Positions 1 to 64,000 of a stretch of 64,000 nucleotides of DNA are shown here, one piece after another. Origin of the DNA: Ruminiclostridium herbifermentans. GTDB lineage: Bacteria; Bacillota; Clostridia; Acetivibrionales; DSM-1351. A model generated the notes under the pieces. That model saw only the letters and a program-made list of their open reading frames with translations, made no database searches and had not been told where the DNA came from. Every line of letters begins with the position of its first letter. Positions within the stretch are counted from its first letter, which is position 1. Position numbers and translations under genes: made by a program. The stretch lies in NCBI RefSeq assembly GCF_005473905.2, contig NZ_CP061336.1, positions 3,650,501-3,714,500 of the forward strand, written 5' to 3'.

Positions 1-407
1 CCAACCGATATCAATGTTTTTATATGAGGATATTGCGCTTTTAATTTTTTCAATTGTCCAAAGTGTCCTCTTAGTTCAGTCTGCCATGTATCATCTCCAT
101 AGGGCTTTTGAGTATCGATCCACGGGTCCCCAACCGTAACAGTACCATCTGCTGATAAATTAGCAAAAGCAAAATTAATATGTGTCAACAGATTAGGATT
201 TATATTGCCCACCTCAACTTCTCTTGCGTAACCGCACCATGAAGTAAAATATGCAACATTTCTGTATTGCCTTTCAGTACTAGCCCCTGCCATTTCCGAA
301 TTATTTGCTGCAAAGCTTGGAATACCCATAAAACTTATAAGCATTGAAATTACCAGTAAAATTGTTACAGACAGATGCCTTTTCTTCCTTCTACTTTCTA
401 AATTCAT
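1..407 (-). CDS. Glycoside hydrolase family 18 (chitinase-like), N-terminal part
   Basis: The gene starts at 407 and runs off the left edge, so only about 135 N-terminal residues are visible. A basic start followed by a hydrophobic stretch and SFAANNS reads as a Sec signal peptide of about 35 residues. The mature part has VAYFTSWCGY, then LTHINFAFANL, then a stretch ending HIKTLISVG, the order seen at the start of the GH18 TIM barrel (strands beta-1 to beta-3). GH18 enzymes hydrolyse chitin or related beta-1,4-GlcNAc polymers outside the cell. The start follows an AAGGGGG ribosome site. The catalytic DxxDxDxE motif would lie beyond the window and cannot be checked, so activity is inferred from family only. 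Confidence 0.85.
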   Translation of the reverse strand, partial: MNLESRRKKRHLSVTILLVISMLISFMGIPSFAANNSEMAGASTERQYRNVAYFTSWCGYAREVEVGNINPNLLTHINFAFANLSADGTVTVGDPWIDTQKPYGDDTWQTELRGHFGQLKKLKAQYPHIKTLISV

Positions 408-904
408 TCTACATTATCCCCCTTCTAAAATTTTTCAACCCCGCTTTTTTGATTAGAAATAAAACATGGATAATGGAATTCTTTTAGATATACGATAATT
501 ACTATCAGCAAAAATATTTCTTGTCGATAGTTTTTTTTGATAACATCAACTCTGAATTTCGGCGCAGCAAAATATTGAAAAATATAGCACTAAATCTCTT
601 CCATTATCTTCCCATATTATATCATATTATCCCTATTTTTGCATAATAGTGCCCAAATTCAACACATTTTTCGTTAGAAGTAGCCCATTTAGATAAGTTT
701 GTACGGAAGTACCAGTAAAATAAATCAGTACTTTATGATTATCTGAATAGTAAAAAAATTAGCACAACGGTTTCATTTCCCACATTGTGCTAACTTATTT
801 TGAAGTAAATTTCAGATAACCTGCTTTTTATTCTGCTGGTACACGAGTACAACTTAGATAAATAGGATGCTTAGCTAAAAAATTTAGTCGCTTAAGCCTT
901 CCCA
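408..904. other. Intergenic stretch without a gene
   Basis: About 500 bp lie between the GH18 start and the end of the rfbB remnant. Apart from the GH18 ribosome site and the hairpin at 752-793, I see no open frame, repeat or RNA gene in it. Promoter elements for the GH18 gene should lie here, but I could not place a convincing pair of boxes. Confidence 0.5.
752..793 (-). terminator. Rho-independent terminator
   Basis: On the minus strand TTAGCACAA and TTGTGCTAA form a 9-bp stem around a 17-nt loop, followed directly by seven T. It lies about 110 bp past the end of the rfbB remnant and would end transcription coming from the DUF815 gene side. Confidence 0.75.
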
Positions 905-1560
905 TCATGTTCTATTCTCCAAATACCAGGTAATTGTGTCGGCAATACCTTTATCAAAGGTATATTCAGGCTCCCATCCAAGCTCCTTTCGAATTTTTGA
1001 TGAATCAACGGCATACCTTTTGTCATGCCCCAATCTGTCCTCCACATATTTTATAAGAGAATCTGGCTTGCCTAATCGGTTAAGGATCAATTTTGCAATC
1101 TCAATATTTTTCTTCTCATTACCTCCACCTATATTATAGACCTCTCCTGCTTTACCATTATGCAAAATTAAATCCAGGGCTTTACAGTGGTCCTCCACAT
1201 AAATCCAATCACGTATATTAAGCCCATCACCATAGATTGGAAGTTTCCTATCTCTCAAAGTGTTCAGAATCATTAAAGGAATAAATTTCTCGGGAAACTG
1301 ATAGGGTCCATAATTATTTGAGCATCTTGTTATATTTACAGGTAAACCATAGGTCTTAAAATATGCTCTTGTCAGCAGGTCTGCCGATGCTTTGCTAGCT
1401 GAATATGGACTATTAGGCGCAATTGAGGTTTCCTCACTAAAATAGCCTGTTTGTCCTAAAGACCCATATACCTCATCTGTAGAAATCTGCAAAAAATCTT
1501 TGAAGACCATTTTATCTGGCAGCATCAAGCACAACCTGAGTTCCTAGCATTTTAACCTAC
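905..1560 (-). pseudogene. rfbB: dTDP-glucose 4,6-dehydratase remnant, 5'-truncated and frameshifted
   Basis: The last ~200 residues match the C-terminal two thirds of RfbB, the SDR enzyme that turns dTDP-glucose into dTDP-4-keto-6-deoxyglucose for rhamnose synthesis. Visible are STDEVYG, the YSASKA catalytic Tyr/Lys motif, [11 protein letters not shown] and the C-terminal GHDKRYAVD. The N-terminal Rossmann half with its GGxGFIG dinucleotide motif is missing. Just upstream, [12 protein letters not shown], which fits the segment preceding this part of RfbB, can be read in another frame and ends in TAA, so there is a stop plus a frameshift. Beyond this point the sequence meets the stop codon of the DUF815 gene. 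The enzyme cannot be made from this copy. Confidence 0.8.
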
Positions 1561-1567
1561 ATGCTTC

Positions 1568-2872
1568 TTAATTCTGCTTGCTGAGGCAATAATTAATAAA
1601 CTGCTGAGCTGTCCTGCCAGATAAGCCTCCATGCCTCATTTCCCATTTGCTTGCCTCTGCACAGAGTTCCTCTTCCTTCATCAGAACTCCATTTCTCCTT
1701 GCTAGTTCCATCACAATGTTAAAAAATTCATTACGTGAGGGCTTGAAATAGTTGATTATGCAGCCAAACCTGTTAACCAGAGACAGCTTTTCCTCCATTG
1801 TATCCGACCTATGAATTTCGTTATTACTTTCCATATCATTTCTGTCATTCCAGGTTTCTTTAATAAGATGCCTTCTGTTTGATGTGGCATATATCAAAAC
1901 GTTATCAGGCTTGGTTTCTACACCGCCTTCAATAACTGCTTTCAAAAACTTATATTCACTTTCAAATTCCTCAAAGGACAAATCATCCATGTATATAATA
2001 AACTTATAGTTTCTGTTCTTTATAGTGGAAATAATAGATGACAAATACTTAAACTGGTGCTTATATATCTCAATCATTCTAAGCCCCTGCTCATAATAAG
2101 CATTTACAATTGCCTTAATGCTAGTTGATTTGCCAGTTCCGCTGTCGCCAGAAAGCAGGCAGTTATTTGCCTTCCTTCCCTGAACAAATGCTTCTGTATT
2201 ATTAATAAGTTCCTTTTTCTGATATTCATAACCAACAAGATCATCAAGCATTACTTTATCCATATTATTAATAGGACAGAATTCTAAGGCTCCATTTTCA
2301 TTACTGATAATACGGAATGCCTTGTTAAGTCCGAACATTCCTACTCCGAAGGCTTTATAAAAGTCTGTAACATATATGAAGAACTCCTCCTCATTCTTCG
2401 CCTTTTCAAGCTTTATACTCAAAGCTTGAACCTTTTCGCTAACATTTTTGTTGTACATTCTTTCATTTTTACTGACTGCATTATAGTCAGAAAGCATAGT
2501 AAAACAATTAATTCCTAGCCTGCGCTCTATTTCTGAAAAGTCAAAATGAAACAGCTTCATATATACCTTAAAATCATTTTTTGCAAATTCATTTACACTT
2601 CCCGTTCTTGCACCAATCTTTTCACAGGTTATGCTAAAAGGATTTTCATTAGTCATCAAAATAAAAGTAAGATAATTTTGCCACAGGTTTCTGTCAAAGC
2701 CATATTGGGTTGAAATACCAAGAAGCCTTCTAACTTGAGCATAAATCTCCTGTGTAAGCTGCGTATCGGAAATATTATTATTTTCCAAATGCTTAAATAT
2801 ATTTGCTATTTTCAGTAAAATACTGTCCTCATCCAATTGGTATATAATCAAATTTGCTATTTCTCTGTACAT
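1568..2872 (-). CDS. DUF815 family AAA+ ATPase
   Basis: 434 residues. The C-terminal half is a P-loop ATPase of the DUF815 family: LVGYEYQKKEL precedes a Walker A motif GDSGTGKST (Lys at about 248), a Walker B-like FIIYMDDLSF and a sensor-like LIYATSNRRHL. The N-terminal ~200 residues are helical and family-specific. The role of DUF815 proteins is not established; they are cytoplasmic and often described as predicted ATPases. The ATG at 2872 follows AAGGATAATTA. The rfbB remnant begins right after its stop, and a decayed membrane gene lies directly upstream, so this intact gene sits between remnants. Confidence 0.85.
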   Translation of the reverse strand: MYREIANLIIYQLDEDSILLKIANIFKHLENNNISDTQLTQEIYAQVRRLLGISTQYGFDRNLWQNYLTFILMTNENPFSITCEKIGARTGSVNEFAKNDFKVYMKLFHFDFSEIERRLGINCFTMLSDYNAVSKNERMYNKNVSEKVQALSIKLEKAKNEEEFFIYVTDFYKAFGVGMFGLNKAFRIISNENGALEFCPINNMDKVMLDDLVGYEYQKKELINNTEAFVQGRKANNCLLSGDSGTGKSTSIKAIVNAYYEQGLRMIEIYKHQFKYLSSIISTIKNRNYKFIIYMDDLSFEEFESEYKFLKAVIEGGVETKPDNVLIYATSNRRHLIKETWNDRNDMESNNEIHRSDTMEEKLSLVNRFGCIINYFKPSRNEFFNIVMELARRNGVLMKEEELCAEASKWEMRHGGLSGRTAQQFINYCLSKQN

Positions 2873-2895
2873 TAATTATCCTTTACCTTTCAATT

Positions 2896-3285
2896 TTATA
2901 TTTCCAAACCGTCTATAATATCAGATGCGAAAGTCCTAAATAAGACTATAGCTAATACTACAGCTATTATTACAAGCATAATTTTAATGATATTTTGCAC
3001 GTTTTTTATACGTTCAAAGCATTTTTCATGGTCTAGTCCATCTCAGATACCTCTCAGACCAGAAAAATAGAATATTGCAGAAAATGCTATAATAAGTAAT
3101 AGTGGAAAAGCCTCGGATACTCTTTTTTAAAATCCATTAAAAAGCTTTCTGCTATTATTCCTATGACCATACAAATACTGATTATCAAAAAAAACAACCA
3201 GTTGCTCTATAGGTCTATATGCTCTTTTAATATCTTCTTCTGGAAACTCGTAGAGTTCTTTTTCTGGTTTATTTTCTTGATTCAT
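2896..3285 (-). pseudogene. Decayed small membrane protein gene
   Basis: A start at 3285 opens a frame beginning MNQENKPEKELYEF that reaches a run of eight T and then loses its hydrophobic character. Removing one T restores ISICMVIGIIAESFLMDFKK. A second frame change near a run of A then gives AFPLLLIIAFSAIFYFSGLRGI, followed by an in-frame TGA and a further hydrophobic helix ending at 2896. About 130 codons with three or four membrane helices were probably present once. I do not recognise the family. At least two indels and one stop make a single sequencing error an unlikely explanation. Confidence 0.6.
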
Positions 3286-3380
3286 TGTTATATCCTATTA
3301 TGTATTCAAATTAATTTGACTTTCCCAGCTTAAATTGCAGGTGTTCAACCTTATCAAAGTTATTATCAAAGTTAAGTTTA

Positions 3381-3626
3381 TTAATTATGAAAAAAGCCTT
3401 TGCTTTCCTCGCACATATTTTTATTGTGATATCTGTAATTCTTCCTTAAATAGACCAATAGACCTGCTGTAATCAGCATACTACCACCAATTCCAAAAAT
3501 CAATATACAATTATTTAAGCCTGATATCCATGTACTCAGTTCAAACCTTCCCGCAAGCATTACAAACAAATGTGAAACATAAAGAACTGTAAATGAGCCC
3601 CAAATGGAATCAAAACATATATACAC
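3381..3626 (-). CDS. Small putative membrane protein (uncertain)
   Basis: An open frame of 81 codons with two hydrophobic stretches (around VLYVSHLFVML and ILIFGIGGSMLITAGLLVY) and a basic C-terminus (LRKNYRYHNKN), as in a two-helix membrane protein. The first codon would be GTG and has no clear ribosome site. The frame lies among decayed genes, so it may equally be the 3' part of a broken gene. No family recognised. Confidence 0.35.
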   Translation of the reverse strand: MYICFDSIWGSFTVLYVSHLFVMLAGRFELSTWISGLNNCILIFGIGGSMLITAGLLVYLRKNYRYHNKNMCEESKGFFHN

Positions 3627-3718
3627 ATAACCAGTTAATTACTATTTTATTTTTTAGATATAAGTATTCATTTCATAATTTATGCTTTTTTAGCTGGGCT
3701 AACTTATTATGCCAACTT

Positions 3719-3988
3719 CTATTCCATAAAATTATCAGTAATATCAATAATTTCTGCCATTTGTCTCATCATATCTTTCTGCCTTATTATCTTGTCAATT
3801 ACACCACCTCCAAATTCAATACGACCATTTTGCTTTAATGCATATGAGCGAGTTTCAACTAATTCAATAGCCTGTTCCTCAGTTAAAATAAGTCCAAATT
3901 TAACAGTCAAATCATTACATTTCATTATCTCATTAACAGCCTGTTTTTGAATTAGTGCACCATTGAATATAGATAACTCAAATACCAT
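3719..3988 (-). CDS. DUF6323-like protein, probably C-terminally shortened
   Basis: 89 residues. The segment IFNGALIQKQAVNEIMKC, followed by LTEEQAIELVETRSYALK and GRIEFGGGVIDKII, matches my recollection of clostridial DUF6323 proteins of unknown function. Members I recall are nearly twice this length and continue with a helical C-terminal part. Here the sequence leaves the family pattern after IDKII and stops about 20 residues later. The gene therefore looks truncated, perhaps recently, since the remaining part is well kept. Its position among remnants supports decay. Confidence 0.5.
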   Translation of the reverse strand: MVFELSIFNGALIQKQAVNEIMKCNDLTVKFGLILTEEQAIELVETRSYALKQNGRIEFGGGVIDKIIRQKDMMRQMAEIIDITDNFME

Positions 3989-4164
3989 AAATTAAAATAT
4001 TTCTGACTATTTCATCAAGGTTATTAATATCTTTTTTAGTTGTACCGACAAGTGTCTGTTCCCTTTGTTCAATTACTACTTCTAGTTGAGAAATTCAAAT
4101 CTGACGTTGATAATCTGATAATAGAAAATAAGTTCTATGTAATGATATAACTATAAATATGATA

Positions 4165-4193
4165 TTGTGTCATTCGACATATTTTGATAAAAT
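4165..4193 (+). promoter_or_regulatory. Probable sigma-A promoter of the chemoreceptor gene
   Basis: TTGTGT (4165-4170), a 17-bp spacer and TAAAAT (4188-4193) lie 67 bp before the receptor start at 4260. The -10 box and spacing are good and the -35 box is weak. Confidence 0.45.
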
Positions 4194-4259
4194 TTTTATA
4201 CAATTAAATTTTACATATATTATCCATAGCAATATTTTTAATAATGAAAGGATATGACT

Positions 4260-5783
4260 ATGAACCCATCAATATTAATTAAGCAAGACAAATTTGCTAA
4301 CACTGTATCGTTTTATAGTGCCCTCGTTAGTAGCGTCTCAGTTGGAATTTGTTTTTTCTTATTATTGAAAGACATTCTTATTACTATGGTTTTTCTTGTA
4401 TGTGCAGTTACAGCTATTATTGCTAGGCTTTTAGAGAAAAAAATATCTAAATTCTATAGCATATCACGGTTCATTTATTTATTAATATTTTCATTTGCTC
4501 CTATTGCTGTTTTTTATATGTTAGAATCAACAGGTAGTTTTGGGTTGCCTTCTATCGCTTTCAGTTTCACCTGTTTATTTGTTGTAAATATGTATTACAA
4601 TTACAAAATTGTATTCTTATACTCAGGAAGTACGTTGCTTTTCTATATAAGTGCAATATTACTTTTCCCAAATCTGTTCTATGAAGGAGCCGGTAAGAAT
4701 CTAATTAGTTGGCTTTCTTTTGGCATATCCTTCATTATTTCTGTTTTTATTTCTTATATTTTATCTAGTCGCATGCGTGCAATGATTATAGATATTGAAA
4801 ATAAGAAAAATGAAAGTGAATCACTTACTAACCTATTAAATAAGTCTATTACTGATATTGCAGAAAGCTCTGAAACAATATCCAAAATAGCTAAAAATCT
4901 TAATGATGGACTAACTGAAGCCAATAAAGCTACAGAGCATACTATGACATCTATAATTAATATTGCTGAAAGTACATCTTCTCAAAGAGATTTAACTACA
5001 GAAGCTTATAATTTAGTAATTGATATTTCAGATAAAATAATGGAAATATTAGAAAGAATAAAAACTGTTTCTTCACATTCACAAGACTGCTTAGACTTTA
5101 CTAATAATGGTAACAACACTATTCGCTCTGCTATTAGTCAGATAGAATTGATAAATTCAAATTCATCTAAGTTGTCTAACGCAATGGACATATTAGAAAA
5201 GAAATCCACCGAAATTGGTGAGATTACAGCAATTATTAACTCTATTGCCGAAAAAACAAATCTTCTTTCTCTTAATGCTTCTATTGAAGCTGCACGAGCT
5301 GGAGAATCAGGCAAAGGTTTTTCTATTATAGCTTCTGAAATACGTATACTAGCCGAACAGTCAAAAGATTCTATTATAAATATCAATAAGATAATAGAAG
5401 AAGTGCAAAATGAAGTCAAAAATACCACTTGCATTACAAACGAAAGTAATAATTCTGTTAATGAAGGCATTGAAATTATTACAAAAGCTGGAGAAATATT
5501 CGGAAAAATTCTTACTTCTGTAAATGAAATTTCCAGTTATACAAATTCTGTATCTAAAAATGTAAATGATATTTACAAAAATTCACATGATGTTGTTTTA
5601 TCAATTAGCAAAACTAAAAAGGCTTCTGAATCCATTTCAAAAGCATCACAGGATGTAGCAGCAGCAGCTCAACAAGAAAACGCAACCTTAGAAGAAATTA
5701 GTACTATTGCCGAAACATTGTATAACATGTCTGCTAAGCTTAATAATTTAGTACATTTAGCTACGCCTAAGCAGACACAATAG
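4260..5783 (+). CDS. Methyl-accepting chemotaxis protein, multi-helix membrane sensor
   Basis: About 507 residues. The first ~175 are mostly hydrophobic, with several membrane helices and almost no extracytoplasmic loop, so the sensor is a membrane-embedded module rather than the usual two-helix/Cache type. The rest is a long coiled coil with the MCP signalling tip [19 protein letters not shown] at about residues 331-349, which contacts CheA and CheW. Two ATGs are possible (4254, 4260). The GAAAGGA ribosome site at 4246-4252 leaves a workable gap only for 4260. It is monocistronic and far from the chemosensory operon at 47-62 kb. The stimulus is unknown. Confidence 0.9.
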   Translation: MNPSILIKQDKFANTVSFYSALVSSVSVGICFFLLLKDILITMVFLVCAVTAIIARLLEKKISKFYSISRFIYLLIFSFAPIAVFYMLESTGSFGLPSIAFSFTCLFVVNMYYNYKIVFLYSGSTLLFYISAILLFPNLFYEGAGKNLISWLSFGISFIISVFISYILSSRMRAMIIDIENKKNESESLTNLLNKSITDIAESSETISKIAKNLNDGLTEANKATEHTMTSIINIAESTSSQRDLTTEAYNLVIDISDKIMEILERIKTVSSHSQDCLDFTNNGNNTIRSAISQIELINSNSSKLSNAMDILEKKSTEIGEITAIINSIAEKTNLLSLNASIEAARAGESGKGFSIIASEIRILAEQSKDSIININKIIEEVQNEVKNTTCITNESNNSVNEGIEIITKAGEIFGKILTSVNEISSYTNSVSKNVNDIYKNSHDVVLSISKTKKASESISKASQDVAAAAQQENATLEEISTIAETLYNMSAKLNNLVHLATPKQTQ

Positions 5784-5844
5784 CTTAAGTCAATGAATTA
5801 ACTACAACTAGTTAAAGTTATTATTAACTAAAATATATAATTTT

Positions 5845-6185
5845 GGGGCTGTTACAAAACAATAAGTTCTGTATACTAATGTCTTATTTGTCTTAGACCA
5901 AAAATAGTACTAAGTAGTAATATATCTATTTACGAAACTAAGTTATAACTTGATGTTAGAAATAGCAGGTGAAGAACGAGCATTGCAGCCGACACAGCGG
6001 AATTCAGCAGCTGTGAGCATTAACCCGAGACAGGATGCCTTTGTTATACGTTCGGCGAAAGTGCTTGTTCTTCTCCGCAATTATTTCAGCATCAATTTTA
6101 TGAGAGAGCCATAGATATATTGCGCTAGAGTACTATTAAACAGCTTATTGCTAGTATATATTATTTCTTGTTTTGCAACTTCTCC
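5845..6185 (+). repeat. ~340-bp palindromic repeat element, copy A
   Basis: The element begins GGGGCTGTTACAAAACAATAA and ends with the approximate reverse complement (TTTTGCAACTTCTCC). An inverted second copy lies at 13789-14121. The arms pair again further in (GGTGAAGAAC near 5969 with GTTCTTCTCC near 6070), so the whole unit can fold into one long hairpin. A 69-bp core (5988-6056, GCCGACACAGCGG to TTCGGC) is the best conserved part. There is no open reading frame, so it resembles a MITE-like or structured intergenic repeat. It sits between convergent genes. Confidence 0.75.
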
Positions 6186-6222
6186 TTAAATAAATTTTTC
6201 GTATACAACTACAAATATTTAA

Positions 6223-7515
6223 CTATTCAATTCTTAATTGAAACCAAAAAGTACTGCCTTTACCTACTTCTGATTCAACTCCATATTCACCCTTGTGCAA
6301 TTCAACAATTTTTTTCACAATTGATAGCCCTATGCCTGTACCCATTTTGGGTCTTTTATGCTTTTTGTCAACCTTGTAGTATCTCTCCCATATATAAGGC
6401 AAATCACTCTTACTAATGCCTTCTCCATGGTCAATTATCTCTATTCTCACCACATTCCCGTTAACGCTTTGCCTTACAATTACTTTTTTGTCATCACCAC
6501 TGTATGTGATGGCATTAAATAATAGGTTATAAATGGCTTGTGTAATCTTTACCTCATCAGCAAAAATACAAACATCTTCAGCATTCTCTAATTCTAGCTG
6601 GTAACCATCATTTTTAACAAGTTCCTTCATACGAAGGATAGTTTTTCTCAAGCTTTCAGTGAGGTTATAATTCACCTTATTCAGCTTTGCTATACCTGTT
6701 TCAAGACTTGAAATATCAAGCATATCATTTACAAGAGCAGTAAGCCTTTTTGCTTCATCCATAATTATTTGGCTTTGCTCTGAGGTAACTTCTTGCGGAA
6801 AATCATGCATCATTTCAGCATAGCTGTATATAAAGGCAAGAGGTGTTCTTAAATCATGAGAAACATTTGCCATTAATTCACGTCGCAGCTGCTCCACCTT
6901 CGAAAGTTCTAAAGCAGCGGTGTTAAGTGTATCTGAAAGTTCTTTTATTTCCAAAAAACCTCTGCCATTAAACTTAGTCTCATAGTTTCCCATAGCTAGC
7001 ACCTTTGCACTTTGATTAATCTGCACAATTGGTTTAGATATATGCTTTGATATTATAATTGCGAGTAATGTCGCTAAAAGTACCATAATCCCTGTTATAA
7101 CAAAAAGCTGCATTCTTAGGGTAGATACTGTCGCATCAACCGGTGTTATCATTGCATGAAAGGTAAGAGATATCTTGCTGCCATCCTCCAAAACAAATTC
7201 TTTTGCCTTTGTGATAGTTTCAGGCTGCTTGCGTATACGTTTATCAGGTATAGGACGCTCAGGCGGCGCAAACCCCTGTGTAGGTCTCACAATTATCTCC
7301 TTGGTGACTTCAAGCTCATTTAATACATCTTGGAGCTTTGTGCTGTTGATATTTTTCTCCACTAGTGTAATGGCTTTATCTATCTCTACTTTGCGAATAA
7401 ACTTATACATATCACTTAAGAAGACTGTCTGAAATATCCATAAAATTACTAATAAAAGCGCACAAAAACCAAAAAGAAAACCGAATATCTTCCATTGTAA
7501 TTTAAGCTTATCCAT
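6223..7515 (-). CDS. Sensor histidine kinase
   Basis: About 430 residues with two membrane helices (roughly residues 10-30 and 140-165) enclosing an extracytoplasmic domain, then HAMP, HisKA and HATPase_c domains. The phospho-accepting His is at residue 220 in NVSHDLRTP. The N box (NLLFNAITYSG), G1 box (DHGEGI) and G2 box (GTGIGLSIVKKI) are present. ATG 7515 overlaps the regulator gene by 8 bp and is preferred to the longer frame starting at 7560. It forms a two-component pair with the upstream OmpR-type regulator, downstream of the CotH operon. The signal is unknown; the sensor domain matches no family I recognise. Confidence 0.92.
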   Translation of the reverse strand: MDKLKLQWKIFGFLFGFCALLLVILWIFQTVFLSDMYKFIRKVEIDKAITLVEKNINSTKLQDVLNELEVTKEIIVRPTQGFAPPERPIPDKRIRKQPETITKAKEFVLEDGSKISLTFHAMITPVDATVSTLRMQLFVITGIMVLLATLLAIIISKHISKPIVQINQSAKVLAMGNYETKFNGRGFLEIKELSDTLNTAALELSKVEQLRRELMANVSHDLRTPLAFIYSYAEMMHDFPQEVTSEQSQIIMDEAKRLTALVNDMLDISSLETGIAKLNKVNYNLTESLRKTILRMKELVKNDGYQLELENAEDVCIFADEVKITQAIYNLLFNAITYSGDDKKVIVRQSVNGNVVRIEIIDHGEGISKSDLPYIWERYYKVDKKHKRPKMGTGIGLSIVKKIVELHKGEYGVESEVGKGSTFWFQLRIE

Positions 7516-8194
7516 CAAATCTATACCCCAATCCACGCAATGTCTTAATAAAATGCGCATACGGGCCTAGAGATTTCCTCAGCAGCTTCATATGGGTATC
7601 CAGCGTCCTATCATCTCCAAAATAGTCAAATCCCCATACTTCTAACATTATCTTTTCTCTAGGTACAGCAATATTTTTATTTCTTATCAGGAAAAACAGA
7701 AGGTCATATTCCTTAGGAGCTAAGTTTATCTGCTCTCCATCTATAAATACCTTATAAGCTGTTAAATCTGCTTTGAATCCATCCTTTTCATATATGATAT
7801 GTCCGCTGTCATCTGACTTAGCAGGGCTGCTTTTCTCCACTCTTCTCAAAATTGCGCTTATCCTTAGCATAATTTCCTTTGAAGAAAATGGCTTAACAAC
7901 ATAATCATCTACACCAACCTCAAAGCCAAGTACCTTGTCATACTCCTCGCCTCTAGCAGACAACATTATTACCGGTGTGTCAGTTGTTTTGCGTATTTCT
8001 TTTACAGCGGAAAAGCCATCAAGCCCTGGCATCATAATATCCATAATAATTATGTCAAAGCTATTATGTCGACAAAGTTCCACAGCCTCCATACCATCTC
8101 CTGCTTCGGTGACCTCGTGCCCCTCAAATATGGCATATCGCTTTATTACAGCACGAAGACCTTCTTCATCATCACATATTAAAACTTTAGCCAT
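7508..8194 (-). CDS. OmpR/PhoB-type response regulator
   Basis: 228 residues. The receiver domain has acidic pocket DDEE at 8-11, phospho-acceptor D52 (IIIMDIMMPG) and the conserved VVKPF lysine. The C-terminal winged-helix DNA-binding domain shows LAPKEYDLL and the terminal GYRF motif. The ATG follows GGAGAGG. It is co-transcribed with the histidine kinase, whose start lies inside its last codons. It probably controls nearby genes such as the CotH/VTC set upstream. That is inferred from position only; no operator is evident. Confidence 0.93.
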   Translation of the reverse strand: MAKVLICDDEEGLRAVIKRYAIFEGHEVTEAGDGMEAVELCRHNSFDIIIMDIMMPGLDGFSAVKEIRKTTDTPVIMLSARGEEYDKVLGFEVGVDDYVVKPFSSKEIMLRISAILRRVEKSSPAKSDDSGHIIYEKDGFKADLTAYKVFIDGEQINLAPKEYDLLFFLIRNKNIAVPREKIMLEVWGFDYFGDDRTLDTHMKLLRKSLGPYAHFIKTLRGLGYRFDG

Positions 8195-8241
8195 TTTATA
8201 ACCCTCTCCTTCCCGATAATTAATTGACTATTACTGTAGAT

Positions 8242-8272
8242 AGAGAGCTTTGCCTTATAAACAAAGCTCTCT
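8242..8272 (-). other. Intercistronic hairpin
   Basis: AGAGAGCTTTG and CAAAGCTCTCT pair perfectly over 11 bp around a 9-nt loop, between the end of CotH and the response regulator. No U-tract follows on either strand, so it is more likely an mRNA-stabilising or partial-termination hairpin than a strong terminator. Confidence 0.5.
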
Positions 8273-8426
8273 GTATAAGAAACTGAAATTTATATTATCT
8301 GAGTTAAATTGTAGCACAAATCAAACTAAGCACAAGGTTATTTGAACTTCTTCACAAATGGTACAAATCTTATATAATCAAAACTTACATAATACATAAT
8401 AATAGATACATAAATAACAGTCTTGA

Positions 8427-11030
8427 TTAATAGTTCCTTTTCATTTTTGCAGCAAATATTATAGCAGCAATAAGAATAATTGATAACGCACCAATTAAAA
8501 TTATATTATTAGCTGATGTTCTTTGACCTACAGGAGCACCTGCACCAAAAACATTCATATCATTTCTAGGCTGTCTGCCCCGCTCCATACCACCAAAAGG
8601 ATTTGCACTCATTGTGGAAAGCTGCTCAACCTGTTCTAGTGTTAAACCAATAGAAAGCAAATTCTCTTTAACTTCATCAGTTACTTTACCATTTGCCTGC
8701 ATGATAATGCCCATAGCCTCAACAAAAAGCTCATTATCCAAACCATTAATCATTCCTTCTGGTCCACCAAAAGGTGCGTTTTGATTTTGTTCACCCATCC
8801 TGTTAGGAAAATCACCGAAACCTTTTCCTCCCATCATACTCCCAAGGTCTGATAATTTCAAATCTCCTGACGAAATAAGTTTATCTGCATTTGCACTTTG
8901 CTCTGCTGTTGTAGATGGAATGGTTCCGTCTAGCTGACCTTGTACGCTTTGAGCGCGTAAATTTCCAAGGGTAATAAATGCTGAAACAGCTTTTTTATAT
9001 TCGTCAAAGGTACAAAATGCAGTCGAATCATTTTTTACATAATCCGAAATGAGTGAATCTAATGAATTTAATTTGCTCTCAAATTTGCCATTAGCAAAAT
9101 ATTCGTCTATTAGCTGTTGTAAGTATTCATGATATCTTTCTAGATATTCTGAATTTTCAAATAGCTTTTTAATCAACGGTCTGCTTGACATTTCAACATC
9201 TTTTACTGGTGTATCAATAGGAAAGTTTATTACAGATGAAGCATTTCCACTTTGAAAACCACCCCAAGCTAGATTATAGTCCCAAGGAAGAATGGTAAGC
9301 TTACCTTCACTTTCATATAAATAATAGTTTTGCGCCATAGTTGAACTATAGCTGTCTAGATTGACAACAATTGTGTGTGCTGCAAGATATCTAAGAATCT
9401 GGTCTACATCAAAATATTCTTCCAAATCCTTACCTTCTGAAAGTGCTTTTAGTGCCGTTATTACACGCTGAAAATCATTCTTTGTTCCTTTTCCAACTAC
9501 ATTGTTAAAAATCGCACCGTAGCTTTCGGTATTATCGTCTATATATTCAAGACTACCGCCAGAACTGCCACGTCCTCCTTTACCTCCAAAGGCTTTGTTC
9601 CTGTCGCCCATTCCTCCATCCATTTGATTAGGAAATACAGGTCTGTCTGTATTATTGGATGAATTATTGTCAGAATTACTGTTACTTTCTTTTTGCTGTA
9701 CTGTTTGCTGTTCCCTATTATCTATTGAGTTTATTGAAAAAATAGGCTGTCGTTCCATATTACTTTGCGAGTTTGATGGTGGAACAATCTGTTGTTCCAT
9801 ATTATTCTGCATATTTGGATTTGCATTTTGTTGTTGCGAAATACCATCATCAGATGCATCGTTGGGTCTTTTGAACCTTTGAGACATTTGTGGTCTGTTG
9901 TTTTTATTTTCTACATTAGGTGTTTGGAGATTATCGCTTTCACCATTTGGCATTCTTGGTCTGTCGCCTTTATCCTCCTCATTTGACATTTGGGGTCTGT
10001 CGCCTTCACCTTCCCAATTAGGCATTTGGGGTCTGTCGCCTTCACCTTCCCAATTTGGCATTTGAGGTCTGTTACCATTACCCTCCCCATTTGGCATCTG
10101 GGGTCTGTTGTCTTCACCATTCCAATTTGGCATCTGGGGTCTGTCGCCTTCACCTTCCCAATTTGGCATTTGAGGTCTGTTACCATTACCCTCCCCATTT
10201 GGCATCTGGGGTCTGTTGTCTTCACCATTCCAATTTGGCATCTGGGGTCTGTCGCCTTCACCTTCCCAATTTGGCATTTGAGGTCTGTTACCATTATCCT
10301 CCCCATTTGGCATCTGGGGTCTGTTGTCTTCACCATTCCAATTTGGCATAGGCGGAAAATTCCCTCCTTGCTGCCAAGGCATTGCTCCCTTATTGCCACC
10401 CATGTCCATACTTTTTACATTATAAAGCATTCCTGCTGTATTTCCAAAAACTCGCTGTTCAAAGCTATCGTTATATAATTCTACTGCAAGATACAATCCC
10501 CAGTCTTCTCCATTTACTTTAATATCAGCATAACCAAAATAGGGTGAATCTACGCCTATTTCCTGCATCAACTCATAAGATACATACTCCTTCATGTAGG
10601 TATTGTCTCCAAGCATATTATTTACTACAAAGCTTTCAAGCCCAAAGCAGGTCTGCTCTTTAATGTATTCATTAAACTGTAATCTAAAACTATACCTATT
10701 ACTATTTGAATTTGCTACCTGAGTTAAGCTGGAGTTGCCCTTAGGCCTAATACCAACATTTGTAAATTTATTACCATTCACAATAACATCAGCCATTATA
10801 TACTGCTCACTCATAGCATTTTCAAGCATTTCATTCCAATCCTTCTCATCTGCAAGAATCTCAAGCGATATAATATCAGTTCCAAAAAGCTTAGATGAAT
10901 ATTCTGCTTGGGTTTTTATACTTGTATTTGCTAGCTGCATATTACTAATTAACACGAAAGCAACGCTTACTGAAAAAGCAAGAATTACAGCTATCGCAGT
11001 AATTATATTTATTTTTTTACTTTGTATCAT
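8427..11030 (-). CDS. CotH kinase family protein with Pro/Asn/Gly-rich repeat insert
   Basis: About 867 residues. An N-terminal hydrophobic helix (ITAIAVILAFSVSVAFVLI) and a C-terminal one before KMKRNY suggest the protein spans or is anchored in the membrane. The CotH parts are GIRPKGNSSLTQ near the N-terminus, VNLDSYSSTMAQNYYLYE and LPWDYNLAWGG. CotH proteins are atypical kinases first known from spore coats. A low-complexity insert of PQMPNW/PQMPNG units splits the CotH domain. ATG 11030 has GGGGTG 5 nt upstream and is preferred to 11075. It follows VTC and DUF4956 genes, a common genomic trio. Confidence 0.88.
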   Translation of the reverse strand: MIQSKKINIITAIAVILAFSVSVAFVLISNMQLANTSIKTQAEYSSKLFGTDIISLEILADEKDWNEMLENAMSEQYIMADVIVNGNKFTNVGIRPKGNSSLTQVANSNSNRYSFRLQFNEYIKEQTCFGLESFVVNNMLGDNTYMKEYVSYELMQEIGVDSPYFGYADIKVNGEDWGLYLAVELYNDSFEQRVFGNTAGMLYNVKSMDMGGNKGAMPWQQGGNFPPMPNWNGEDNRPQMPNGEDNGNRPQMPNWEGEGDRPQMPNWNGEDNRPQMPNGEGNGNRPQMPNWEGEGDRPQMPNWNGEDNRPQMPNGEGNGNRPQMPNWEGEGDRPQMPNWEGEGDRPQMSNEEDKGDRPRMPNGESDNLQTPNVENKNNRPQMSQRFKRPNDASDDGISQQQNANPNMQNNMEQQIVPPSNSQSNMERQPIFSINSIDNREQQTVQQKESNSNSDNNSSNNTDRPVFPNQMDGGMGDRNKAFGGKGGRGSSGGSLEYIDDNTESYGAIFNNVVGKGTKNDFQRVITALKALSEGKDLEEYFDVDQILRYLAAHTIVVNLDSYSSTMAQNYYLYESEGKLTILPWDYNLAWGGFQSGNASSVINFPIDTPVKDVEMSSRPLIKKLFENSEYLERYHEYLQQLIDEYFANGKFESKLNSLDSLISDYVKNDSTAFCTFDEYKKAVSAFITLGNLRAQSVQGQLDGTIPSTTAEQSANADKLISSGDLKLSDLGSMMGGKGFGDFPNRMGEQNQNAPFGGPEGMINGLDNELFVEAMGIIMQANGKVTDEVKENLLSIGLTLEQVEQLSTMSANPFGGMERGRQPRNDMNVFGAGAPVGQRTSANNIILIGALSIILIAAIIFAAKMKRNY
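9985..10350 (-). repeat. 108-bp tandem repeat inside the CotH gene
   Basis: Three near-identical 108-bp units (matching points at 10085, 10193 and 10301) encode 36 residues each, built from three sub-units of 11-13 residues around RPQMPN. Partial, more diverged units continue to about 9940. The unit is a multiple of 3 and nearly free of stops in other frames, which produces long spurious antisense frames. The copy number probably varies between strains. Confidence 0.9.
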
Positions 11031-11055
11031 GCTTTCACCCCATATCTTGGCATAT

Positions 11056-11727
11056 TTAAGCAGAATATTCTCCATTATAGCTTACAAGACAAGCATTGCT
11101 TACGCCATCTATAGTCAGCAATTCATTAAGCAGCTTTGCGGACATATCTGTGAGCCGTACTTCAACAGTGAGTTCAATGCCATTTTTTGAAACTGTCTTT
11201 GCCTTAATTAAGTTCTTCTTAGTTTTTGACTTTATTAATTCCATGCAATTATTTTCAGCTTTATCATTATCAAGATTGAGTACAATTATATATGGCGTGT
11301 CACTGCTTTTCTTATTTACAAACACCAATAAAATAATACCAATAAATATTGAGCCGATTATTCCTAGTGGAATTAGCCCCGCTCCTAAAACAATACCAGC
11401 AGCTATAGCCCAAAATAAAAATGCAATATCTAGGGGTTCTTTAACAGCTGTTCTAAAGCGAACAATAGACAAAGCACCAACCATACCAAGTGACAATATA
11501 ATATTTGATGTTACTGCTAGAATAATGAAAGTTGTAATCAATGTCATAGCCATAATGGAAACTCCAAAGGATGCTGAATACATAACCCCTGCAAAAGTTT
11601 TTCTATACACAAAAAATATAAATAGACCTATTGCAAATGATAACAGCATTGCAAGTCCTACATCTAATATTGAAAACTCTGAAGCTTTTTCCAAAAAACT
11701 TGATTTAAAAATATCATTAAATGTCAT
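11056..11727 (-). CDS. DUF4956 membrane protein
   Basis: 223 residues with four membrane helices in the first ~140, including the diagnostic GMVGALSIVRFRTAVKEP followed by FLFWAIAAG. A soluble C-terminal domain of ~80 residues with an ACT/ferredoxin-like pattern follows. DUF4956 genes commonly sit between VTC-domain and CotH genes. The molecular role is not established, but a link to polyphosphate synthesis or export is plausible. It starts 18 bp after the VTC gene, and its stop lies within the possible upstream start of CotH, so the three are one transcription unit. Confidence 0.9.
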   Translation of the reverse strand: MTFNDIFKSSFLEKASEFSILDVGLAMLLSFAIGLFIFFVYRKTFAGVMYSASFGVSIMAMTLITTFIILAVTSNIILSLGMVGALSIVRFRTAVKEPLDIAFLFWAIAAGIVLGAGLIPLGIIGSIFIGIILLVFVNKKSSDTPYIIVLNLDNDKAENNCMELIKSKTKKNLIKAKTVSKNGIELTVEVRLTDMSAKLLNELLTIDGVSNACLVSYNGEYSA

Positions 11728-11745
11728 ATTTAAAGACCTCCTATT

Positions 11746-12423
11746 TTATATAATTCTTGTTACTGCATATTTAGAAAACGCAGTACTTCTTCTGCTAGAA
11801 AGAGATACTATGCCACGAATTATCTCTGGCAAAAAATTATCATATTTCACTTCGAGAATATAAACTTCCGAAATTGGTACAAGAACCGGTTCAGGTTCTA
11901 AAAACCGCTGTACATTATTGCTTGCGCGGATGTCATAATCCATAGTTACACGTACATTTCCAATTGGATAAATATATGCCTCCCTCCTGTAGTCCACAAT
12001 ACTTTTTGCCCGAAGCTGCTGATAATGCATTTTTGTATACAACTCCAAGCATATAGGGCTCCCATTTTCTTTAAGTACATCAAGTTTCCCATCAAGCAGT
12101 CGTTTACATTCTTTTTCAGATATAGAGACACTCTGCTTATAACAAATGCCATTTTTTTTGCTCTTTTTTTCAAGGCGAATAAATGAGGTATCGTTATTAT
12201 ACAAACGTAAACGGAATTTTTCACGTTCATTTACGCCATTAATCTTTTCTATTAGGGCCTTGTCTTTGTAGTTGTCAAAATAAAGACTCTTAACTCTATA
12301 TCCATTGTCTTCAATTGCATTTTTATCTAGAGCAGCTATAAATGGAAGCCTTGCTCTAAGCTGCATCATATCGGCATAGTTTATATAATGCTTTATTTCA
12401 TATCGGCCTTTAGGTTCTGTCAA
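11746..12423 (-). CDS. VTC-domain polyphosphate polymerase-like protein
   Basis: 225 residues forming a single VTC (tunnel) domain. The motifs RYEIKHYI at the start, VKSLYFDN, KFRLRLYN, FIRLEKKSK and the late EVKYDNFLPEII supply the basic and acidic residues that line the tunnel in VTC4-type polyphosphate polymerases, which make polyphosphate from ATP with a divalent metal. The protein is cytoplasmic with no membrane segment, presumably acting next to the DUF4956 membrane protein. It is the first gene of the VTC-DUF4956-CotH operon, and the promoter must lie in the divergent region 12424-12722. Confidence 0.88.
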   Translation of the reverse strand: MTEPKGRYEIKHYINYADMMQLRARLPFIAALDKNAIEDNGYRVKSLYFDNYKDKALIEKINGVNEREKFRLRLYNNDTSFIRLEKKSKKNGICYKQSVSISEKECKRLLDGKLDVLKENGSPICLELYTKMHYQQLRAKSIVDYRREAYIYPIGNVRVTMDYDIRASNNVQRFLEPEPVLVPISEVYILEVKYDNFLPEIIRGIVSLSSRRSTAFSKYAVTRII

Positions 12424-12722
12424 TTTTATTCACTCCTTTCTTGGGAATAGCTTAATTTTAATTTACTGAACTGAAGTGTATTTGTTTTTTATCTGAACTT
12501 TATCTGAACTATTAAAATTTTACATTTTTTACAACAAAATATTCATTTTTCTGACCAAATACATCAAAAATAATTTATACTAATATTATACAAGTTGTTA
12601 AATGTGAACTAAAAACACATTATTTGTAAAGAAACTTTTTTAGTTTTCTTACTAAAATGAGAAGATAGCTTCGTTGCTACCAACTGTTCTTTATATTTTA
12701 GTATATTAAAGGAGGATTAATA
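12424..12722. other. Divergent intergenic region
   Basis: This ~300-bp AT-rich region separates the VTC operon (minus) from the lysin gene (plus). A short inverted repeat (GTAAAGAAACT with AGTTTTCTTAC, 12627-12651) and a strong AGGAGG site before the lysin start are the only structures I see. Promoters must lie here in both directions but are not clear. Confidence 0.4.
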
Positions 12723-13601
12723 ATGAATAAGGTTGAATTTGCGACACAATGGATGATAGACTTGGCAAATGATGATAGTCACGGATATGATCAAATCTAT
12801 AGATGGGGGCAGTACGGTGATTATGATTGTTCTGCTGCAGTCATTACCGCCTGGGAAACTGCTGGTGTACCAGTAAAAACTAATGGTGCAACATATACCG
12901 GCAATATGAAGAATGCTTTTATCAACTCAGGTTTTATTAATGTAACATCCTCCATAGAATTATCAAAAGGCACAGGACTGTTACGTGGTGATGTCTTGCT
13001 TAAATCAAATTCACATACTGCAATGTATATTGGAAATGGGAAAATCGTACATGCAAGCAATAATGAAAAAGGTACCGCATCTGGAGGAAAATCAGGAGAT
13101 CAAACAGGAAAAGAAATCTGTATTAGAAGCTATTATAACAAGCCTTGGGATTGTATTCTCAGGTATATTGAGTACAATAATAATCCCACACAAAATGCTA
13201 AAAAGATTGTTCAAGCTGGACAATTACATGTAAACAAATTTGCAAATTTAAATATTTCTGCAGATGGAGTTAGAGGTCCAGAAACAAAAAAAGCTGGCAT
13301 TAAAGTTCTGCAAACTGCTATAAATTTAGATTATAATGCAGGTCTTGTTGTTGATGGAGTTTGGGGTACCAAATCAAAAAAAGCTTTAGGCAGTCATTAT
13401 GTTAAATTTGGAGAAAAGCAATACATGGTAACAGCTGCTGAAATTTTATTAATGCTGCAGGGATATGACCCAAAGGGTGTAGAATATCCGGGAACCTTCG
13501 GTTCAGGATTAAAAGCAGCAATAAATACATACAAAAAAGCTAACAACTTACCACAAAATGGTGTTTGTGATAGTTCTACCTTCCTTTTACTTATTAAATA
13601 G
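12723..13601 (+). CDS. Phage-type peptidoglycan hydrolase (NlpC/P60-like cysteine amidase/endopeptidase)
   Basis: 292 residues without a signal peptide. The first ~140 resemble bacteriophage Amidase_5/CHAP-like lysins: YDCSAAV provides the catalytic Cys, and SHTAMYIGNGKIVHAS the catalytic His and typical following strand. The C-terminal part has peptidoglycan-binding-type repeats (ADGVRGPETKKA, VDGVWGTKSKKAL, NGVCDSSTF). It cuts peptide or amide bonds in peptidoglycan. It stands alone behind AGGAGG with no holin or other phage gene near it, so it is a prophage remnant or a domesticated autolysin. Release without a signal peptide would need a holin or lysis. Confidence 0.8.
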   Translation: MNKVEFATQWMIDLANDDSHGYDQIYRWGQYGDYDCSAAVITAWETAGVPVKTNGATYTGNMKNAFINSGFINVTSSIELSKGTGLLRGDVLLKSNSHTAMYIGNGKIVHASNNEKGTASGGKSGDQTGKEICIRSYYNKPWDCILRYIEYNNNPTQNAKKIVQAGQLHVNKFANLNISADGVRGPETKKAGIKVLQTAINLDYNAGLVVDGVWGTKSKKALGSHYVKFGEKQYMVTAAEILLMLQGYDPKGVEYPGTFGSGLKAAINTYKKANNLPQNGVCDSSTFLLLIK

Positions 13602-13788
13602 TTTTAGCATTTGATAATTGTATGTGTGTGAAACCTTATCAATGAAAAGTTAAATAATAAATATGTATACAAAATAGGTCGCTTTGCTATACAACAACCA
13701 TTGATAATTCTTACGTCACCTACTTTATATTTATTTATTTCAAAAGCTGCTCTATATACGCTTTTGCAAAAATGTTTAGCAAATAAAA

Positions 13789-14121
13789 GAGGCTGTTACA
13801 GAACAATAATTTATGTATATCGATAACTTATTGAAAAATAGAATACTGCTTAAATAGTATATCCGTGCAATATATCTATTGCTCTCACTCAAATTTTACG
13901 CTGAAATAATTGTGGTGAAGAAAAAGCACTACCGCCGATCGTATTACCAAGGCATCCAGTCTCGGATTAATACTTACAGCTACTTAACTTCCGCTGTGTC
14001 GGCTACAATACTTGTTCTTCACCTACTATTTCTAGCATCAATTTCTAACAGAACTTCGCAATTAGATATATCAAACTCGCTTACTATTTATATATATTAA
14101 TTTATCTTTTGCAACAGCCCC
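13789..14121 (-). repeat. ~335-bp palindromic repeat element, copy B (inverted)
   Basis: Read on the minus strand it starts GGGGCTGTTGCAAAAG and ends TTATTGTTCTGTAACAGCC, matching copy A at 5845-6185. The 70-bp core (13934-14003) differs from copy A at about ten positions plus one indel. The inner arms (GGTGAAGAACAAG with CTTTTTCTTCACC) pair in this copy too, although the outer arms have diverged. No target-site duplication is obvious. Short frames inside it look like chance. Confidence 0.75.
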
Positions 14122-14811
14122 ATTCATTTATAATCTCATAAGCCTGTTCCCAGAAATGTTATATAAAATTGTCCTTCCCATTTGATATCTAATTCATATT
14201 TCTATCGAATCCAAAGCATTATCCAAAGCACTTTGAAAAATTCTAAAGACATTGACATTTTTAATCACTTCTAGTTTAATATCTTAACTTTCCCAAAAAG
14301 CTTGCATTTTTTAGCTAGTAAGTACACCATGTAAGAGCAAACTTTACTTTCAAATTATTTAAGCAACAATCCACTTATAAGTTTAAACTTCTATAGATTT
14401 TGGAACAGGAAAGCTGAGTAAATAGAAATAGATTATAAAATTCATATAAATGCAAAAAACACATGACTAATAACACTATAAAATAATATAAAATAGTAAA
14501 AAAATCTACTTTTTCTTAAAAATATCACCTTTTAGTATGTCGAAAGCCTATTATATAATTAATATGTACGTAATAATACTGGACTTATGTTCAATCTTCT
14601 TTTCAGTTGCAAAATATAGGTGTATGACTTATCAAGTGAAAGTTAAATAGTAAATAATTTCATAAAATCATTTGGTAAATCTTCGCTTATCTTCGTAGTA
14701 ATCAGACTTCAAATGGACGGTAAACAAATCATTCAATCTAATTTTTACTTCTTATGGTGGCATAAAAAGCTGAAAAGTTTAAAACAAAATTCAAAATTGG
14801 GGGAAATACAA
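14122..14811. other. AT-rich intergenic region before the cytochrome operon
   Basis: About 690 bp between repeat copy B and the CcmF-type gene. No convincing reading frame, RNA gene or inverted repeat is visible. The open frame upstream of 14812 extends the CcmF frame but lacks a ribosome site and is not hydrophobic like the protein. The operon promoter should be here. Confidence 0.4.
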
Positions 14812-16704
14812 ATGAATTTTATTGGTACATGGATGTTGCGTTTTGCTTTTGCATGTTGTCTTACTGCTTTCCTGCTTATTGTATTTAAAAAAGAAAGTGA
14901 TGAGAGCAAAAATCTTGGAATTCTAACAGGTGTTGTTTCCTGTTTCGGAGTTCTGATATCTTCAATTCTTCTATTTTATTCACTAATAAGTGGGATCTTT
15001 TCCGTTGAATATGTGTATCACAGTACAGAAAAATCACTACCGCTAATTTATAAAATTTCAGCATTCTGGTCAGGTAGTTCAGGTTCAATGCTTTTTTGGA
15101 CTTCAGCGTTTGCCGTTCTTCTTATAATAATTTATTTTAGAGATAGGCATAAAAATTCAACAAAAACCATATTTGGTGTTTTGCTATTTGTTATGACACT
15201 TTTTATGTTCGTTGTAACCTTTATAAATAACCCATTTAAACTGGTATCTGCTGAAAGTGATGGTTTTGGCCTTAACCCAGCACTACAAAGTTTAGGTATG
15301 GTCTTTCACCCACCTGTTATAATTATTTCGTTTTCATTTTTCTTTATTGCCTTTGCATATCAATTATTCGACATCAGAAAAAATACCGAAGAACATGTAG
15401 AAATCACTTGGAAATGGGCAATGTGGGGATGGATTCTTCTTACCTTTGGTATTGTAACCGGTGGAATTTGGGCTTATACCGAACTAGGATGGGGAGGTTA
15501 TTGGGCTTGGGATCCAATAGAGAATTCATCATTGGTTAACTGGTTATTTGCAACCGCTTTTATTCATGGTCTGCGAATCAAAGGCAAAAACAATAAACGA
15601 ATGAATTTCGTTTTGATATTTTTAACTGTTTTCACCATACTTGTGGGAACATACATTGCAAGAAGCGGTTTGCTAGAATCAGTACATGCTTATAGCAGTC
15701 GTGGCGTAACTGTGGTCTTCGGTGTGGTTTTATTGGTGCTTATATTATTTTTCATCATTTATAACTTCAAAATCAAAAAATTGCACGCTAACGACATATC
15801 AGATAATCATAATGAAAATTCGTTTAAAAAAATATTATTGGCTTTAATTAAGCCTAGTAATATGTTTTCAACACTGACTATTATCACAGCTGTATTAGTT
15901 TTCGGTGGTACTACTTTCCCCTTGTATGGAGGTCTCTTTGTAAGTGATGCATCAGCAACGCCAATAAGTTTCTATGAGTACGTTTTTGGAATTTATGGTA
16001 TCTTAATACTTCTAATTATGGCAATCAATCCTATGTTTTCACCTAAGAAGTTTCTTCTTATTCCAGGCTCTGCATGCGGATTAATAATCTTAGGATTAAT
16101 GCTGTTCCTTACTGAGTATAGCATTCTAACAAATTTGTGTTTGTCTGTATGTGCAATGCTTACAGTTAACTTGATTATACAACTTGTAATAAAATATAAA
16201 AATCGTACTGTACATTTAAGTCATACAGCAAATATATTACTGCATGCTTCACTTATAATAATGGCAGTTGGAGTTGCATGTTCTATGGGTATGCTTGTTA
16301 GCACCAATGAAACTCTAGAAAAAGGCAATGTCATGGTTGTTAAGGAATATGAAGTAAAATACAGGAACCTCTATTGGAAAGAGGAACCAGGAAAAACTAC
16401 AGCTGTTTCAGTGGTAGGTGTAAGCGGTCCAATGGGAAAAATCCAATTAAAACCTGAACTATCTTATTATCAAAAAATGAAAACAGCACACTCCAGAGCG
16501 GTAATAAAATCAACATTTAAAGAAGATTTGTATATTATTTTTGAAGGAATAGATGAGAATGACAACATATCACTAAAAGTCAAGATAGTAAAATGGATAA
16601 GCCTTATTTGGATTGGGAGTGTTTTACTAATATTAGGTACAGTACTGTATTATTTTTCTGAAACCAAAAAAACAAAAGATAAATTAATAAAAAAATTAGA
16701 ATAA
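14812..16704 (+). CDS. ccmF: CcmF/NrfE-type heme lyase (cytochrome c maturation)
   Basis: About 630 residues and many membrane helices. The heme-handling signature GWGGYWAWDPIENSSLVNWL (WWD motif), SAFWSGSSGSMLFW, a HPPVI histidine site and the ARSGLLESVHA segment are typical of CcmF, which attaches heme covalently to CxxCH cysteines of exported apocytochromes. A C-terminal periplasmic-type loop of ~100 residues precedes the last helix. ATG 14812 follows GGGGGAAATACAA, so the longer frame from 14713 is rejected. It is the first gene of an operon with two CxxCH proteins, its likely substrates. No ccmA-E or ccmC genes lie in the window. Confidence 0.88.
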   Translation: MNFIGTWMLRFAFACCLTAFLLIVFKKESDESKNLGILTGVVSCFGVLISSILLFYSLISGIFSVEYVYHSTEKSLPLIYKISAFWSGSSGSMLFWTSAFAVLLIIIYFRDRHKNSTKTIFGVLLFVMTLFMFVVTFINNPFKLVSAESDGFGLNPALQSLGMVFHPPVIIISFSFFFIAFAYQLFDIRKNTEEHVEITWKWAMWGWILLTFGIVTGGIWAYTELGWGGYWAWDPIENSSLVNWLFATAFIHGLRIKGKNNKRMNFVLIFLTVFTILVGTYIARSGLLESVHAYSSRGVTVVFGVVLLVLILFFIIYNFKIKKLHANDISDNHNENSFKKILLALIKPSNMFSTLTIITAVLVFGGTTFPLYGGLFVSDASATPISFYEYVFGIYGILILLIMAINPMFSPKKFLLIPGSACGLIILGLMLFLTEYSILTNLCLSVCAMLTVNLIIQLVIKYKNRTVHLSHTANILLHASLIIMAVGVACSMGMLVSTNETLEKGNVMVVKEYEVKYRNLYWKEEPGKTTAVSVVGVSGPMGKIQLKPELSYYQKMKTAHSRAVIKSTFKEDLYIIFEGIDENDNISLKVKIVKWISLIWIGSVLLILGTVLYYFSETKKTKDKLIKKLE

Positions 16705-16726
16705 GAAGAACAGGAGGGATTAAAAA

Positions 16727-18841
16727 ATGACAAAGGTTTCAAAACTATCTCAAAAGATTATTGTTGTTTTAGTACTAACAGCAATTTTCATGGCAACACA
16801 GATGTCTGCTGTATTGTCAGGTAGTATTGATTTTACAAAGCCAGAGTTTGACTTTGATAAAATCATATTTACCACTCATCAGCCATATTCAGGTTATGAA
16901 AACCATATGATTGACGGAAACTTTGGATTTTTAGGGGTAAAAGGGGGTGGCTTGTACATACTAAATGATGCATTTTCAGGCAGACCTACTGTAACAAATG
17001 TTTTGCAAAATTCTGTCTGTAAAAACGGACGTTACGCGGGGAAAAAGCTTTCAGGGGGAAACGTTTATTCCTTTGATTTAAGTTACGATGCAAAACAGAT
17101 TGTATTCGCCTATACTGATGCACAGAATTCATACGGTGTTTGGAATGAAAATACTACCTACCATATTTTCAAGGTGAATGTGGATGGAACAGATCTTACA
17201 CAGCTGACTGACGGAAGTGTAAATGATTTTGATCCTCGTTGGCTTCCAGATGGAAGAATTGTTTTCATTTCAGAAAGAAGAGGAGGATATGGTCGCTGCC
17301 ATCAGCGTAAAGTGCCTACCTTTAACCTTCATACAATGAATGCTGACGGTAGTGATATAAGATGTATAAGTTTCCATGAAACAAATGAATGGAGTCCTTG
17401 TGTTGATAATAACGGTATGGTTGCTTATACTCGTTGGGACTATGTAGACAGAGGTGCCACTCATCCACATTCTGCTTGGATAACTACTCCAGATGGCCTT
17501 GATGCAAGATCTATCACGTTAAATTATCCAAACTCAGGCGCTGAATGGTGGAAAAATGTACCAATGATGCAGAACTCATTGCGTGCAATACCAAATTCAA
17601 ATAAGTACGTTGCAACAGCTGCACCACATCACGCTCAAAATTATGGACCACTAATTATTATTGATCCAGATGTTGAGGATGATGACAACCTTTCTACAAT
17701 TACAAAAATCACCCCAGATTGTAAATACCCAGAAACAGAAGTTGCTGCAACAACAGATCAAAAATATGGAACTCCATACCCATTAAGCGAAGAATATTTC
17801 TTATGTGTATATGATCCAAACGCAAATACCAATGGTGCTAACAAACGCTATGGTATATATGCAATTGATACAAAAGGAAATAAGTCCTTACTATATAGCG
17901 ATCCAAATAGATCTTGCTACAGTCCTGTACCATTAAAGCCACGTCCTGTACCAAATATTATTCCAGGTACCACTAAACCTACAGGACAAGCTCCGGACGG
18001 AGTTGTATCTATAATGAATATTTATGATACTCTATTACCTTTCCCTTCCGGAACAAAGATTAAAGAACTTCGTATATGGCAGGTATATCCAAAAACTACA
18101 GTATTAGCAAACGATCCTATAGTAAGCTATGAAGGAACTGAAAGTCTATGGGCTGGTAGAAATACTCGAGGACTTTTAGGCAGCGTACCAGTTGAAGAAG
18201 ATGGAAGTGCATCATTCTATTTGCCAGCCGGTAAGCCTGTTTTCTTCCAAGCTGTAGATCAGGATGGAACTGCTGTTCAGACAATGAGGTCAGATACATA
18301 TCTCGTTCCAGGGCAAACACGCTTATTATGTCAGGGTTGTCATGAACCTGCCCGTAAGGCAGCACCTAATCCTGAAAGCGTACCTCTTGCATTAAGAAGG
18401 GAACCATCAAAAATTACACCTGATCCTTCACAGGGTGCAAGACCAATGAGTTTCCCAAGGCTTATCCAGCCTATATTAGATAAAAAGTGTATCTCCTGTC
18501 ATAATGGCTCGAGGGTTCCCGACCTTAGACAAGGAAATATAGATTCCCAAACAAAATGGTTTAGTTCCTACAAGAACTTAAAACCATATGTTGCACTATT
18601 TGATGAAATGTATCCGGGTGCTAACTGGGATCGTGTATACCCAAGAACTGAGCCAGGAAAGTTTGGTTCCAGAGCATCAAAACTATATCAAAAGCTGAAG
18701 ACAGGCCATGGTAATCTAACACAAGATGAACTTCATTCATTTATAATTTGGTTAGATTCCGGAATTGCGCCTTTCTTTGGAGACTATAAGAATATAGATG
18801 CCCAGTTAAGGGGTGAGCAGGTCGAGCCATCTCTGGAATAA
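16727..18841 (+). CDS. Secreted hydrazine-synthase-alpha-like protein with two heme c motifs
   Basis: 704 residues with a signal peptide (IIVVLVLTAIFMATQMSAVLS). Residues ~40-420 form a PD40/TolB-like propeller (FKVNVDGTDLTQLTDG, DFDPRWLPDGRIVFISERRGG, LHTMNADGSDIR). The arrangement resembles proteins labelled hydrazine synthase alpha subunit-like; that label denotes a fold family and does not show that hydrazine is made. Two CxxCH heme sites follow: CQGCH at 535 and CISCH at 588. It lies 22 bp after ccmF behind GGAGGG and just before a diheme dockerin protein. It is likely an extracellular or wall-side electron-transfer protein or oxidoreductase. It has no dockerin and no membrane anchor beyond the signal peptide. 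Confidence 0.8.
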   Translation: MTKVSKLSQKIIVVLVLTAIFMATQMSAVLSGSIDFTKPEFDFDKIIFTTHQPYSGYENHMIDGNFGFLGVKGGGLYILNDAFSGRPTVTNVLQNSVCKNGRYAGKKLSGGNVYSFDLSYDAKQIVFAYTDAQNSYGVWNENTTYHIFKVNVDGTDLTQLTDGSVNDFDPRWLPDGRIVFISERRGGYGRCHQRKVPTFNLHTMNADGSDIRCISFHETNEWSPCVDNNGMVAYTRWDYVDRGATHPHSAWITTPDGLDARSITLNYPNSGAEWWKNVPMMQNSLRAIPNSNKYVATAAPHHAQNYGPLIIIDPDVEDDDNLSTITKITPDCKYPETEVAATTDQKYGTPYPLSEEYFLCVYDPNANTNGANKRYGIYAIDTKGNKSLLYSDPNRSCYSPVPLKPRPVPNIIPGTTKPTGQAPDGVVSIMNIYDTLLPFPSGTKIKELRIWQVYPKTTVLANDPIVSYEGTESLWAGRNTRGLLGSVPVEEDGSASFYLPAGKPVFFQAVDQDGTAVQTMRSDTYLVPGQTRLLCQGCHEPARKAAPNPESVPLALRREPSKITPDPSQGARPMSFPRLIQPILDKKCISCHNGSRVPDLRQGNIDSQTKWFSSYKNLKPYVALFDEMYPGANWDRVYPRTEPGKFGSRASKLYQKLKTGHGNLTQDELHSFIIWLDSGIAPFFGDYKNIDAQLRGEQVEPSLE

Positions 18842-18879
18842 TTTAATTGGCAAAATATTAATAGATGGGAGTGTAAAAA

Positions 18880-21492
18880 ATGAATAGGTATACAAATAGA
18901 AAATTAATTCCCATGATACTTTGCATAGCAATAGCTATTACTATAGGAAGCTTCCTGTTTCCAGAAAGTAATATAGGCTATTCGGCTGACAATACATATT
19001 TTTCACCATTTGATACTGCATATTCTCCTGATGGCAGTATGATTGCGGTTTCAGATACAACAAAAGCACAGGTGGAAATACTGAATTCATCAGACGGCAA
19101 AGTAAAAAAGATAATACAATTGGATGGACAGCCAAAAGCTCTTGCATGGGATGGAAATGAAGCAATATATGTTTGTGAGTACGGAGCAGGAACTGTTGCC
19201 GAGGTTAATCCAGTATCAGGGCAGGTTACAAGAAGATTTGAAACAGGTTCAAAACCTCTTGGAGTTGCAATAGTAGACGGCAAGCTTGTGGTTTCTGATT
19301 ATGGCCTCAAAAAAGTATCTGTTGTTGATTTATCCTCTGGCAAAATTGAAAAGAATGTTACAGTAAATGATTATCCATACTTATTGGACGGTACAGTTGA
19401 TGGAAAATATGCAATTATTGGCCATGCATTGCCTTCAGGAAATGCATTCGAACCAAAATATGCTGCATCAGTTTCATTTGTTGACATGAGTACCTACAGT
19501 GTGGCTGCAAATATTGTACTTCCACAGGGTTCATCAAATGTAAGAGGTGTAAAGTGTTCTCCTGACGGCAAGTGGGCGTATGTTCTTCACACATTTGGAA
19601 AAACTTCTCTTCCTACCACTCAAATAACAAAAGGATGGACATTGACAAATGCTGTTACTATTATAGATATTTCCAATAAGAATATATATACTACATTTTT
19701 ATTGGATAGAATGATGGAAGGAGCAGCAGATCCATGGGGACTTACAATTTCTGATGACAGTAAAACCATGTGGGTTAGCGTGTCAGGAACACATCAGGTG
19801 CTGAAGGTTGATTTATATGGTTTACATCAGCTTTTACAAGGAAATTTGGACGGTGATAGCGGCTCAGGATTCAACCCAAATACATATTACAAGATAGTTA
19901 ACAGAAATAGCGGAAAAGCAGTTGACGTACCAAACGGTAATACTGCAAACAACATACAATTGATTCAATGGGATAATGTAGGCAATAACAACCAACAATT
20001 TAGGTTCGTAGTTGATTCTGACGGATATTATACCATTATTAATAGAGCAACAAACAAAGCATTGGACAATGCAGGTGCTACAAATGATAATTCAGCTTTA
20101 GTTCAATGGGATGTTACTTCTTCTAACAATCAAAAATGGAAATTAATTGACCTTGAAAACGGTTACTACAAGCTTCAAGTAAAATCCAGCCAGAAATATT
20201 TGGACGTAAGTGGTGGTTCAGTTGCTAACAATGCTGGTTTAGTAACAAACAGCAGCAGTACAAGCTATAGCCAGCAATGGACAATATCAAAAGTTGGTGC
20301 ATCTGGTTCAAGCAATTATTCTCTATTGTTCCGTTCAAAAGCAGGTTTTGAAAAACCATATTCAGATATATGGTTAGCAATCAAAGCTAATCCAGCTAAA
20401 AGAAGCGATTTAAAATATGATCTCGGAGCATTATGGGGAGCAGGTTTGCTTGATAAAATAGAACTGCCTGGCCAAGGACCTAGAGGTATTTCATTATCTC
20501 CTGATGGAAAAACTGTAGCAGTAGGCGCATATTTTGCAGGAGAAGTATATTTTATTGATACAGCTACAAATACATTAAAAAGTACAGCAAAACTTGGTAT
20601 TCAACCAGAAGAAACCCTAGTTAGAACTGGTGAACGCATATTCTATGATGGCTCTACTACTACACAAAAATGGCTTAGTTGTGCTTCCTGCCATCCTGAA
20701 GGCAGAGCTGACGGTCTGAATTGGGATATGCCAAATGATGGTATAGGTAATACTAAAAATACAAAATCAATGTTGAATGTATTTGACACACCTCCTGCTA
20801 TGTGGCGTGGAGTAAGAGATGATGCCCATGTTGGTATAAAGGCTGGCTTTAGATTTATAAAATTTAAAGAACCAACCCAACAGGAACTTGATGCTGTTAC
20901 CGCATATGTTCAAAGTCTGTCAGCAGAACCTGATCCTTATTCAAATGAGGATGGCACAATGACAGCTGATGCCATTGCCGGAAAAGCCATTTTTGAAAGC
21001 AGCGAAACAAAATGTGCAAGCTGTCATTCAGGTCCGTTCTATACTGATTTAAAGGCCCATGATGTAGGTACTAAGGATATTCTTGATCCTGACGGATTGT
21101 ATTATACACCTACACTTAAGGAAATGTGGAGGACAGCCCCATATTTACATGACGGTTCAGCTGCAACACTCCGTGAAGTGCTAACAACAAGGAATGTTGG
21201 CGATAAGCATGGAAAAACCTCACATCTTACTGAAGAGCAACTCTCTCAGTTAGAAGCATACATGCTTCAGATAGATAGTAACCCTGTTCAATCAGTAATA
21301 AAAGGTGATGTAAATGAAGATGGCGAATTCAACGCACTTGACTTTGCATTACTCAAAATGTACTTGATGGGAGAAGCTACCTTGACTGATAAACAGAAAA
21401 TAGCAGCCGATGTTGATAGTAATGGAGAAGTCGATGCAATTGACTTTGCTATAATGAAACAAGTTATACTTGGAGTCAAACCAAGTTTTTAG
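18880..21492 (+). CDS. Dockerin-bearing MauG/cytochrome c peroxidase-like diheme protein with inserted ricin-type lectin domain
   Basis: 870 residues. A signal peptide precedes a YncE/NHL-like beta-propeller (~35-330: SPDGSMIAVSDT, SPDGKWAYVLH). A ricin B-like beta-trefoil (~337-475, with QKW and QQW motifs) then interrupts it, and the propeller resumes (GPRGISLSPDGKTVAVGAYF). The diheme domain has CASCH at 601 and 712 and the MauG/CCP-type APYLHDGSAATLREVL. A complete type I dockerin starts near 809 (GDVNEDGEFNALDFALLK and DVDSNGEVDAIDFAIMKQ). It should therefore be heme-loaded, secreted and docked on a scaffoldin. Third gene of the ccmF operon, with the ribosome site GGGAG. The substrate (peroxide, quinone or sugar) is not deducible. 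Confidence 0.88.
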   Translation: MNRYTNRKLIPMILCIAIAITIGSFLFPESNIGYSADNTYFSPFDTAYSPDGSMIAVSDTTKAQVEILNSSDGKVKKIIQLDGQPKALAWDGNEAIYVCEYGAGTVAEVNPVSGQVTRRFETGSKPLGVAIVDGKLVVSDYGLKKVSVVDLSSGKIEKNVTVNDYPYLLDGTVDGKYAIIGHALPSGNAFEPKYAASVSFVDMSTYSVAANIVLPQGSSNVRGVKCSPDGKWAYVLHTFGKTSLPTTQITKGWTLTNAVTIIDISNKNIYTTFLLDRMMEGAADPWGLTISDDSKTMWVSVSGTHQVLKVDLYGLHQLLQGNLDGDSGSGFNPNTYYKIVNRNSGKAVDVPNGNTANNIQLIQWDNVGNNNQQFRFVVDSDGYYTIINRATNKALDNAGATNDNSALVQWDVTSSNNQKWKLIDLENGYYKLQVKSSQKYLDVSGGSVANNAGLVTNSSSTSYSQQWTISKVGASGSSNYSLLFRSKAGFEKPYSDIWLAIKANPAKRSDLKYDLGALWGAGLLDKIELPGQGPRGISLSPDGKTVAVGAYFAGEVYFIDTATNTLKSTAKLGIQPEETLVRTGERIFYDGSTTTQKWLSCASCHPEGRADGLNWDMPNDGIGNTKNTKSMLNVFDTPPAMWRGVRDDAHVGIKAGFRFIKFKEPTQQELDAVTAYVQSLSAEPDPYSNEDGTMTADAIAGKAIFESSETKCASCHSGPFYTDLKAHDVGTKDILDPDGLYYTPTLKEMWRTAPYLHDGSAATLREVLTTRNVGDKHGKTSHLTEEQLSQLEAYMLQIDSNPVQSVIKGDVNEDGEFNALDFALLKMYLMGEATLTDKQKIAADVDSNGEVDAIDFAIMKQVILGVKPSF

Positions 21493-21573
21493 TACATTAG
21501 ATTTTATTACATAAGTTTTGAATCACTAGTTTTTAATACAGCTTTTCTTATAATACAGTTATTGTACCTATTT

Positions 21574-21616
21574 AACACAGCCGGCTAAAACGATTTAGCC
21601 GGCTGTGTTATTATTT
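21574..21616 (+). terminator. Terminator of the cytochrome operon
   Basis: AACACAGCCGGCTAAA and its exact complement form a 16-bp stem with a 4-nt ACGA loop, followed by ATTATTT. It is the strongest hairpin in the window. It lies 80 bp after the dockerin cytochrome stop and may also stop transcription of the opposing gene. Confidence 0.9.
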
Positions 21617-21653
21617 CTACTTCCAAATATAAAATTATAATAAAACCAATTCT

Positions 21654-21989
21654 TTATGCTTTATTTATATTGTTTTTCGATTTTCTATTATTTATAAAAG
21701 AAACAATTCCACAAATAACATAATAAATTAACACAACAATTCCTATTGGCATTTCATTAATTATTTGCCCTGTATCTCGCGTCCCCATATAAATCAAATT
21801 AATAGCTGGTAATATTCCCAATAAACCTCCCCAATAAAAATTCTTGCTTAGTAAAAAGCCACTCATAAAGAATAAGACCAACCAAACTACAGCGATATAT
21901 GAAATCGGTCCAATATTACTAAAAGCTGCAAATCCATAAAACATACCAAAAAGAATAAATGGTATATAAAATAAAATCCTTCCCATTCT
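21654..21989 (-). CDS. Small four-helix membrane protein of unknown function
   Basis: About 111 residues from ATG 21989, chosen because GAGGG lies 7 nt upstream. The two earlier ATGs are too close to it or have no ribosome site. Four hydrophobic helices (starting ILFYIPFILFGMFYGF, ending VLIYYVICGIVSFI) and a basic, Asn-rich C-terminus are all that can be seen. I do not recognise a family. It lies downstream of galK, separated by a folded 69-nt sequence, and is convergent with the cytochrome operon. Confidence 0.6.
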   Translation of the reverse strand, partial: RMGRILFYIPFILFGMFYGFAAFSNIGPISYIAVVWLVLFFMSGFLLSKNFYWGGLLGILPAINLIYMGTRDTGQIINEMPIGIVVLIYYVICGIVSFINNRKSKNNINKA

Positions 21990-22152
21990 CATTCCCTCAC
22001 AAATATAAATATAATATATACTACTAAATGCCATAGTCATTTTAATACATAAATTTTAGAAAAGATAACTTGCGTTACATCTACTTGGTTACATTATTAT
22101 GAAAATTCACTTCTGAATTTGAATCAACTTTATAAAACTTCTCCATAATTAT

Positions 22153-22221
22153 GTCCATGTCCCACGTTCTACACAAGAACCACAAGGAAATTTACATTTC
22201 CCTGACAGAAATGACATGGAC
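22153..22221 (-). other. 69-nt sequence folding as a three-way junction
   Basis: On the minus strand GTCCATGTC pairs with GACATGGAC (9 bp, closing stem). Inside are two hairpins: GGGAAAT-GTAA-ATTTCCT and GTTCT-TGTGT-AGAAC. It lies between the galK stop and the small membrane protein gene, with no U-tract after it. It could be a leader element, a 3' stabiliser or a mobile-element end. I could not match it to a known riboswitch consensus. Confidence 0.5.
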
Positions 22222-22237
22222 TCAGCACCTCCAATAA

Positions 22238-23434
22238 CTACTTAATCTTAATCTCCCTAGCTCCGTCACTTATCTCACTAATATAAAATTCAGGAATTAT
22301 ACCTGTTTTCTCTTTGTAATTCTTGCCTACCTGTTCTATAAACAAATCAACCTTATCTTCAGGAACAATATTCACTGTACATCCTCCAAAACCAGCTCCA
22401 GTCATTCTAGCACCTATAACTCCGTCAACCTTCATAGCTTCAGAAGTCATTGTATCTAGTTCCTTTCCTGTAACTTCGTACAAATCTCTAATTGAAGCAT
22501 TTGCCTCTATTAAAAGTCTGCCCAGCTTTACCAAATCATTTTTCTTTAAAGCCTCAGCAGCTTTTAAAACTCTGTCATTTTCGCTAATAACATGAGTGAC
22601 TCTTTTTCTTATTACTTCATTCTCAATCTTTGACTTGTACTTCTCAAATTCAGAAATTGTGATATCACATAAATTATTTTTGTCTGGCAAATACTGCTTA
22701 AGTATTCTTAAGCCTTCTGCACATTCCTGTACTCTCTCATTATATTTTGATTCACCCAAAGAACGTTTTTTCTTTGTATTGCCAAGAACTATTTTATAGC
22801 CGTCAAGCTTTAATGGTAAATATTCGTACTGCAGGGTTCCACAATTCAGCAATATAGCATGGTCTTTTTTACCCATTGCAGACGCAAACTGATCCATAAT
22901 ACCACAGCTTACTCCACAGAATTCATTCTCAGTTTTTTGCCCTAGTACAGCCATTTCTACCATATCTATTGGTTTTGTTATTCCATGTGCTTCATTAGCT
23001 AAGGTAACTAATGTTACTGCTGCAGCTAGTTCTATTGCTGCGGAAGACGATAGTCCTGAACCTAAAGGAACAGTATCGTGAAAAAGCATGTCAACTCCAA
23101 CCAGCTCATAGCCTGCCTGTTGAAGCATGTATGCTACACCTGCTTGATAATTTCCCCACTTAAGCCCCCTAGCAGCTTCTAGATTATCTAATTTAACCTC
23201 CACTCTGTCAGATAAATCTGTTGCTGCCAGTCTGAGGGTGTTATCATCATTTACTCTTGCTATCACAGTAGAATCAAGACTTAATGCTGCTGGAAGCACA
23301 AGTCCTCCACAATAATCTATATGCTCCCCGATGAGATTTACTCTTCCGGGGCCTGAAAATATCCTTAAATTTTCTTCACTGCCCCCATATATCTGACAAA
23401 ACTTCTTCTTTAGATCATCATAATTTTTATTCAT
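22238..23434 (-). CDS. galK: Galactokinase
   Basis: 398 residues, full length for a GHMP kinase. It phosphorylates galactose at C1 with ATP (Leloir pathway). GRVNLIGEHIDYCGGLVLP is the galactose-binding signature, PLGSGLSSSAAIELAAA the ATP-binding GHMP motif, and GARMTGAGFGGCTVNI the C-terminal motif. The ATG follows GAGGGGG and lies 10 bp after galT, so galT-galK form an operon. Epimerase (galE) is not in the window. The presence of a pectinase region nearby fits use of galactose side chains, but that is inference. Confidence 0.97.
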   Translation of the reverse strand: MNKNYDDLKKKFCQIYGGSEENLRIFSGPGRVNLIGEHIDYCGGLVLPAALSLDSTVIARVNDDNTLRLAATDLSDRVEVKLDNLEAARGLKWGNYQAGVAYMLQQAGYELVGVDMLFHDTVPLGSGLSSSAAIELAAAVTLVTLANEAHGITKPIDMVEMAVLGQKTENEFCGVSCGIMDQFASAMGKKDHAILLNCGTLQYEYLPLKLDGYKIVLGNTKKKRSLGESKYNERVQECAEGLRILKQYLPDKNNLCDITISEFEKYKSKIENEVIRKRVTHVISENDRVLKAAEALKKNDLVKLGRLLIEANASIRDLYEVTGKELDTMTSEAMKVDGVIGARMTGAGFGGCTVNIVPEDKVDLFIEQVGKNYKEKTGIIPEFYISEISDGAREIKIK

Positions 23435-23444
23435 AATAGCCCCC

Positions 23445-24998
23445 TCAATTTATATTCTCACAGTCAATGGCTTTCATAAATTTATCAAATGCCTTTAGCC
23501 CCTCTTCAGACTGCTTAAATACCCCTGTATGCTCTAAGCAGGTTTCAAACTTTCTTCCTACTTCCAGCCTGATGATTTCATCGGCACTTGAATCGTCTAA
23601 TGCGTTTCCATATTTTGATAGCAGTTCTTCTATCCAGTCCTTATGCTTATATAACGCATGCCCCTCTTGATAAATATCCACATCAACTGCTTTGCCGCAA
23701 AGTATTTGTTTTATTTGTTCAAGTTCAGTTTTAAGTCTGCCTGGCAGTATAGCCAATCCCATAACCTCAATTAAGCCAATGTTTTCTTTCTTTATGTGAT
23801 GAATTTCCTTATGAGGATGGAAAATTCCATCAGGATATTCATCAGTAGTCCTGTTATTTCTAAGGACTAAGTCCATCTCGTATTTTCCATCTTCATTCCT
23901 TCTGCAAATAGGAGTTATAGTATTGTGAGGAATATTTCCATTCTCAGACTTAGAATATGCAAGTATATCAACACTTTCATCGCTGTATTCTTTCCATATG
24001 TTTAAAACATAATCTGAAAATTCAGTTAATTCTGAGATATCGTCACTTATAGCACGAATAACCGATAATGGCCACTTGACAATAGCTACATTGATTTTAT
24101 TGTATTTATTACATTGATAATTTTTTAAAATAGCTGCTTTATGCATTGGAAATATGTAATTTCCGCCCTGAAAGTGATTATGGCTGAGTATTGAGCCTCC
24201 CACAATTGGCAAATCAGCATTTGAACCGCACATATAATGAGGAAACTGCCTTACAAAATCCAAAAGCTGTCTAAAAGTATTTTTTGAAATAACCATTGGT
24301 ACATGTTCTTCAGACAGTATAATGCAATGTTCTTCATAATAAACATATGGTGAATATTGAAAATACCATTGTTCTCCGCATAATGTAATGGGAATTATTC
24401 TATGTGTCTGCCTTGCAGGAAAATTTACTCTGCCTGAATACCCAATGTTATCAATGCAAAGCATACATTTTGGGTAATTACTTTGAGGCTGCAGCTTCTC
24501 CATCTCAATTGTTTTCGGATCCTTTTCGGGCTTTGTGAGATTTATAGTAATTTCAATGCATCCATATTTCGTATTAGTTGTCCATTTAATATTTTTGGCA
24601 TTTTGAGCAGTCCTTATGTAATTTGATGCTGTACAAAGTTCATAAAAATAGTCTGTTGCGGCCTTTATAGAGTGTTTTTCAGCCAACTCATAGAATTTTT
24701 TTACTATTTCGCTTTCTCGCGGCATTATAAGGCCCATTATTTTAGTGTCAAACAGTTCACGATAAGCATATATTTCCTTATCAAAAAAGCCTTCATTCCC
24801 TGCATATTCTACAAGTGAATTTAATATCTCAGTAGGGTATTCTAGTTCCTCCTCAGCTATATCACCATTATATGGCTCTTTTATTTTCATCAAATCCAAA
24901 AGCTGATTTCTTGCAATAATAGCGTCAAGCTTATCCAGCATACCATGCTTTATTCCAAACTGCAGTAATCTTTCAATCTCATATGCGGGATTAATCAT
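23445..24998 (-). CDS. galT: UDP-glucose--hexose-1-phosphate uridylyltransferase, Firmicutes (class II) type
   Basis: About 517 residues. It exchanges UMP between UDP-glucose and galactose-1-phosphate. Length and sequence fit the long GalT class of Firmicutes: MINPAYEIERLLQFGI at the start, EHHIL-like EEHCIILSEEHVPM, and SILSHNHFQGGNY, in which the His residues of the active site lie, followed by DIYQEGHALYKHKDWIEELL near the C-terminus. ATG 24998 has AGGGTGG upstream and is preferred to 25046. First gene of the gal operon, with its promoter and palindrome at 25166-25210. Confidence 0.95.
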   Translation of the reverse strand: MINPAYEIERLLQFGIKHGMLDKLDAIIARNQLLDLMKIKEPYNGDIAEEELEYPTEILNSLVEYAGNEGFFDKEIYAYRELFDTKIMGLIMPRESEIVKKFYELAEKHSIKAATDYFYELCTASNYIRTAQNAKNIKWTTNTKYGCIEITINLTKPEKDPKTIEMEKLQPQSNYPKCMLCIDNIGYSGRVNFPARQTHRIIPITLCGEQWYFQYSPYVYYEEHCIILSEEHVPMVISKNTFRQLLDFVRQFPHYMCGSNADLPIVGGSILSHNHFQGGNYIFPMHKAAILKNYQCNKYNKINVAIVKWPLSVIRAISDDISELTEFSDYVLNIWKEYSDESVDILAYSKSENGNIPHNTITPICRRNEDGKYEMDLVLRNNRTTDEYPDGIFHPHKEIHHIKKENIGLIEVMGLAILPGRLKTELEQIKQILCGKAVDVDIYQEGHALYKHKDWIEELLSKYGNALDDSSADEIIRLEVGRKFETCLEHTGVFKQSEEGLKAFDKFMKAIDCENIN

Positions 24999-25165
24999 TG
25001 TATTCCACCCTTCTATTTTCAATATATCTTTCAATTTTTTCTTCAATTATATTTTATATTCTATTGTTTTCTGCAAAGAACTAATCAGCTCATTACCACA
25101 ATAATCATATATTTACAATTAGGACAATACACTAATTACACCGTAAGACAATCCATTTCATTAAA

Positions 25166-25210
25166 ATAATACCACATTAACGCTTTATTTCAATATATTT
25201 GAAATAAAGC
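25166..25210 (-). promoter_or_regulatory. gal operon promoter overlapped by a 29-bp perfect palindrome
   Basis: On the minus strand TTGAAA (25193-25188), 16 bp, then TATTAT (25171-25166) look like a sigma-A promoter about 160 bp before galT. The -35 box lies inside the palindrome at 25182-25210, with 12-bp arms GCTTTATTTCAA around TATAT. A repressor bound there would block the promoter. No U-tract follows, so it is not a terminator. Confidence 0.55.
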
Positions 25211-25369
25211 CCTATAATATTCCTTGTGTTTATCAAAATTTACCTACTCACAATCAATATATGTACTTACTTAATAAACCAACTTTTCAGCCTCAAAATC
25301 TATCGGTATCTAAACCTCTTAGCTAAATATCGTTGTATTTAAACATATTATTGGGGCTGAGTACAATAG

Positions 25370-26227
25370 TTAAAATTTGAGTTTTGCCTCTCTTACAAAT
25401 TCATCAACATAAGTATCGTAAGCCGCCATAAGGCTTTTTGTTATAGAACCTGGAATTCCATCACCTATTTTTGTGCTGTCAATTTTTACAACAGGCATTA
25501 TCTGCATTACTGAGTTAGAAATAAATACCTCATCAGCACTACACAAATTTTCTAAAGAATATTTACCTACTTCTATTTCCAATCCAATTTCTGTTGCCAA
25601 TTTACATAAAATCATTCCTCTAGCTATACCGTCAAGCAGCCCGCATTCTACATCAGGAGTACACAATTTTCCGTCTTGTACAAAAAAAATATTGCTAGTA
25701 CTGCATTCACTTACATGATTATAAATATTAAGAAATAAAGCTTCATTAAAGCCTTCTGACATAGCTAGATTTTTTTCTATTATATTTTCCATATAATTAT
25801 TTGTCTTCAGATAAACTAATGGTGTTGTGGGATTTCTCTTCACAGAGGAGCATTTCAGCATAAAGCCCTTATTGTAGCTGCTCTGTTCGTAATTTAATTT
25901 TCTATATGTAATAATAATATTTGAACTATCCTCAGATACCTTTGACAGTGTAACCCTAATAACACATTCTTTCAATTGTGCATGGTCAATTAACTCCTGT
26001 ACATAAGCCCTTATTTTTAGATAATTATGCTCAAAGGGTATTTTTAACTTAGAAGCAGCATTTTTCATACGTTCCACATGCTCTTTCAGCATAAAAGGAA
26101 CACCATTATATATGCGTAAGGTTTCAAATACTCCAAAACCATACAAAAAAGAAGTGTCGCAAGCAGTTAAAACTGGAACACTGTCATCTTTAATTTGTCC
26201 ATTAATTGAAATAAAACCACTTATCAT
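25370..26227 (-). CDS. pabC: 4-amino-4-deoxychorismate lyase (class IV PLP enzyme)
   Basis: 285 residues of the branched-chain aminotransferase/PabC fold. It removes pyruvate from aminodeoxychorismate to give 4-aminobenzoate for folate. Visible features are YGFGVFETLRIYNGVPF, the VYLKTNNY segment with the likely PLP lysine, NHVSECSTSNIFFV and EVFISNSVMQIMPV. The sequence alone leaves D-amino-acid or branched-chain aminotransferase activity possible. The four-base overlap with pabA and the preceding pabB decide for PabC. It is the last gene of pabB-pabA-pabC. Confidence 0.9.
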   Translation of the reverse strand: MISGFISINGQIKDDSVPVLTACDTSFLYGFGVFETLRIYNGVPFMLKEHVERMKNAASKLKIPFEHNYLKIRAYVQELIDHAQLKECVIRVTLSKVSEDSSNIIITYRKLNYEQSSYNKGFMLKCSSVKRNPTTPLVYLKTNNYMENIIEKNLAMSEGFNEALFLNIYNHVSECSTSNIFFVQDGKLCTPDVECGLLDGIARGMILCKLATEIGLEIEVGKYSLENLCSADEVFISNSVMQIMPVVKIDSTKIGDGIPGSITKSLMAAYDTYVDEFVREAKLKF

Positions 26228-26841
26228 ACTTTCACCCTTTCTCTATAAGAACAATTGAGTTTCTCATAATGTGGGTAAGAAATGTCTAAAAAGTTCATCA
26301 ATAATTCCTTACCATATTCTGAAAGTATGGATTCTGGGTGAAATTGCAAACCATAGGTATGATGCTTCCTATGTCTGAATGCCATAATTGTGTTATCCTC
26401 TGTGACTGCCTGTACTTCTAAACATTTAGGAAAGTTCTCCCACTTCGCGCAGAGTGAATGATACCTGACCACGTTAAAGCTTTTTGGCAGGTATTTGAAA
26501 ATTCCTTCTCCATCATTATAAATTCTAGACTGTTTACCATGTACAATAGCATCTGCTGAACCAACAATGCCACCCATAGCAATACAAATAGCCTGATGCC
26601 CTAAGCATATCCCAAGAATAGGAATTTTGCCGCTAAATTGCTTAATGACCTCCACAGATATCCCTGCAGCTTCTGGATATCCCGGCCCTGGCGAAATCAC
26701 TATATACATAGGCTTCATTTCGTATATATCCTGTATAGTAATTTCATCATTTCTCTTAACCACAATATCCGGATAAACTTCTCCTATGTATTGATACAAA
26801 TTATATGTAAAAGAATCATAGTTATCTATTATTAAAAGCAT
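26224..26841 (-). CDS. pabA: Aminodeoxychorismate synthase component II (glutamine amidotransferase)
   Basis: 205 residues, class I glutamine amidotransferase. It releases ammonia from glutamine for PabB. The catalytic Cys is C79 in LGICLGHQA, and the His-Glu pair is in LQFHPESILS. The oxyanion segment SPGPGYP is present. The N-terminal LLIIDNYDSFTYNL is typical of PabA/TrpG. TrpG function is an alternative, but pairing with pabB and pabC favours folate synthesis, and the protein may serve both. It begins 29 bp after pabB. Confidence 0.93.
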   Translation of the reverse strand: MLLIIDNYDSFTYNLYQYIGEVYPDIVVKRNDEITIQDIYEMKPMYIVISPGPGYPEAAGISVEVIKQFSGKIPILGICLGHQAICIAMGGIVGSADAIVHGKQSRIYNDGEGIFKYLPKSFNVVRYHSLCAKWENFPKCLEVQAVTEDNTIMAFRHRKHHTYGLQFHPESILSEYGKELLMNFLDISYPHYEKLNCSYRERVKV

Positions 26842-26870
26842 TTATCCTCCATCCACTTAAGTTTCCTATT

Positions 26871-28277
26871 TTAAATATTTAATAATACCTCTTTTAAAGC
26901 TTTTCCCTTATCCAAAGTTTCATGATATTCTTTTTCAGCCTCCGAATCCCATACAATTCCGCCTCCTACTTGGTAATAGGCTATATCTTTTTTAATTAAA
27001 ATGGTACGAATGACTATATTAATATCCATATCACCATCGAAGCCAATATATCCAATAGAGCCTGTATATAGATGCCTGCAGGTAGGCTCTAGTTCATCTA
27101 TAATCTCCATGGCTCTGATTTTTGGTGCTCCCGTAATTGAACCTCCTGGAAAAGTGGCTTTTATGCAGTCAACAGCATCCTTATCTTCTTTCAAAATACC
27201 AATGACAGTAGATACTAGATGAAAAACTGTAGAATATTGCTCCACACAGAACAATTCAGGCACTTCAACACTGCCAAATTCGCACACGCGACCTAGGTCA
27301 TTTCTCATTAAGTCTACAATCATCAAATTTTCTGCTCTATCCTTCACACTATTATACAGCTTCTCTTTATTTAATTTATCCTCTTCATTATTTTTCCCTC
27401 TAGGAATTGTACCCTTAATTGGACGTGTTTCAACCTTCCTATTTCGTATTTGAAGAAATCTTTCTGGAGAACTAGAAACAATTATAAAATTGTCATAATT
27501 GAAATAAGATGCAAAGGGTGCCGGATTTATTGTTCGCAATTTCTCATATATATTTATGGGGTGCCTATTTATCTGTGTGGTAAAGCGTTGTGTCATGTTC
27601 ATCTGATAAATGTCACCACATTCTATATATTTCTTTGCTTTTTCAATTGAATCAAAGTACTGTTCTTGAGTAAAGTTTGCTACTAGCTTTGGTGTGTTCT
27701 TTTCAAAAGGAATATCTAGATAAGACAAATCCTTTATAGTATTTCTTTCTATTATGCTTTTAATTTTCTCAAGCTTTAACCTGGCAGCCGCTGCACTTCC
27801 CTCTGGAAGCCCCGCTGAAGCAGCATATACCTTGCCTGTTGTATGTTCAATAATTACTATTCCATCGTAAAAGCCCATAATTAGATCTGGTAATTGCAGG
27901 TCATCAACCGCTGTCTTTGGCAGCTTCTCTATATTATGGCATAAGTCATATGAAAAAAATCCCACTGCTCCTCCTACAAAAGGAAAGCTAGTATTATTTT
28001 TTATTTTGTATTGAGATAAACATTTTTTAAAAACATCAAAGGGATTGTCTGCAAAACACTTCTCATTACCATTTTCATTAACAACTGTCACATCAGCCTT
28101 ATTCTCTATTGTAAGAAATGGTTCAAACCCTATAAATGAATACTTTCCCAGCCTTTCAGCGTCCATAGCACTATCTAGAAAGAAACTGAATTTCTCTTCA
28201 TGAAACTGTTTGTAAATTTGAAAGGAATCTAGATTAGTATTAATTTCTTCTATATAAACATCATATACTTTATCCAT
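26871..28277 (-). CDS. pabB: Aminodeoxychorismate synthase component I
   Basis: About 468 residues of the chorismate-binding family. With PabA ammonia it converts chorismate to 4-amino-4-deoxychorismate. The C-terminal domain shows ECGDIYQMNMTQRF, RPIKGTIPRG, LMIVDLMRNDLGRV, PGGSITGAPKIRAM and GSIGYIGFDGDMDINI. The PIKGT lysine segment, as opposed to the PIAGT of anthranilate synthases, supports PabB over TrpE. ATG 28277 follows GGGAG at a good distance, so the five-residue longer start is rejected. First gene of the pab operon. Confidence 0.94.
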   Translation of the reverse strand: MDKVYDVYIEEINTNLDSFQIYKQFHEEKFSFFLDSAMDAERLGKYSFIGFEPFLTIENKADVTVVNENGNEKCFADNPFDVFKKCLSQYKIKNNTSFPFVGGAVGFFSYDLCHNIEKLPKTAVDDLQLPDLIMGFYDGIVIIEHTTGKVYAASAGLPEGSAAAARLKLEKIKSIIERNTIKDLSYLDIPFEKNTPKLVANFTQEQYFDSIEKAKKYIECGDIYQMNMTQRFTTQINRHPINIYEKLRTINPAPFASYFNYDNFIIVSSSPERFLQIRNRKVETRPIKGTIPRGKNNEEDKLNKEKLYNSVKDRAENLMIVDLMRNDLGRVCEFGSVEVPELFCVEQYSTVFHLVSTVIGILKEDKDAVDCIKATFPGGSITGAPKIRAMEIIDELEPTCRHLYTGSIGYIGFDGDMDINIVIRTILIKKDIAYYQVGGGIVWDSEAEKEYHETLDKGKALKEVLLNI

Positions 28278-28408
28278 TAATGCAACTCCCATTTTTTTTA
28301 CTAATCTTAATCAGTTAAATATGTTTTTCCATAGTATCAATAGATTATCACAGATTCAAGGCAAAATCCACCTAGCACTACAGACAACAAAGGCAATAAA
28401 ATGAGAAT

Positions 28409-28763
28409 TTAGACTCTTTTATTAATTTCCTCTACTATAAAAGATTTTGAAATATACATAGCTTTTATCATTTTATTTAAACGAGTATGATGAGATGTAC
28501 CCTCAGCAAATTTTTGCTGCGCTTTTTCACATTTGCTAATAATTGAAGATATAGGCGGTAATGCTTCCATTATTTCATCTTTTGTGTATCTGTCAATTAC
28601 ATTTTCATTATTAATAAGTGCTTTAGATATATATAGTGCTTTTATTCTATTTTTAAGCAGAGTATACTGTGGAGTATGCTCTACAAATTTATGTTGTGCC
28701 TTCTCACAGCTATCGATAGTTGAAGCTACAATTTTCAGAGTTTCTTCTAATTCTTTGTGACCT
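28409..28763 (-). pseudogene. Open frame with two copies of a ~45-residue helical repeat, no start codon
   Basis: From about 28763 to the TAA at 28409 the frame reads HKELEETLKIVASTIDSCE and onward. It contains two related units: CEKAQHKF..HT..L.NRIKALYISKALI and CEKAQQKF..HT.LNKMIKAMYISKSFI. There is no ATG/GTG/TTG with a ribosome site at its head, and a stop lies a few codons before. The frame joins directly to the hydrolase fragment. It looks like the 3' part of a gene whose 5' end was lost or frameshifted. The repeat pattern argues that it was once a coding sequence. Family not recognised. Confidence 0.45.
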
Positions 28764-28919
28764 AACCCTTTCAGGATATTCTATAGCAACTGTTTGAGAA
28801 ATCATTCCACCCATTGATGCACCAACAAGATGTACACTATCGAATCCAAGGGCATCCATTAGTCCGACTATATCTGCCGCCATATATTTCTTATTATGCA
28901 ACAATCCCTCTATTTGCAT
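28764..28919 (-). pseudogene. Alpha/beta hydrolase fragment
   Basis: About 45 residues containing YMAADIVGLMDALGFDSVHLVGASMGG and ISQTVAIEYPERV, the nucleophile elbow (GASMGG) and following helix of an alpha/beta hydrolase. Such enzymes are 250-300 residues long. Both the oxyanion-loop part before and the cap and His part after are absent, and the frame is lost at PERV. It lies directly against the end of the PEP-synthase-like gene. Confidence 0.7.
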
Positions 28920-31465
28920 AGCAGCTTTTGTGATACAATATCAGAATATATCTCCATACCTGTGGTTTTAGCAATATGAATTACATCTGAGAATTGATTA
29001 CCTTGGGGTAGTATAGAGGTTACCAAATTTTCCTCCTTAAGAATATGGTCAGGATTAAATATTACATCCTTATGTCCATCAAAAATTGCCACATAAAAAA
29101 TCCCCGCCTCAACAACATCTAAAAAGAAATGACTACCATAGGATAACTCTGGCATAAATCCTGCTTTTTCCGATGAATACTCACAAATAACCGTCATATT
29201 ACACAATTCAGCATAATGTACTGGTATACCTAACGACGGTGTTGTACTTCCCCATCTGCCCGGCCCTACAAGCAAGACATTTTTACCTTTTATTTCTTTG
29301 TTTATCAGTCCAATCTGTCTGGCTACAGCATATTTGTCCTGCTCGCTCAGTTCCAGATATGCATTAGCTTGAATAAATACAACATAATCAATGGATAGCC
29401 GAACACTTCCCCCCATAAAATTACCTTTAGTGAAGAAAAAGCAATCCTTTACATTAGTTAGTTCAGGTATTTTTACAGTACTGCCTAATCCCTTAGTTTG
29501 CAGCGGTCTACATTGCAATATATTTATTTTATAACTATTATCTTTTTTAAAATTTGCTGTAAATTCAATATCAACAGGATAATCATATGCTTTTGACAAT
29601 AATGCCAACATTTCTCTCATTACGGTCATAATATCCGTTTCTATGAACATTTTTTTGAAATCCAGAATATCCGGAATCTTCCTATCAGTATATCCCAGTT
29701 CACGCATTCGAGCAGCTGTTACATAATCAGGGCTCATAAAGAGTTTCTTATCTGCCTTTAAATCGAGAGTCTGAATATCCTTCAAGTCCCTAATTACCAA
29801 ATCATTATCCGAAAAAGACAAGGTATCTACTCGATGCTGAGAAAATTTATTCTGGTCTTCATAATTCATTGGTGGAATCCGCATGGGATTATCCAAGCAT
29901 ACAACCCTTACATAATCGCCATCAGTCCTATCAACAGCCCTTGTACCAAGGCCAAATACCAACCTAAGCATCCCCGCATTCATATCAATGCTTTCATCCC
30001 AAACATAAAGATTAGAAGAATTCCCCACTCCTGCAATATGCGGGAAAAAGTATTCTCCATACTGTTCCCCTGAAACACGTTGAACCAATATTGCCATTTG
30101 TTCATCCCGATCAAAAAGTCCTCTGTTCATTCTGTAGTTAAGTGCATCCTCATTCATTGTACTTGCATAAACAGTACGTATAGCCTGTTCAAAAGCCTTA
30201 TACCTATCCTCTGGTGTCCCCTGATTAACACAGAAAATACTTTCATACTTCCCTGCAAAGGCATTTCCAAAATTATCTTCAAGCAATGAACTAGAACGTA
30301 TAATAATTGGAGATTGACCGAAATATTCAAGCATCTGAATAAACTGTTCCTGAATGTCCTTTGGAAACTTTCCGTTCAAAAGCTTTTCCCTAAGTTCAGG
30401 CGCATACTTATAATATCCTTCCTCTGTCTTTTGCTTTGCACGAAGCCTCCACCAACCATTTTGTACAATATATGTGTAAAAAACATCAGACCCAATATAA
30501 AAAGAATCGTGAGGTTCTAATAATGGTGTAAAACGACCTTCTCCCTCAATCTCTATAATTTTTCTAGCCAATAGCATACCGACACTCTTTCCTCCAATGA
30601 AGCCAGTCCCCACTTCTCTAGATGCTATCATGAGAATGTCTTTTAAAGTCATATATTTGTCGCACAAATCAAACATTCTGGAATCATTGCCTATCAGCAT
30701 ATACATTAAGCGTTTCTTGGTTTCTTCCTGTCGCTTAAGTGAAAAATTCAGCACTTTCTGAGCTCTGTTAAAAATAACATTCCAATAATCTAACCGATTT
30801 TCACCACGGCGAATGTTTGTAAACAGTTCAGATGCGTCAGAACTGGCCGTTATACAGATTGCCTCCTGACCTTGAATCAAATGAGGAAAAAACATGGTAG
30901 GAGAATAACGCTGCCATACTTTGAGAGGATGGATATATGTTTTATTATTTACCTGATATAAGTCAAGGAGAAGCTGAGTGGTTTCTCGTATGTTTGCTAT
31001 AGTTCCATAAGTATGGTAGTTTCGAATGATAGCAAAATACGCTACCGTATCTAGTTCATACAAATATGGACAGGTGGCCTTAAAAAAATTACCAATCATC
31101 AAATCTGAATGCCAGTATTTAAGCAAATCAGTCAAGCAATCAAAAACATACAAAACCTTTTTGCCCTCTTTTTTTATCAGTTTATATATTTCTGTTGCAA
31201 AGCTTTCAAACCCTTTATTGGCATCAATACGATAAACAATAACACCTTGGCTTTCCTCAAGGATTTGCTCATGGCTGCCAAAGCGGATATAAACAAGTCT
31301 CATATGGTCTTGCGCCGCCTTTGTAACAAAAAAATCAACCATTTTCTTATAATCCGAAACTGAATCTACCTGCCAAACTACATTATCTCCAAGCCGCAGG
31401 TTGTCAATCACCTGGTCAAAGCCTGTTATGCCTGTACTTACCTTGTCGTTTAGACTTATATTCAT
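28910..31465 (-). CDS. PEP/pyruvate-binding (PPDK N-terminal) ATP-grasp protein with degenerate KaiC-like N-terminus
   Basis: About 851 residues. The N-terminal ~200 (STGITGFDQVIDNLRLGDNVVW, then LVYIRFG and VLYVFDCLTDLL) follow a RecA/KaiC pattern but have no Walker A GKT. The middle has the ATP-grasp of PEP synthase and pyruvate phosphate dikinase: GFIGGKSVGMLLARK, PIIIRSSSLLEDNFGNAFAGKYES and FGLGTRAVDRTDGDYVR. The swivelling phospho-His domain and the C-terminal PEP barrel of true PpsA/PPDK are not evident, so it may be a kinase-like relative. ATG 31465 has GGGGTG close upstream. Substrate unknown. Confidence 0.75.
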   Translation of the reverse strand: MNISLNDKVSTGITGFDQVIDNLRLGDNVVWQVDSVSDYKKMVDFFVTKAAQDHMRLVYIRFGSHEQILEESQGVIVYRIDANKGFESFATEIYKLIKKEGKKVLYVFDCLTDLLKYWHSDLMIGNFFKATCPYLYELDTVAYFAIIRNYHTYGTIANIRETTQLLLDLYQVNNKTYIHPLKVWQRYSPTMFFPHLIQGQEAICITASSDASELFTNIRRGENRLDYWNVIFNRAQKVLNFSLKRQEETKKRLMYMLIGNDSRMFDLCDKYMTLKDILMIASREVGTGFIGGKSVGMLLARKIIEIEGEGRFTPLLEPHDSFYIGSDVFYTYIVQNGWWRLRAKQKTEEGYYKYAPELREKLLNGKFPKDIQEQFIQMLEYFGQSPIIIRSSSLLEDNFGNAFAGKYESIFCVNQGTPEDRYKAFEQAIRTVYASTMNEDALNYRMNRGLFDRDEQMAILVQRVSGEQYGEYFFPHIAGVGNSSNLYVWDESIDMNAGMLRLVFGLGTRAVDRTDGDYVRVVCLDNPMRIPPMNYEDQNKFSQHRVDTLSFSDNDLVIRDLKDIQTLDLKADKKLFMSPDYVTAARMRELGYTDRKIPDILDFKKMFIETDIMTVMREMLALLSKAYDYPVDIEFTANFKKDNSYKINILQCRPLQTKGLGSTVKIPELTNVKDCFFFTKGNFMGGSVRLSIDYVVFIQANAYLELSEQDKYAVARQIGLINKEIKGKNVLLVGPGRWGSTTPSLGIPVHYAELCNMTVICEYSSEKAGFMPELSYGSHFFLDVVEAGIFYVAIFDGHKDVIFNPDHILKEENLVTSILPQGNQFSDVIHIAKTTGMEIYSDIVSQKLLCK

Positions 31466-31518
31466 AGCACACCCCATTTCTATCTGATTCTGTATTTAAT
31501 TGTTCAGCTATACCTATA

Positions 31519-31543
31519 ATAAAATCCCCTATAATATCAGGGG
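31519..31543 (-). terminator. Weak terminator-like hairpin
   Basis: On the minus strand CCCCT and AGGGG pair around an 8-nt loop and are followed by ATTTTATT. It lies downstream of the DUF2200 gene and upstream of the PEP-synthase-like gene. The stem is only 5 bp. Confidence 0.4.
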
Positions 31544-31643
31544 CATATATATGAATGACATTTGCATCGTTTTAATTAATTCTCTATTATAATTAATATT
31601 ACCAAAATATTATTATCAAACCTATATATTTTTTTATTAAAGT

Positions 31644-31994
31644 TCAGCTTCGAAGTATTTTGTCCATGGATTTACCTTTTGCCAATTCATCAATCAGTTT
31701 ATCTAAATATCTAATTTCCTGCATTATCGGCTCTTTTATTTCCTCTACCCTGACACCGCAAACCACTCCCTTTATTAAAGCTCTTGATGGGTTTATAAGT
31801 GGTGCTTCTTTAATGAAGGTTTCTAAATCTGTTTCCTTTCTTAATTGTTCCTCCAACTCATCTTGAGTATATCCAGTCAGCCAACGAATAATTTCATCAA
31901 CCTCTAATTTAGTGCGTCCTTTTTTCTCTGCCTTTGAAACATAAAGTGGATATACTTTTGCAAAACTCATTGTATAGATTTTGTGTTTTGTCAT
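31644..31994 (-). CDS. DUF2200 family protein
   Basis: 116 residues, full length. [38 protein letters not shown] and [18 protein letters not shown] are the family pattern. These small cytoplasmic proteins resemble YdhG/DUF1801-like folds. The function is not established. It starts 32 bp after the GyrI-like gene and is probably co-transcribed with it. Confidence 0.9.
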
Positions 31995-32026
31995 TGCACT
32001 TCCTCCAAATATTTTATATATATCAT

Positions 32027-32650
32027 TTATTTCATTTTCTTTATTTTAAACCGCAATACCGTTTTTAATTTACTGGCTTCTGTCTTACGAGGATCTGAAA
32101 GGTATATTTCACGATGCTTGAGAGAAATCCTCTCATATCCGTTATCATTACAAAATTGCCTCATAATTTCAAAGCTTGCAGGCTCATTATCATAGCTTCC
32201 CAAATGGAGCATCTGACAGCATAGGCCCTCGGTTATAGTGTCATATTTTATTTTATCAAGATAAACATTCGGCTTCTTCTTTTTTGTTATGGTTATGAAC
32301 TTCTCAAATAATTCATTTGTTAAAAAATCTGGCTGACGAATCATAATAGAATAAGCATAGTTGCTTTTATCAGTTATTGGTTTGTTTTTATCCACCAAGT
32401 CCCACACTCCCTCAAGAGGAAATACAGTATAATCATAATAGCCCTCTGGAATCTCCTTGCTTTTATAAGACATCTTGACAGTATAGCTAAAGCTATAAAG
32501 CGCAGCTGTAGCAAGTGCAAATTCTTCTCCATTTGGGTCACCTTCACCGTCAATAATAGAAAATTTAATTGAAGGCATATCTATAACAGAGGGCTTATTT
32601 TGTGGAATATAAAATTCTTTAAATACCTTTTTATAATCTAATTTGTCCAT
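32027..32650 (-). CDS. GyrI-like small-molecule-binding domain protein
   Basis: 207 residues of the GyrI-like/SHV superfamily. [24 protein letters not shown] opens the first repeat, FPLEGVWD follows, and [14 protein letters not shown] and [19 protein letters not shown] mark the second. Family members bind or hydrolyse small hydrophobic or cyclopropanoid compounds and often stand as single-domain proteins, as here. There is no HTH domain. It lies upstream of DUF2200 with a good ribosome site (GGAGGATAAATACA). Ligand unknown. Confidence 0.85.
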
Positions 32651-32691
32651 TGTATTTATCCTCCTTCATCTAGAAACACTACTGACACAGT

Positions 32692-32950
32692 CTACAATCC
32701 TTTTAATATCAATCCTTTGACAATATCCACATAAAATTCACAAACATCAAAACCATTGATATTTTCTCTCATCAAGTCAATCATATCGCCGTGTGATATT
32801 CCCTTTTTCTTTCTGTTGAGTAACACCCCAGATAATCACCATGTTTTGACGAATAAACCAAATCAAAGCCATGGTTTTCGCCTTCTTTACATTTGGTCAA
32901 TTCATGGTCAATGCATAACCGATATTCAACTGGAATTCGGCACTAATTCA
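32692..32950 (-). pseudogene. Short broken reading frame upstream of the GyrI-like gene
   Basis: A frame reading CRIPVEYRLCIDHEL, with SSKHGDYLGCYSTERKK further on, is interrupted by a frame change near a run of A. After the change, GISHGDMIDLMRENINGFDV and a tail ending IVKGLILKGL reach a TAG at 32692. The composition looks like once-coding DNA, about 85 codons in total. I do not recognise the family and the call is tentative. Confidence 0.35.
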
Positions 32951-33263
32951 AAGCTGATAATTCCATCAAAATTGTTAATTTTTTACTAACATTTTATCAT
33001 TGCATACAATTTAAAGCTACTGTTAACTCATTAGATGCTTATTTATAAGATATCGTGAATAGTCTTCTTTATTTTTCTTGAAGAGTTAATTCAGAAATTA
33101 ATAAAAAAGAATAGGACAGCTATTGAATATTAAGTACCGTACTTTGCTGTTGATTATTCTATCTGTTTTTATTAAAATTAGCTATAGACTATTATTTTGA
33201 TTTTATATAATGGTTTTTATATCTTTAGGGCATGTTATTTGAAATTTTTAAGAAGAGGTTTTT

Positions 33264-34484
33264 ATGCAAAATGTAATATTTCTTGTTGATATGAATGCTT
33301 TCTATATAAGTTGTGAAATGACAAGAAATCCTTCTCTTGTTGGAAAACCATCTGCTGTTGCTGGCGATCCAAAAAACCGTTCAGGAATCATTCTAGCAGC
33401 AAACTACGAGGCTAGAGCTTTTGGAGTTAAAACCGCTATGGTTCTTCATGAAGCTTTAAAGCTTTGCCCTAAAATGAATATAGTACCACCTGACCATGCT
33501 TTTTATGAATTAAAATCAAATCAGGTTATGGATATTCTATCAAATTATTCTCCTACCATCGAACAAAATAGTATTGATGAAGCATGGCTAGATATGACTG
33601 GTACAGAATGCTTATTTGGTACTCCTCTAGAGTCTGCAAAAAGGATTATGAATGAAATCAAAGATAAGCTTGGGCTTTGGTGCTCAATTGGAATCTCTGA
33701 AAACAAATTCTTATCTAAAATGGCCTCAGAATTAAAAAAGCCTCTTGGTATCACTGAACTCTGGAAAAATGATATACAAATAAAGCTTTGGCCTCTCCCT
33801 GTAAAAGCAATGTATGGAATAGGCAAGAAAACTGCTGATAGACTTAATCAATTGGGAATACAAACTATTGGTGAACTTGCAAAATATGATAGAAATAGGC
33901 TGGTAAAAGCCCTTGGAAAATATGGAGATGAGATTTATTTACATGCAAATGGTCATGACACCTCTCCATTAGAGCCCCATATTTCTGGAGATATGAAATC
34001 AATTGGGAGGTCAACAACACTTCCTAATGATATTACTGACCTTGAAAGCGCTAAGCTTGTTCTATTAGAACTCACTGAAGATATTGGTATGACAGCAAGA
34101 AAGTACGGAAAAAATGCCCGCACTGTGCATATAACTATAAAATATTCTGACTTTAAGGTGGTTACCAGACAAACTACTATACCACCAACCTGTGTTACCA
34201 ATGCTATTTACCAAGCCGCATGCAATTTACTTGAACAAAATTGGAACAGATTCCGTCCTATCAGACTAATTGGTGTAAGTATTTCGGGATTTGATGCCGA
34301 TTGTGCTACAGGTCAATTATCACTTTTTGATCTTAATGAAGATTGTATAAATCACGATTCTATATTTGATGATAAGCTTGAGCGAATGGACAGAACTATC
34401 GATAAAATTAGAACAAAGCATGGAATCGATAAAATATGCCGTGCAGCACTTATACAGAAGAATACTCCAAATAATGATAAATAG
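33264..34484 (+). CDS. dinB: DNA polymerase IV, Y family
   Basis: 406 residues, error-prone translesion polymerase. The catalytic carboxylates are D9 (FLVDMNAFY) and D105/E106 (SIDEAWLDM). Palm, finger, thumb (YGIGKKTADRLNQLGIQTIGELA) and little-finger domains are all present. QLSLFDL near the C-terminus is a beta-clamp binding motif. It is of the clostridial DinB2 type. No clear LexA box is visible upstream, so SOS control is not supported by the sequence. The ATG follows AAGAGG. Monocistronic, with a terminator at 34586. Confidence 0.95.
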   Translation: MQNVIFLVDMNAFYISCEMTRNPSLVGKPSAVAGDPKNRSGIILAANYEARAFGVKTAMVLHEALKLCPKMNIVPPDHAFYELKSNQVMDILSNYSPTIEQNSIDEAWLDMTGTECLFGTPLESAKRIMNEIKDKLGLWCSIGISENKFLSKMASELKKPLGITELWKNDIQIKLWPLPVKAMYGIGKKTADRLNQLGIQTIGELAKYDRNRLVKALGKYGDEIYLHANGHDTSPLEPHISGDMKSIGRSTTLPNDITDLESAKLVLLELTEDIGMTARKYGKNARTVHITIKYSDFKVVTRQTTIPPTCVTNAIYQAACNLLEQNWNRFRPIRLIGVSISGFDADCATGQLSLFDLNEDCINHDSIFDDKLERMDRTIDKIRTKHGIDKICRAALIQKNTPNNDK

Positions 34485-34585
34485 CTGCGCTGCATTATCT
34501 TATAAAAGTTTTAACTTTGAACTAAAACATACTTAATGCTTAGTCATGACCACACGTAGAATGAAGTGAACTCCTTCGTTAGACA

Positions 34586-34632
34586 AAAGAGGCTTCGCTG
34601 TCAACATTGTACTGTAGCTAAGCCTCTTTTTT
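34586..34632 (+). terminator. Terminator downstream of dinB
   Basis: AAAAGAGGCTTCGCT pairs with AGCTAAGCCTCTTTT across a loop of about 19 nt with one mismatch, then T7. On the minus strand the hairpin also ends in TTTT, so it may serve the GH9 gene as well. Confidence 0.75.
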
Positions 34633-34777
34633 TATTATGCGCTTTTGATTATGCTTTTGGTTAACTCTATGTCATCTAAATACTTTAACTTATATACAGT
34701 GAATTATATATGTGTTATTTTTTCACTGTTTTATGTTTTCAATCTAAAATATAATTCAAATTTGTTCTAAATAATGC

Positions 34778-37294
34778 TTACTTTTGTGCCGGAAATTTAT
34801 CAATTACACCTAATAGATATTGCTTCATCAGTGCAAAATCTATTGCATTAATGCTTCCATCACCATTCAAATCAGCTACGTACGTGTCATCACTTGCAGG
34901 GAAGTCTGTAACAGTGCCCAGCAGATACTGTTTAAGTAAAACGAAATCAAGGGCATCTATATTACCGTCTGCATTTAAATCCCCCATCTTTGAGGAACTG
35001 TTGCCGCCGCCTAATAGATCACTGTTTGCAAATGCGCTCATAAACACAAGAGTAGAAGCAGAACCAATTGCGTGCTCATTTGTTGTCCATTCATCGGCAC
35101 TATCCAAATAACATTTAGCAGGGAAGTTTGAAAGGCCAACACCTTGATATCTGTTTGGACCTAATGGCATAAAGCCTTTCGCTATTCCACTTTTCCCATC
35201 ATTATTAAATGTTGCAAATATAGTTTTAATGCAATCCTCGCCATATCCTGATACAAAACTCTTTCTCAATGGATTTGCTCCTAATATCCAATTTATAGAA
35301 GAGAGTGCCATATTGTTTATAGTATCATTATTAGTTCCAAGCTGTTTAGAACCAATTACTGCTTCCATACACATACCCATTATCTGGTTGTTACTGCCCC
35401 AGTAATAATTACTGTTTGTTAATGCATTACCCCATGCACTGTCTTGGTATCGTTGAATTTTGTTGTTTAACCATATATTAAACTCATCATTAAACCATTT
35501 TACAGCGTTATTATTGCGGTTCTCAGCTTTCATATATGAAAAGAATGCAAAATTCCAGTTTCCAACCCAATCTCCGTAAATATTCTCATAAGTATCCTTA
35601 CCTTTTGTATAATTTGCGAGAAAGTAATTATTATATTTTGCCTCACCAGTAGCCCTATACAAGGATGCTGCAGCCAAAAGCCTGCTGCTTAAATCGTTAT
35701 CAGTATTATATGGCCCGTTTGGAGACTTTATATTATTAGGGTTCTGCTCAAGATATGTCCATGCGCTCTTTGCAGCATTTAAACAAGTCAGAGCAAATGC
35801 TGAATCATATTTTTCATATACGATGGAAGCATGAGCTAAGGCAGCAGCTGCACACGCAGTATCTTCTGTGGGCCTAATATTTGTGGCAGAGCCCTCTTTA
35901 TCCTTTATAATTCTTTGTGTTATATTGCCGTCATCGTCGGACTGAACTCTTGCGTAGAAACCACCGCTTGCAGCATCTTGCATTTTTAAAATCCATTCTA
36001 ATTCCCATCTTGATTCATCTAATATATCAGGAATGCCGTTTCCGCTTTCAGGAATATTAAACTGATTATCAGTATATACCTCTGGGAACATCTCATAAGA
36101 CCAAAATAGATTTATTAATGTACCAGAACCAGTGCTCACATATTTTCCTAAATCGCCAGCATCAAACCATCCCTTTGATACATCTCTTGTCTTTGAAGAA
36201 TTTGAATCAAATATAGCAGCAACATCCTGCGGTGTCCTATCCTTTCTTGGATAATCAGGACAATACTGTTCTAAAAGGTCTGTTCCTGAACGCTGATAAT
36301 AAAAATATCTTGCAGCATCTTTCAATAGTGATTTAAAGACATCATTTCCTATCTTAAACTTAACAGACTTATCTATACCCTCTGCATTAACAGTTATATA
36401 GTACTCACCTGGCTGTTTTAAATCTGTAAATACTGCCTTTAAAACTCTTTCTCCTGAATCTGGGTCATAGTCTTTAACAAGAGATAATTGTCCACTATAT
36501 GCAACAGAGTTGTCAGAGACTCTTCTTACTTGAAATTGGGTTCCAACAGTAGCTGTAAACTCATCTTCAAAGCCTGAAACATAAGCATATTTCTCATAAT
36601 CTTCTAGAAATCCTACTTGATTTAATTTAATGGCAGGATATGCTTTTTCTTTGTCAGGAGAAGTAATTTTCAACTGATTGATCCAAACACAGAAAGGATC
36701 AAGAGTTACTTTATCCAGAACAATGGCTTTTGCATTGTAAGGGTCCATACCAAGAGCTGGGTCTAAAATATCCTTTAAAGGAATTTTTACATGCTGCCAC
36801 TCTTTTGTTACTGTGCAGTAATCTGTAATTGGTCTAGTTATTGTTTTCTCAACACCTGATGCTCGCTCACTCACATGATCTACCGCACCAATTACAAACT
36901 TTTCTCCTCCAACTTTACCTTTTACATTAAACTCTAAGTATCCATTAGGAACATATTGTGATACATCATGACAGTTCCATTCTGCTAATGTCAATATTAC
37001 AGCCATCCAATAGGAAGTAAGTTCTGTTTGAAGATTAAGTCTCAAAGAAGGCAAATTTTCATATGTAACTTGTGTATCTACTGGCAAATTACCGTTTTCA
37101 GTTTCCAATTCACCTGCTCCGCTCCCTGACCAGCCACTCACCTTATCTTTAAATACATAAAAGTCCTGAAGATTTCTCCATCCAGCTGGAGCACTTGCAT
37201 TAACCTCCTTTTGGGGTAAAATTAAAGATGTACAAAGTACTGCAATACATACAGCAAGCGCTAACAGCCTTTGCTTTCTAATATTTTTGGCCAT
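34778..37294 (-). CDS. Cellulosomal GH9 endoglucanase (CBM - Ig-like - GH9 - dockerin)
   Basis: About 838 residues. A signal peptide ([17 protein letters not shown], cut near NASA) precedes a ~175-residue N-terminal beta-sandwich, CBM30- or CBM4/9-like. An Ig-like CelD_N domain follows ([10 protein letters not shown]). The GH9 (alpha/alpha)6 domain has the catalytic base in [12 protein letters not shown] and the acid Glu in [11 protein letters not shown]. The type I dockerin ([32 protein letters not shown]) closes the protein. It cuts beta-1,4-glucan on the cellulosome. ATG 37294 follows GGGAGGAAGAATT and is preferred to 37354. Regulation may involve the near-repeat at 37836. Confidence 0.93.
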
Positions 37295-37336
37295 AATTCT
37301 TCCTCCCTTTTTATAAATTTTTAAATTAATATGTAA

Positions 37337-37665
37337 AACCCCAGTCGTTTTCATTAAAGAAGGGATTTTGGGTGGTTCTTTTCTATCATTTCCCTTAAAT
37401 GCAGGATGCTTGCATAATAGTTCTTATAGCATTTCCAAATATATAAGGGTCTTGATTTTGGGATTCTCCCCTCCGCTGCAACAGTATGCTGTAAAAAGAA
37501 TCCACTGATAGGATTACCATCATATCTCCAACTCCAAAATCCCCCAAGCAATAAATATTGGGGACACTGCTTGCTCCATTTAAAACTCTTTAACTTAAAA
37601 CTCTTTGATTAAAAAACTCTTTAATTTAAAACTCTTCAACTTAGCTTCGTAAAACTTATTGATAT
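37337..37665 (-). pseudogene. Degenerate partial copy of the solute-binding protein gene
   Basis: The minus strand encodes DGNPISGFFLQHTVAAEG, then NYYAS, which lines up with DGDPVSGFCLQHAVVKEAGY and NYYAK of the intact gene at 38222-39931. DNA similarity runs from about 37337 to 37665. There are several indels, and a short AAAACTCTTTAA-like run repeated about four times (37580-37642) replaces part of the gene. It covers roughly 110 of about 570 codons, so it is a dead fragment of a duplication, or of a related gene. Confidence 0.7.
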
Positions 37666-37835
37666 TGGCGTTTTCTGCCGGTTCACTGACATTACAAAGC
37701 AAAATCAGTCTATACTTTACATCAGCCTTTACTGGAAATAACACAAATCTTATTATATTTTCAAATTCAATTTTATTATGACTATTTGAGTATTATTATT
37801 TACTTAATTTCACTAAGTTTCACAAAATTATACTA

Positions 37836-37915
37836 TGCTAGTAATAAAATAACACAAGCTCTTATTAAGGAATACCGTAAAAATCCAAGTACTTTATATG
37901 GTAAAAATCCGACAT
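37836..37915 (-). promoter_or_regulatory. 80-bp conserved upstream element, copy 1
   Basis: This stretch matches 42861-42941 over nearly its full length (AATAAAATAACA, then TATTAAG, then GTAAAAAT and CAAGTA). Inside, TACC (37873) and GGTA (ending 37903) frame a 31-bp imperfect dyad. It lies about 550 bp upstream of the GH9 start, with the decayed solute-binding fragment in between. It may be a regulator site or the promoter of the lost gene. Confidence 0.5.
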
Positions 37916-38221
37916 TATGAAATAACAGAATTGTTTAAAATATTACATTATTTTCCTTAAAGTAGAAATGATAAGAAATGATAAAAAGTAGAGATGTCTT
38001 ATATAACAATCAGTGCTTTTAGCACTAATAATTCTAATTCATTAAAATGCATCACCAACTGAACCGCATACTAACCCTAGACAAACTTTAAATTTCACCT
38101 ATTATTAGCATTTATTACACCCCACATATATGAAGTTTACTTGAAGTATAAAGTGTATCATATTGTGAGAGTCAATATTAAAAATAAATAATCTCCTATC
38201 TGCAATTAGTTCTCTATATAT

Positions 38222-39931
38222 CTATTTCCAAAGCTCTATTCTATCTTTTAAAGCCTTTGTAAACTGTTCCTCAAATTCTCTTACACCAGCCTCTTCCATT
38301 TCTTTAATGAATTCTATCCACATATCATCAAACTCTTCCGGCTTAGCTATAATAATCTTTGGACAGTATTTCTTGCTAATTTCCGTCACCCTATTAGTTA
38401 TAGCTATCCACTCATTACTCATGCTGCCTTCAATTTTCCAAGCAGCACCATATGGCTTAACTGGAAACTCACCCTTTTGAGGATATAAATCTTTCCAATA
38501 TTTAACTCCATATGCAGAAAGTACATCTCTTTCAGTTTGAGTATAGTTCTTTGAAAGTTCCTCAATTGTATTTGCAGATAACGGATTCCCTGTAGAATCC
38601 CTATAAGCAGTACCATACCTAGGCCATGGATATACATATAAACCAATGCCTGTTTTCCTTCTAAACTCAGCATCCTCATTCATTTGCTTTAATACTTCTG
38701 GAAAAAATACACGCTTACCGCTATTGTCATATTTCCAATGAACGCCTTCTATACCCCAATTGGTCAATATCTGAGCTTCTTCTCCTGCCATCCAATTTAG
38801 GAACTGCATTGCTCTAATCTTGTCCTTACATTTCGAGGTAATTGCCATTCCTGAACCAAAGCCTATATATCCTTTGTCCTGATACTCAGGGTACTTAATT
38901 GTTTCATTCAATGTACATGGATATCTGCCATACATTCTATCTTCCAAACCAGCACTTCGTAAAGCTTTATGAACTTCTCCTTCGTAATTCCAAGAAGCAT
39001 CAATGATTCCCAGTACTCTACCAGATGAAAGCTTTTCCTTATACTGCTCTACATCTTGTGTAAAGCTTTCCTTATCAATAAGATTTTGATTCCACATTCC
39101 ATTTAGCCATTTGAAATATTCCTTATTGGATTCTGTTATAATATGACGCTTAGCTTCAATTGGATTTAGCGTAATTGCCCATTCGTCGTCGGTATATCCT
39201 GTGGCAAGGTTAGCTGGATTGCTAATTGATATAAAATAGCCCCAGTCACTTCCATTAAGAAGTAGGGGGATAGTGGGTCGTTCTTTGCCATCTTTCCCCT
39301 TAAATGTAGGGTGCTTTGCATAATAGTTCTTTATTGCATTCTCAAAATCCATAAGGGTCTTTATTTGGGGATAACCTGCTTCCTTTACAACTGCATGCTG
39401 CAAACAGAAGCCACTGACAGGGTCACCATCTTCATCACCCACTCCGGCATCACCCAAGCAATAAATATTAGGTTTTTCTTTGCTCCATTTAAGCCTCTTT
39501 AATTCATCTCCATATAGCTTTTTAATATTAGAACCATATTGATAAATAAGATCATCTAATTTCTCAACTCCATTGACATCCATCAAAAGATTCAAGTATG
39601 TATTTGCATATATTATATCGGGTAAATCACCACTTGCTACCATAAGAGAAATTCTCTGTTTTGCATCGCCTACGGCATTTTCAATTTTTAGAGAAACTCC
39701 AGTAAGTTCAGTAATTTTTTGTGCAACAGGAGTGTCCCAAGTGTCTGTGAAAGGACTTATTTCTCCAATATATACAGAAAAACTAATAGGAGTTACAGGC
39801 ATATTTTTTGATATTGACGCAGCTGCATCTTCATTGGAAAAACTGTTTTCTATTGCATTCTCTGAACTACATCCTAAACTAGAAGCCATTGCCATTATTA
39901 TTATCAATACAATGCTTACTACTCTTTTCAC
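38222..39931 (-). CDS. Extracellular solute-binding lipoprotein (sugar ABC type)
   Basis: About 569 residues. It has a lipoprotein signal (IVLIIIMAMASSLGCSS) with the lipid-anchored Cys. The body is a large family-1-type binding protein, with PVTPISFSVYIGEISPFTDTW near the start and LTGVSLKIENAVGD, as in LplA-like oligosaccharide binders. The GTG at 39931 has GGAGGGG 5 nt upstream and gives a normal signal peptide, so the ATG at 39952 is rejected. No permease or ATPase genes are near. With the YesM/YesN pair at 43-46 kb it may be a sensing partner, as in the three-component systems of cellulolytic clostridia. Confidence 0.88.
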   Translation of the reverse strand: MKRVVSIVLIIIMAMASSLGCSSENAIENSFSNEDAAASISKNMPVTPISFSVYIGEISPFTDTWDTPVAQKITELTGVSLKIENAVGDAKQRISLMVASGDLPDIIYANTYLNLLMDVNGVEKLDDLIYQYGSNIKKLYGDELKRLKWSKEKPNIYCLGDAGVGDEDGDPVSGFCLQHAVVKEAGYPQIKTLMDFENAIKNYYAKHPTFKGKDGKERPTIPLLLNGSDWGYFISISNPANLATGYTDDEWAITLNPIEAKRHIITESNKEYFKWLNGMWNQNLIDKESFTQDVEQYKEKLSSGRVLGIIDASWNYEGEVHKALRSAGLEDRMYGRYPCTLNETIKYPEYQDKGYIGFGSGMAITSKCKDKIRAMQFLNWMAGEEAQILTNWGIEGVHWKYDNSGKRVFFPEVLKQMNEDAEFRRKTGIGLYVYPWPRYGTAYRDSTGNPLSANTIEELSKNYTQTERDVLSAYGVKYWKDLYPQKGEFPVKPYGAAWKIEGSMSNEWIAITNRVTEISKKYCPKIIIAKPEEFDDMWIEFIKEMEEAGVREFEEQFTKALKDRIELWK

Positions 39932-40127
39932 AAATGCCCCTCCTATTATCACTTACGCTGTGATTTGCGTTATTATGGCTTTTAACTTTTCTCGACTTTA
40001 TTTTATCATTTATTGTATTAAATTTAAATTAAGTTGAATGTATATTTTATAGCCTAAAAATAAAGCAATTCAACTTATCACGTAAGTACCTAACAATAAT
40101 CAATCTTATTAATGCTTTACCGACAAA

Positions 40128-40176
40128 AAAACCCGAAAGTACAGTTGTTAATTACAAGATGCACTTTCGAGTTTTT
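40128..40176 (-). terminator. Terminator of the pectate lyase gene
   Basis: On the minus strand AAAACTCGAAAGT pairs with ACTTTCGGGTTTT (one mismatch), followed by a run of T and GTCGG. It lies about 140 bp after the pectate lyase stop and is the natural end of that transcript. Confidence 0.75.
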
Positions 40177-40313
40177 GAGATTATTAATACTTTAACGGCT
40201 TTTCACATTCACCATCTATTGTTCATAGTGTGCTAGGAACTGTTAAAACAAGAAATAATATATCAGCAATAAACTGCTTAAATACTACTCCCGCACTATA
40301 AATAATATTTAAA

Positions 40314-42617
40314 CTAATTATTTGTTACCTTTTCAAAGTTATTTCCACCATTGCCGCTGGCTTGACACCCTATTAATGTAAGCTTTCCGGGATTGCTATT
40401 CCATGTGAAGCCATGCTTTTTGTTGTTAAAGGCTTTGCAATTTATTAGTGTGTGGTCTACGCTTATTTTTGAGCCTCCAAGCTTAAATCCATTTCCATCG
40501 CTATCAGTGGTAGATATACCTTCTTCAGTTCTTCCATTGTAGCTTGCTTCACAGTTTTCTAAGTATACTGAGCCAATTGGTCCTGTATCATCCTTTGTGT
40601 ATAGGTCCCAACCGTCATCAATATTATACTTTGATACACAGCCTATAAATTTATTGCCGCTGCCACATGTAAGCTTAGCTGCAAATCCGTCTGCATCTTC
40701 GCCATCGTCAGGGTCATAGTTGTTGTGAGAGTAGCAGTTGATAATAGTGTTATTGCTTGGCCACTGGCTTATAGAATTATATGCTGAATTATATCTAGAC
40801 AGCTGAAGACCTGTATCCTTATTTGCATAGAATTCACAGCTGTCAATGGTATTGTTGTGACCTGCCAGCAGCATACCATTGTCACCGGCCTTTTGAATTT
40901 TTATACCTTTAATATTCCAATAGTTCCCTGCTAGTACTACCCCTCTATTTGATGAATTAAATGCCATAGATGAGAAATCCAATACAGGCTTTTCATTGCC
41001 TAGAGCAGCGATATTTTTAGTACTTCCTGCACTGCCGTTATTTCCTTCTGCAATAATTACAGTTTTGGAAAAATAATAAGTACCACCCTTTAAATAAATA
41101 GTTTTTCCAGGCTTAATACTATCAATAGCCTGTTGTAAGGTGATTGGACCATTTGGTTCTATTGTAATGTTACCATCTTCTGGTGGATTATCATCACCTG
41201 GCGTTGTACTATTATCAACAGGAAAAACTGATATTAGTCCAAGCAAATATTTTTTAAAAATGGCATAATCAAGGGCAGTTACTGCTTTATCACCGTCTAG
41301 ATCGTAAACCTCTATATCTATGTAGCTTATTTGTCCTAACAGATACTTCTTATAGTTTGCATAGTCTATTGCATCAACAAAACCATCACCGTTGGTATCT
41401 CCATATACTATTTTGCCTCCTGGGTTTTGTCCTGGGTTTTCTGGGTTTTGACCTGGATTATCTGGATTTTCACCGGGGTCTTCATCGCCAATATTACTTA
41501 TTCCAAGATCAATAACACTGTTATTGGAGCCATCAAGTCTTCCTATACCCGCATATCTTGCTACTATTGACTTTACATCATTTACACTTGATAAAACATT
41601 TGAGTAGGAATATGATGGGGTAAAGCTGCAATTTGAAGTTGTGGGTTGATTGCCCTTACAATTATCAAACACATTGTTCCTTACATTCCATAAGCCGTTC
41701 ACATCGCTGTTATATGCACCTATAGGGCCTGCAGCAAGTCCTGATTCTGAATTTATGCTTCCAGAACCAACTCTTTCAAAATAGTTCCCCTCAATAAGCA
41801 GCTGTGCTCCCATTCTGGAATTTACTGCACTATTCAAAACATCGCCAAAGTAATTATTAAAGATGTGTCCTGTACCAAATCTATAACTTGGGGTTCGTTC
41901 TTTAATGTTTTTAAATATGTTATGGTGATACGTCATTTTTCTGTCGTAGTTGTCACTGTCTGAACTTCCCACTAAACTGCATTTGAAAGAGTCATGAAAG
42001 TAGTTCCACGACACTGTAATATATGCACTATCCTTCTTGCAATCAAGCAAGCCATCGTACCAGTCAACGTCTCCTCCAGCAATATCACCTTTTGTGTCTA
42101 CTACCCCGTCACCATTGCAATCACCAAGCATATTGTAAAGTTCGCAATGGTCAATCCATATATTTTTGCTGTTCTCAATTCCTATACAATCCATAGGAGC
42201 TAAGCAATTATGTATTTTCAGGTTCTGAACGATTATGTTATTGGATTTTACAATGTTAATTCCCACACCATCTAATTCACCGCTAGTTCCAACACCAGTA
42301 ATGGTGATGTTTGAAACTTCCTTTACTGCAATTGCTTCTGTTCCAGAAATCTTCCCGTTTATTTTTATAATAAGCGGAGAAGTATCTTTATCCTTTTTTC
42401 TTTGGTTTAACAGATTATTTATGTCTGTTAGGTTTTTAGATGTTACTACCTTACCCCCTGTTCCTCCTGTAGTACCACCATTTAGTGTTGCAAAACCCAC
42501 TAGTCCAAAAAGTTCACTGCCAGTTGCAGCTTTAACATCAGCACCACCGCTAAAGCCAACAACTGACTGTGCTAGCACTAAGCCAGCTAAAATGATAGCT
42601 TTAAATCTTTTGAACAT
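40314..42617 (-). CDS. Cellulosomal double pectate lyase (PL1 - dockerin - PL9-like)
   Basis: About 767 residues. After a signal peptide (ILAGLVLAQSVVGFSGG) comes a PL1 pectate lyase domain (~30-370). It has the calcium-site and helix motifs IWIDHCELYN, VSWNYFHDSFK and TYHHNIFKNIKERTPSYRFG, the last with the catalytic Arg. An Asn/Pro/Gly linker leads to an internal type I dockerin (GDTNGDGFVDAIDYANYKKY, DLDGDKAVTALDYAIFKKY). A second right-handed beta-helix follows, PL9-like (LQQAIDSIKPGKTIYLKGG, ADGFAAKLTCGSGN, DDGWDLYTKDD). Both domains would cleave polygalacturonate by beta-elimination. The start follows GGAGG; the ATG at 42623 is too close. Confidence 0.92.
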   Translation of the reverse strand: MFKRFKAIILAGLVLAQSVVGFSGGADVKAATGSELFGLVGFATLNGGTTGGTGGKVVTSKNLTDINNLLNQRKKDKDTSPLIIKINGKISGTEAIAVKEVSNITITGVGTSGELDGVGINIVKSNNIIVQNLKIHNCLAPMDCIGIENSKNIWIDHCELYNMLGDCNGDGVVDTKGDIAGGDVDWYDGLLDCKKDSAYITVSWNYFHDSFKCSLVGSSDSDNYDRKMTYHHNIFKNIKERTPSYRFGTGHIFNNYFGDVLNSAVNSRMGAQLLIEGNYFERVGSGSINSESGLAAGPIGAYNSDVNGLWNVRNNVFDNCKGNQPTTSNCSFTPSYSYSNVLSSVNDVKSIVARYAGIGRLDGSNNSVIDLGISNIGDEDPGENPDNPGQNPENPGQNPGGKIVYGDTNGDGFVDAIDYANYKKYLLGQISYIDIEVYDLDGDKAVTALDYAIFKKYLLGLISVFPVDNSTTPGDDNPPEDGNITIEPNGPITLQQAIDSIKPGKTIYLKGGTYYFSKTVIIAEGNNGSAGSTKNIAALGNEKPVLDFSSMAFNSSNRGVVLAGNYWNIKGIKIQKAGDNGMLLAGHNNTIDSCEFYANKDTGLQLSRYNSAYNSISQWPSNNTIINCYSHNNYDPDDGEDADGFAAKLTCGSGNKFIGCVSKYNIDDGWDLYTKDDTGPIGSVYLENCEASYNGRTEEGISTTDSDGNGFKLGGSKISVDHTLINCKAFNNKKHGFTWNSNPGKLTLIGCQASGNGGNNFEKVTNN

Positions 42618-42860
42618 TTTCATCCTCCTCCAAAAAAAATTTTTGTCTATTCAAATTTAATATCCTAAAAATGTTATAATACCTTCATAACTGCATTTTT
42701 AAGGATATCTTTGAATAATACAAATGTTTTTTAATCATCCTCCTTTTGGTATATTACAAGTTATGTATAAAACCACTGACATTTAATTTGTAAATAATTT
42801 TTTCTTATATAAACATAATTTAATATATCTAAATTTAACGAATATGTCATGAAATTACAC

Positions 42861-42941
42861 TGCATATGTAATAAAATAACATAAGCATTTATTAAGTAAT
42901 ACTGTAAAAATTCAAGTATTTTATATAGTAAAATCCTACAT
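42861..42941 (-). promoter_or_regulatory. 81-bp conserved upstream element, copy 2
   Basis: This is the counterpart of 37836-37915, about 245-325 bp upstream of the pectate lyase start. Its dyad (42900-42930) is framed by TACT and AGTA, where copy 1 has TACC and GGTA, so the outer pair has changed on both sides together. It lies next to the end of the YesN regulator gene and is a candidate binding site or promoter for cellulosomal genes. Confidence 0.5.
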
Positions 42942-43008
42942 AAATAAGTTACATACTTGTTTATTTTACTTTGTTTCATAAAAAAACATGACAGCAGGCA
43001 GCCATTCT

Positions 43009-44559
43009 CTAAGTTCTACCTTTAAAATCAGACGGGGATACTCCTACATAAAACTTGAACTTTTTGTAAAAGTAATTCATGTCCTTAAATCCTGTTTTTT
43101 GTGCAACTTGATATACCTTGTATCCCTCTCTCAGAAAATGTATTGCTTTTTCAACTCGAATGGTATCAAGATATGTATTGAAGTGTTTTCCAGTATTTTG
43201 TCTTATCTTTTTGCCTAAGTAATCACTATTATAATTAAATAAAGCAGCAATTGTCTCCAGCTTTAAATCCTGATTATAATTTCGTCCTATGTAGTCAATT
43301 ATTTTTTTAAATGGATCATCGGGTCGCATTTTTTGAAGTTCCTCTGAAATTTCTATAAATTTATGCTTCATGTAAACATGTAACTCCTGCAAACTATCTT
43401 TTTGGCATATTTCCTTAAGAACTTCCTGGCAGACACTAAGTTTTTCCTTCATATCACAATTAACTAGAACCAGTTTATTTAAGGCAGCCGAATAAATATT
43501 GGAATAATTAACTTTAATAACATCTTCACAATACTTTTCGCATAAAAATTCCTGATATACAATGTCCATAGCATTTTCTATTTGACTTATATTACCAGCA
43601 TCAATGGCTTTGTACAAACTGTCTGCTATGTGCTCCATACTATATCTCACTGGGATATTTCCACCTTCACCAGCAATATTTGATTCTTCTATACTATCAC
43701 TTATAATGCCTTTTGAGCCAAGAATGAACTTCCTATTTATCAATTTACAGGCATGATGAAAAGAAGAAGAAATGTCTGATATATTTTCCGCTAAACTGCC
43801 TAATACTATTGTGATATCTGCTCCGCATAGTTCCTTGATATGTAAAGGCATCTGTTGAAGAATTTTTAAATTTGCCTTAAGCTTTATTTCATTAAAAAGA
43901 ATACCAACATAAATTTCAATGTCAAAAACATACCCCAATTCATTTTCAGAAATAATACTTTCAATATTACTTTTAACATTCATTTTCGCAGTTATTTCAT
44001 TCAAATTTTCACCTTCTATTTCTACAAGTGCAATTCGATAATTGCTCCACGGAAAATCAAAGCCAAAAAATGAATAATACTTTTCAAATGTATTAACATC
44101 TATCGTGTTAAATATAATACTTTGAAGTATTTTATCCTTTGAAAATGATATGCTTAAATCTATATTATCTTTGATTAGCTTGTTGTTAATTATCTTATCA
44201 TGAGCCTTACAAACCTTTTCTATAAGCACATTTTGGTCTATTGGTTTAAGTATGTAGGAATCTACACCCAATTCGATAGCTGACTGCGCATATTTGAAAT
44301 CTGAATATGCGGACAAGACAATAAACTCGCAGAATATATTTTCTTTCCGCAAGTTCTTAATCATTTCTAATCCATCCATTATTGGCATTTTAACATCCAC
44401 AATAACAAGATCTGGGTTTAATTCGCGTATCTGCGTTAGTCCTCTCAAGCCATTACTAGCTTCGCCGCAAATATAAAACCCATGTCCATTCCAATTAATG
44501 ATTTTTTTTAAGCCCTCTCTGATGTAATCTTCATCATCAATAATCATTGCCTTGAGCAT
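43009..44559 (-). CDS. YesN-type AraC family response regulator
   Basis: About 516 residues. The receiver domain has acidic DDED at 8-11 and phospho-acceptor D55 (LVIVDVKMP). A long middle region follows, then a C-terminal double HTH of the AraC type (ETIAALFNYNSDYLGKKIRQ, VYQVAQKTGFKDMNYFYKKF). Such regulators control polysaccharide-use genes in clostridia. ATG 44559 follows GGAGGG and lies just after the kinase stop; the ORF start at 44610 lies inside the kinase gene. Its partner is the YesM kinase upstream. Likely targets are the pectate lyase and perhaps the GH9 gene, from position only. Confidence 0.93.
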   Translation of the reverse strand: MLKAMIIDDEDYIREGLKKIINWNGHGFYICGEASNGLRGLTQIRELNPDLVIVDVKMPIMDGLEMIKNLRKENIFCEFIVLSAYSDFKYAQSAIELGVDSYILKPIDQNVLIEKVCKAHDKIINNKLIKDNIDLSISFSKDKILQSIIFNTIDVNTFEKYYSFFGFDFPWSNYRIALVEIEGENLNEITAKMNVKSNIESIISENELGYVFDIEIYVGILFNEIKLKANLKILQQMPLHIKELCGADITIVLGSLAENISDISSSFHHACKLINRKFILGSKGIISDSIEESNIAGEGGNIPVRYSMEHIADSLYKAIDAGNISQIENAMDIVYQEFLCEKYCEDVIKVNYSNIYSAALNKLVLVNCDMKEKLSVCQEVLKEICQKDSLQELHVYMKHKFIEISEELQKMRPDDPFKKIIDYIGRNYNQDLKLETIAALFNYNSDYLGKKIRQNTGKHFNTYLDTIRVEKAIHFLREGYKVYQVAQKTGFKDMNYFYKKFKFYVGVSPSDFKGRT

Positions 44560-44563
44560 TGCT

Positions 44564-46348
44564 TCACCCTCCCCACGGTAAAGTAATCTCCACTCTAGTA
44601 CCTTTTCCAAAGGTACTTTCGATACTTATTCCATAATCCTCTCCATAATATAGCCTTATCCTCTGATGTACATTCTTTAGTCCAATATGCTGACCAGGAT
44701 CATTTTCTGCCTCATTCAGGCTTTCAATAACATTCCTCATCTGCTCCTCATCCATTCCGCAGCCATTGTCCTCAACTATAATTCGCAATATTCCACTTTC
44801 CTTTTCGGCATTAAGCGAAATATCACCACCTTCTTCCACCCATTTCAATCCATGTACAACGGCATTTTCCACGATAGGCTGTATAATTAATGGAAGCAGC
44901 TTATAATTCTCAAGTTCGCAACTATAATTCAATTTATAGTTAAATCTATTCCTGTATCTGAACTTTTGAATGTCAAGGTAAGCCTTTACTAAATTAACTT
45001 CTTCATGGAAAAAGACTAGTTCATTCCCTATTTCCAGATTTCGTCTCATTATTTTTCCTAAAAGCATGATAACCTCTGCAACCTCTTCATCTCCATTACA
45101 ATAGGCTCTCATTCTAATTGCTTCTAATGCATTAAAAAGAAAATGTGGATTAATTTGGCTTGCTAGCATTTTCAGCTTTATTTCTCTTTGCCTTATAGCC
45201 AATTGATCCTTTTGCATATTCACTACATACACTTCACTTATCAAGTCATTTATGCTTTTTACCATTACCCCTAAATCTCTTGAAAGCTGACCAATTTCAT
45301 CATTCCCTTCAATGGATGGTAAAAAATCAAAGTTTCCCAAAGCTACAGTATGCATATCCTCACTTATACGCTTTACCCGTTTGCTTATGGTATTGGCAAA
45401 AAATATGAACAAAACTGCAGCCATTACAAAGCTTATCATCATTATTATGAAACCAAGCATAAAGGTTCTCATGACTTTATCAGTAATTGCACCTAAGGGT
45501 ACTAACGATACTATCCGAAACTCCTTATTGTTTGCACTAGGAATAAATGTTTTAACAATGGCTTTTACTTTTTTATCTCCATAAATAATATCATGAATAC
45601 CTGAAGAGATGTCTGAAAGGGTTTTAAGATTCTCAATATCCAACTCTTTATTTACAAATTCAACTTTTTTTGAAGCTAGTACAATTCCTTTGTCGTCCAG
45701 AATAATGGTGTCATAGGATTCATCCTCCACAATAGACGTCAAGCAGCTTTCTTTTATACTGATTACCAAAATTCCAAGGGGTTTTAAATGAATAACACCA
45801 TTGAGTTGTGTTGTAAGTGATAGATAGCTAGAATTCCTATTTGGATTATAAAGCATCTGCCAATAACCCCCTCTATTAAGTGTTCTAGCTTCTTCGAACC
45901 AAGTTTCTCCGTAAATATCATCATCAACAACAATAAATTGCCCACTGTCTAACATCGTTTCATTATATGTATACAGCTTTATATCCTCTATCTCCCTAGA
46001 ATAATAGCGTGTACAATTTATAATCCCTGTGTATCCTGAATAAGCCTCCAACACCTCATTTACGGTTTGATATCTTGTCATTACTGTACGTTCTAGGTTA
46101 CTATCCATGTTAAACTGTCCAAATAGATCTTTGGCCAGCTTTAAAGTTTCATCAAGTCTTCCATATACCCTATCAACGCTGTTGCTAGCCTCATACATTG
46201 CCCTCTCAGTAGCCATATCCATCATGCTAAAGGTCAATACAAATCCGATAAGAAGTACAGGAAGCAATACAACTAAGATATAGGAAAACAAAAGTTTATT
46301 TCTGATATTTACATTATTCAACCATTTTAAAATATGAATTTTCTTCAT
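44564..46348 (-). CDS. YesM-type sensor histidine kinase
   Basis: 594 residues. One membrane helix near residues 20-40 and one near 285-310 enclose an extracellular Cache-like sensor domain. HAMP follows, then the His_kinase domain with the phospho-accepting H402 in SQINPHFLFNALEAIR, and HATPase_c (PLIIQPIVENAVVHGLKW, DNGCGMDEEQM, GLKNVHQRIRLYYG). The kinase and YesN form an operon. These kinases sense extracellular sugars directly or through a binding protein. The orphan solute-binding lipoprotein at 38.2-39.9 kb is the obvious candidate. Confidence 0.94.
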   Translation of the reverse strand: MKKIHILKWLNNVNIRNKLLFSYILVVLLPVLLIGFVLTFSMMDMATERAMYEASNSVDRVYGRLDETLKLAKDLFGQFNMDSNLERTVMTRYQTVNEVLEAYSGYTGIINCTRYYSREIEDIKLYTYNETMLDSGQFIVVDDDIYGETWFEEARTLNRGGYWQMLYNPNRNSSYLSLTTQLNGVIHLKPLGILVISIKESCLTSIVEDESYDTIILDDKGIVLASKKVEFVNKELDIENLKTLSDISSGIHDIIYGDKKVKAIVKTFIPSANNKEFRIVSLVPLGAITDKVMRTFMLGFIIMMISFVMAAVLFIFFANTISKRVKRISEDMHTVALGNFDFLPSIEGNDEIGQLSRDLGVMVKSINDLISEVYVVNMQKDQLAIRQREIKLKMLASQINPHFLFNALEAIRMRAYCNGDEEVAEVIMLLGKIMRRNLEIGNELVFFHEEVNLVKAYLDIQKFRYRNRFNYKLNYSCELENYKLLPLIIQPIVENAVVHGLKWVEEGGDISLNAEKESGILRIIVEDNGCGMDEEQMRNVIESLNEAENDPGQHIGLKNVHQRIRLYYGEDYGISIESTFGKGTRVEITLPWGG

Positions 46349-46733
46349 TTTCTTAACCTTAAAATATCTACATTAATTGTGATATACGTAACCCTTCTGA
46401 AGAAAATATTTATCCACAAATAGCACAAACAGGAAATCTTTTAATACCAACAATATATCATATTCAAATATTAAGGTAAAGCAGCTTACATCCTATTTTA
46501 TTGCTTTTTCAGTAATTTCGTTATTATTTGCCGAAAAAAGTCTCTAGAAGTTTAAAATGTTCAATTTCCAAATGAGGTGATTTCTGCGAAATTTCTGTGA
46601 AATGACGATTTAGCTATTTCATATAAAATACTACGCAATTGTAGCAAAATACTTTTGACTAAAAAGTTTATTGTTTAAATCCATTTACAAATTTATATTA
46701 TTGACATAAGTACCAATTAAAAGTAAATTAAAT

Positions 46734-46759
46734 AAACACTACAGGTGTGTGTAGTGTTT
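46734..46759 (-). terminator. Probable terminator of the chemosensory operon
   Basis: AAACACTACA and TGTAGTGTTT form a 10-bp stem with a 6-nt loop. On the minus strand TTTATTTAATTT follows. It lies about 175 bp after the last CheW gene. The rest of the 46349-46933 gap is AT-rich and shows no gene. Confidence 0.55.
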
Positions 46760-46933
46760 AAATCATTTTTTAAGTCATGTATTTTTAAAAATCTAAATTT
46801 TGTAAAAACCCAATTAGAATAAATTTGATATTTTCTTACTTATAGCTTTACATATCTCCAATATTTTTAAAAATCCATCAAGAATGTTTTCATAGTATTT
46901 TTTAAGGGAAACAATAAAAAAGTTGACTCTAGG

Positions 46934-48721
46934 CTACATAAAACTTAGTACAAATGAAAGATCTAGTAACAATACCACTCTCTTGCCTTCATTTAATTTA
47001 GCAATGGAATCTACACACTTATCAATTCCATTTCCATCGAGTATAGCTGAAACCTTTTCAAGGATATTATTTGGTAGCTTTAAAACTTCAGTGGCATAAT
47101 CTATCATTATCCCAATTCGCCTGTGATTGAACTCCACAACTAAAAACTTTGAAGATTCACTGGATGATGATTCATCATTAAACATTGTTTTTAAGTTCAA
47201 AACAGGAATCACTTCTCCACGAAGATTTACCATTCCATCAATAAAAGCCGGAGCTCCTGGAAAATGAACAATATCACTTATTCTATTTATTTCTTTCACA
47301 TATTTGATTCTTATTCCAAACTCATTATCTCCTAACTTAAATACAACAACATGTTCAAGGTTAGATTCTGTTTCATCATTTACTGTCAATGTACTGTTCA
47401 TTATTTCTTTACTACTATCTATAGATAAGAAGCTGTTAACATCTTCAGCTGTAATAAGATTAAAAGTGTTCAATAGCATTACAAGTCTTGTTCCATTATT
47501 TAATTCCAAAAATCCTTTTATATATTCCATTTTGGACAAATTTGCAATTTGGTTACTCAAAGAATCTTTGCGTGTTCTTATAACCTGGGACACTTTATCA
47601 ACAATAACTCCAAATTTATAATTTCCATTATCTACAATTACAATACGGCTATACTCATTTAATTGATTTGAATCTACGTTTAATAATGTGCCTAAATTTA
47701 TTACAGCAAGAAGCTGATTTCTGATAGAAATAACACCTGCAACATAGTCTGGCGTATTTGGGACCTTCACAATTTCAGGTATTCTTATAATTTCATTTAC
47801 ATCGTTAACACTAAATGCGTATTCTTCTTCACCAATACTAGATATAATAAACTGCTCTTCTTCCTGTGATAATTTATTTGAAGCATTGTCAGATATATTC
47901 TGTATTTGATTTTGATTTATGTATTCTTGACAATTATTCTCAAGCTTACTTAATTTAGACGCGTCTAACACCATAATAATTCTTTTCCCATCATTCAATA
48001 ATAGGATACTAGTTATTACTCCACCGTCAATTTCTTTAATACTTTCAGGCGGTTCCTTAATTACCGATTCATCAACACTAAGTACTTCTGAAACTTTGTC
48101 AGCAATTATCCCAACCTTTTTTCCATTAATTTCGATTATAACAATCCTTGTTCCCTCTTCGTAATCAGATGCAGCTATACCAAACAATTTTCTACTGTCT
48201 ATTACTGGCAACAACTCTCCTCTTAAGCAGCATAAGCCTGTGATAAAGTCAGAAGCATTAGGTACTTTAGTCATTAATGGTAAACGAATGATTTCTTTTA
48301 CATTAGATATTTCCAATGCAAATTCTTCATCTTCAATCCTGAAAATTACCATATCTGTCTTTTTTGTTTCTGCTACTAAATCCTCTTCTTCAGCTTTGTA
48401 AGACACCTTGTCAACATCTTTATTAGCTTTCGGAAGTATTTGGACTATTTCTTCTTTATTCTCATTTTTGATTTTATCAGTCTTTTTGTTTTTTACAACT
48501 TTCTCATCAGCAACAACTTTTTCATTCAAGTTCAATAATATATCCTGTTGACCTTGTATGGCTTCATTTTTGTTTAAAGACTTCTCTTGCGTAAGATTTT
48601 CAATATTTGTCACTGGGATTTCAACATCAATTTGCTTTTTAGCCATTTGCTTCTTGCTCGTCATTTCCTTTTTCATCTTTTCAAAATTAGTATTCCCTTT
48701 TCTACTGCCTCTTGTTGCCAT
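46934..48721 (-). CDS. Triple CheW-domain protein with basic N-terminal extension
   Basis: About 595 residues with three CheW domains in tandem. They start near TDMVIFRIEDEEFALEI, QFIISSIGEEEYAFSV and VVFKLGDNEFGIRI, each followed by the family pattern VPNxxxxxxGxxxxRxxLLPVI. A ~120-residue charged, Lys-rich N-terminus precedes them. CheW links receptors to CheA. Three domains in one chain could cross-link several receptors or kinases in an array. ATG 48721 follows GGTGAACATTG and lies within the end of the ParA gene, so the two are translationally coupled. A second triple CheW lies at 57.7 kb. Confidence 0.9.
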   Translation of the reverse strand: MATRGSRKGNTNFEKMKKEMTSKKQMAKKQIDVEIPVTNIENLTQEKSLNKNEAIQGQQDILLNLNEKVVADEKVVKNKKTDKIKNENKEEIVQILPKANKDVDKVSYKAEEEDLVAETKKTDMVIFRIEDEEFALEISNVKEIIRLPLMTKVPNASDFITGLCCLRGELLPVIDSRKLFGIAASDYEEGTRIVIIEINGKKVGIIADKVSEVLSVDESVIKEPPESIKEIDGGVITSILLLNDGKRIIMVLDASKLSKLENNCQEYINQNQIQNISDNASNKLSQEEEQFIISSIGEEEYAFSVNDVNEIIRIPEIVKVPNTPDYVAGVISIRNQLLAVINLGTLLNVDSNQLNEYSRIVIVDNGNYKFGVIVDKVSQVIRTRKDSLSNQIANLSKMEYIKGFLELNNGTRLVMLLNTFNLITAEDVNSFLSIDSSKEIMNSTLTVNDETESNLEHVVVFKLGDNEFGIRIKYVKEINRISDIVHFPGAPAFIDGMVNLRGEVIPVLNLKTMFNDESSSSESSKFLVVEFNHRRIGIMIDYATEVLKLPNNILEKVSAILDGNGIDKCVDSIAKLNEGKRVVLLLDLSFVLSFM

Positions 48722-49478
48722 CAATGTTCACCAGCCTTTCAACAATATGATCAAACTGCCTCGCAGCTTCCCTATCACTTTCATAAACCGTTCTGCCTAG
48801 CTTCCCGGTTTCGGTAATCTTTACTCTACGATATATTGGTTCTGTCAATACATCACTTCCAGAAAAGAATTCTTTAACGAATTCAAGGTTTTCTTTACTA
48901 TCGCTAGTTCTCTCATCATACATGTTAGGTACCACCAGTGAAATCATAGTTGAATCCAGTCCTAAATCTGAAAGGTATTCGTAAATATTCCCAATCGCCC
49001 TTACCGATGCAGCCTCAACTTGAACTGGTACAATAATTTTATCTACGTAATATAACGCAGCATCATTTATCCTGCTTCTTTGTGGTCCGCAATCTATAAT
49101 AACATAATCATAAGCGCTACTTTCTACTTCTTTAAGCTTATTAAATAAATATGAACTTATATTATGTTCTTTATAAAGTTCTAAATTTATTAGATCAATA
49201 CGTCTGGAAGGTAATAAATCAAGGTTTTCTCTTGCATGAATAATACATTCGAATAGACTTACTCTTTCATTTTCAACTGCAATATTATAAAAGCTTTTTT
49301 TATAGTCTTCTGAAGTAAATCCAAGAAAAAGACTTGCGTCATTTTGTCCATCCATATCTATAAGCAATACCTTTTTCCCTTTTATCGCAAGACCGTGTGC
49401 AACATGCACCGCGATGGTACTTTTACCAATGCCACCCTTATTATTTAATACAGCAAACTTTTTTAATCTTCCATCCAT
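48702..49478 (-). CDS. ParA/MinD-family ATPase of a chemosensory operon
   Basis: 258 residues. The deviant Walker A NNKGGIGKST holds K14 and K19. Walker A-prime LLIDMDGQND and Walker B YVIIDCGPQRS follow. ParA proteins form ATP-dependent dimers on DNA or membranes and position cargo. Within chemotaxis operons such ATPases (PpfA, ParC) place cytoplasmic or polar receptor clusters. It overlaps the last CheW gene by 20 bp. The receptor in this operon is soluble, so a role in segregating a cytoplasmic cluster fits. No ParB gene is present. Confidence 0.88.
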   Translation of the reverse strand: MDGRLKKFAVLNNKGGIGKSTIAVHVAHGLAIKGKKVLLIDMDGQNDASLFLGFTSEDYKKSFYNIAVENERVSLFECIIHARENLDLLPSRRIDLINLELYKEHNISSYLFNKLKEVESSAYDYVIIDCGPQRSRINDAALYYVDKIIVPVQVEAASVRAIGNIYEYLSDLGLDSTMISLVVPNMYDERTSDSKENLEFVKEFFSGSDVLTEPIYRRVKITETGKLGRTVYESDREAARQFDHIVERLVNIDGNKRQ

Positions 49479-49741
49479 ACTGATTTATCTCCTTGCGTAC
49501 CTTAGGTCATATTTCCAGTCCAAGATTGAGTTCAAAATGCCCAAAAGATGAGTTTATATCAGCAATTTGGGGTTTAACTTGACTGATACTCACCTATATT
49601 TTCCCATATAAAATAAGGATTATTTTTTTCTAGATATTTATGGCTGTCTTTTTGATACTCTAATGAATAACATGAAAATCATCGAAAAACATAATCTTTA
49701 AAGTTACACCATACCCTCAACATTAAATATATAATTTCATT

Positions 49742-50926
49742 CTAATTATGAACAAGCTGCATAATATCAAGAGGATTTATTATCAGAACAACCTTTCCAT
49801 TACCTAACAAAGTTGAGCCTGATATTCCCGGAATTGATGATAGTTGTCCATCAAGTGTCTTCACAACAAATTCCTGTTCACTTTTAAGCTTGTCTACAAA
49901 AATGGCATATTTCTCCGCACCGTTTGATATAATAACTGCATTTAACTCATCTTGTGTATCATCAATTTCATCCATAAGAAAAATTTTACTTAACCATTCT
50001 GCACCAAGTACTTCACCTCTTAAGTGAGTAAAACATTTACCATTATACATATGAATATTGTCCTTTTTTATCTTTGCAGTTCCGTATATATACTCCAAAG
50101 GGAAAATATAGCTTTCGCCGGACACTTCAACAATTAATCCTCTAGAAACTGCTAACGTCAGTGGCAGTTGAATAGTCATTTTTGTTCCTTTATCTACTTC
50201 GCTCTCTATGGTTACATTTCCATTAATTTTCATAATATTGCTTTTGACAATATCCATACCAACTCCCCTACCGGATACTTCAGTAATTTGTCTAGCTGTA
50301 CTAAAACCAGGAAGGAAAATAAGATTAACCAATTGAGTTCTATTCAACAACTCAGCTTCACTTCTTGAAATAAAACCCTTTTCAATAGCTTTTTCCTTTA
50401 ATTTTTCAGCATCCATTCCTTTTCCATCATCTTCTATTTCTATATACACATTTTTATTTTTATTGTAAGCCCTTAATATAATTTTGCCTGTTTCGGCTTT
50501 TCCTTTTAATGATCGTTCTTCAGGATTTTCAATACCATGGTCTGCAGCATTTCGTATTAAATGAACTAATGGATCACTAATTTGCTCGATAATGGTTTTA
50601 TCAATCTCAGTACTTTCTCCTTCCATAATCAAATCCATTTTCTTACCGGTACTCTGAGCTATATCTCTTACCACACGGGGCATTTTTTGAAATACAGTTC
50701 GCACCTCTACCATCCTTATGGACATAATAGCATTCTGAAGTTCATCCGAGATTCTGTTTACATAAGCTCCTACTTGCTTTACTTCTTTAGACATCTCAGG
50801 TAGATCATACTCCACATTTAGCTTTGTAGAAATATGCATAAATGAATTCTTTGCAATTAACAACTCAGAAATCATATTCATCATTTTGTCAATTTTTTCT
50901 TGGCTTACTCTGATACTCTGGGCCAC
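49742..50926 (-). CDS. cheA: CheA kinase part: dimerisation, ATPase and CheW-like domains
   Basis: 394 residues: P3 (SIRVSQEKIDKMMNMISELLIAK), P4 ATPase (PLVHLIRNAADHGIE, EIEDDGKGMD, GRGVGMDIVKSNIMKINGN) and a P5 CheW-like domain. On its own it has no phospho-accepting HPt. The only available start is a GTG at 50926 with no ribosome site. The previous frame ends 6 bp before it after an A_AAA_AAC heptamer, and a -1 shift there joins the two frames into one full CheA. It is therefore best read as the 3' half of cheA, made by frameshifting or cut off by a one-base deletion. Confidence 0.88.
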   Translation of the reverse strand: MAQSIRVSQEKIDKMMNMISELLIAKNSFMHISTKLNVEYDLPEMSKEVKQVGAYVNRISDELQNAIMSIRMVEVRTVFQKMPRVVRDIAQSTGKKMDLIMEGESTEIDKTIIEQISDPLVHLIRNAADHGIENPEERSLKGKAETGKIILRAYNKNKNVYIEIEDDGKGMDAEKLKEKAIEKGFISRSEAELLNRTQLVNLIFLPGFSTARQITEVSGRGVGMDIVKSNIMKINGNVTIESEVDKGTKMTIQLPLTLAVSRGLIVEVSGESYIFPLEYIYGTAKIKKDNIHMYNGKCFTHLRGEVLGAEWLSKIFLMDEIDDTQDELNAVIISNGAEKYAIFVDKLKSEQEFVVKTLDGQLSSIPGISGSTLLGNGKVVLIINPLDIMQLVHN

Positions 50927-50931
50927 GCTAC

Positions 50932-51960
50932 TTATAGGCTGTTTTTTTCTGATACCTCAGGAGTAATTGGCAATACCTTTTGTGAAATGTAGCAGGAACC
51001 AGATTCAATACATACAATCGATGCACCAATTTTTCCGAGAATTTCGATCTCATTTAAGTCAATATTATCATTAGCATCAACAGCATTTATAAAAGCTTTA
51101 AAATAATCTGTAACACTATAACTTAAATCAATAAGGCTTTTATCAAAGCTGATAACCTTATCTCTCACTAGCACTAATAAACTTTCAAAGTTGTGAACAA
51201 CTTCTGAGAATTTCCTTAGTCCTGAAAAAAGTGGATTTTTTGCAGATAGAGCTGAAAGATATATTCCTGTTCCACCTTTAATGCTGTGGACAGACCTAAA
51301 TATATCATTTATTGCCTCTCTGTTATCTGAATTCTTGTCTAACTCTATTAGCAAATAATTCTCAATTCTCTCAATATGTTCTGTACTCTCAAGAAGAAAT
51401 TGTTCTTTCATCCCTTCGGCCAGGCCGTTTTTAAACTCTTCTGTCTGAAGTATATCCAATTCAACCTCTTCCTTAGGTTCTCCTTCAGATACGCTTGTAT
51501 TTAGTTCAAGTTTCTTGCATTTTTCATGAGCAATCTTAAGTCTTTCCAAAACTGAATTTTCATTCTGCTCATTTATAAAGTCTATAAAAATTTCATTTTC
51601 GTCAGTTGTTCCCTGTTCTTTAATTTTGCTAAGCAAATTGGCTATATAAGTATTCAAAAAATCCACTAATAAAAGCAAACTATCAATAAGCTCAGTATTT
51701 ACTGTAATATCTCTCTTTCTTATAGCATCAAGTGTAACCTCTACCTCATAACTGAGACTTGTTATAATTGAAAGACCCACGAAGGAAGAACCGCCTTTTA
51801 TAGAATGAGCCCTTCTATAAATATCATTGATTAACTCAGTATCCTCAGAACAAACTTCAAGCTTCAAAATTTCCTTCTCAAGTCCCTTTAGAGATTCCAT
51901 CCATTCTTCAATAAACATTTTAACAACATCTATATCTTCTAAATAAATCCTACTGCTCAT
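50932..51960 (-). CDS. cheA: CheA N-terminal part: two HPt domains
   Basis: 342 residues with two histidine phosphotransfer domains, carrying the phospho-acceptor motifs RAHSIKGGSSF and SVHSIKGGTG. A linker follows and ends in EVSEKNSL and a TAA. In classical CheA the HPt is joined to the kinase. Here the kinase begins in the -1 frame (GTG 50926). Two HPt domains are unusual for a chemotaxis CheA and recall kinases of gliding or pilus systems. The ATG follows GGAGTG, 17 bp after the CheY stop. Confidence 0.9.
   Translation of the reverse strand: MSSRIYLEDIDVVKMFIEEWMESLKGLEKEILKLEVCSEDTELINDIYRRAHSIKGGSSFVGLSIITSLSYEVEVTLDAIRKRDITVNTELIDSLLLLVDFLNTYIANLLSKIKEQGTTDENEIFIDFINEQNENSVLERLKIAHEKCKKLELNTSVSEGEPKEEVELDILQTEEFKNGLAEGMKEQFLLESTEHIERIENYLLIELDKNSDNREAINDIFRSVHSIKGGTGIYLSALSAKNPLFSGLRKFSEVVHNFESLLVLVRDKVISFDKSLIDLSYSVTDYFKAFINAVDANDNIDLNEIEILGKIGASIVCIESGSCYISQKVLPITPEVSEKNSL
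50941..50947 (-). other. A_AAA_AAC slippery heptamer at the cheA frame junction
   Basis: On the minus strand the codons GAA AAA AAC contain a canonical X_XXY_YYZ slippery site in the zero frame. A -1 slip gives CAG CCT ATA AGT AGC GTG, which leads straight into the kinase frame. GAGGT, able to pair with 16S rRNA, ends 6 nt before the heptamer. An eighth A would also repair the frame, so a one-base deletion or undercall is the alternative. Confidence 0.6.
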
Positions 51961-51977
51961 AATTTCACTCCTCTACC

Positions 51978-52346
51978 TCAAAGAAGTCTTTTTATTGTCT
52001 TAACAAGCTTTTCTGGGTCAGTTGGTTTTATCATATGGATTCCTGCACCTAACTGTTCTTTTAGGTAACTAACTTTGTATTCCTCTTCTGTTGAAACTAT
52101 AATTATTGGAATATGTATTCCATGTACATGCATATTTCTTATTAATTCATAACCATCCATTTTAGGCATATTGATGTCAGTAACAATTAATCTATAGTCT
52201 CCGCTAAGTAGTTTTTCAAGTGCAATTGCTCCATTTTCAGCTGTCTCAACTTGATAGCCAAACATTTTTAGAATATAACTATGAAAATTTCTGACCATTT
52301 CAGAATCATCAACCACCAAGATTTCTTTTTTAATGTTTTGCTTCAT
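51978..52346 (-). CDS. CheY-like single-domain response regulator
   Basis: 122 residues, one receiver domain. D13/D14 form the acidic pocket, D57 (LIVTDINMPKMDG) is the phospho-acceptor, and MIKPT carries the conserved Lys. There is no output domain. It probably takes phosphate from the split CheA that follows 18 bp downstream. The ATG follows GGAGGCAAT. It lies between cheR and cheA and is one of three CheY-like proteins in the operon. Confidence 0.92.
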   Translation of the reverse strand: MKQNIKKEILVVDDSEMVRNFHSYILKMFGYQVETAENGAIALEKLLSGDYRLIVTDINMPKMDGYELIRNMHVHGIHIPIIIVSTEEEYKVSYLKEQLGAGIHMIKPTDPEKLVKTIKRLL

Positions 52347-52360
52347 ATTGCCTCCTGTAC

Positions 52361-53185
52361 TTATTTAGGCCTGGAATACACAATGGTATCACCTATTCTT
52401 TGAACTTTATAAGCTGATGATATTCTCCCTACAGATTCTGAATGTCCAAGGAATATAAAACCGCCAGGATTTAAAGCCTCATAAAAATTTGACAAAACGT
52501 TCTTTCTTGACTCATCATCAAAATATATTAAACAATTTCTACAGAATATAAAGTCACATCCGTTAATATTTGCCATTGCATTTTCATCCATTAAGTTAAT
52601 CCTCTTGAATGTTATAGGCTTCCGTACATTTAAGTTTATCAAGTGCTTATCATGACGTCTTGTAAAATACTTTTTCAAATATTCAGGCGGTACATCTTTT
52701 ACAGATCTATTCTCATAAAGTCCAATTCTGGCATATTGTAATACTTCGGTATTTATATCAGAAGCCAGTATCTGAACTTCCCATTTTTCATATTTATCGA
52801 GCATTTCTTGAAGAATGATAGATAAAGTATAGGGTTCTTCTCCAGTAGAGCAGGCTGCGCACCAAATTTTTATTTTTTTCTTACTTTCATTTTCCTTTTC
52901 AAACAATGGAAGGATATCTTCAGCAAAGTTACGCAATTGCGGAAAATCACGGAAAAAGTATGTCTCATTTACTGTAAGATCATTAACTAACTGATCAAAT
53001 TCTGATGTATCCTCAGAAAATTTCAGCATAATGTAATACTCGCTCAGCCTGTCTATTTCAAGAATTTCAGCGCGCTTTTCTATTCTCTTCTGGACAAAAT
53101 ACTTTTTATTATATTCATAATAAATTCCAGTTCTTTTATAAATTAATTTAATGAATTTATCAAATAATTCATCAGATAATATCAT
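52361..53185 (-). CDS. cheR: CheR chemoreceptor glutamate methyltransferase
   Basis: 274 residues. The N-terminal helical domain (FIKLIYKRTGIYYEYNKKYF) is followed by the SAM-binding domain, with IKIWCAACSTGEEPYTLSI (SAM loop), LASDINTEVLQYAR and DFIFCRNCLIYFD. It methylates receptor glutamates and works against CheB. Its start overlaps the stop of the HEAT-repeat gene by 4 bp (ATGA), so translation is coupled. Its presence means that adaptation by methylation is possible for the soluble receptor in this operon. Confidence 0.95.
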   Translation of the reverse strand: MILSDELFDKFIKLIYKRTGIYYEYNKKYFVQKRIEKRAEILEIDRLSEYYIMLKFSEDTSEFDQLVNDLTVNETYFFRDFPQLRNFAEDILPLFEKENESKKKIKIWCAACSTGEEPYTLSIILQEMLDKYEKWEVQILASDINTEVLQYARIGLYENRSVKDVPPEYLKKYFTRRHDKHLINLNVRKPITFKRINLMDENAMANINGCDFIFCRNCLIYFDDESRKNVLSNFYEALNPGGFIFLGHSESVGRISSAYKVQRIGDTIVYSRPK

Positions 53186-54936
53186 TCCATCACCTCTACT
53201 CCGGTAAAAGCTTCTCTTACCGCCTCTCTCACTTCCTCTACTGGATCACTTAACATACTTTGCAAGACAATTTCAGCCTTTTTACTATTATATTTACCTA
53301 ATGAACTTGCAGCTGCAATTCTTATGAGGATAGCGTTGCTAGTAGCAGCAACTGATAGCAAGTTAAATGCACTTTCACTTTTAAACTTATATATATTAAA
53401 GATAATTTCCATTTTATTTACTTCTTCATATTCATCTTCATACAGCTTTAGTAATAACTGCAAACTTCGGTCATCTATCCTTTTACTAAGAGCTTTAATT
53501 GCTTTTCTTCTGACCTTTTGAGAAGGGTCATTTATCATAGTATTCATAAAATCATAAAAATCATAATCTGAGGAATATTCCATAATGTCTATCAAACCGG
53601 ACCTAATATTTTCATCCATACTACCCATTCTATAGGCTATATGTTTCAATCCTATATCTGAATTAAGTCTGAATAGAACCTTTAAAGCCTCCATACCTTC
53701 CACCCCAGAATTGCGATTTATAATTTCTTCAATTAACTCAACATTCTCCAGTTTTTGAAACATAATTAGCCTTTGTGCTGCTTCCTTTCGAACAAAAGAA
53801 TTTTTATTCTCAAGCTTTAAAAAAAGCATATCAACATCCAAAGGATCCATTGAGTCTTTTTTTTCACCAAAAGTAATCTCTTCTAATGCTTCTTTACATA
53901 CTGTATTGTCAATATAATCAATGTTTTTTTTATTCTCTAACTCCAAGCCTAACATTACGAGTTCAGGTTCCTCACTAGATAACAATTTATTAATAAAACT
54001 ATCAGGGATCTGGTCAAGTCTCTGTAAAATATTACAAATATTCTCAATAAAAAATTCTTCTCTTTTATAGAAATTATAAATTTCGTTAATATCCTGAAGA
54101 AAGAAGACCATATTAATTTGAACAAAGGCAGCTATCGAAATAAAAAATAAAGTTTCCTCCTTATAGTTCCAGCCCTCTTTAAAAATCCTTTCCAATTCCA
54201 AATAAGTATTTTCTGGCAAAGTGCTAATATTGTTATTAACAATCAAACTACACAATCCAAAAACTAAATTTGAGTCATCAATAATAAAATCTTTTTTATA
54301 TTTATATATGATTAAATCTATGTCTTCATATGAACCAATATTTCCCAAAGCTTTAACATATGTATTCATCAAGATATTTTTTTCGATATCCGAAACATTT
54401 ATATAGAATATTTTTTCTGATATAACTTGTGAATATTTTTTTAATCCTAATTTATCAAATGTTCTTATAAGCGCATTAATAATCCAAATGCTGTCTGTAT
54501 CTTCTAAAATATTTGCCAGCTTACTTGCTGCTTCTTTATATGACTGTTCTTCAATAACTTCTAATGCTGCTTCCACAACATTCTCATCTGTATCATCAAG
54601 TGCTGTCATAGCAATTTCACAGCTTCGCTTTTCTCTAATATGCTTTAGCGCATCAAGGGCAAATTTTCGTATGTTTCTATCGGGATCTGATAGTTTTTGC
54701 TCTAATACCTTTAATGACTTTTCACCCAATGATATAAATATTTCAATTGCGATATTACGAATATATGCATCCTTTGAATAAAGCAAAGGAGCAACAAACT
54801 CTGGTGTTCTTTCATCTTTTATATTCCCAAGCTTTTTAGCAAGTTTTTCTTGTTCATATCTTTCTTTTTTTATAATTAAATTATTTATGAGAGTTATTAC
54901 TTTCTGTTTATCAAAGCTGTTATTTATGTATTCCAT
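53182..54936 (-). CDS. HEAT-repeat scaffold protein
   Basis: About 584 residues of tandem HEAT/PBS-lyase-like helical repeats (LSDPDRNIRKFALDALKHI, DPSQKVRRKAIKALSKRI, LSDPVEEVREAVREAF). No catalytic motif or membrane segment is seen. HEAT repeats serve as protein-binding scaffolds and occur in non-flagellar chemosensory clusters. ATG 54936 follows GGAGGTGTACC and is preferred to 54954. It overlaps the end of the upstream HPt gene by 17 bp and the start of cheR by 4 bp, so it is tightly coupled. Binding partner unknown. Confidence 0.85.
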   Translation of the reverse strand: MEYINNSFDKQKVITLINNLIIKKERYEQEKLAKKLGNIKDERTPEFVAPLLYSKDAYIRNIAIEIFISLGEKSLKVLEQKLSDPDRNIRKFALDALKHIREKRSCEIAMTALDDTDENVVEAALEVIEEQSYKEAASKLANILEDTDSIWIINALIRTFDKLGLKKYSQVISEKIFYINVSDIEKNILMNTYVKALGNIGSYEDIDLIIYKYKKDFIIDDSNLVFGLCSLIVNNNISTLPENTYLELERIFKEGWNYKEETLFFISIAAFVQINMVFFLQDINEIYNFYKREEFFIENICNILQRLDQIPDSFINKLLSSEEPELVMLGLELENKKNIDYIDNTVCKEALEEITFGEKKDSMDPLDVDMLFLKLENKNSFVRKEAAQRLIMFQKLENVELIEEIINRNSGVEGMEALKVLFRLNSDIGLKHIAYRMGSMDENIRSGLIDIMEYSSDYDFYDFMNTMINDPSQKVRRKAIKALSKRIDDRSLQLLLKLYEDEYEEVNKMEIIFNIYKFKSESAFNLLSVAATSNAILIRIAAASSLGKYNSKKAEIVLQSMLSDPVEEVREAVREAFTGVEVME

Positions 54937-56068
54937 GGTACACCTCCTTTGCAATTTTATTTATTTTGAATGATGATTCTTCATTCTTAATAGAATTTAT
55001 CATTGCATCCATCTGATTCTCATATATATTAAACTTTTCGATAAAACTAATAGCTTCAAAAATGTTATATATTCTTTTTGTCTTTAAAGAGTTTACAATT
55101 ATACCCATCCCTACTTCCTGGGATTTTAGTTGCTTCTTTATCTGAATTAACTCTTTTATTTCATACTCATGAATTATTGTTAGTTCACTTGTATCAATAA
55201 GAATTATTAAAACTGAGTTAAGATTTATTAATTCAATATAAGACTTAAAATTATTTATGAAGTTATCCTTATCTGGTTTAAAAGTTCTAATTAAATTTCT
55301 ACCATTTACATTGAAACTAACATCATTCTGCTTATTTTTGATTAAATCAACTATATCAATTTTTTCCACATAAAATATGGTAAAGTATGAGTTCAAATCA
55401 GCTTCCTCAACATCTGTACATATAATGATATTTAATATCTTTATATTTTTGTCATGAAAATTGCTGCTAAAATATTCATCAGAAATGCTAGAGTACTCAA
55501 GTGTTCCTATATCCTTAACGCTATTAAATATCATCATTAGTATAGGAGATATCATTGGTGCATCATCTTCTATAAAGAAAGATATATAAAATTTGTTTTT
55601 ACCTTTAGGCTTTGCATTTAAAAGTGAAGAAACAATTCCTGTGTCAGATTGTGGAGCAGCAACCTTCTCTTCTTTTTTGCCTACACTGATAAAGCTATCC
55701 ACCTTCTCACTAATCCTAGAAGCAGAGTTAACTAATTGTATAATATCCTCATTAAAATCTGGCTCTCTTTTAGATATAAGAATTTTTTTTACAGTGTCTA
55801 TACCCTCAAAACAGATAGATACAATACTTTGGTCAAAAGTAATAGAACCATTTCTTGCATAGTCAAGCATATCTTCAATCTTATGCATAAGATTTCCTAT
55901 ATCCTCATACCCAACCATATGTGAAGACCCTTTAATTGTATGTGCTATTCTAAATAGTTCATTTACATATGTAGGTGAGTATTCCATCTCAAGACTTATG
56001 ATACACTCCTCTGCTTTTTGTATCAATTCTTCTGTCTCTTCAAAATAAACCTGAAGCATTTCATCCAT
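54920..56068 (-). CDS. HPt protein with CheA-P2-like and STAS-like regions, no kinase domain
   Basis: 382 residues. The N-terminal HPt domain has the phospho-His in RIAHTIKGSSHMVGYE. Residues ~150-240 (FYISFFIEDDAPMISPILMMIF) resemble the P2 regulator-binding domain of CheA. The C-terminal ~130 (LIILIDTSELTIIHEYEIKEL) resemble a STAS domain. There is no dimerisation, ATPase or CheW part. It would act as a phospho-relay partner or phosphate sink for CheA and the CheY proteins. It follows the second cheY by 31 bp. The STAS call is weaker than the HPt call. Confidence 0.75.
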   Translation of the reverse strand: MDEMLQVYFEETEELIQKAEECIISLEMEYSPTYVNELFRIAHTIKGSSHMVGYEDIGNLMHKIEDMLDYARNGSITFDQSIVSICFEGIDTVKKILISKREPDFNEDIIQLVNSASRISEKVDSFISVGKKEEKVAAPQSDTGIVSSLLNAKPKGKNKFYISFFIEDDAPMISPILMMIFNSVKDIGTLEYSSISDEYFSSNFHDKNIKILNIIICTDVEEADLNSYFTIFYVEKIDIVDLIKNKQNDVSFNVNGRNLIRTFKPDKDNFINNFKSYIELINLNSVLIILIDTSELTIIHEYEIKELIQIKKQLKSQEVGMGIIVNSLKTKRIYNIFEAISFIEKFNIYENQMDAMINSIKNEESSFKINKIAKEVYHGIHK

Positions 56069-56098
56069 TTATGCCACCTCTCTCAAAAGAGTAACCTT

Positions 56099-56509
56099 TC
56101 ATTTTACAACTTGAACAATTGAATCTCTCCATCTTTCCAGCTTTTGTATAGAATAATCAATAATTTGAATCACATAATCAACGCTAATAAAAGGTTTAAG
56201 TATATAATCGTTTGCTCCAAACTCAAGGGATCTGAGAATTTTATCCATGGTAGAGGAACCTGTCATCATTATAACCTGCGTTAATGCATCATAACTTTTT
56301 ATTTGCTTTAATAGTTCAATACCGTCCATTTCAGGCATCTCAATATCAGCTAATACTATATGGTACTTATCCTTTTTTATTTTTAAATAGGCATCTTCAG
56401 CATTTAATGCATTATCTATCATGTAGCCTTCCAGCGCAAGGTTATTTTTTAGAGCAGCAACAATTCCTTCTTCGTCATCTACAATAAGAACCTTGTATTT
56501 CTGCCTCAT
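56099..56509 (-). CDS. CheY-like response regulator
   Basis: About 136 residues: a receiver domain with DDEE at 11-14, D55 (HIVLADIEMPEMDG) and the conserved ILKPF lysine, plus a short C-terminal helix. The C-terminal extension (SIQKLERWRDSIVQVVK) is slightly longer than in simple CheY. ATG 56509 follows GGAGGTAATCAA and is preferred to 56527. It lies between cheB and the HPt-STAS-like gene, which suggests it receives phosphate from that HPt. Confidence 0.9.
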   Translation of the reverse strand: MRQKYKVLIVDDEEGIVAALKNNLALEGYMIDNALNAEDAYLKIKKDKYHIVLADIEMPEMDGIELLKQIKSYDALTQVIMMTGSSTMDKILRSLEFGANDYILKPFISVDYVIQIIDYSIQKLERWRDSIVQVVK

Positions 56510-56586
56510 TTGATTACCTCCATTCAAACTTTATAGTTAAATATGCCAAGCATAAAATATGCTTATTAAAGTATTTTCATATTTTC

Positions 56587-57657
56587 CTATTTATTAACTG
56601 CTTTAATAATTGCATCTGCTATTTTATAAGATGGTACTACAATTTCAGCACCACCTCTTTCAATTGCTTCCCTCGGCATACCAAAAACAGCTGCCGTTGA
56701 CTCATCCTCTGCTATTGTTACTCCACCAGCATTTCTAATCTTTATCATTGCTTCTACTCCATCATCTCCCATTCCAGTCATGAGAACTCCTACTACATTC
56801 TCCCCACCAAATGCATCTAACATTGATTCCATCATCACATTAACCGATGGCATAAAAACTGTTATGGGAGTATTGGTAAGTCTTAATATTCCTCCATTTC
56901 CTCTAGCCACCAACTGATACCCCCCAGGTGCTAGATATCCTCTACCGTTCTGTAGTACATCACCAGCTTCTGCTTCCTTAATAGGAATCCTACATGCATC
57001 ATTTAACCTTTTTGCAAAAGATGAGGTAAAAGAGGGTGGCATATGCTGAACAATTACAACTGCTGCTTTAAGATCCTGTGGTAACATTGGAAGTACTTCC
57101 ATTAAAGTACTCGGCCCTCCAGTAGAAATCCCAATGGCTACAACCTTAGATTTATCTTTTACTCTTAAATCTTTTTTTAAAGGCAACGACTTTTTAGGTA
57201 ATATAATACTCTGCTGTCTTTTAACCCTATCTCTTATACTCTTCTTATTCATACCTTTATATGCTAGTTTTATTTTTTGAATAATTTCTCTTCCAACAAT
57301 ATGAAGATTAGAGGATACTGTTCCCGAAGGCTTTGCAACATAATCAAATGCTCCTAATTCTAATGCTTCAAATGTTGTCAATGCACCATCTTCAGTTAAA
57401 GAGCTAATTATTATAACAGGAATTTCCGGAAATTCAGACAATATATATTGCATTGAGGTTAACCCATCCATAACTGGCATGTTGATGTCCATAGTAATTA
57501 CATCCGGCTCTAAGTCACGTACTTTTTCAATAGCATCCTGCCCATCTCTAGCTGTACCAACTACTTCCATACTTGTATCAGTCATGATGATCTCTTTTAG
57601 CGATTTACGCATAAGTGCTGAATCATCTACAATTAATACTTTTATTTTTTCAGACAC
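56587..57657 (-). CDS. cheB: CheB protein-glutamate methylesterase/deamidase
   Basis: About 356 residues. The receiver domain has D11/D12 and D57 (VITMDINMPVMDG). The C-terminal methylesterase domain has the catalytic triad Ser in GISTGGPSTL, His in VIVQHMPPSF and Asp in TGMGDDGVEAM. It removes methyl groups and deamidates receptor Gln residues. A GTG start at 57657 with AGGTGA just upstream is preferred. The ATG at 57735 would add a 26-residue tail and would run through the hairpin at 57690-57730. Together with CheR it gives the system full adaptation. Confidence 0.95.
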   Translation of the reverse strand: MSEKIKVLIVDDSALMRKSLKEIIMTDTSMEVVGTARDGQDAIEKVRDLEPDVITMDINMPVMDGLTSMQYILSEFPEIPVIIISSLTEDGALTTFEALELGAFDYVAKPSGTVSSNLHIVGREIIQKIKLAYKGMNKKSIRDRVKRQQSIILPKKSLPLKKDLRVKDKSKVVAIGISTGGPSTLMEVLPMLPQDLKAAVVIVQHMPPSFTSSFAKRLNDACRIPIKEAEAGDVLQNGRGYLAPGGYQLVARGNGGILRLTNTPITVFMPSVNVMMESMLDAFGGENVVGVLMTGMGDDGVEAMIKIRNAGGVTIAEDESTAAVFGMPREAIERGGAEIVVPSYKIADAIIKAVNK

Positions 57658-57689
57658 AAAATCACCTGCCGTAACTATTGTATAAATCA

Positions 57690-57730
57690 TGATACCTCGG
57701 AGCGATATTAACTTATACTCCGAGGTATCA
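57690..57730 (-). other. Intercistronic hairpin before cheB
   Basis: TGATACCTCGGAG and CTCCGAGGTATCA form a perfect 13-bp stem with a 15-nt loop, between the triple CheW gene and the cheB GTG. No U-tract follows on the minus strand. It may tune mRNA stability or translation within the operon. Confidence 0.6.
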
Positions 57731-57745
57731 CCCATACAATTAAGA

Positions 57746-59218
57746 TTAACTAAAACTTAATACTTTACTTATATCCAGAATTAAAATCATTCTCTTACCG
57801 TTTTCTAGTTTGCCTACACCTTCTACATAAGCACTGTCAATTCCATTGTTCAATATATCTGGTGGAGATTCGATCAGCGTCTTTTCAACTCTTAAAACTT
57901 CAGATACAGAATCTACAATAATTCCTGTTCTTTTCCCATCGAAGTCTACAATTATTATTCTTGTAGCATCAGTCTCCTGCTTCTCAGAAAGGTTGAACAA
58001 TCTCCTTAAATCCAATGCTGGAATTACATTTCCTCTAAGATTTACGATACCCTCTATATAGTAAGGAGCTCTCGGTATTTTAGTTACCTCCGTCATTCTA
58101 TTGATTTCCTGTACATTGGCAATCTTTACACCATACTCCTCCATATCTAGTTTGAAAGTAACCAGTTTCTCTTCATCAAGAATCTGTTTTTCAATGCTGT
58201 TTTCTCCATCATTCATTTCTTGATTTGTTATACCAGCACTAATTGCACTTATTTCATCAGCTGAAACTAGTTCTGAGGGTTCGAGTATAAGAATCATTCG
58301 TCTACCATCATTAAGCTTAGCTATTCCCTTAAGCTGTTCTCCACTTTGAGCAGAGAATTTAGGAGGAGGTTGTATAATACTTGTTGGTACTCTCAATACC
58401 TCTGAAATCTTGTCCACCATAATTCCTGCTGTAAAATTACCCATATCAACCACAAGTATTCTTGTATGGTCATTAATATCTACATGTCCCATCCCAAAAT
58501 AGGCTCTAAGGCTTATTATTGGAAGCAAATTGTTACGTATTGAAACAACACCCTCAATATAATTTTCACAATTAGGAACCTTAATAATTTGAGGTACACG
58601 TATGATTTCTTTGACTCTCATGATTCCAATAGCATATTCCTCATTATCCAAAAGAAAAGATACCAACTGTTCTTCCTCAATAGATTCAGAGTCAGCAGAA
58701 GCTTGGAAGACCTTGTTCATATTAACACTTTCGTTATAGGCATTATTTTTATCTTTTTCATTACTTACACTTAAAGCCCTAACAACGTCCAATAGCATAA
58801 CAAGCCTGTTCCCATTATCAAGCTTTACTACACCATTAAGATAATCTGCGTCAATATTTTTTACTATCATTGGTGGTTCTTCAATATCTGCAGTATTTAC
58901 TCTCATTACCTCCGATACTTTATCAACAACCACTCCAGTAGCTTTACCATTTACATCTATTACAATAACTCTACTGCTTTCATCCTTATCCTTCCTGTCA
59001 ATACTAAACCTAGTTCTTCCATCAATAATTGGCAGCACATTACCCCTTAAGTTACAAGCACCTTCAACATAACTAGGAGCATTGGGTACTTTTGTGATTT
59101 CAGGAACTCTAATGATTTCCTTTACATCCATGATATCAGCCCCAAATTCATCTTCTCCTAGCAGGAAGGTAACTAGCTGGCGTTCTGTAAAGCTGGTATT
59201 ATTTATACCAGTAGCCAT
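57746..59218 (-). CDS. Triple CheW-domain protein
   Basis: About 490 residues with three tandem CheW domains (starting QLVTFLLGEDEFGADI, QLVSFLLDNEEYAIGI and KLVTFKLDMEEYGVKI). Each carries the EIIRVP or EINRMT loop and the VPNxxxYxEG segment, with VSEVLRV near its end. There is no long basic N-terminal extension like the one on the paralogue at 46.9 kb. ATG 59218 follows GGAGGGG. It lies 18 bp after the cytoplasmic receptor and should couple it to CheA. Confidence 0.93.
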   Translation of the reverse strand: MATGINNTSFTERQLVTFLLGEDEFGADIMDVKEIIRVPEITKVPNAPSYVEGACNLRGNVLPIIDGRTRFSIDRKDKDESSRVIVIDVNGKATGVVVDKVSEVMRVNTADIEEPPMIVKNIDADYLNGVVKLDNGNRLVMLLDVVRALSVSNEKDKNNAYNESVNMNKVFQASADSESIEEEQLVSFLLDNEEYAIGIMRVKEIIRVPQIIKVPNCENYIEGVVSIRNNLLPIISLRAYFGMGHVDINDHTRILVVDMGNFTAGIMVDKISEVLRVPTSIIQPPPKFSAQSGEQLKGIAKLNDGRRMILILEPSELVSADEISAISAGITNQEMNDGENSIEKQILDEEKLVTFKLDMEEYGVKIANVQEINRMTEVTKIPRAPYYIEGIVNLRGNVIPALDLRRLFNLSEKQETDATRIIIVDFDGKRTGIIVDSVSEVLRVEKTLIESPPDILNNGIDSAYVEGVGKLENGKRMILILDISKVLSFS

Positions 59219-59236
59219 AACTATCCCCTCCATTCA

Positions 59237-60235
59237 TTACATATTCTGAAGTTCATCAGCTAAACCGGATATTTCTTCTATAGCTTCAGCAAGTTCCTGC
59301 ATTCCTTTTGCTTGTTCAGATGCTGCAGTTGAAGCTTGCTGTGCACCACTGCTAGCTTCCTGAGCTGCAGTTGCAATCTGTTCAACACCTTTTCTAGCCT
59401 GCTCCAGTGCTATCATGGACTCATCTGCACCCTTTTGAATATCCTTAGCTCCATTTAGGATTTTGATCATGCTTTCTTCAATTACATTGAGGTTATGAGT
59501 AGTCTTCTTTGCTTTTTCAACCTCAGCAAAAGAGGTTTTACTTGATAAATCAGTATCTGCTGAAACCCTTTGAATTTGATTCTGTATGCCTCTTACAAGA
59601 TCTTTTATCTTATCTGTGTTTTCTGCAGACTCATTAGCAAGTGCTCTTATATCTCCAGCAACTACAGAGAAACCTCTTCCAAATTCTCCAGCTCTTGCTG
59701 CTTCAATAGAACCATTTACAGCTAGCATATTTGTTTGAATAGTAACATTTACAATAGCATCAACGATTTTATCAATCCTACGTGTAGTTTCCTCAAGACT
59801 TCTGATATTCTTTGCTGCCATAAGTGAAGTTTGTGCCGCTGAAGATATCCCTGCAATCATATCATCTACAGCTGTTTTATTTATGTCTAAAAGCTTTTGA
59901 AGTTCAGCTATCTTTTCTGCAGAAAATCCTGCCCTCTCACTCATCTGCTTTGAAGCTACCGCCAATCTTTCTGCAAGCAATGCTGATTTATCAGTTAACT
60001 CTGCTTGAGCTTGTGCACCGCTTGATATTTGCTGCATAGCCTTTAATATTTCATTTGCTGTAGAGTTTGCCTCCTCTACATTAGCTGATAATTCCTCTGA
60101 AGCTGCTGCAAGAGACTCTGATGATTTCTGTGCATCAGTAGATACCTTTAAATCCTCAGCCATCTGAGCAAGATCTGCTGCACCTGCATTTAATTCGTTA
60201 AAGGCTTTGTTCTGCATTTGAATAGATTTCTCCAC
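59237..60235 (-). CDS. Cytoplasmic MCP, C-terminal half (second signalling hairpin)
   Basis: 332 residues, all helical coiled coil with no membrane segment. The MCP tip is [18 protein letters not shown], slightly diverged from the usual [16 protein letters not shown]. The start would be a GTG without a ribosome site. Reading upstream in the same frame past it gives [19 protein letters not shown], which continues the coiled coil of the preceding frame. So it is probably the second half of one ~640-residue receptor, separated by a one-base frame change near 60300. Confidence 0.85.
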   Translation of the reverse strand: MEKSIQMQNKAFNELNAGAADLAQMAEDLKVSTDAQKSSESLAAASEELSANVEEANSTANEILKAMQQISSGAQAQAELTDKSALLAERLAVASKQMSERAGFSAEKIAELQKLLDINKTAVDDMIAGISSAAQTSLMAAKNIRSLEETTRRIDKIVDAIVNVTIQTNMLAVNGSIEAARAGEFGRGFSVVAGDIRALANESAENTDKIKDLVRGIQNQIQRVSADTDLSSKTSFAEVEKAKKTTHNLNVIEESMIKILNGAKDIQKGADESMIALEQARKGVEQIATAAQEASSGAQQASTAASEQAKGMQELAEAIEEISGLADELQNM

Positions 60236-60291
60236 TTCTTCTGCTGCACTACTCTGCTGTTCAGCCGCTGCTGCAATCTGTTCAGCAAGTG

Positions 60292-61143
60292 CTAGGAATT
60301 CACCGCTCCCTTGTTTGCATCAACTGCATTCTGGGACACCTCCATAACACCATTTTGTACCAATAAAATTTCTTCATTTATTTTTATAAGGTCTGCTGTA
60401 GTTTTCTTAGCTTTTTCAACTTCATCATTGGCAGCCTTGCCGGCACTTTCAATATCAGTCACTACAATCTTCACATTACTCTGAATTTCATTAACAAGCT
60501 CTCTTATATCCCTAGCAGACTTTTCAGAGGTCTCAGCAAGATTCCTCACTTCATCTGCAACAACAGCAAAGCCCTTTCCATGTTCACCAGCTCTTGCTGC
60601 TTCTATAGCTGCATTCAGTGCAAGGAGATTTGTCTGATCTGCGATTCTTACAACCGCTTGAACAATTTCTCCAACCTCGTTTGACTGTTTCTCTAATTCC
60701 CCAACCAGCTTAACAGACTCCATGTTGGTGTCAGCAGATTCCTTAATACCCTTAATCATTAACTCAATATCATTTGAGGTATTTTCAATTAGCTCCTTAG
60801 CAATATCTACCTTTTCCAAAGATTCCTTTGCACTTTTATCGGCAATAACTGACGCTTTGTCAACTTGATTGATTGCAGCTCTAGATTCTTCAGCTGCGGA
60901 AGAGGCTTCATTAGCTCCCTTAGCAATTTGTTGCATAGTTGCACCTAATTCTTCAGCTGCACTACTTGCTTCTTCTATACCTGAAGCCAGTTGTTCCGTA
61001 GCTACTGCAATCCTTTCAGCTAGTTGCTGCTGTTTTGCTAATGTCCTTGCCTTTACTTTATCTTGTGCCTGCTTTCTTGCAAGTTCTCTCTTTCTTTCCA
61101 TTTCATCTGAAACTGTTGATGAATGTACAACTGTTCTTTCCAT
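60292..61143 (-). CDS. Cytoplasmic MCP, N-terminal half (first signalling hairpin)
   Basis: 283 residues in this frame. A charged N-terminus ([14 protein letters not shown]) and coiled coil surround the canonical tip [18 protein letters not shown]. There is no signal peptide, membrane helix or ligand domain, so the receptor is cytoplasmic. ATG 61143 has no ribosome site. A good one (GGAGGT) precedes ATG 61178, whose frame begins ATG GAA AAA AAC, again A_AAA_AAC, and joins the receptor only after a -1 shift. The frame ends at a TAG where the coiled coil continues in the -1 frame. See the two findings on these breaks. Confidence 0.85.
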
Positions 61144-61299
61144 TTTGTCGCTTGAAGGTTTCGCGAGTTTTTTTCCATAAATATTTGACCTCCTAAAATT
61201 TTATATCTTTCGAATAATTCGGTTTATCTGATAAAATGCAAAAAACAGTTTAAATCCAATCAAAATTTTTTGTACATCATCAGATTAAGATTTTTAAGT

Positions 61300-61542
61300 T
61301 TAAACGCTTGATGTTGTATACTCTGGACAAAAAATAATGTAGTACATATTAACTCCATCCCCCGTAGGTTCATTTCCCAAATATCCATCCCGATGTAACG
61401 GAATAATTTTTTGTCGGAGCTCTTCTATACTACATAAAATTTGATTTTGAATAAGAAGTTTATGTATTTCTGCCAGAGTACTAAACTCTGACTCACAGCT
61501 TTTTATGCATTTTAAAAGTTCCTCATCATTGAGTTTACTCAT
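61300..61542 (-). CDS. Small conserved-looking protein of unknown function
   Basis: 80 residues with a strong AGGAGG site. It is helical at first (NDEELLKCIKSCESEFSTLAEIHKLL), then LRQKIIPLHRDGYLGNEP and a hydrophobic, aromatic end (MYYIIFCPEYT). It looks a little like a winged-helix module, but I do not recognise a family. Its place between cheY and the cytoplasmic MCP suggests a part in the chemosensory system, for example as an input adaptor. Confidence 0.65.
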   Translation of the reverse strand: MSKLNDEELLKCIKSCESEFSTLAEIHKLLIQNQILCSIEELRQKIIPLHRDGYLGNEPTGDGVNMYYIIFCPEYTTSSV

Positions 61543-61594
61543 TCTCTTTCCTCCTAGCCTAGTTATATAGGCAAAAAAAATTCTTTTAAATATG

Positions 61595-61954
61595 TTATTT
61601 TTTGAATTTATTTAGATTTTTTATAACAGTCTCTTCTTTATAAGGCTTAACAATAAATCCCTTGGCCCCACTCATGATAGCCTTTTGTACATAAACTTCC
61701 TGTCCCATAGCAGAGACCATAATAACAGAAGGTTTGTTATTTATCTTATTAATTTCTTCCATACACTCAAGTCCATCCATTTCGGGCATTGTTATATCAA
61801 GAGTAACAATATCAGGGTCTAATTCCTTAATCTTAACTATTGCTTCTTTGCCATTAGCTGCCTCGCCAACAACATTATAACCGTTTCTTTCAAGCATCTG
61901 CCTTAACTGAAGTCTTATAAAAGCAGCATCATCCACAATTAATATTGATGTCAT
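61595..61954 (-). CDS. cheY: CheY response regulator, first gene of the chemosensory operon
   Basis: 119 residues, receiver domain only. D8/D9 form the acidic pocket and D53 (DIVTLDITMPEMDG) is the phospho-acceptor. VSAMGQ and FIVKPYKEE give the switch residues and Lys. Among the three CheY-like proteins here it is closest to motility CheY of Gram-positive bacteria. The ATG follows GAGAGGAG. The promoter at 62127-62155 lies about 175 bp upstream. The output could be a motor or another target; no flagellar genes are in the window. Confidence 0.93.
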   Translation of the reverse strand: MTSILIVDDAAFIRLQLRQMLERNGYNVVGEAANGKEAIVKIKELDPDIVTLDITMPEMDGLECMEEINKINNKPSVIMVSAMGQEVYVQKAIMSGAKGFIVKPYKEETVIKNLNKFKK

Positions 61955-62126
61955 AAAAACTCCTCTCTAAGCTACAAGAACTAATTTTTATATAAAATAA
62001 TGGTCTAAAAATCCTAGCAAATTCGAATATAAAATAAAGTTAATGAGAATTAAGTTGTCTACGTTAGTCATATTTGTATCTAATATTTGGTAATACTAAA
62101 ACAAAAAAATTTTAATTATTGCATTG

Positions 62127-62155
62127 AGTATAATCTTTATTTTTCGCTAAAGCAA
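62127..62155 (-). promoter_or_regulatory. Probable sigma-A promoter of the chemosensory operon
   Basis: On the minus strand TTGCTT (62155-62150), a 17-bp spacer and TATACT (62132-62127). This is the best promoter match in the 61955-62555 gap, which otherwise holds no gene that I can support. No sigma-D (motility) consensus was seen. Confidence 0.5.
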
Positions 62156-62555
62156 GTCGTATTTTGTCGAAAAAAATCGAATTTGGTTGTATTATATAGT
62201 AAATAGAAATTAATATATAGAATTACGCAGAAAAGCAGCCTCTTGTGATTATAAGGATGCTTTAACAAATACTTCTGCTAAATGTTGTAGAATTAATTTT
62301 CAAAAACGAAGATATACTTTCAATTGAATACGGTTGTTAAAAATAGTATAACTACCATATAATAGTGTATTATTACGTAAGATTCATCAAAAAAGTTTAA
62401 TTCATAAATTATTTAATATTTTTCACTAATTAATAATTACTAGAAATCGTAATTATTCATTTTCAGCATTTATAGTTGGCCTGAGTAGACAAAATGATTT
62501 TTATAAAGGTCGGTATTCTCTTTTTAATAAACTTCTAAAAGTCCCATTGTAAATG

Positions 62556-63092
62556 TTATACTTTAAGCAAACTACGGAATCCTCTTGCGCCATAGTAAGA
62601 ATCCGCTCCATTATGGTATACAAAGACAGTGTCGTAGCGACGGTCACAAAAGATTGCGCCACCAAGCCTCCTAATATAGTCAGGTGTTTTCACCCAACTA
62701 GATGTCTTCAGGTCGAAACTCCCCAGCTTCTGCAACCTTCGATATTGTTCTTCCGTTAAAATTTCAACACCCATAGCAGCAGCCATATCGAGTGCATTAT
62801 TTTTTGGCTTATGTTCTTTCCTTGATTCCTGCGCTTCACGGTCATAACAAATACTTCTGCGGCCTTTAGGACTTTCCGATGAACAATCATAAAAAATATA
62901 TTCTCCAGTTTCTTTATCATAATCAATGACATCAGGCTCACCGCCTGTTCTTTCCATTTCTTTGAGTGACCAAAGTTTATCAGCATTAGATTCCAACCTT
63001 GCTTGAATTTTATCCCATTCAAAGCCTTTATGGCGATTCATGTTATCCTCAAAACGCTTTTTTAATAAATTAATTAATTCTAAGTCTTTCAC
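62556..63092 (-). CDS. DUF4256 family protein
   Basis: 178 residues, full length. The family pattern is clear: MERTGGEPDVIDYD, NNALDMAAAMGVEILTEEQY, LGSFDLKTSSWVKTP and FCDRRYDTVFVYHNGADSYY. DUF4256 proteins are soluble and of unknown function. The gene stands alone, with hairpins and AT-rich DNA on both sides, in the same direction as the chemosensory operon but separated by about 600 bp. Confidence 0.92.
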   Translation of the reverse strand: MKDLELINLLKKRFEDNMNRHKGFEWDKIQARLESNADKLWSLKEMERTGGEPDVIDYDKETGEYIFYDCSSESPKGRRSICYDREAQESRKEHKPKNNALDMAAAMGVEILTEEQYRRLQKLGSFDLKTSSWVKTPDYIRRLGGAIFCDRRYDTVFVYHNGADSYYGARGFRSLLKV

Positions 63093-63186
63093 AATTTTTC
63101 CTCCATCCTAATGTATCACATTGATAAAACCATAATGCCCTCTTTGTAAAAAAATATTCGGCTTTGTTTTTTTCACTAATTCCCAA

Positions 63187-63227
63187 AAATAACACCTCCT
63201 ATGATAGAAAATTATCATAAGAGGTGT
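63187..63227 (-). terminator. Terminator downstream of the CBM6-dockerin gene
   Basis: On the minus strand ACACCTC-TTATGATA pairs with TATCATA-GGAGGTGT (near-perfect, 15 bp with one mismatch) around a 6-nt loop, then TTATTTTTG. It lies about 135 bp after the dockerin gene stop. Confidence 0.6.
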
Positions 63228-63362
63228 CCATATAATCCATTAGTGCTTGTTTATATAATATATATTTGCATAGATACTGTGATTATCTTATATTTCTAGT
63301 ACTCATTTTGTTTTACATAAATATAAATGATATTTATAATTCAAGTTTATTTCCGCTCCATT

Positions 63363-64000
63363 TCAATTTAACTCAGTGCCACCTAATAGATATTGCTTGA
63401 ACATTGCAAAATCAAGGGCATCAATAACATTATCCTTATTTAAGTCACCTGCCTCTAGGTCGTTTTGAACAGGAAAGTCATCAGTTATTCCAAGAAGATA
63501 CATTTTCATCAAAGCAAAGTCTGTTGCATCAACAGAATTATCTCCATTGAGGTCTCCTATAAGTACTGGTGCTATATCTTCTTTGATAAATTTAAACCAA
63601 TTAATGTTGAATAAGTATCCGCTTCCTCCTGTAAATTTCAAGTAAACATCATGCTTCCCGCTTATTTCGCTGACACTGCACTCAGAATCAGTAAATATCT
63701 GCCATCCACCTGTTTTCTTAACCGGACATGTTCCTACCAAAGGTCCGTTAATACTATCAAGTCTAATCTCGATTTTACCGTCATTTTCAGCACTGGAGGT
63801 TCTTGCAATAAAGCCTACTACAGCACTATCAAAATCCATATTTTTGTAAACTGCATAATCTCCATTTTCTATATATCCTATAGCACCTGTTCCTTCATCA
63901 CAGGTTACATCCTGAATACCTGACTGCGCATTATAGCTTTCTGCTTCAATCCTGGAAAATGGATTTCTTGGGCCTGTAAAAGAACCTTTAAACGTAAAGT
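63363..64000 (-). CDS. CBM6-dockerin protein, C-terminal part (cellulosomal hemicellulase-like)
   Basis: The gene enters from the right edge; about 210 C-terminal residues are visible. A linker-like FTFKGSFTGPRNPFSR leads into a complete CBM6 (RIEAESYNAQSGIQDV, GAIGYIENGDYAVYKNMDF, GGSGYLFNINWFKF), which binds xylan-type chains. A type I dockerin (GDLNGDNSVDATDFALMKMY, DLNKDNVIDALDFAMFKQY) ends the protein. The internal ATG at 63839 is not the start, because the frame is open to the edge. CBM6-dockerin tails are typical of the xyd-doc hemicellulases of C. cellulolyticum, such as GH43 enzymes. The catalytic domain lies outside, so its family is unknown. Confidence 0.88.
   Translation of the reverse strand, partial: FTFKGSFTGPRNPFSRIEAESYNAQSGIQDVTCDEGTGAIGYIENGDYAVYKNMDFDSAVVGFIARTSSAENDGKIEIRLDSINGPLVGTCPVKKTGGWQIFTDSECSVSEISGKHDVYLKFTGGSGYLFNINWFKFIKEDIAPVLIGDLNGDNSVDATDFALMKMYLLGITDDFPVQNDLEAGDLNKDNVIDALDFAMFKQYLLGGTELN

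Follow-up and report, generated by a model that had tools for sequence, protein, structure and literature searches.

An operon of Ruminiclostridium herbifermentans encoding a CcmF-type heme lyase and two homologues of hydrazine synthase subunits, one with a lectin and a dockerin

Genes and features of the operon

The window is a stretch of 64,000 nucleotides from R. herbifermentans (contig NZ_CP061336.1), and all positions below refer to it. ORF analysis of the window revealed a unit of three genes, all on the + strand, for a CcmF-type protein, a protein resembling the α subunit of hydrazine synthase (HZS) and a protein resembling a fusion of the HZS β and γ subunits. The gaps between them are 22 and 38 bp, which confirmed the three same-direction genes and the spacing described in an earlier note on this DNA. 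The features are as follows.

14812..16704, + strand: CcmF-type heme lyase gene, 630 aa; sole PF01578 match in the genome
16727..18841, + strand: HZS-α-like diheme propeller protein with an N-terminal hydrophobic (signal-like) helix, 704 aa
18056..18346, + strand: HZS_alpha middle domain, aa 444-540, PF18582
18329..18343, + strand: CxxCH (CQGCH) at the heme α-I position, aa 535-539, by alignments to HZS α; role from the available part of PMC12758564
18488..18502, + strand: CxxCH (CISCH) at the heme α-II position, aa 588-592, by alignment to HZS α
18880..21492, + strand: HZS-βγ-like fusion with lectin and dockerin, 870 aa
19006..19839, + strand: β-like propeller, main part, aa 43-320, with the last blade at about aa 520-575 (model)
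19879..20286, + strand: ricin-type lectin inserted ahead of the last propeller blade, aa 334-469, PF14200 4.4e-32
20611..21270, + strand: γ-like diheme region of the MauG/CCP type, aa 578-797
20680..20694, + strand: CxxCH γ-I, aa 601-605
21013..21027, + strand: CxxCH γ-II, aa 712-716
21301..21468, + strand: type I dockerin with both repeats, aa 808-863, PF00404 5.1e-16, profile positions 1-56 of 57
21573..21610, + strand: intrinsic-terminator-like hairpin of 17 pairs (terminator scan)

The longest possible ORF of the first gene begins at 14713, and the start at 14812 was chosen since the proteins of six relatives are 625-635 aa long. Profile matches to PF01578 (3.7e-31) and CcmF_C (5.2e-19) bore out its earlier description as a CcmF-type heme lyase gene; the score lies under the curated TIGR00353 cut-off (282.7 of 569.05). 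The HPP, WGGYWAWDP (WWD motif) and SVHAY motifs are kept in all seven CcmF proteins compared. The scan gave seven terminator-like sites against 4.9 expected, and the second-longest stem has 9 pairs compared with the 17 of the hairpin behind the third gene, in agreement with the one strong terminator of the earlier note. Promoter-like sites in the scan were no more frequent than chance (33 against 38.8 expected).

Relationship to hydrazine synthase

The α-like protein contains two CxxCH sites, PD40 and HZS_alpha (PF18582, 2.1e-21) in the profile search. It matched PDB chain 5c2v_A at 2.2e-10 by sequence and 2.6e-25 by profile, and Foldseek with its AF2 model (pLDDT 88.3) also ranked 5c2v_A first (3.2e-28, TMq 0.66). 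Gene 2 is a homologue of HZS α. The score of 56.2 of 800 bits misses the curated NF052339 cut-off, and the propeller region with the conserved motifs has hardly any sequence match to 5c2v_A (E 0.12). The heme motifs, PD40 and the signal-like helix agree with the secreted propeller protein with two CxxCH sites proposed earlier; its HZS α identity had been missed. Eighteen α residues outside the search stretches are identical in 88 of 88 aligned rows. Trp139, Trp222, Trp237, Trp251 and Tyr239 are identical in all rows, Trp222 lying within a search stretch. His661 is kept in 87 of the 88 and is one position off αHis772, the distal ligand of heme α-II, by ungapped count. Of 49 α proteins, 7 contain NPCBM and 5 contain F5/8 type C, in keeping with a carbohydrate setting.

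In the protein of gene 3, the profile search detected two CxxCH sites, CCP_MauG (PF03150, 9.9e-9; 36.4 bits, cut-off 25.6), Dockerin_1 (5.1e-16) and RicinB_lectin_2 (4.4e-32). NF052342 was matched at 1.5e-46, with 158.9 of 1250 bits far under the curated cut-off, and the PDB chains 5c2v_C and 5c2v_B at 6.8e-26 and 3.1e-24, respectively. Foldseek ranked 5c2v_B first for the β-like propeller (3.3e-23), and the lectin matched ThreeFoil (3pg0) at 1.5e-28. The γ part matched the MbnH family (1.7e-18, 66.8 of 362.85 bits) and MauG (6.3e-13, 48.6 of 443.85 bits), both below the curated cut-offs. The HZS match outscores the MauG match, so gene 3 was not taken for a plain MauG; it is a fused HZS βγ homologue that carries a dockerin and has a ricin-type lectin set into its propeller. 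The earlier note had called it a diheme MauG-like protein with a complete type I dockerin; the CCP_MauG and PF00404 matches agree with this, and what it overlooked were the HZS βγ fusion, the lectin and the protein's own propeller. MauG, bacterial cytochrome c peroxidase and MbnH have in common with it the diheme domain and a tryptophan position, whereas here the domain shares a chain with a propeller, and this chain has an HZS-α-like protein as its partner.

Anammox HZS (HzsA, HzsB and HzsC; 5c2v) and the pair described here share the α propeller, middle domain and cytochrome c end, the β propeller, the γ diheme part and two plus two CxxCH sites, and a βγ fusion as here is reported for Scalindua japonica in the part of PMC12758564 available. 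The clostridial pair differs in an added lectin and dockerin, in its predicted cellulosomal setting and in several residues. The place of αTyr591, a heme ligand in HZS (PMC12758564 and PMC12607021, parts available), is without Tyr, with CHEPAR against CHYGSY. By alignment, numbered along the printed chain, γCys165, the third thioether in HZS, is Lys661, and γHis144 is Trp642. Trp642 lies at the MauG/CCP tryptophan position and is Trp in seven of the eight rows reaching that place, with Ser in one; the γHis144 position is compared to that of peroxidases, which have tryptophan, in the same portion of PMC12758564. The βγ model has pLDDT <50 in the diheme part and is too poor for use there. The anammox HzsA residues were those of the printed alignments and of the available parts of PMC12758564 and PMC12607021 rather than of the full HzsA sequence. 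The zinc ligand αCys303 is itself not kept in all anammox bacteria (PMC12758564, part available). Since the anammox catalytic residues αTyr591 and γCys165 are missing and γHis144 is Trp, hydrazine synthesis is unlikely.

HZS-like α/βγ pairs outside anammox bacteria were published in December 2025 (PMC12758564); a search of the available main text for Clostridi, dockerin and cellulosom gave no match. As far as that text describes them, the pairs of its clades I-IV likewise have neighbouring α and fused βγ genes, no Tyr at αTyr591 and Trp at γHis144. Most of clade I carries eight additional hemes and clades II and III are without α-II, whereas here α has both heme motifs and βγ only two. The lectin, dockerin and CcmF distinguish the present unit from clades I-IV, and its domain make-up sets it apart from clades I-III by description. 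No FG-GAP protein was found among the three scanned ORFs flanking the operon.

Conservation, cellulosomal setting and heme supply

The α gene was present in 8 of 58 genomes of the order, in each case adjoining a βγ gene with lectin and dockerin. The order CcmF-α-βγ, for which the earlier note had suggested a comparison across relatives, proved to be kept in six of the seven other α genomes, so the operon is more than chance. In the seventh, Anaerobacterium, a chorismatase-like gene, ResB and a CcsA-like gene come after α-βγ. The CxxCH sites are kept in the 8 owners. The dN/dS values against five relatives were 0.04-0.08 for α, 0.11-0.13 for βγ and 0.12-0.15 for CcmF; all three genes are under purifying selection. 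Across the class, PF18582 was found in 3 of 391 genomes, all in this genus; a class-wide NF052342 search (2 of 391 genomes, propeller part only) was not used, and at that threshold it missed R. herbifermentans.

Two MAGs each of Spirochaetales and Bacillota also contain α next to βγ; of the two Bacillota βγ, one is truncated by the end of its contig (L023) and the other is short, with a single CxxCH (L024). Both parts occur in one 1471-aa protein of a Proteobacteria MAG (L078). Among 73 further α loci, the fetched flanks held a βγ match at only three, besides one fusion; α may therefore work alone or with others. As a raw count, twelve sulfatases were among 75 of the 120 listed nearest neighbours of the mostly PVC α genes, which would fit a carbohydrate setting; however, sulfatases are common in PVC genomes. 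The pair has an FkbO-like chorismatase gene nearby in Anaerobacterium and in one of the Spirochaetales MAGs; in L109 and L111 such a gene adjoins the other cytochrome unit. The gene was rejected as part of the α-βγ unit; strong relatives occur in owners and non-owners alike, and the nearest one of R. herbifermentans is outside the window.

A profile search gave 37 cohesin matches in the R. herbifermentans genome, and the βγ protein carries lectin and dockerin in all 8 owners. The βγ dockerins of P. cellulosolvens and G030 are 58-64% identical to those of three neighbouring enzymes, compared with 25-34% to the other six βγ dockerins, and that of G001 is 70-79% identical to those of neighbouring enzymes, compared with 30-53% to other βγ dockerins. 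Hence, the dockerins of two lineages are more like those of cellulosomal enzymes encoded nearby than like those of their orthologues. Among the Ruminiclostridium owners, the βγ dockerin shows no such closeness to local dockerins (in the window 37-48%, against 57-62% to other Ruminiclostridium βγ dockerins), and no dockerin gene adjoins the operon in the window or in G019. In G001, G030 and P. cellulosolvens, the operon has flanking genes for dockerin proteins that contain GH43 and CBM6, joined by an acetylesterase domain in the last two; in both R. papyrosolvens genomes, a gene for a CBM6-dockerin protein adjoins it. Since the operon sits beside dockerin-bearing GH43/CBM6 genes in three relatives, its gene setting suggests a chemistry associated with hemicellulose. 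Relatives also have another kind of dockerin protein, which contains a single CxxCH.

Cellulosomal enzymes with a ricin-type module share the lectin, type I dockerin and N-terminal signal-like helix with the βγ protein, in which a heme redox module replaces the glycoside hydrolase. The word 'cytochrome' had no match in the main texts, supplements aside, of the cellulosome proteomics studies searched, and the titles listed by literature searches, in several cases a fraction of those matching, included no report of a cellulosomal cytochrome or a clostridial HZS-like protein. Dockerins outside cellulose degradation are described in cytochrome-rich anaerobes, the ANME archaea, where the available part of PMC9012536 names transporter-binding and S-layer proteins, not cytochromes, as the dockerin proteins.

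A PF01578 protein was present in 8 of 8 α-bearing genomes compared with 2 of 8 chosen genomes without α. The Ccm search, which covered PF01578 only, found no second such protein (CcmC/CcsA) in the R. herbifermentans genome, the one match being CcmF. Neither ferrochelatase (HemH) nor AhbD above the cut-off was found in any of 16 genomes, all 8 owners included, so the owners have no known last step of heme synthesis by these searches, which speaks against a heme-loaded pair. The earlier note had named the lack of heme supply or other Ccm components, together with no heme-stained cellulosomal band, as speaking against its view, and the genomic half of this is largely what was observed. The best AhbD match in R. 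herbifermentans is a 508-aa radical-SAM/SPASM protein nearer to other families, and the siroheme-decarboxylase match is an Lrp-type regulator barely over the cut-off (27.9 bits with frame neighbours). In P. cellulosolvens, radical SAM genes accompany genes resembling siroheme decarboxylase. These radical SAM genes pass the NirJ1 and NirJ2 cut-offs and not those of AhbC/AhbD; the pair was rejected as AhbC/AhbD and the idea of self-made heme in this species was dropped. NEAT gave 0 of 16 genomes with no positive control responding, which says nothing on heme uptake. PF13442 gave 0 of 8, which says nothing on other cytochromes because the profile missed gene 3 itself.

Possible roles of the pair

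On balance, we lean toward the operon making an extracellular, cellulosome-attached tetraheme oxidoreductase that has common ancestry with anammox HZS. CcmF would attach heme to the four CxxCH sites outside the membrane. The α-like protein, with two hemes and a propeller carrying a strongly conserved polar site, would pair with the βγ fusion of propeller and MauG-type diheme part, as in HZS. Because βγ carries lectin and dockerin, the pair would dock on scaffoldin cohesins and be kept in contact with plant polysaccharide. Electrons may pass through the γ-type diheme part to or from the α site. The most speculative part is the reaction, possibly a redox modification of hemicellulose or of material bound to it, and its direction. 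The homology of both partners, the four heme motifs, the purifying selection, the gene order, the lectin and dockerin in eight owners, the cohesins and the CcmF link were computed, and we infer complex formation, heme loading and attachment. The earlier view of a heme-protein module on or near the cellulosome is supported in part, as a prediction, by the operon's own CcmF, the dockerin and the cohesin matches; its hydrazine synthase-like nature was unforeseen.

The βγ protein could also be a modifying enzyme of the MauG/MbnH type, oxidising conserved Trp residues or a Tyr of α to yield a cofactor or metal site, an idea that overlaps the oxidoreductase and is not exclusive of it. The MbnH and MauG matches, Trp642 and the invariant α Trp and Tyr residues are consistent with this. 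We nevertheless think it unlikely, since these residues are kept at α loci that mostly have no βγ nearby, and a dockerin and lectin would be odd on a maturation enzyme. Removal of oxidants such as peroxide or NO at the cellulosome, shielding a strict anaerobe, would fit the CCP_MauG match above its cut-off and the peroxidase-like Trp, but it leaves α, the lectin and the hemicellulase neighbours in relatives unexplained and appears rather unlikely. Four predicted extracellular hemes and the one-CxxCH dockerin protein of relatives would suit extracellular electron transfer, with the pair conducting electrons from the cellulosome or the surface of the cell to minerals, partners or humics. Four hemes are few, however, and two belong to an enzyme-like α with a strongly conserved polar site, which makes this role quite improbable.

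Without HemH or AhbD in the 8 owners, and with NirJ1/NirJ2-type genes in P. cellulosolvens, the proteins might stay heme-free and act as binding proteins or carry another tetrapyrrole. The CxxCH sites and a PF01578 protein kept in all owners and the low dN/dS argue against this, as does the fact that heme uptake from other microbes is common, and we regard it as decidedly improbable. A true hydrazine synthase, or NO and ammonia chemistry, is very hard to credit despite the overall homology and fold, given the replaced αTyr591, γCys165 and γHis144 and scores far under the curated cut-offs, and hydrazine production by the pair is not expected.

Returning to the cellulosome-attached oxidoreductase, a wider proposal is that it stands for a class of enzyme new to cellulosomes, a heme oxidoreductase that works anaerobically, is built on the hydrazine synthase fold and attacks hemicellulose or its cross-links. 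In strict anaerobes it would fill the role that polysaccharide oxidases play elsewhere with oxygen. It would also be a branch of an extensive, mostly PVC and uncharacterised family of carbohydrate-linked, HZS-α-like enzymes whose stock gave hydrazine synthase. We put this forward as a tentative and doubtful extension.

The CcmF gene travels with its likely client proteins in a genome without another PF01578 protein, and this prompts one to ask how these bacteria obtain heme. R. papyrosolvens and P. cellulosolvens are cultivable hosts in which the role of HZS-like proteins outside anammox can be asked. Cellulosomes are described as hydrolytic, and a heme enzyme that bears a dockerin and is conserved and under selection would bring redox chemistry to them in organisms unable to use oxygen.

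Operon and kinship to hydrazine synthase

The operon consists of three ORFs in the window:

14812-16704, + strand, CcmF heme lyase gene
16727-18841, + strand, alpha, a 704-aa diheme protein
18880-21492, + strand, betagamma, an 870-aa diheme protein

The three-gene unit with gaps of 22 and 38 bp and a terminator, as claimed in the earlier note, is present, with a terminator-like hairpin of 17 pairs downstream of betagamma. The order CcmF-alpha-betagamma was kept in six of the seven relatives that own an alpha gene. The flanking ORFs encode, by Pfam, an NlpC/P60-type protein, a product without a Pfam match and a galactokinase-like protein. Elsewhere in the window, a protein with a long tandem run of PQMPN-type repeats (8427-11075), presumably resembling CotH-type proteins, and a long series of chemotaxis-like genes, whose proteins are built of repeated similar parts (46934-61954), were read from the sequence.

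Alpha had been described as a propeller protein with two heme sites. Both features were found, but its kinship to the alpha subunit of hydrazine synthase (HZS) had been missed (Pfam PF18582, 2.1e-21). Likewise, the "diheme MauG-like dockerin protein" is diheme and carries a dockerin, but is better matched as an HZS beta-gamma fusion (NCBIfam NF052342, 1.5e-46). Both proteins fall far short of the curated NCBIfam cut-offs for anammox proteins. A PDB sequence search with alpha retrieved chain A of anammox HZS (5c2v_A), and betagamma retrieved 5c2v_C and 5c2v_B; the alpha propeller stretch searched alone reached 5c2v_A at E 0.12 only. The AlphaFold model of alpha (pLDDT 88.3, alignment of 49 sequences) had 5c2v_A as its top fold match (3.2e-28, TMq 0.66), followed among different proteins by the propeller TolB (8.9e-12, TMq 0.32). 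The top fold match of the betagamma model, which is usable for propeller, lectin and dockerin only, was 5c2v_B. The operon is real and conserved, and its identity is more surprising than the earlier note supposed.

A count along the printed 5c2v_C chain agrees with residue numbers in the available parts of PMC12758564 and PMC12607021. Gamma Cys102, Cys105 and His106 of HZS correspond to Cys601, Cys604 and His605 of the window betagamma. In contrast, His144, Cys165 and Asp168 of anammox gamma are replaced by Trp642, Lys661 and Glu664 (the last at a variable position), and CHYGSY (Tyr591) of anammox alpha is CHEPAR in the window alpha; hence the hydrazine-forming sites are absent from the window proteins. 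Trp at the His144 position is shared with peroxidase and MauG, as well as with non-anammox HZS homologues described in the available part of PMC12758564. In alpha, 24 of 32 tabulated positions, mostly chosen beforehand as conserved, were identical in 88/88 rows of an alignment that kept the top-ranking 80 among 294 confirmed loci and includes three duplicates. Eighteen of the 24 fall outside both search-pattern stretches (58-65, 216-222): W139, H146, R190, C191, R236, W237, D238, Y239, D241, R242, H248, W251, H301, H302, E336, M520, H539 and H592.

Distribution and descent

Alpha was found in 8/58 genomes of the order and in 3/391 of the class sample, all three from Ruminiclostridium. In an 85-row alpha tree (quick method, no bootstrap), sequences from Clostridia, Spirochaetales, Bacillota MAGs and locus L078, flagged as a long branch, formed one clade with SH-aLRT 98 (99 without L078), nested in a family otherwise mostly from PVC. 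L078:3592-8007 encodes a single 1471-aa protein with four CxxCH and with betagamma-like (hmm score 712.8) and alpha-like (793.2) parts. Among the 73 other alpha loci, one is this fusion, and betagamma matches occurred in the flanks (≤6 kb, many ending at contig ends) of three more, strong at L060 and L075 and weak at L034 (28.2 bits); these three sit elsewhere in the tree, apart from the Clostridia clade. Anaerobacterium alpha clusters with Spirochaetales (support 97), which suggests transfer. In Anaerobacterium, the seventh relative, ResB and CcsA-like genes lie downstream of the pair, as they do near the pair of one Spirochaetales MAG. Such ResB/CcsA-like genes stand at L025:12360-14010 and L021:558-2305, where CcmF does not adjoin the pair, as though they had taken the place of the maturation gene. 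Comparison of the window genes with their counterparts in five relatives, out of seven, gave a dN/dS of 0.04-0.08 for alpha, 0.11-0.13 for betagamma and 0.12-0.15 for CcmF, with dS of distant pairs close to saturation.

Dockerins and carbohydrate setting

In betagamma, a ricin-type lectin sits between the main propeller and the last blade, and a dockerin is also present (Pfam). Both domains were found in 8/8 owners of the order and in one Spirochaetales MAG by Pfam, and in another by alignment; the fetched Bacillota MAG copy (L024:3556-5151, 531 aa) has neither, nor a second CxxCH. The betagamma dockerins of P. cellulosolvens and relative G030 share 58-64% identity with those of three neighbor enzymes and 25-34% with the six remaining betagamma dockerins, although over their full length these two betagamma proteins share 72-73% identity with that of the window. 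For relative G001, the values are 70-79% to three neighbors versus 30-53% to the other seven. This local pattern was not seen in Ruminiclostridium: the betagamma dockerin of the window shares 37-48% identity with three further window dockerins and 57-62% with the other Ruminiclostridium betagamma dockerins, and both R. papyrosolvens dockerins are 41-43% identical to one neighbor's. The available part of PMC4582573 reports enzyme integration via type II interactions in P. cellulosolvens; its betagamma dockerin would be type I by Pfam. The window's genome has 37 cohesin matches. A secreted-looking protein with dockerin repeats mid-protein was read at window 40314-42623.

In three relatives (G001, G030 and P. 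cellulosolvens), dockerin proteins bearing GH43 and CBM6 surround the operon, joined by an acetylesterase domain in G030 and P. cellulosolvens; in both R. papyrosolvens genomes, a CBM6-dockerin protein adjoins it. Among 49 alpha proteins, NPCBM occurred in seven and F5/8 type C in five. The 75 nearest neighbors scanned, of 120 listed, included 12 matches to sulfatase and three to 3-keto-disaccharide hydrolase, as raw counts. Judged from such domains, the neighbors and additions of alpha favor a carbohydrate-linked role, without naming a substrate.

Heme maturation, heme supply and predicted role

PF01578, the family of CcmF and CcmC, matched one protein in the window's genome, the operon's CcmF. 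At least one PF01578 protein was present in 8/8 alpha genomes versus one each in 2/8 chosen other genomes (G018, G004). These two and P. cellulosolvens have a second kind of cellulosomal cytochrome unit, in which CcmF precedes a protein (1005-1016 aa) that carries a dockerin and a single CxxCH.

Second-unit proteins, each with Ig/PKD-like domains and a dockerin
L109:9405-12431, G018
L110:9610-12627, G004
L111:8945-11995, P. cellulosolvens (PDB matches confined to the dockerin)

FkbO/Hyg5 chorismatase-like or L-PSP genes occur near dockerin cytochrome units (L025:11185-12342, L021:2668-3840, L109:6270-7319, L111:12156-13283), and a related gene stands roughly 4 kb ahead of the window in its own genome (G000:C1:3645172-3646206).

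HemH and above-cut-off AhbD were found in 0/16 genomes. The top AhbD score in P. cellulosolvens was 342 bits, below the cut-off, and this candidate was rejected as a NirJ2-type gene. At L112:5984-9087 of the same genome, radical SAM genes of the NirJ2 and NirJ1 types accompany two siroheme-decarboxylase-like genes; we read this group as a siroheme branch. The window genome's best AhbD match and a borderline siroheme-decarboxylase match proved to be other proteins. Since the HemH, AhbD and siroheme-decarboxylase searches found the known last step of heme synthesis in 0/8 owners, heme is acquired or made by an unrecognized route, or the sites are empty. Heme supply is the weakest point of the cellulosomal heme-enzyme reading. 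The loss of P. cellulosolvens, the sole candidate heme maker among the owners, speaks slightly for proteins made without heme, acting as heme-free binders or with another tetrapyrrole, which we nevertheless consider improbable; the same loss slightly lowers our confidence in both readings below.

The available part of PMC12758564 describes non-anammox HZS-like pairs from Planctomycetota and Desulfobacterota, and further betagamma homologues from Bacteroidota and Bacillus. Its main text had no word match for Clostridi, Bacillota, Ruminiclostridium, Pseudobacteroides or Spirochaet, nor for dockerin, cellulosom, lectin or CcmF; its single mention of Firmicutes concerns another matter. "Cytochrome" had no word match in the main texts of five cellulosome papers (PMC6628489, PMC6507058, PMC5748583, PMC10701907, PMC11557425). 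A cellulosomal cytochrome or HZS-like protein was not reported among the matches listed in a literature search of a collection with few subscription journals.

On balance, we lean towards the operon encoding a cellulosomal tetraheme oxidoreductase, related to HZS and predicted to act on hemicellulose-associated material. More tentatively, and with doubt prevailing, it may represent a new class of cellulosomal enzyme, an anaerobic HZS-fold heme oxidoreductase attacking hemicellulose or cross-links, which would be a branch of a mostly PVC family ancestral to HZS.
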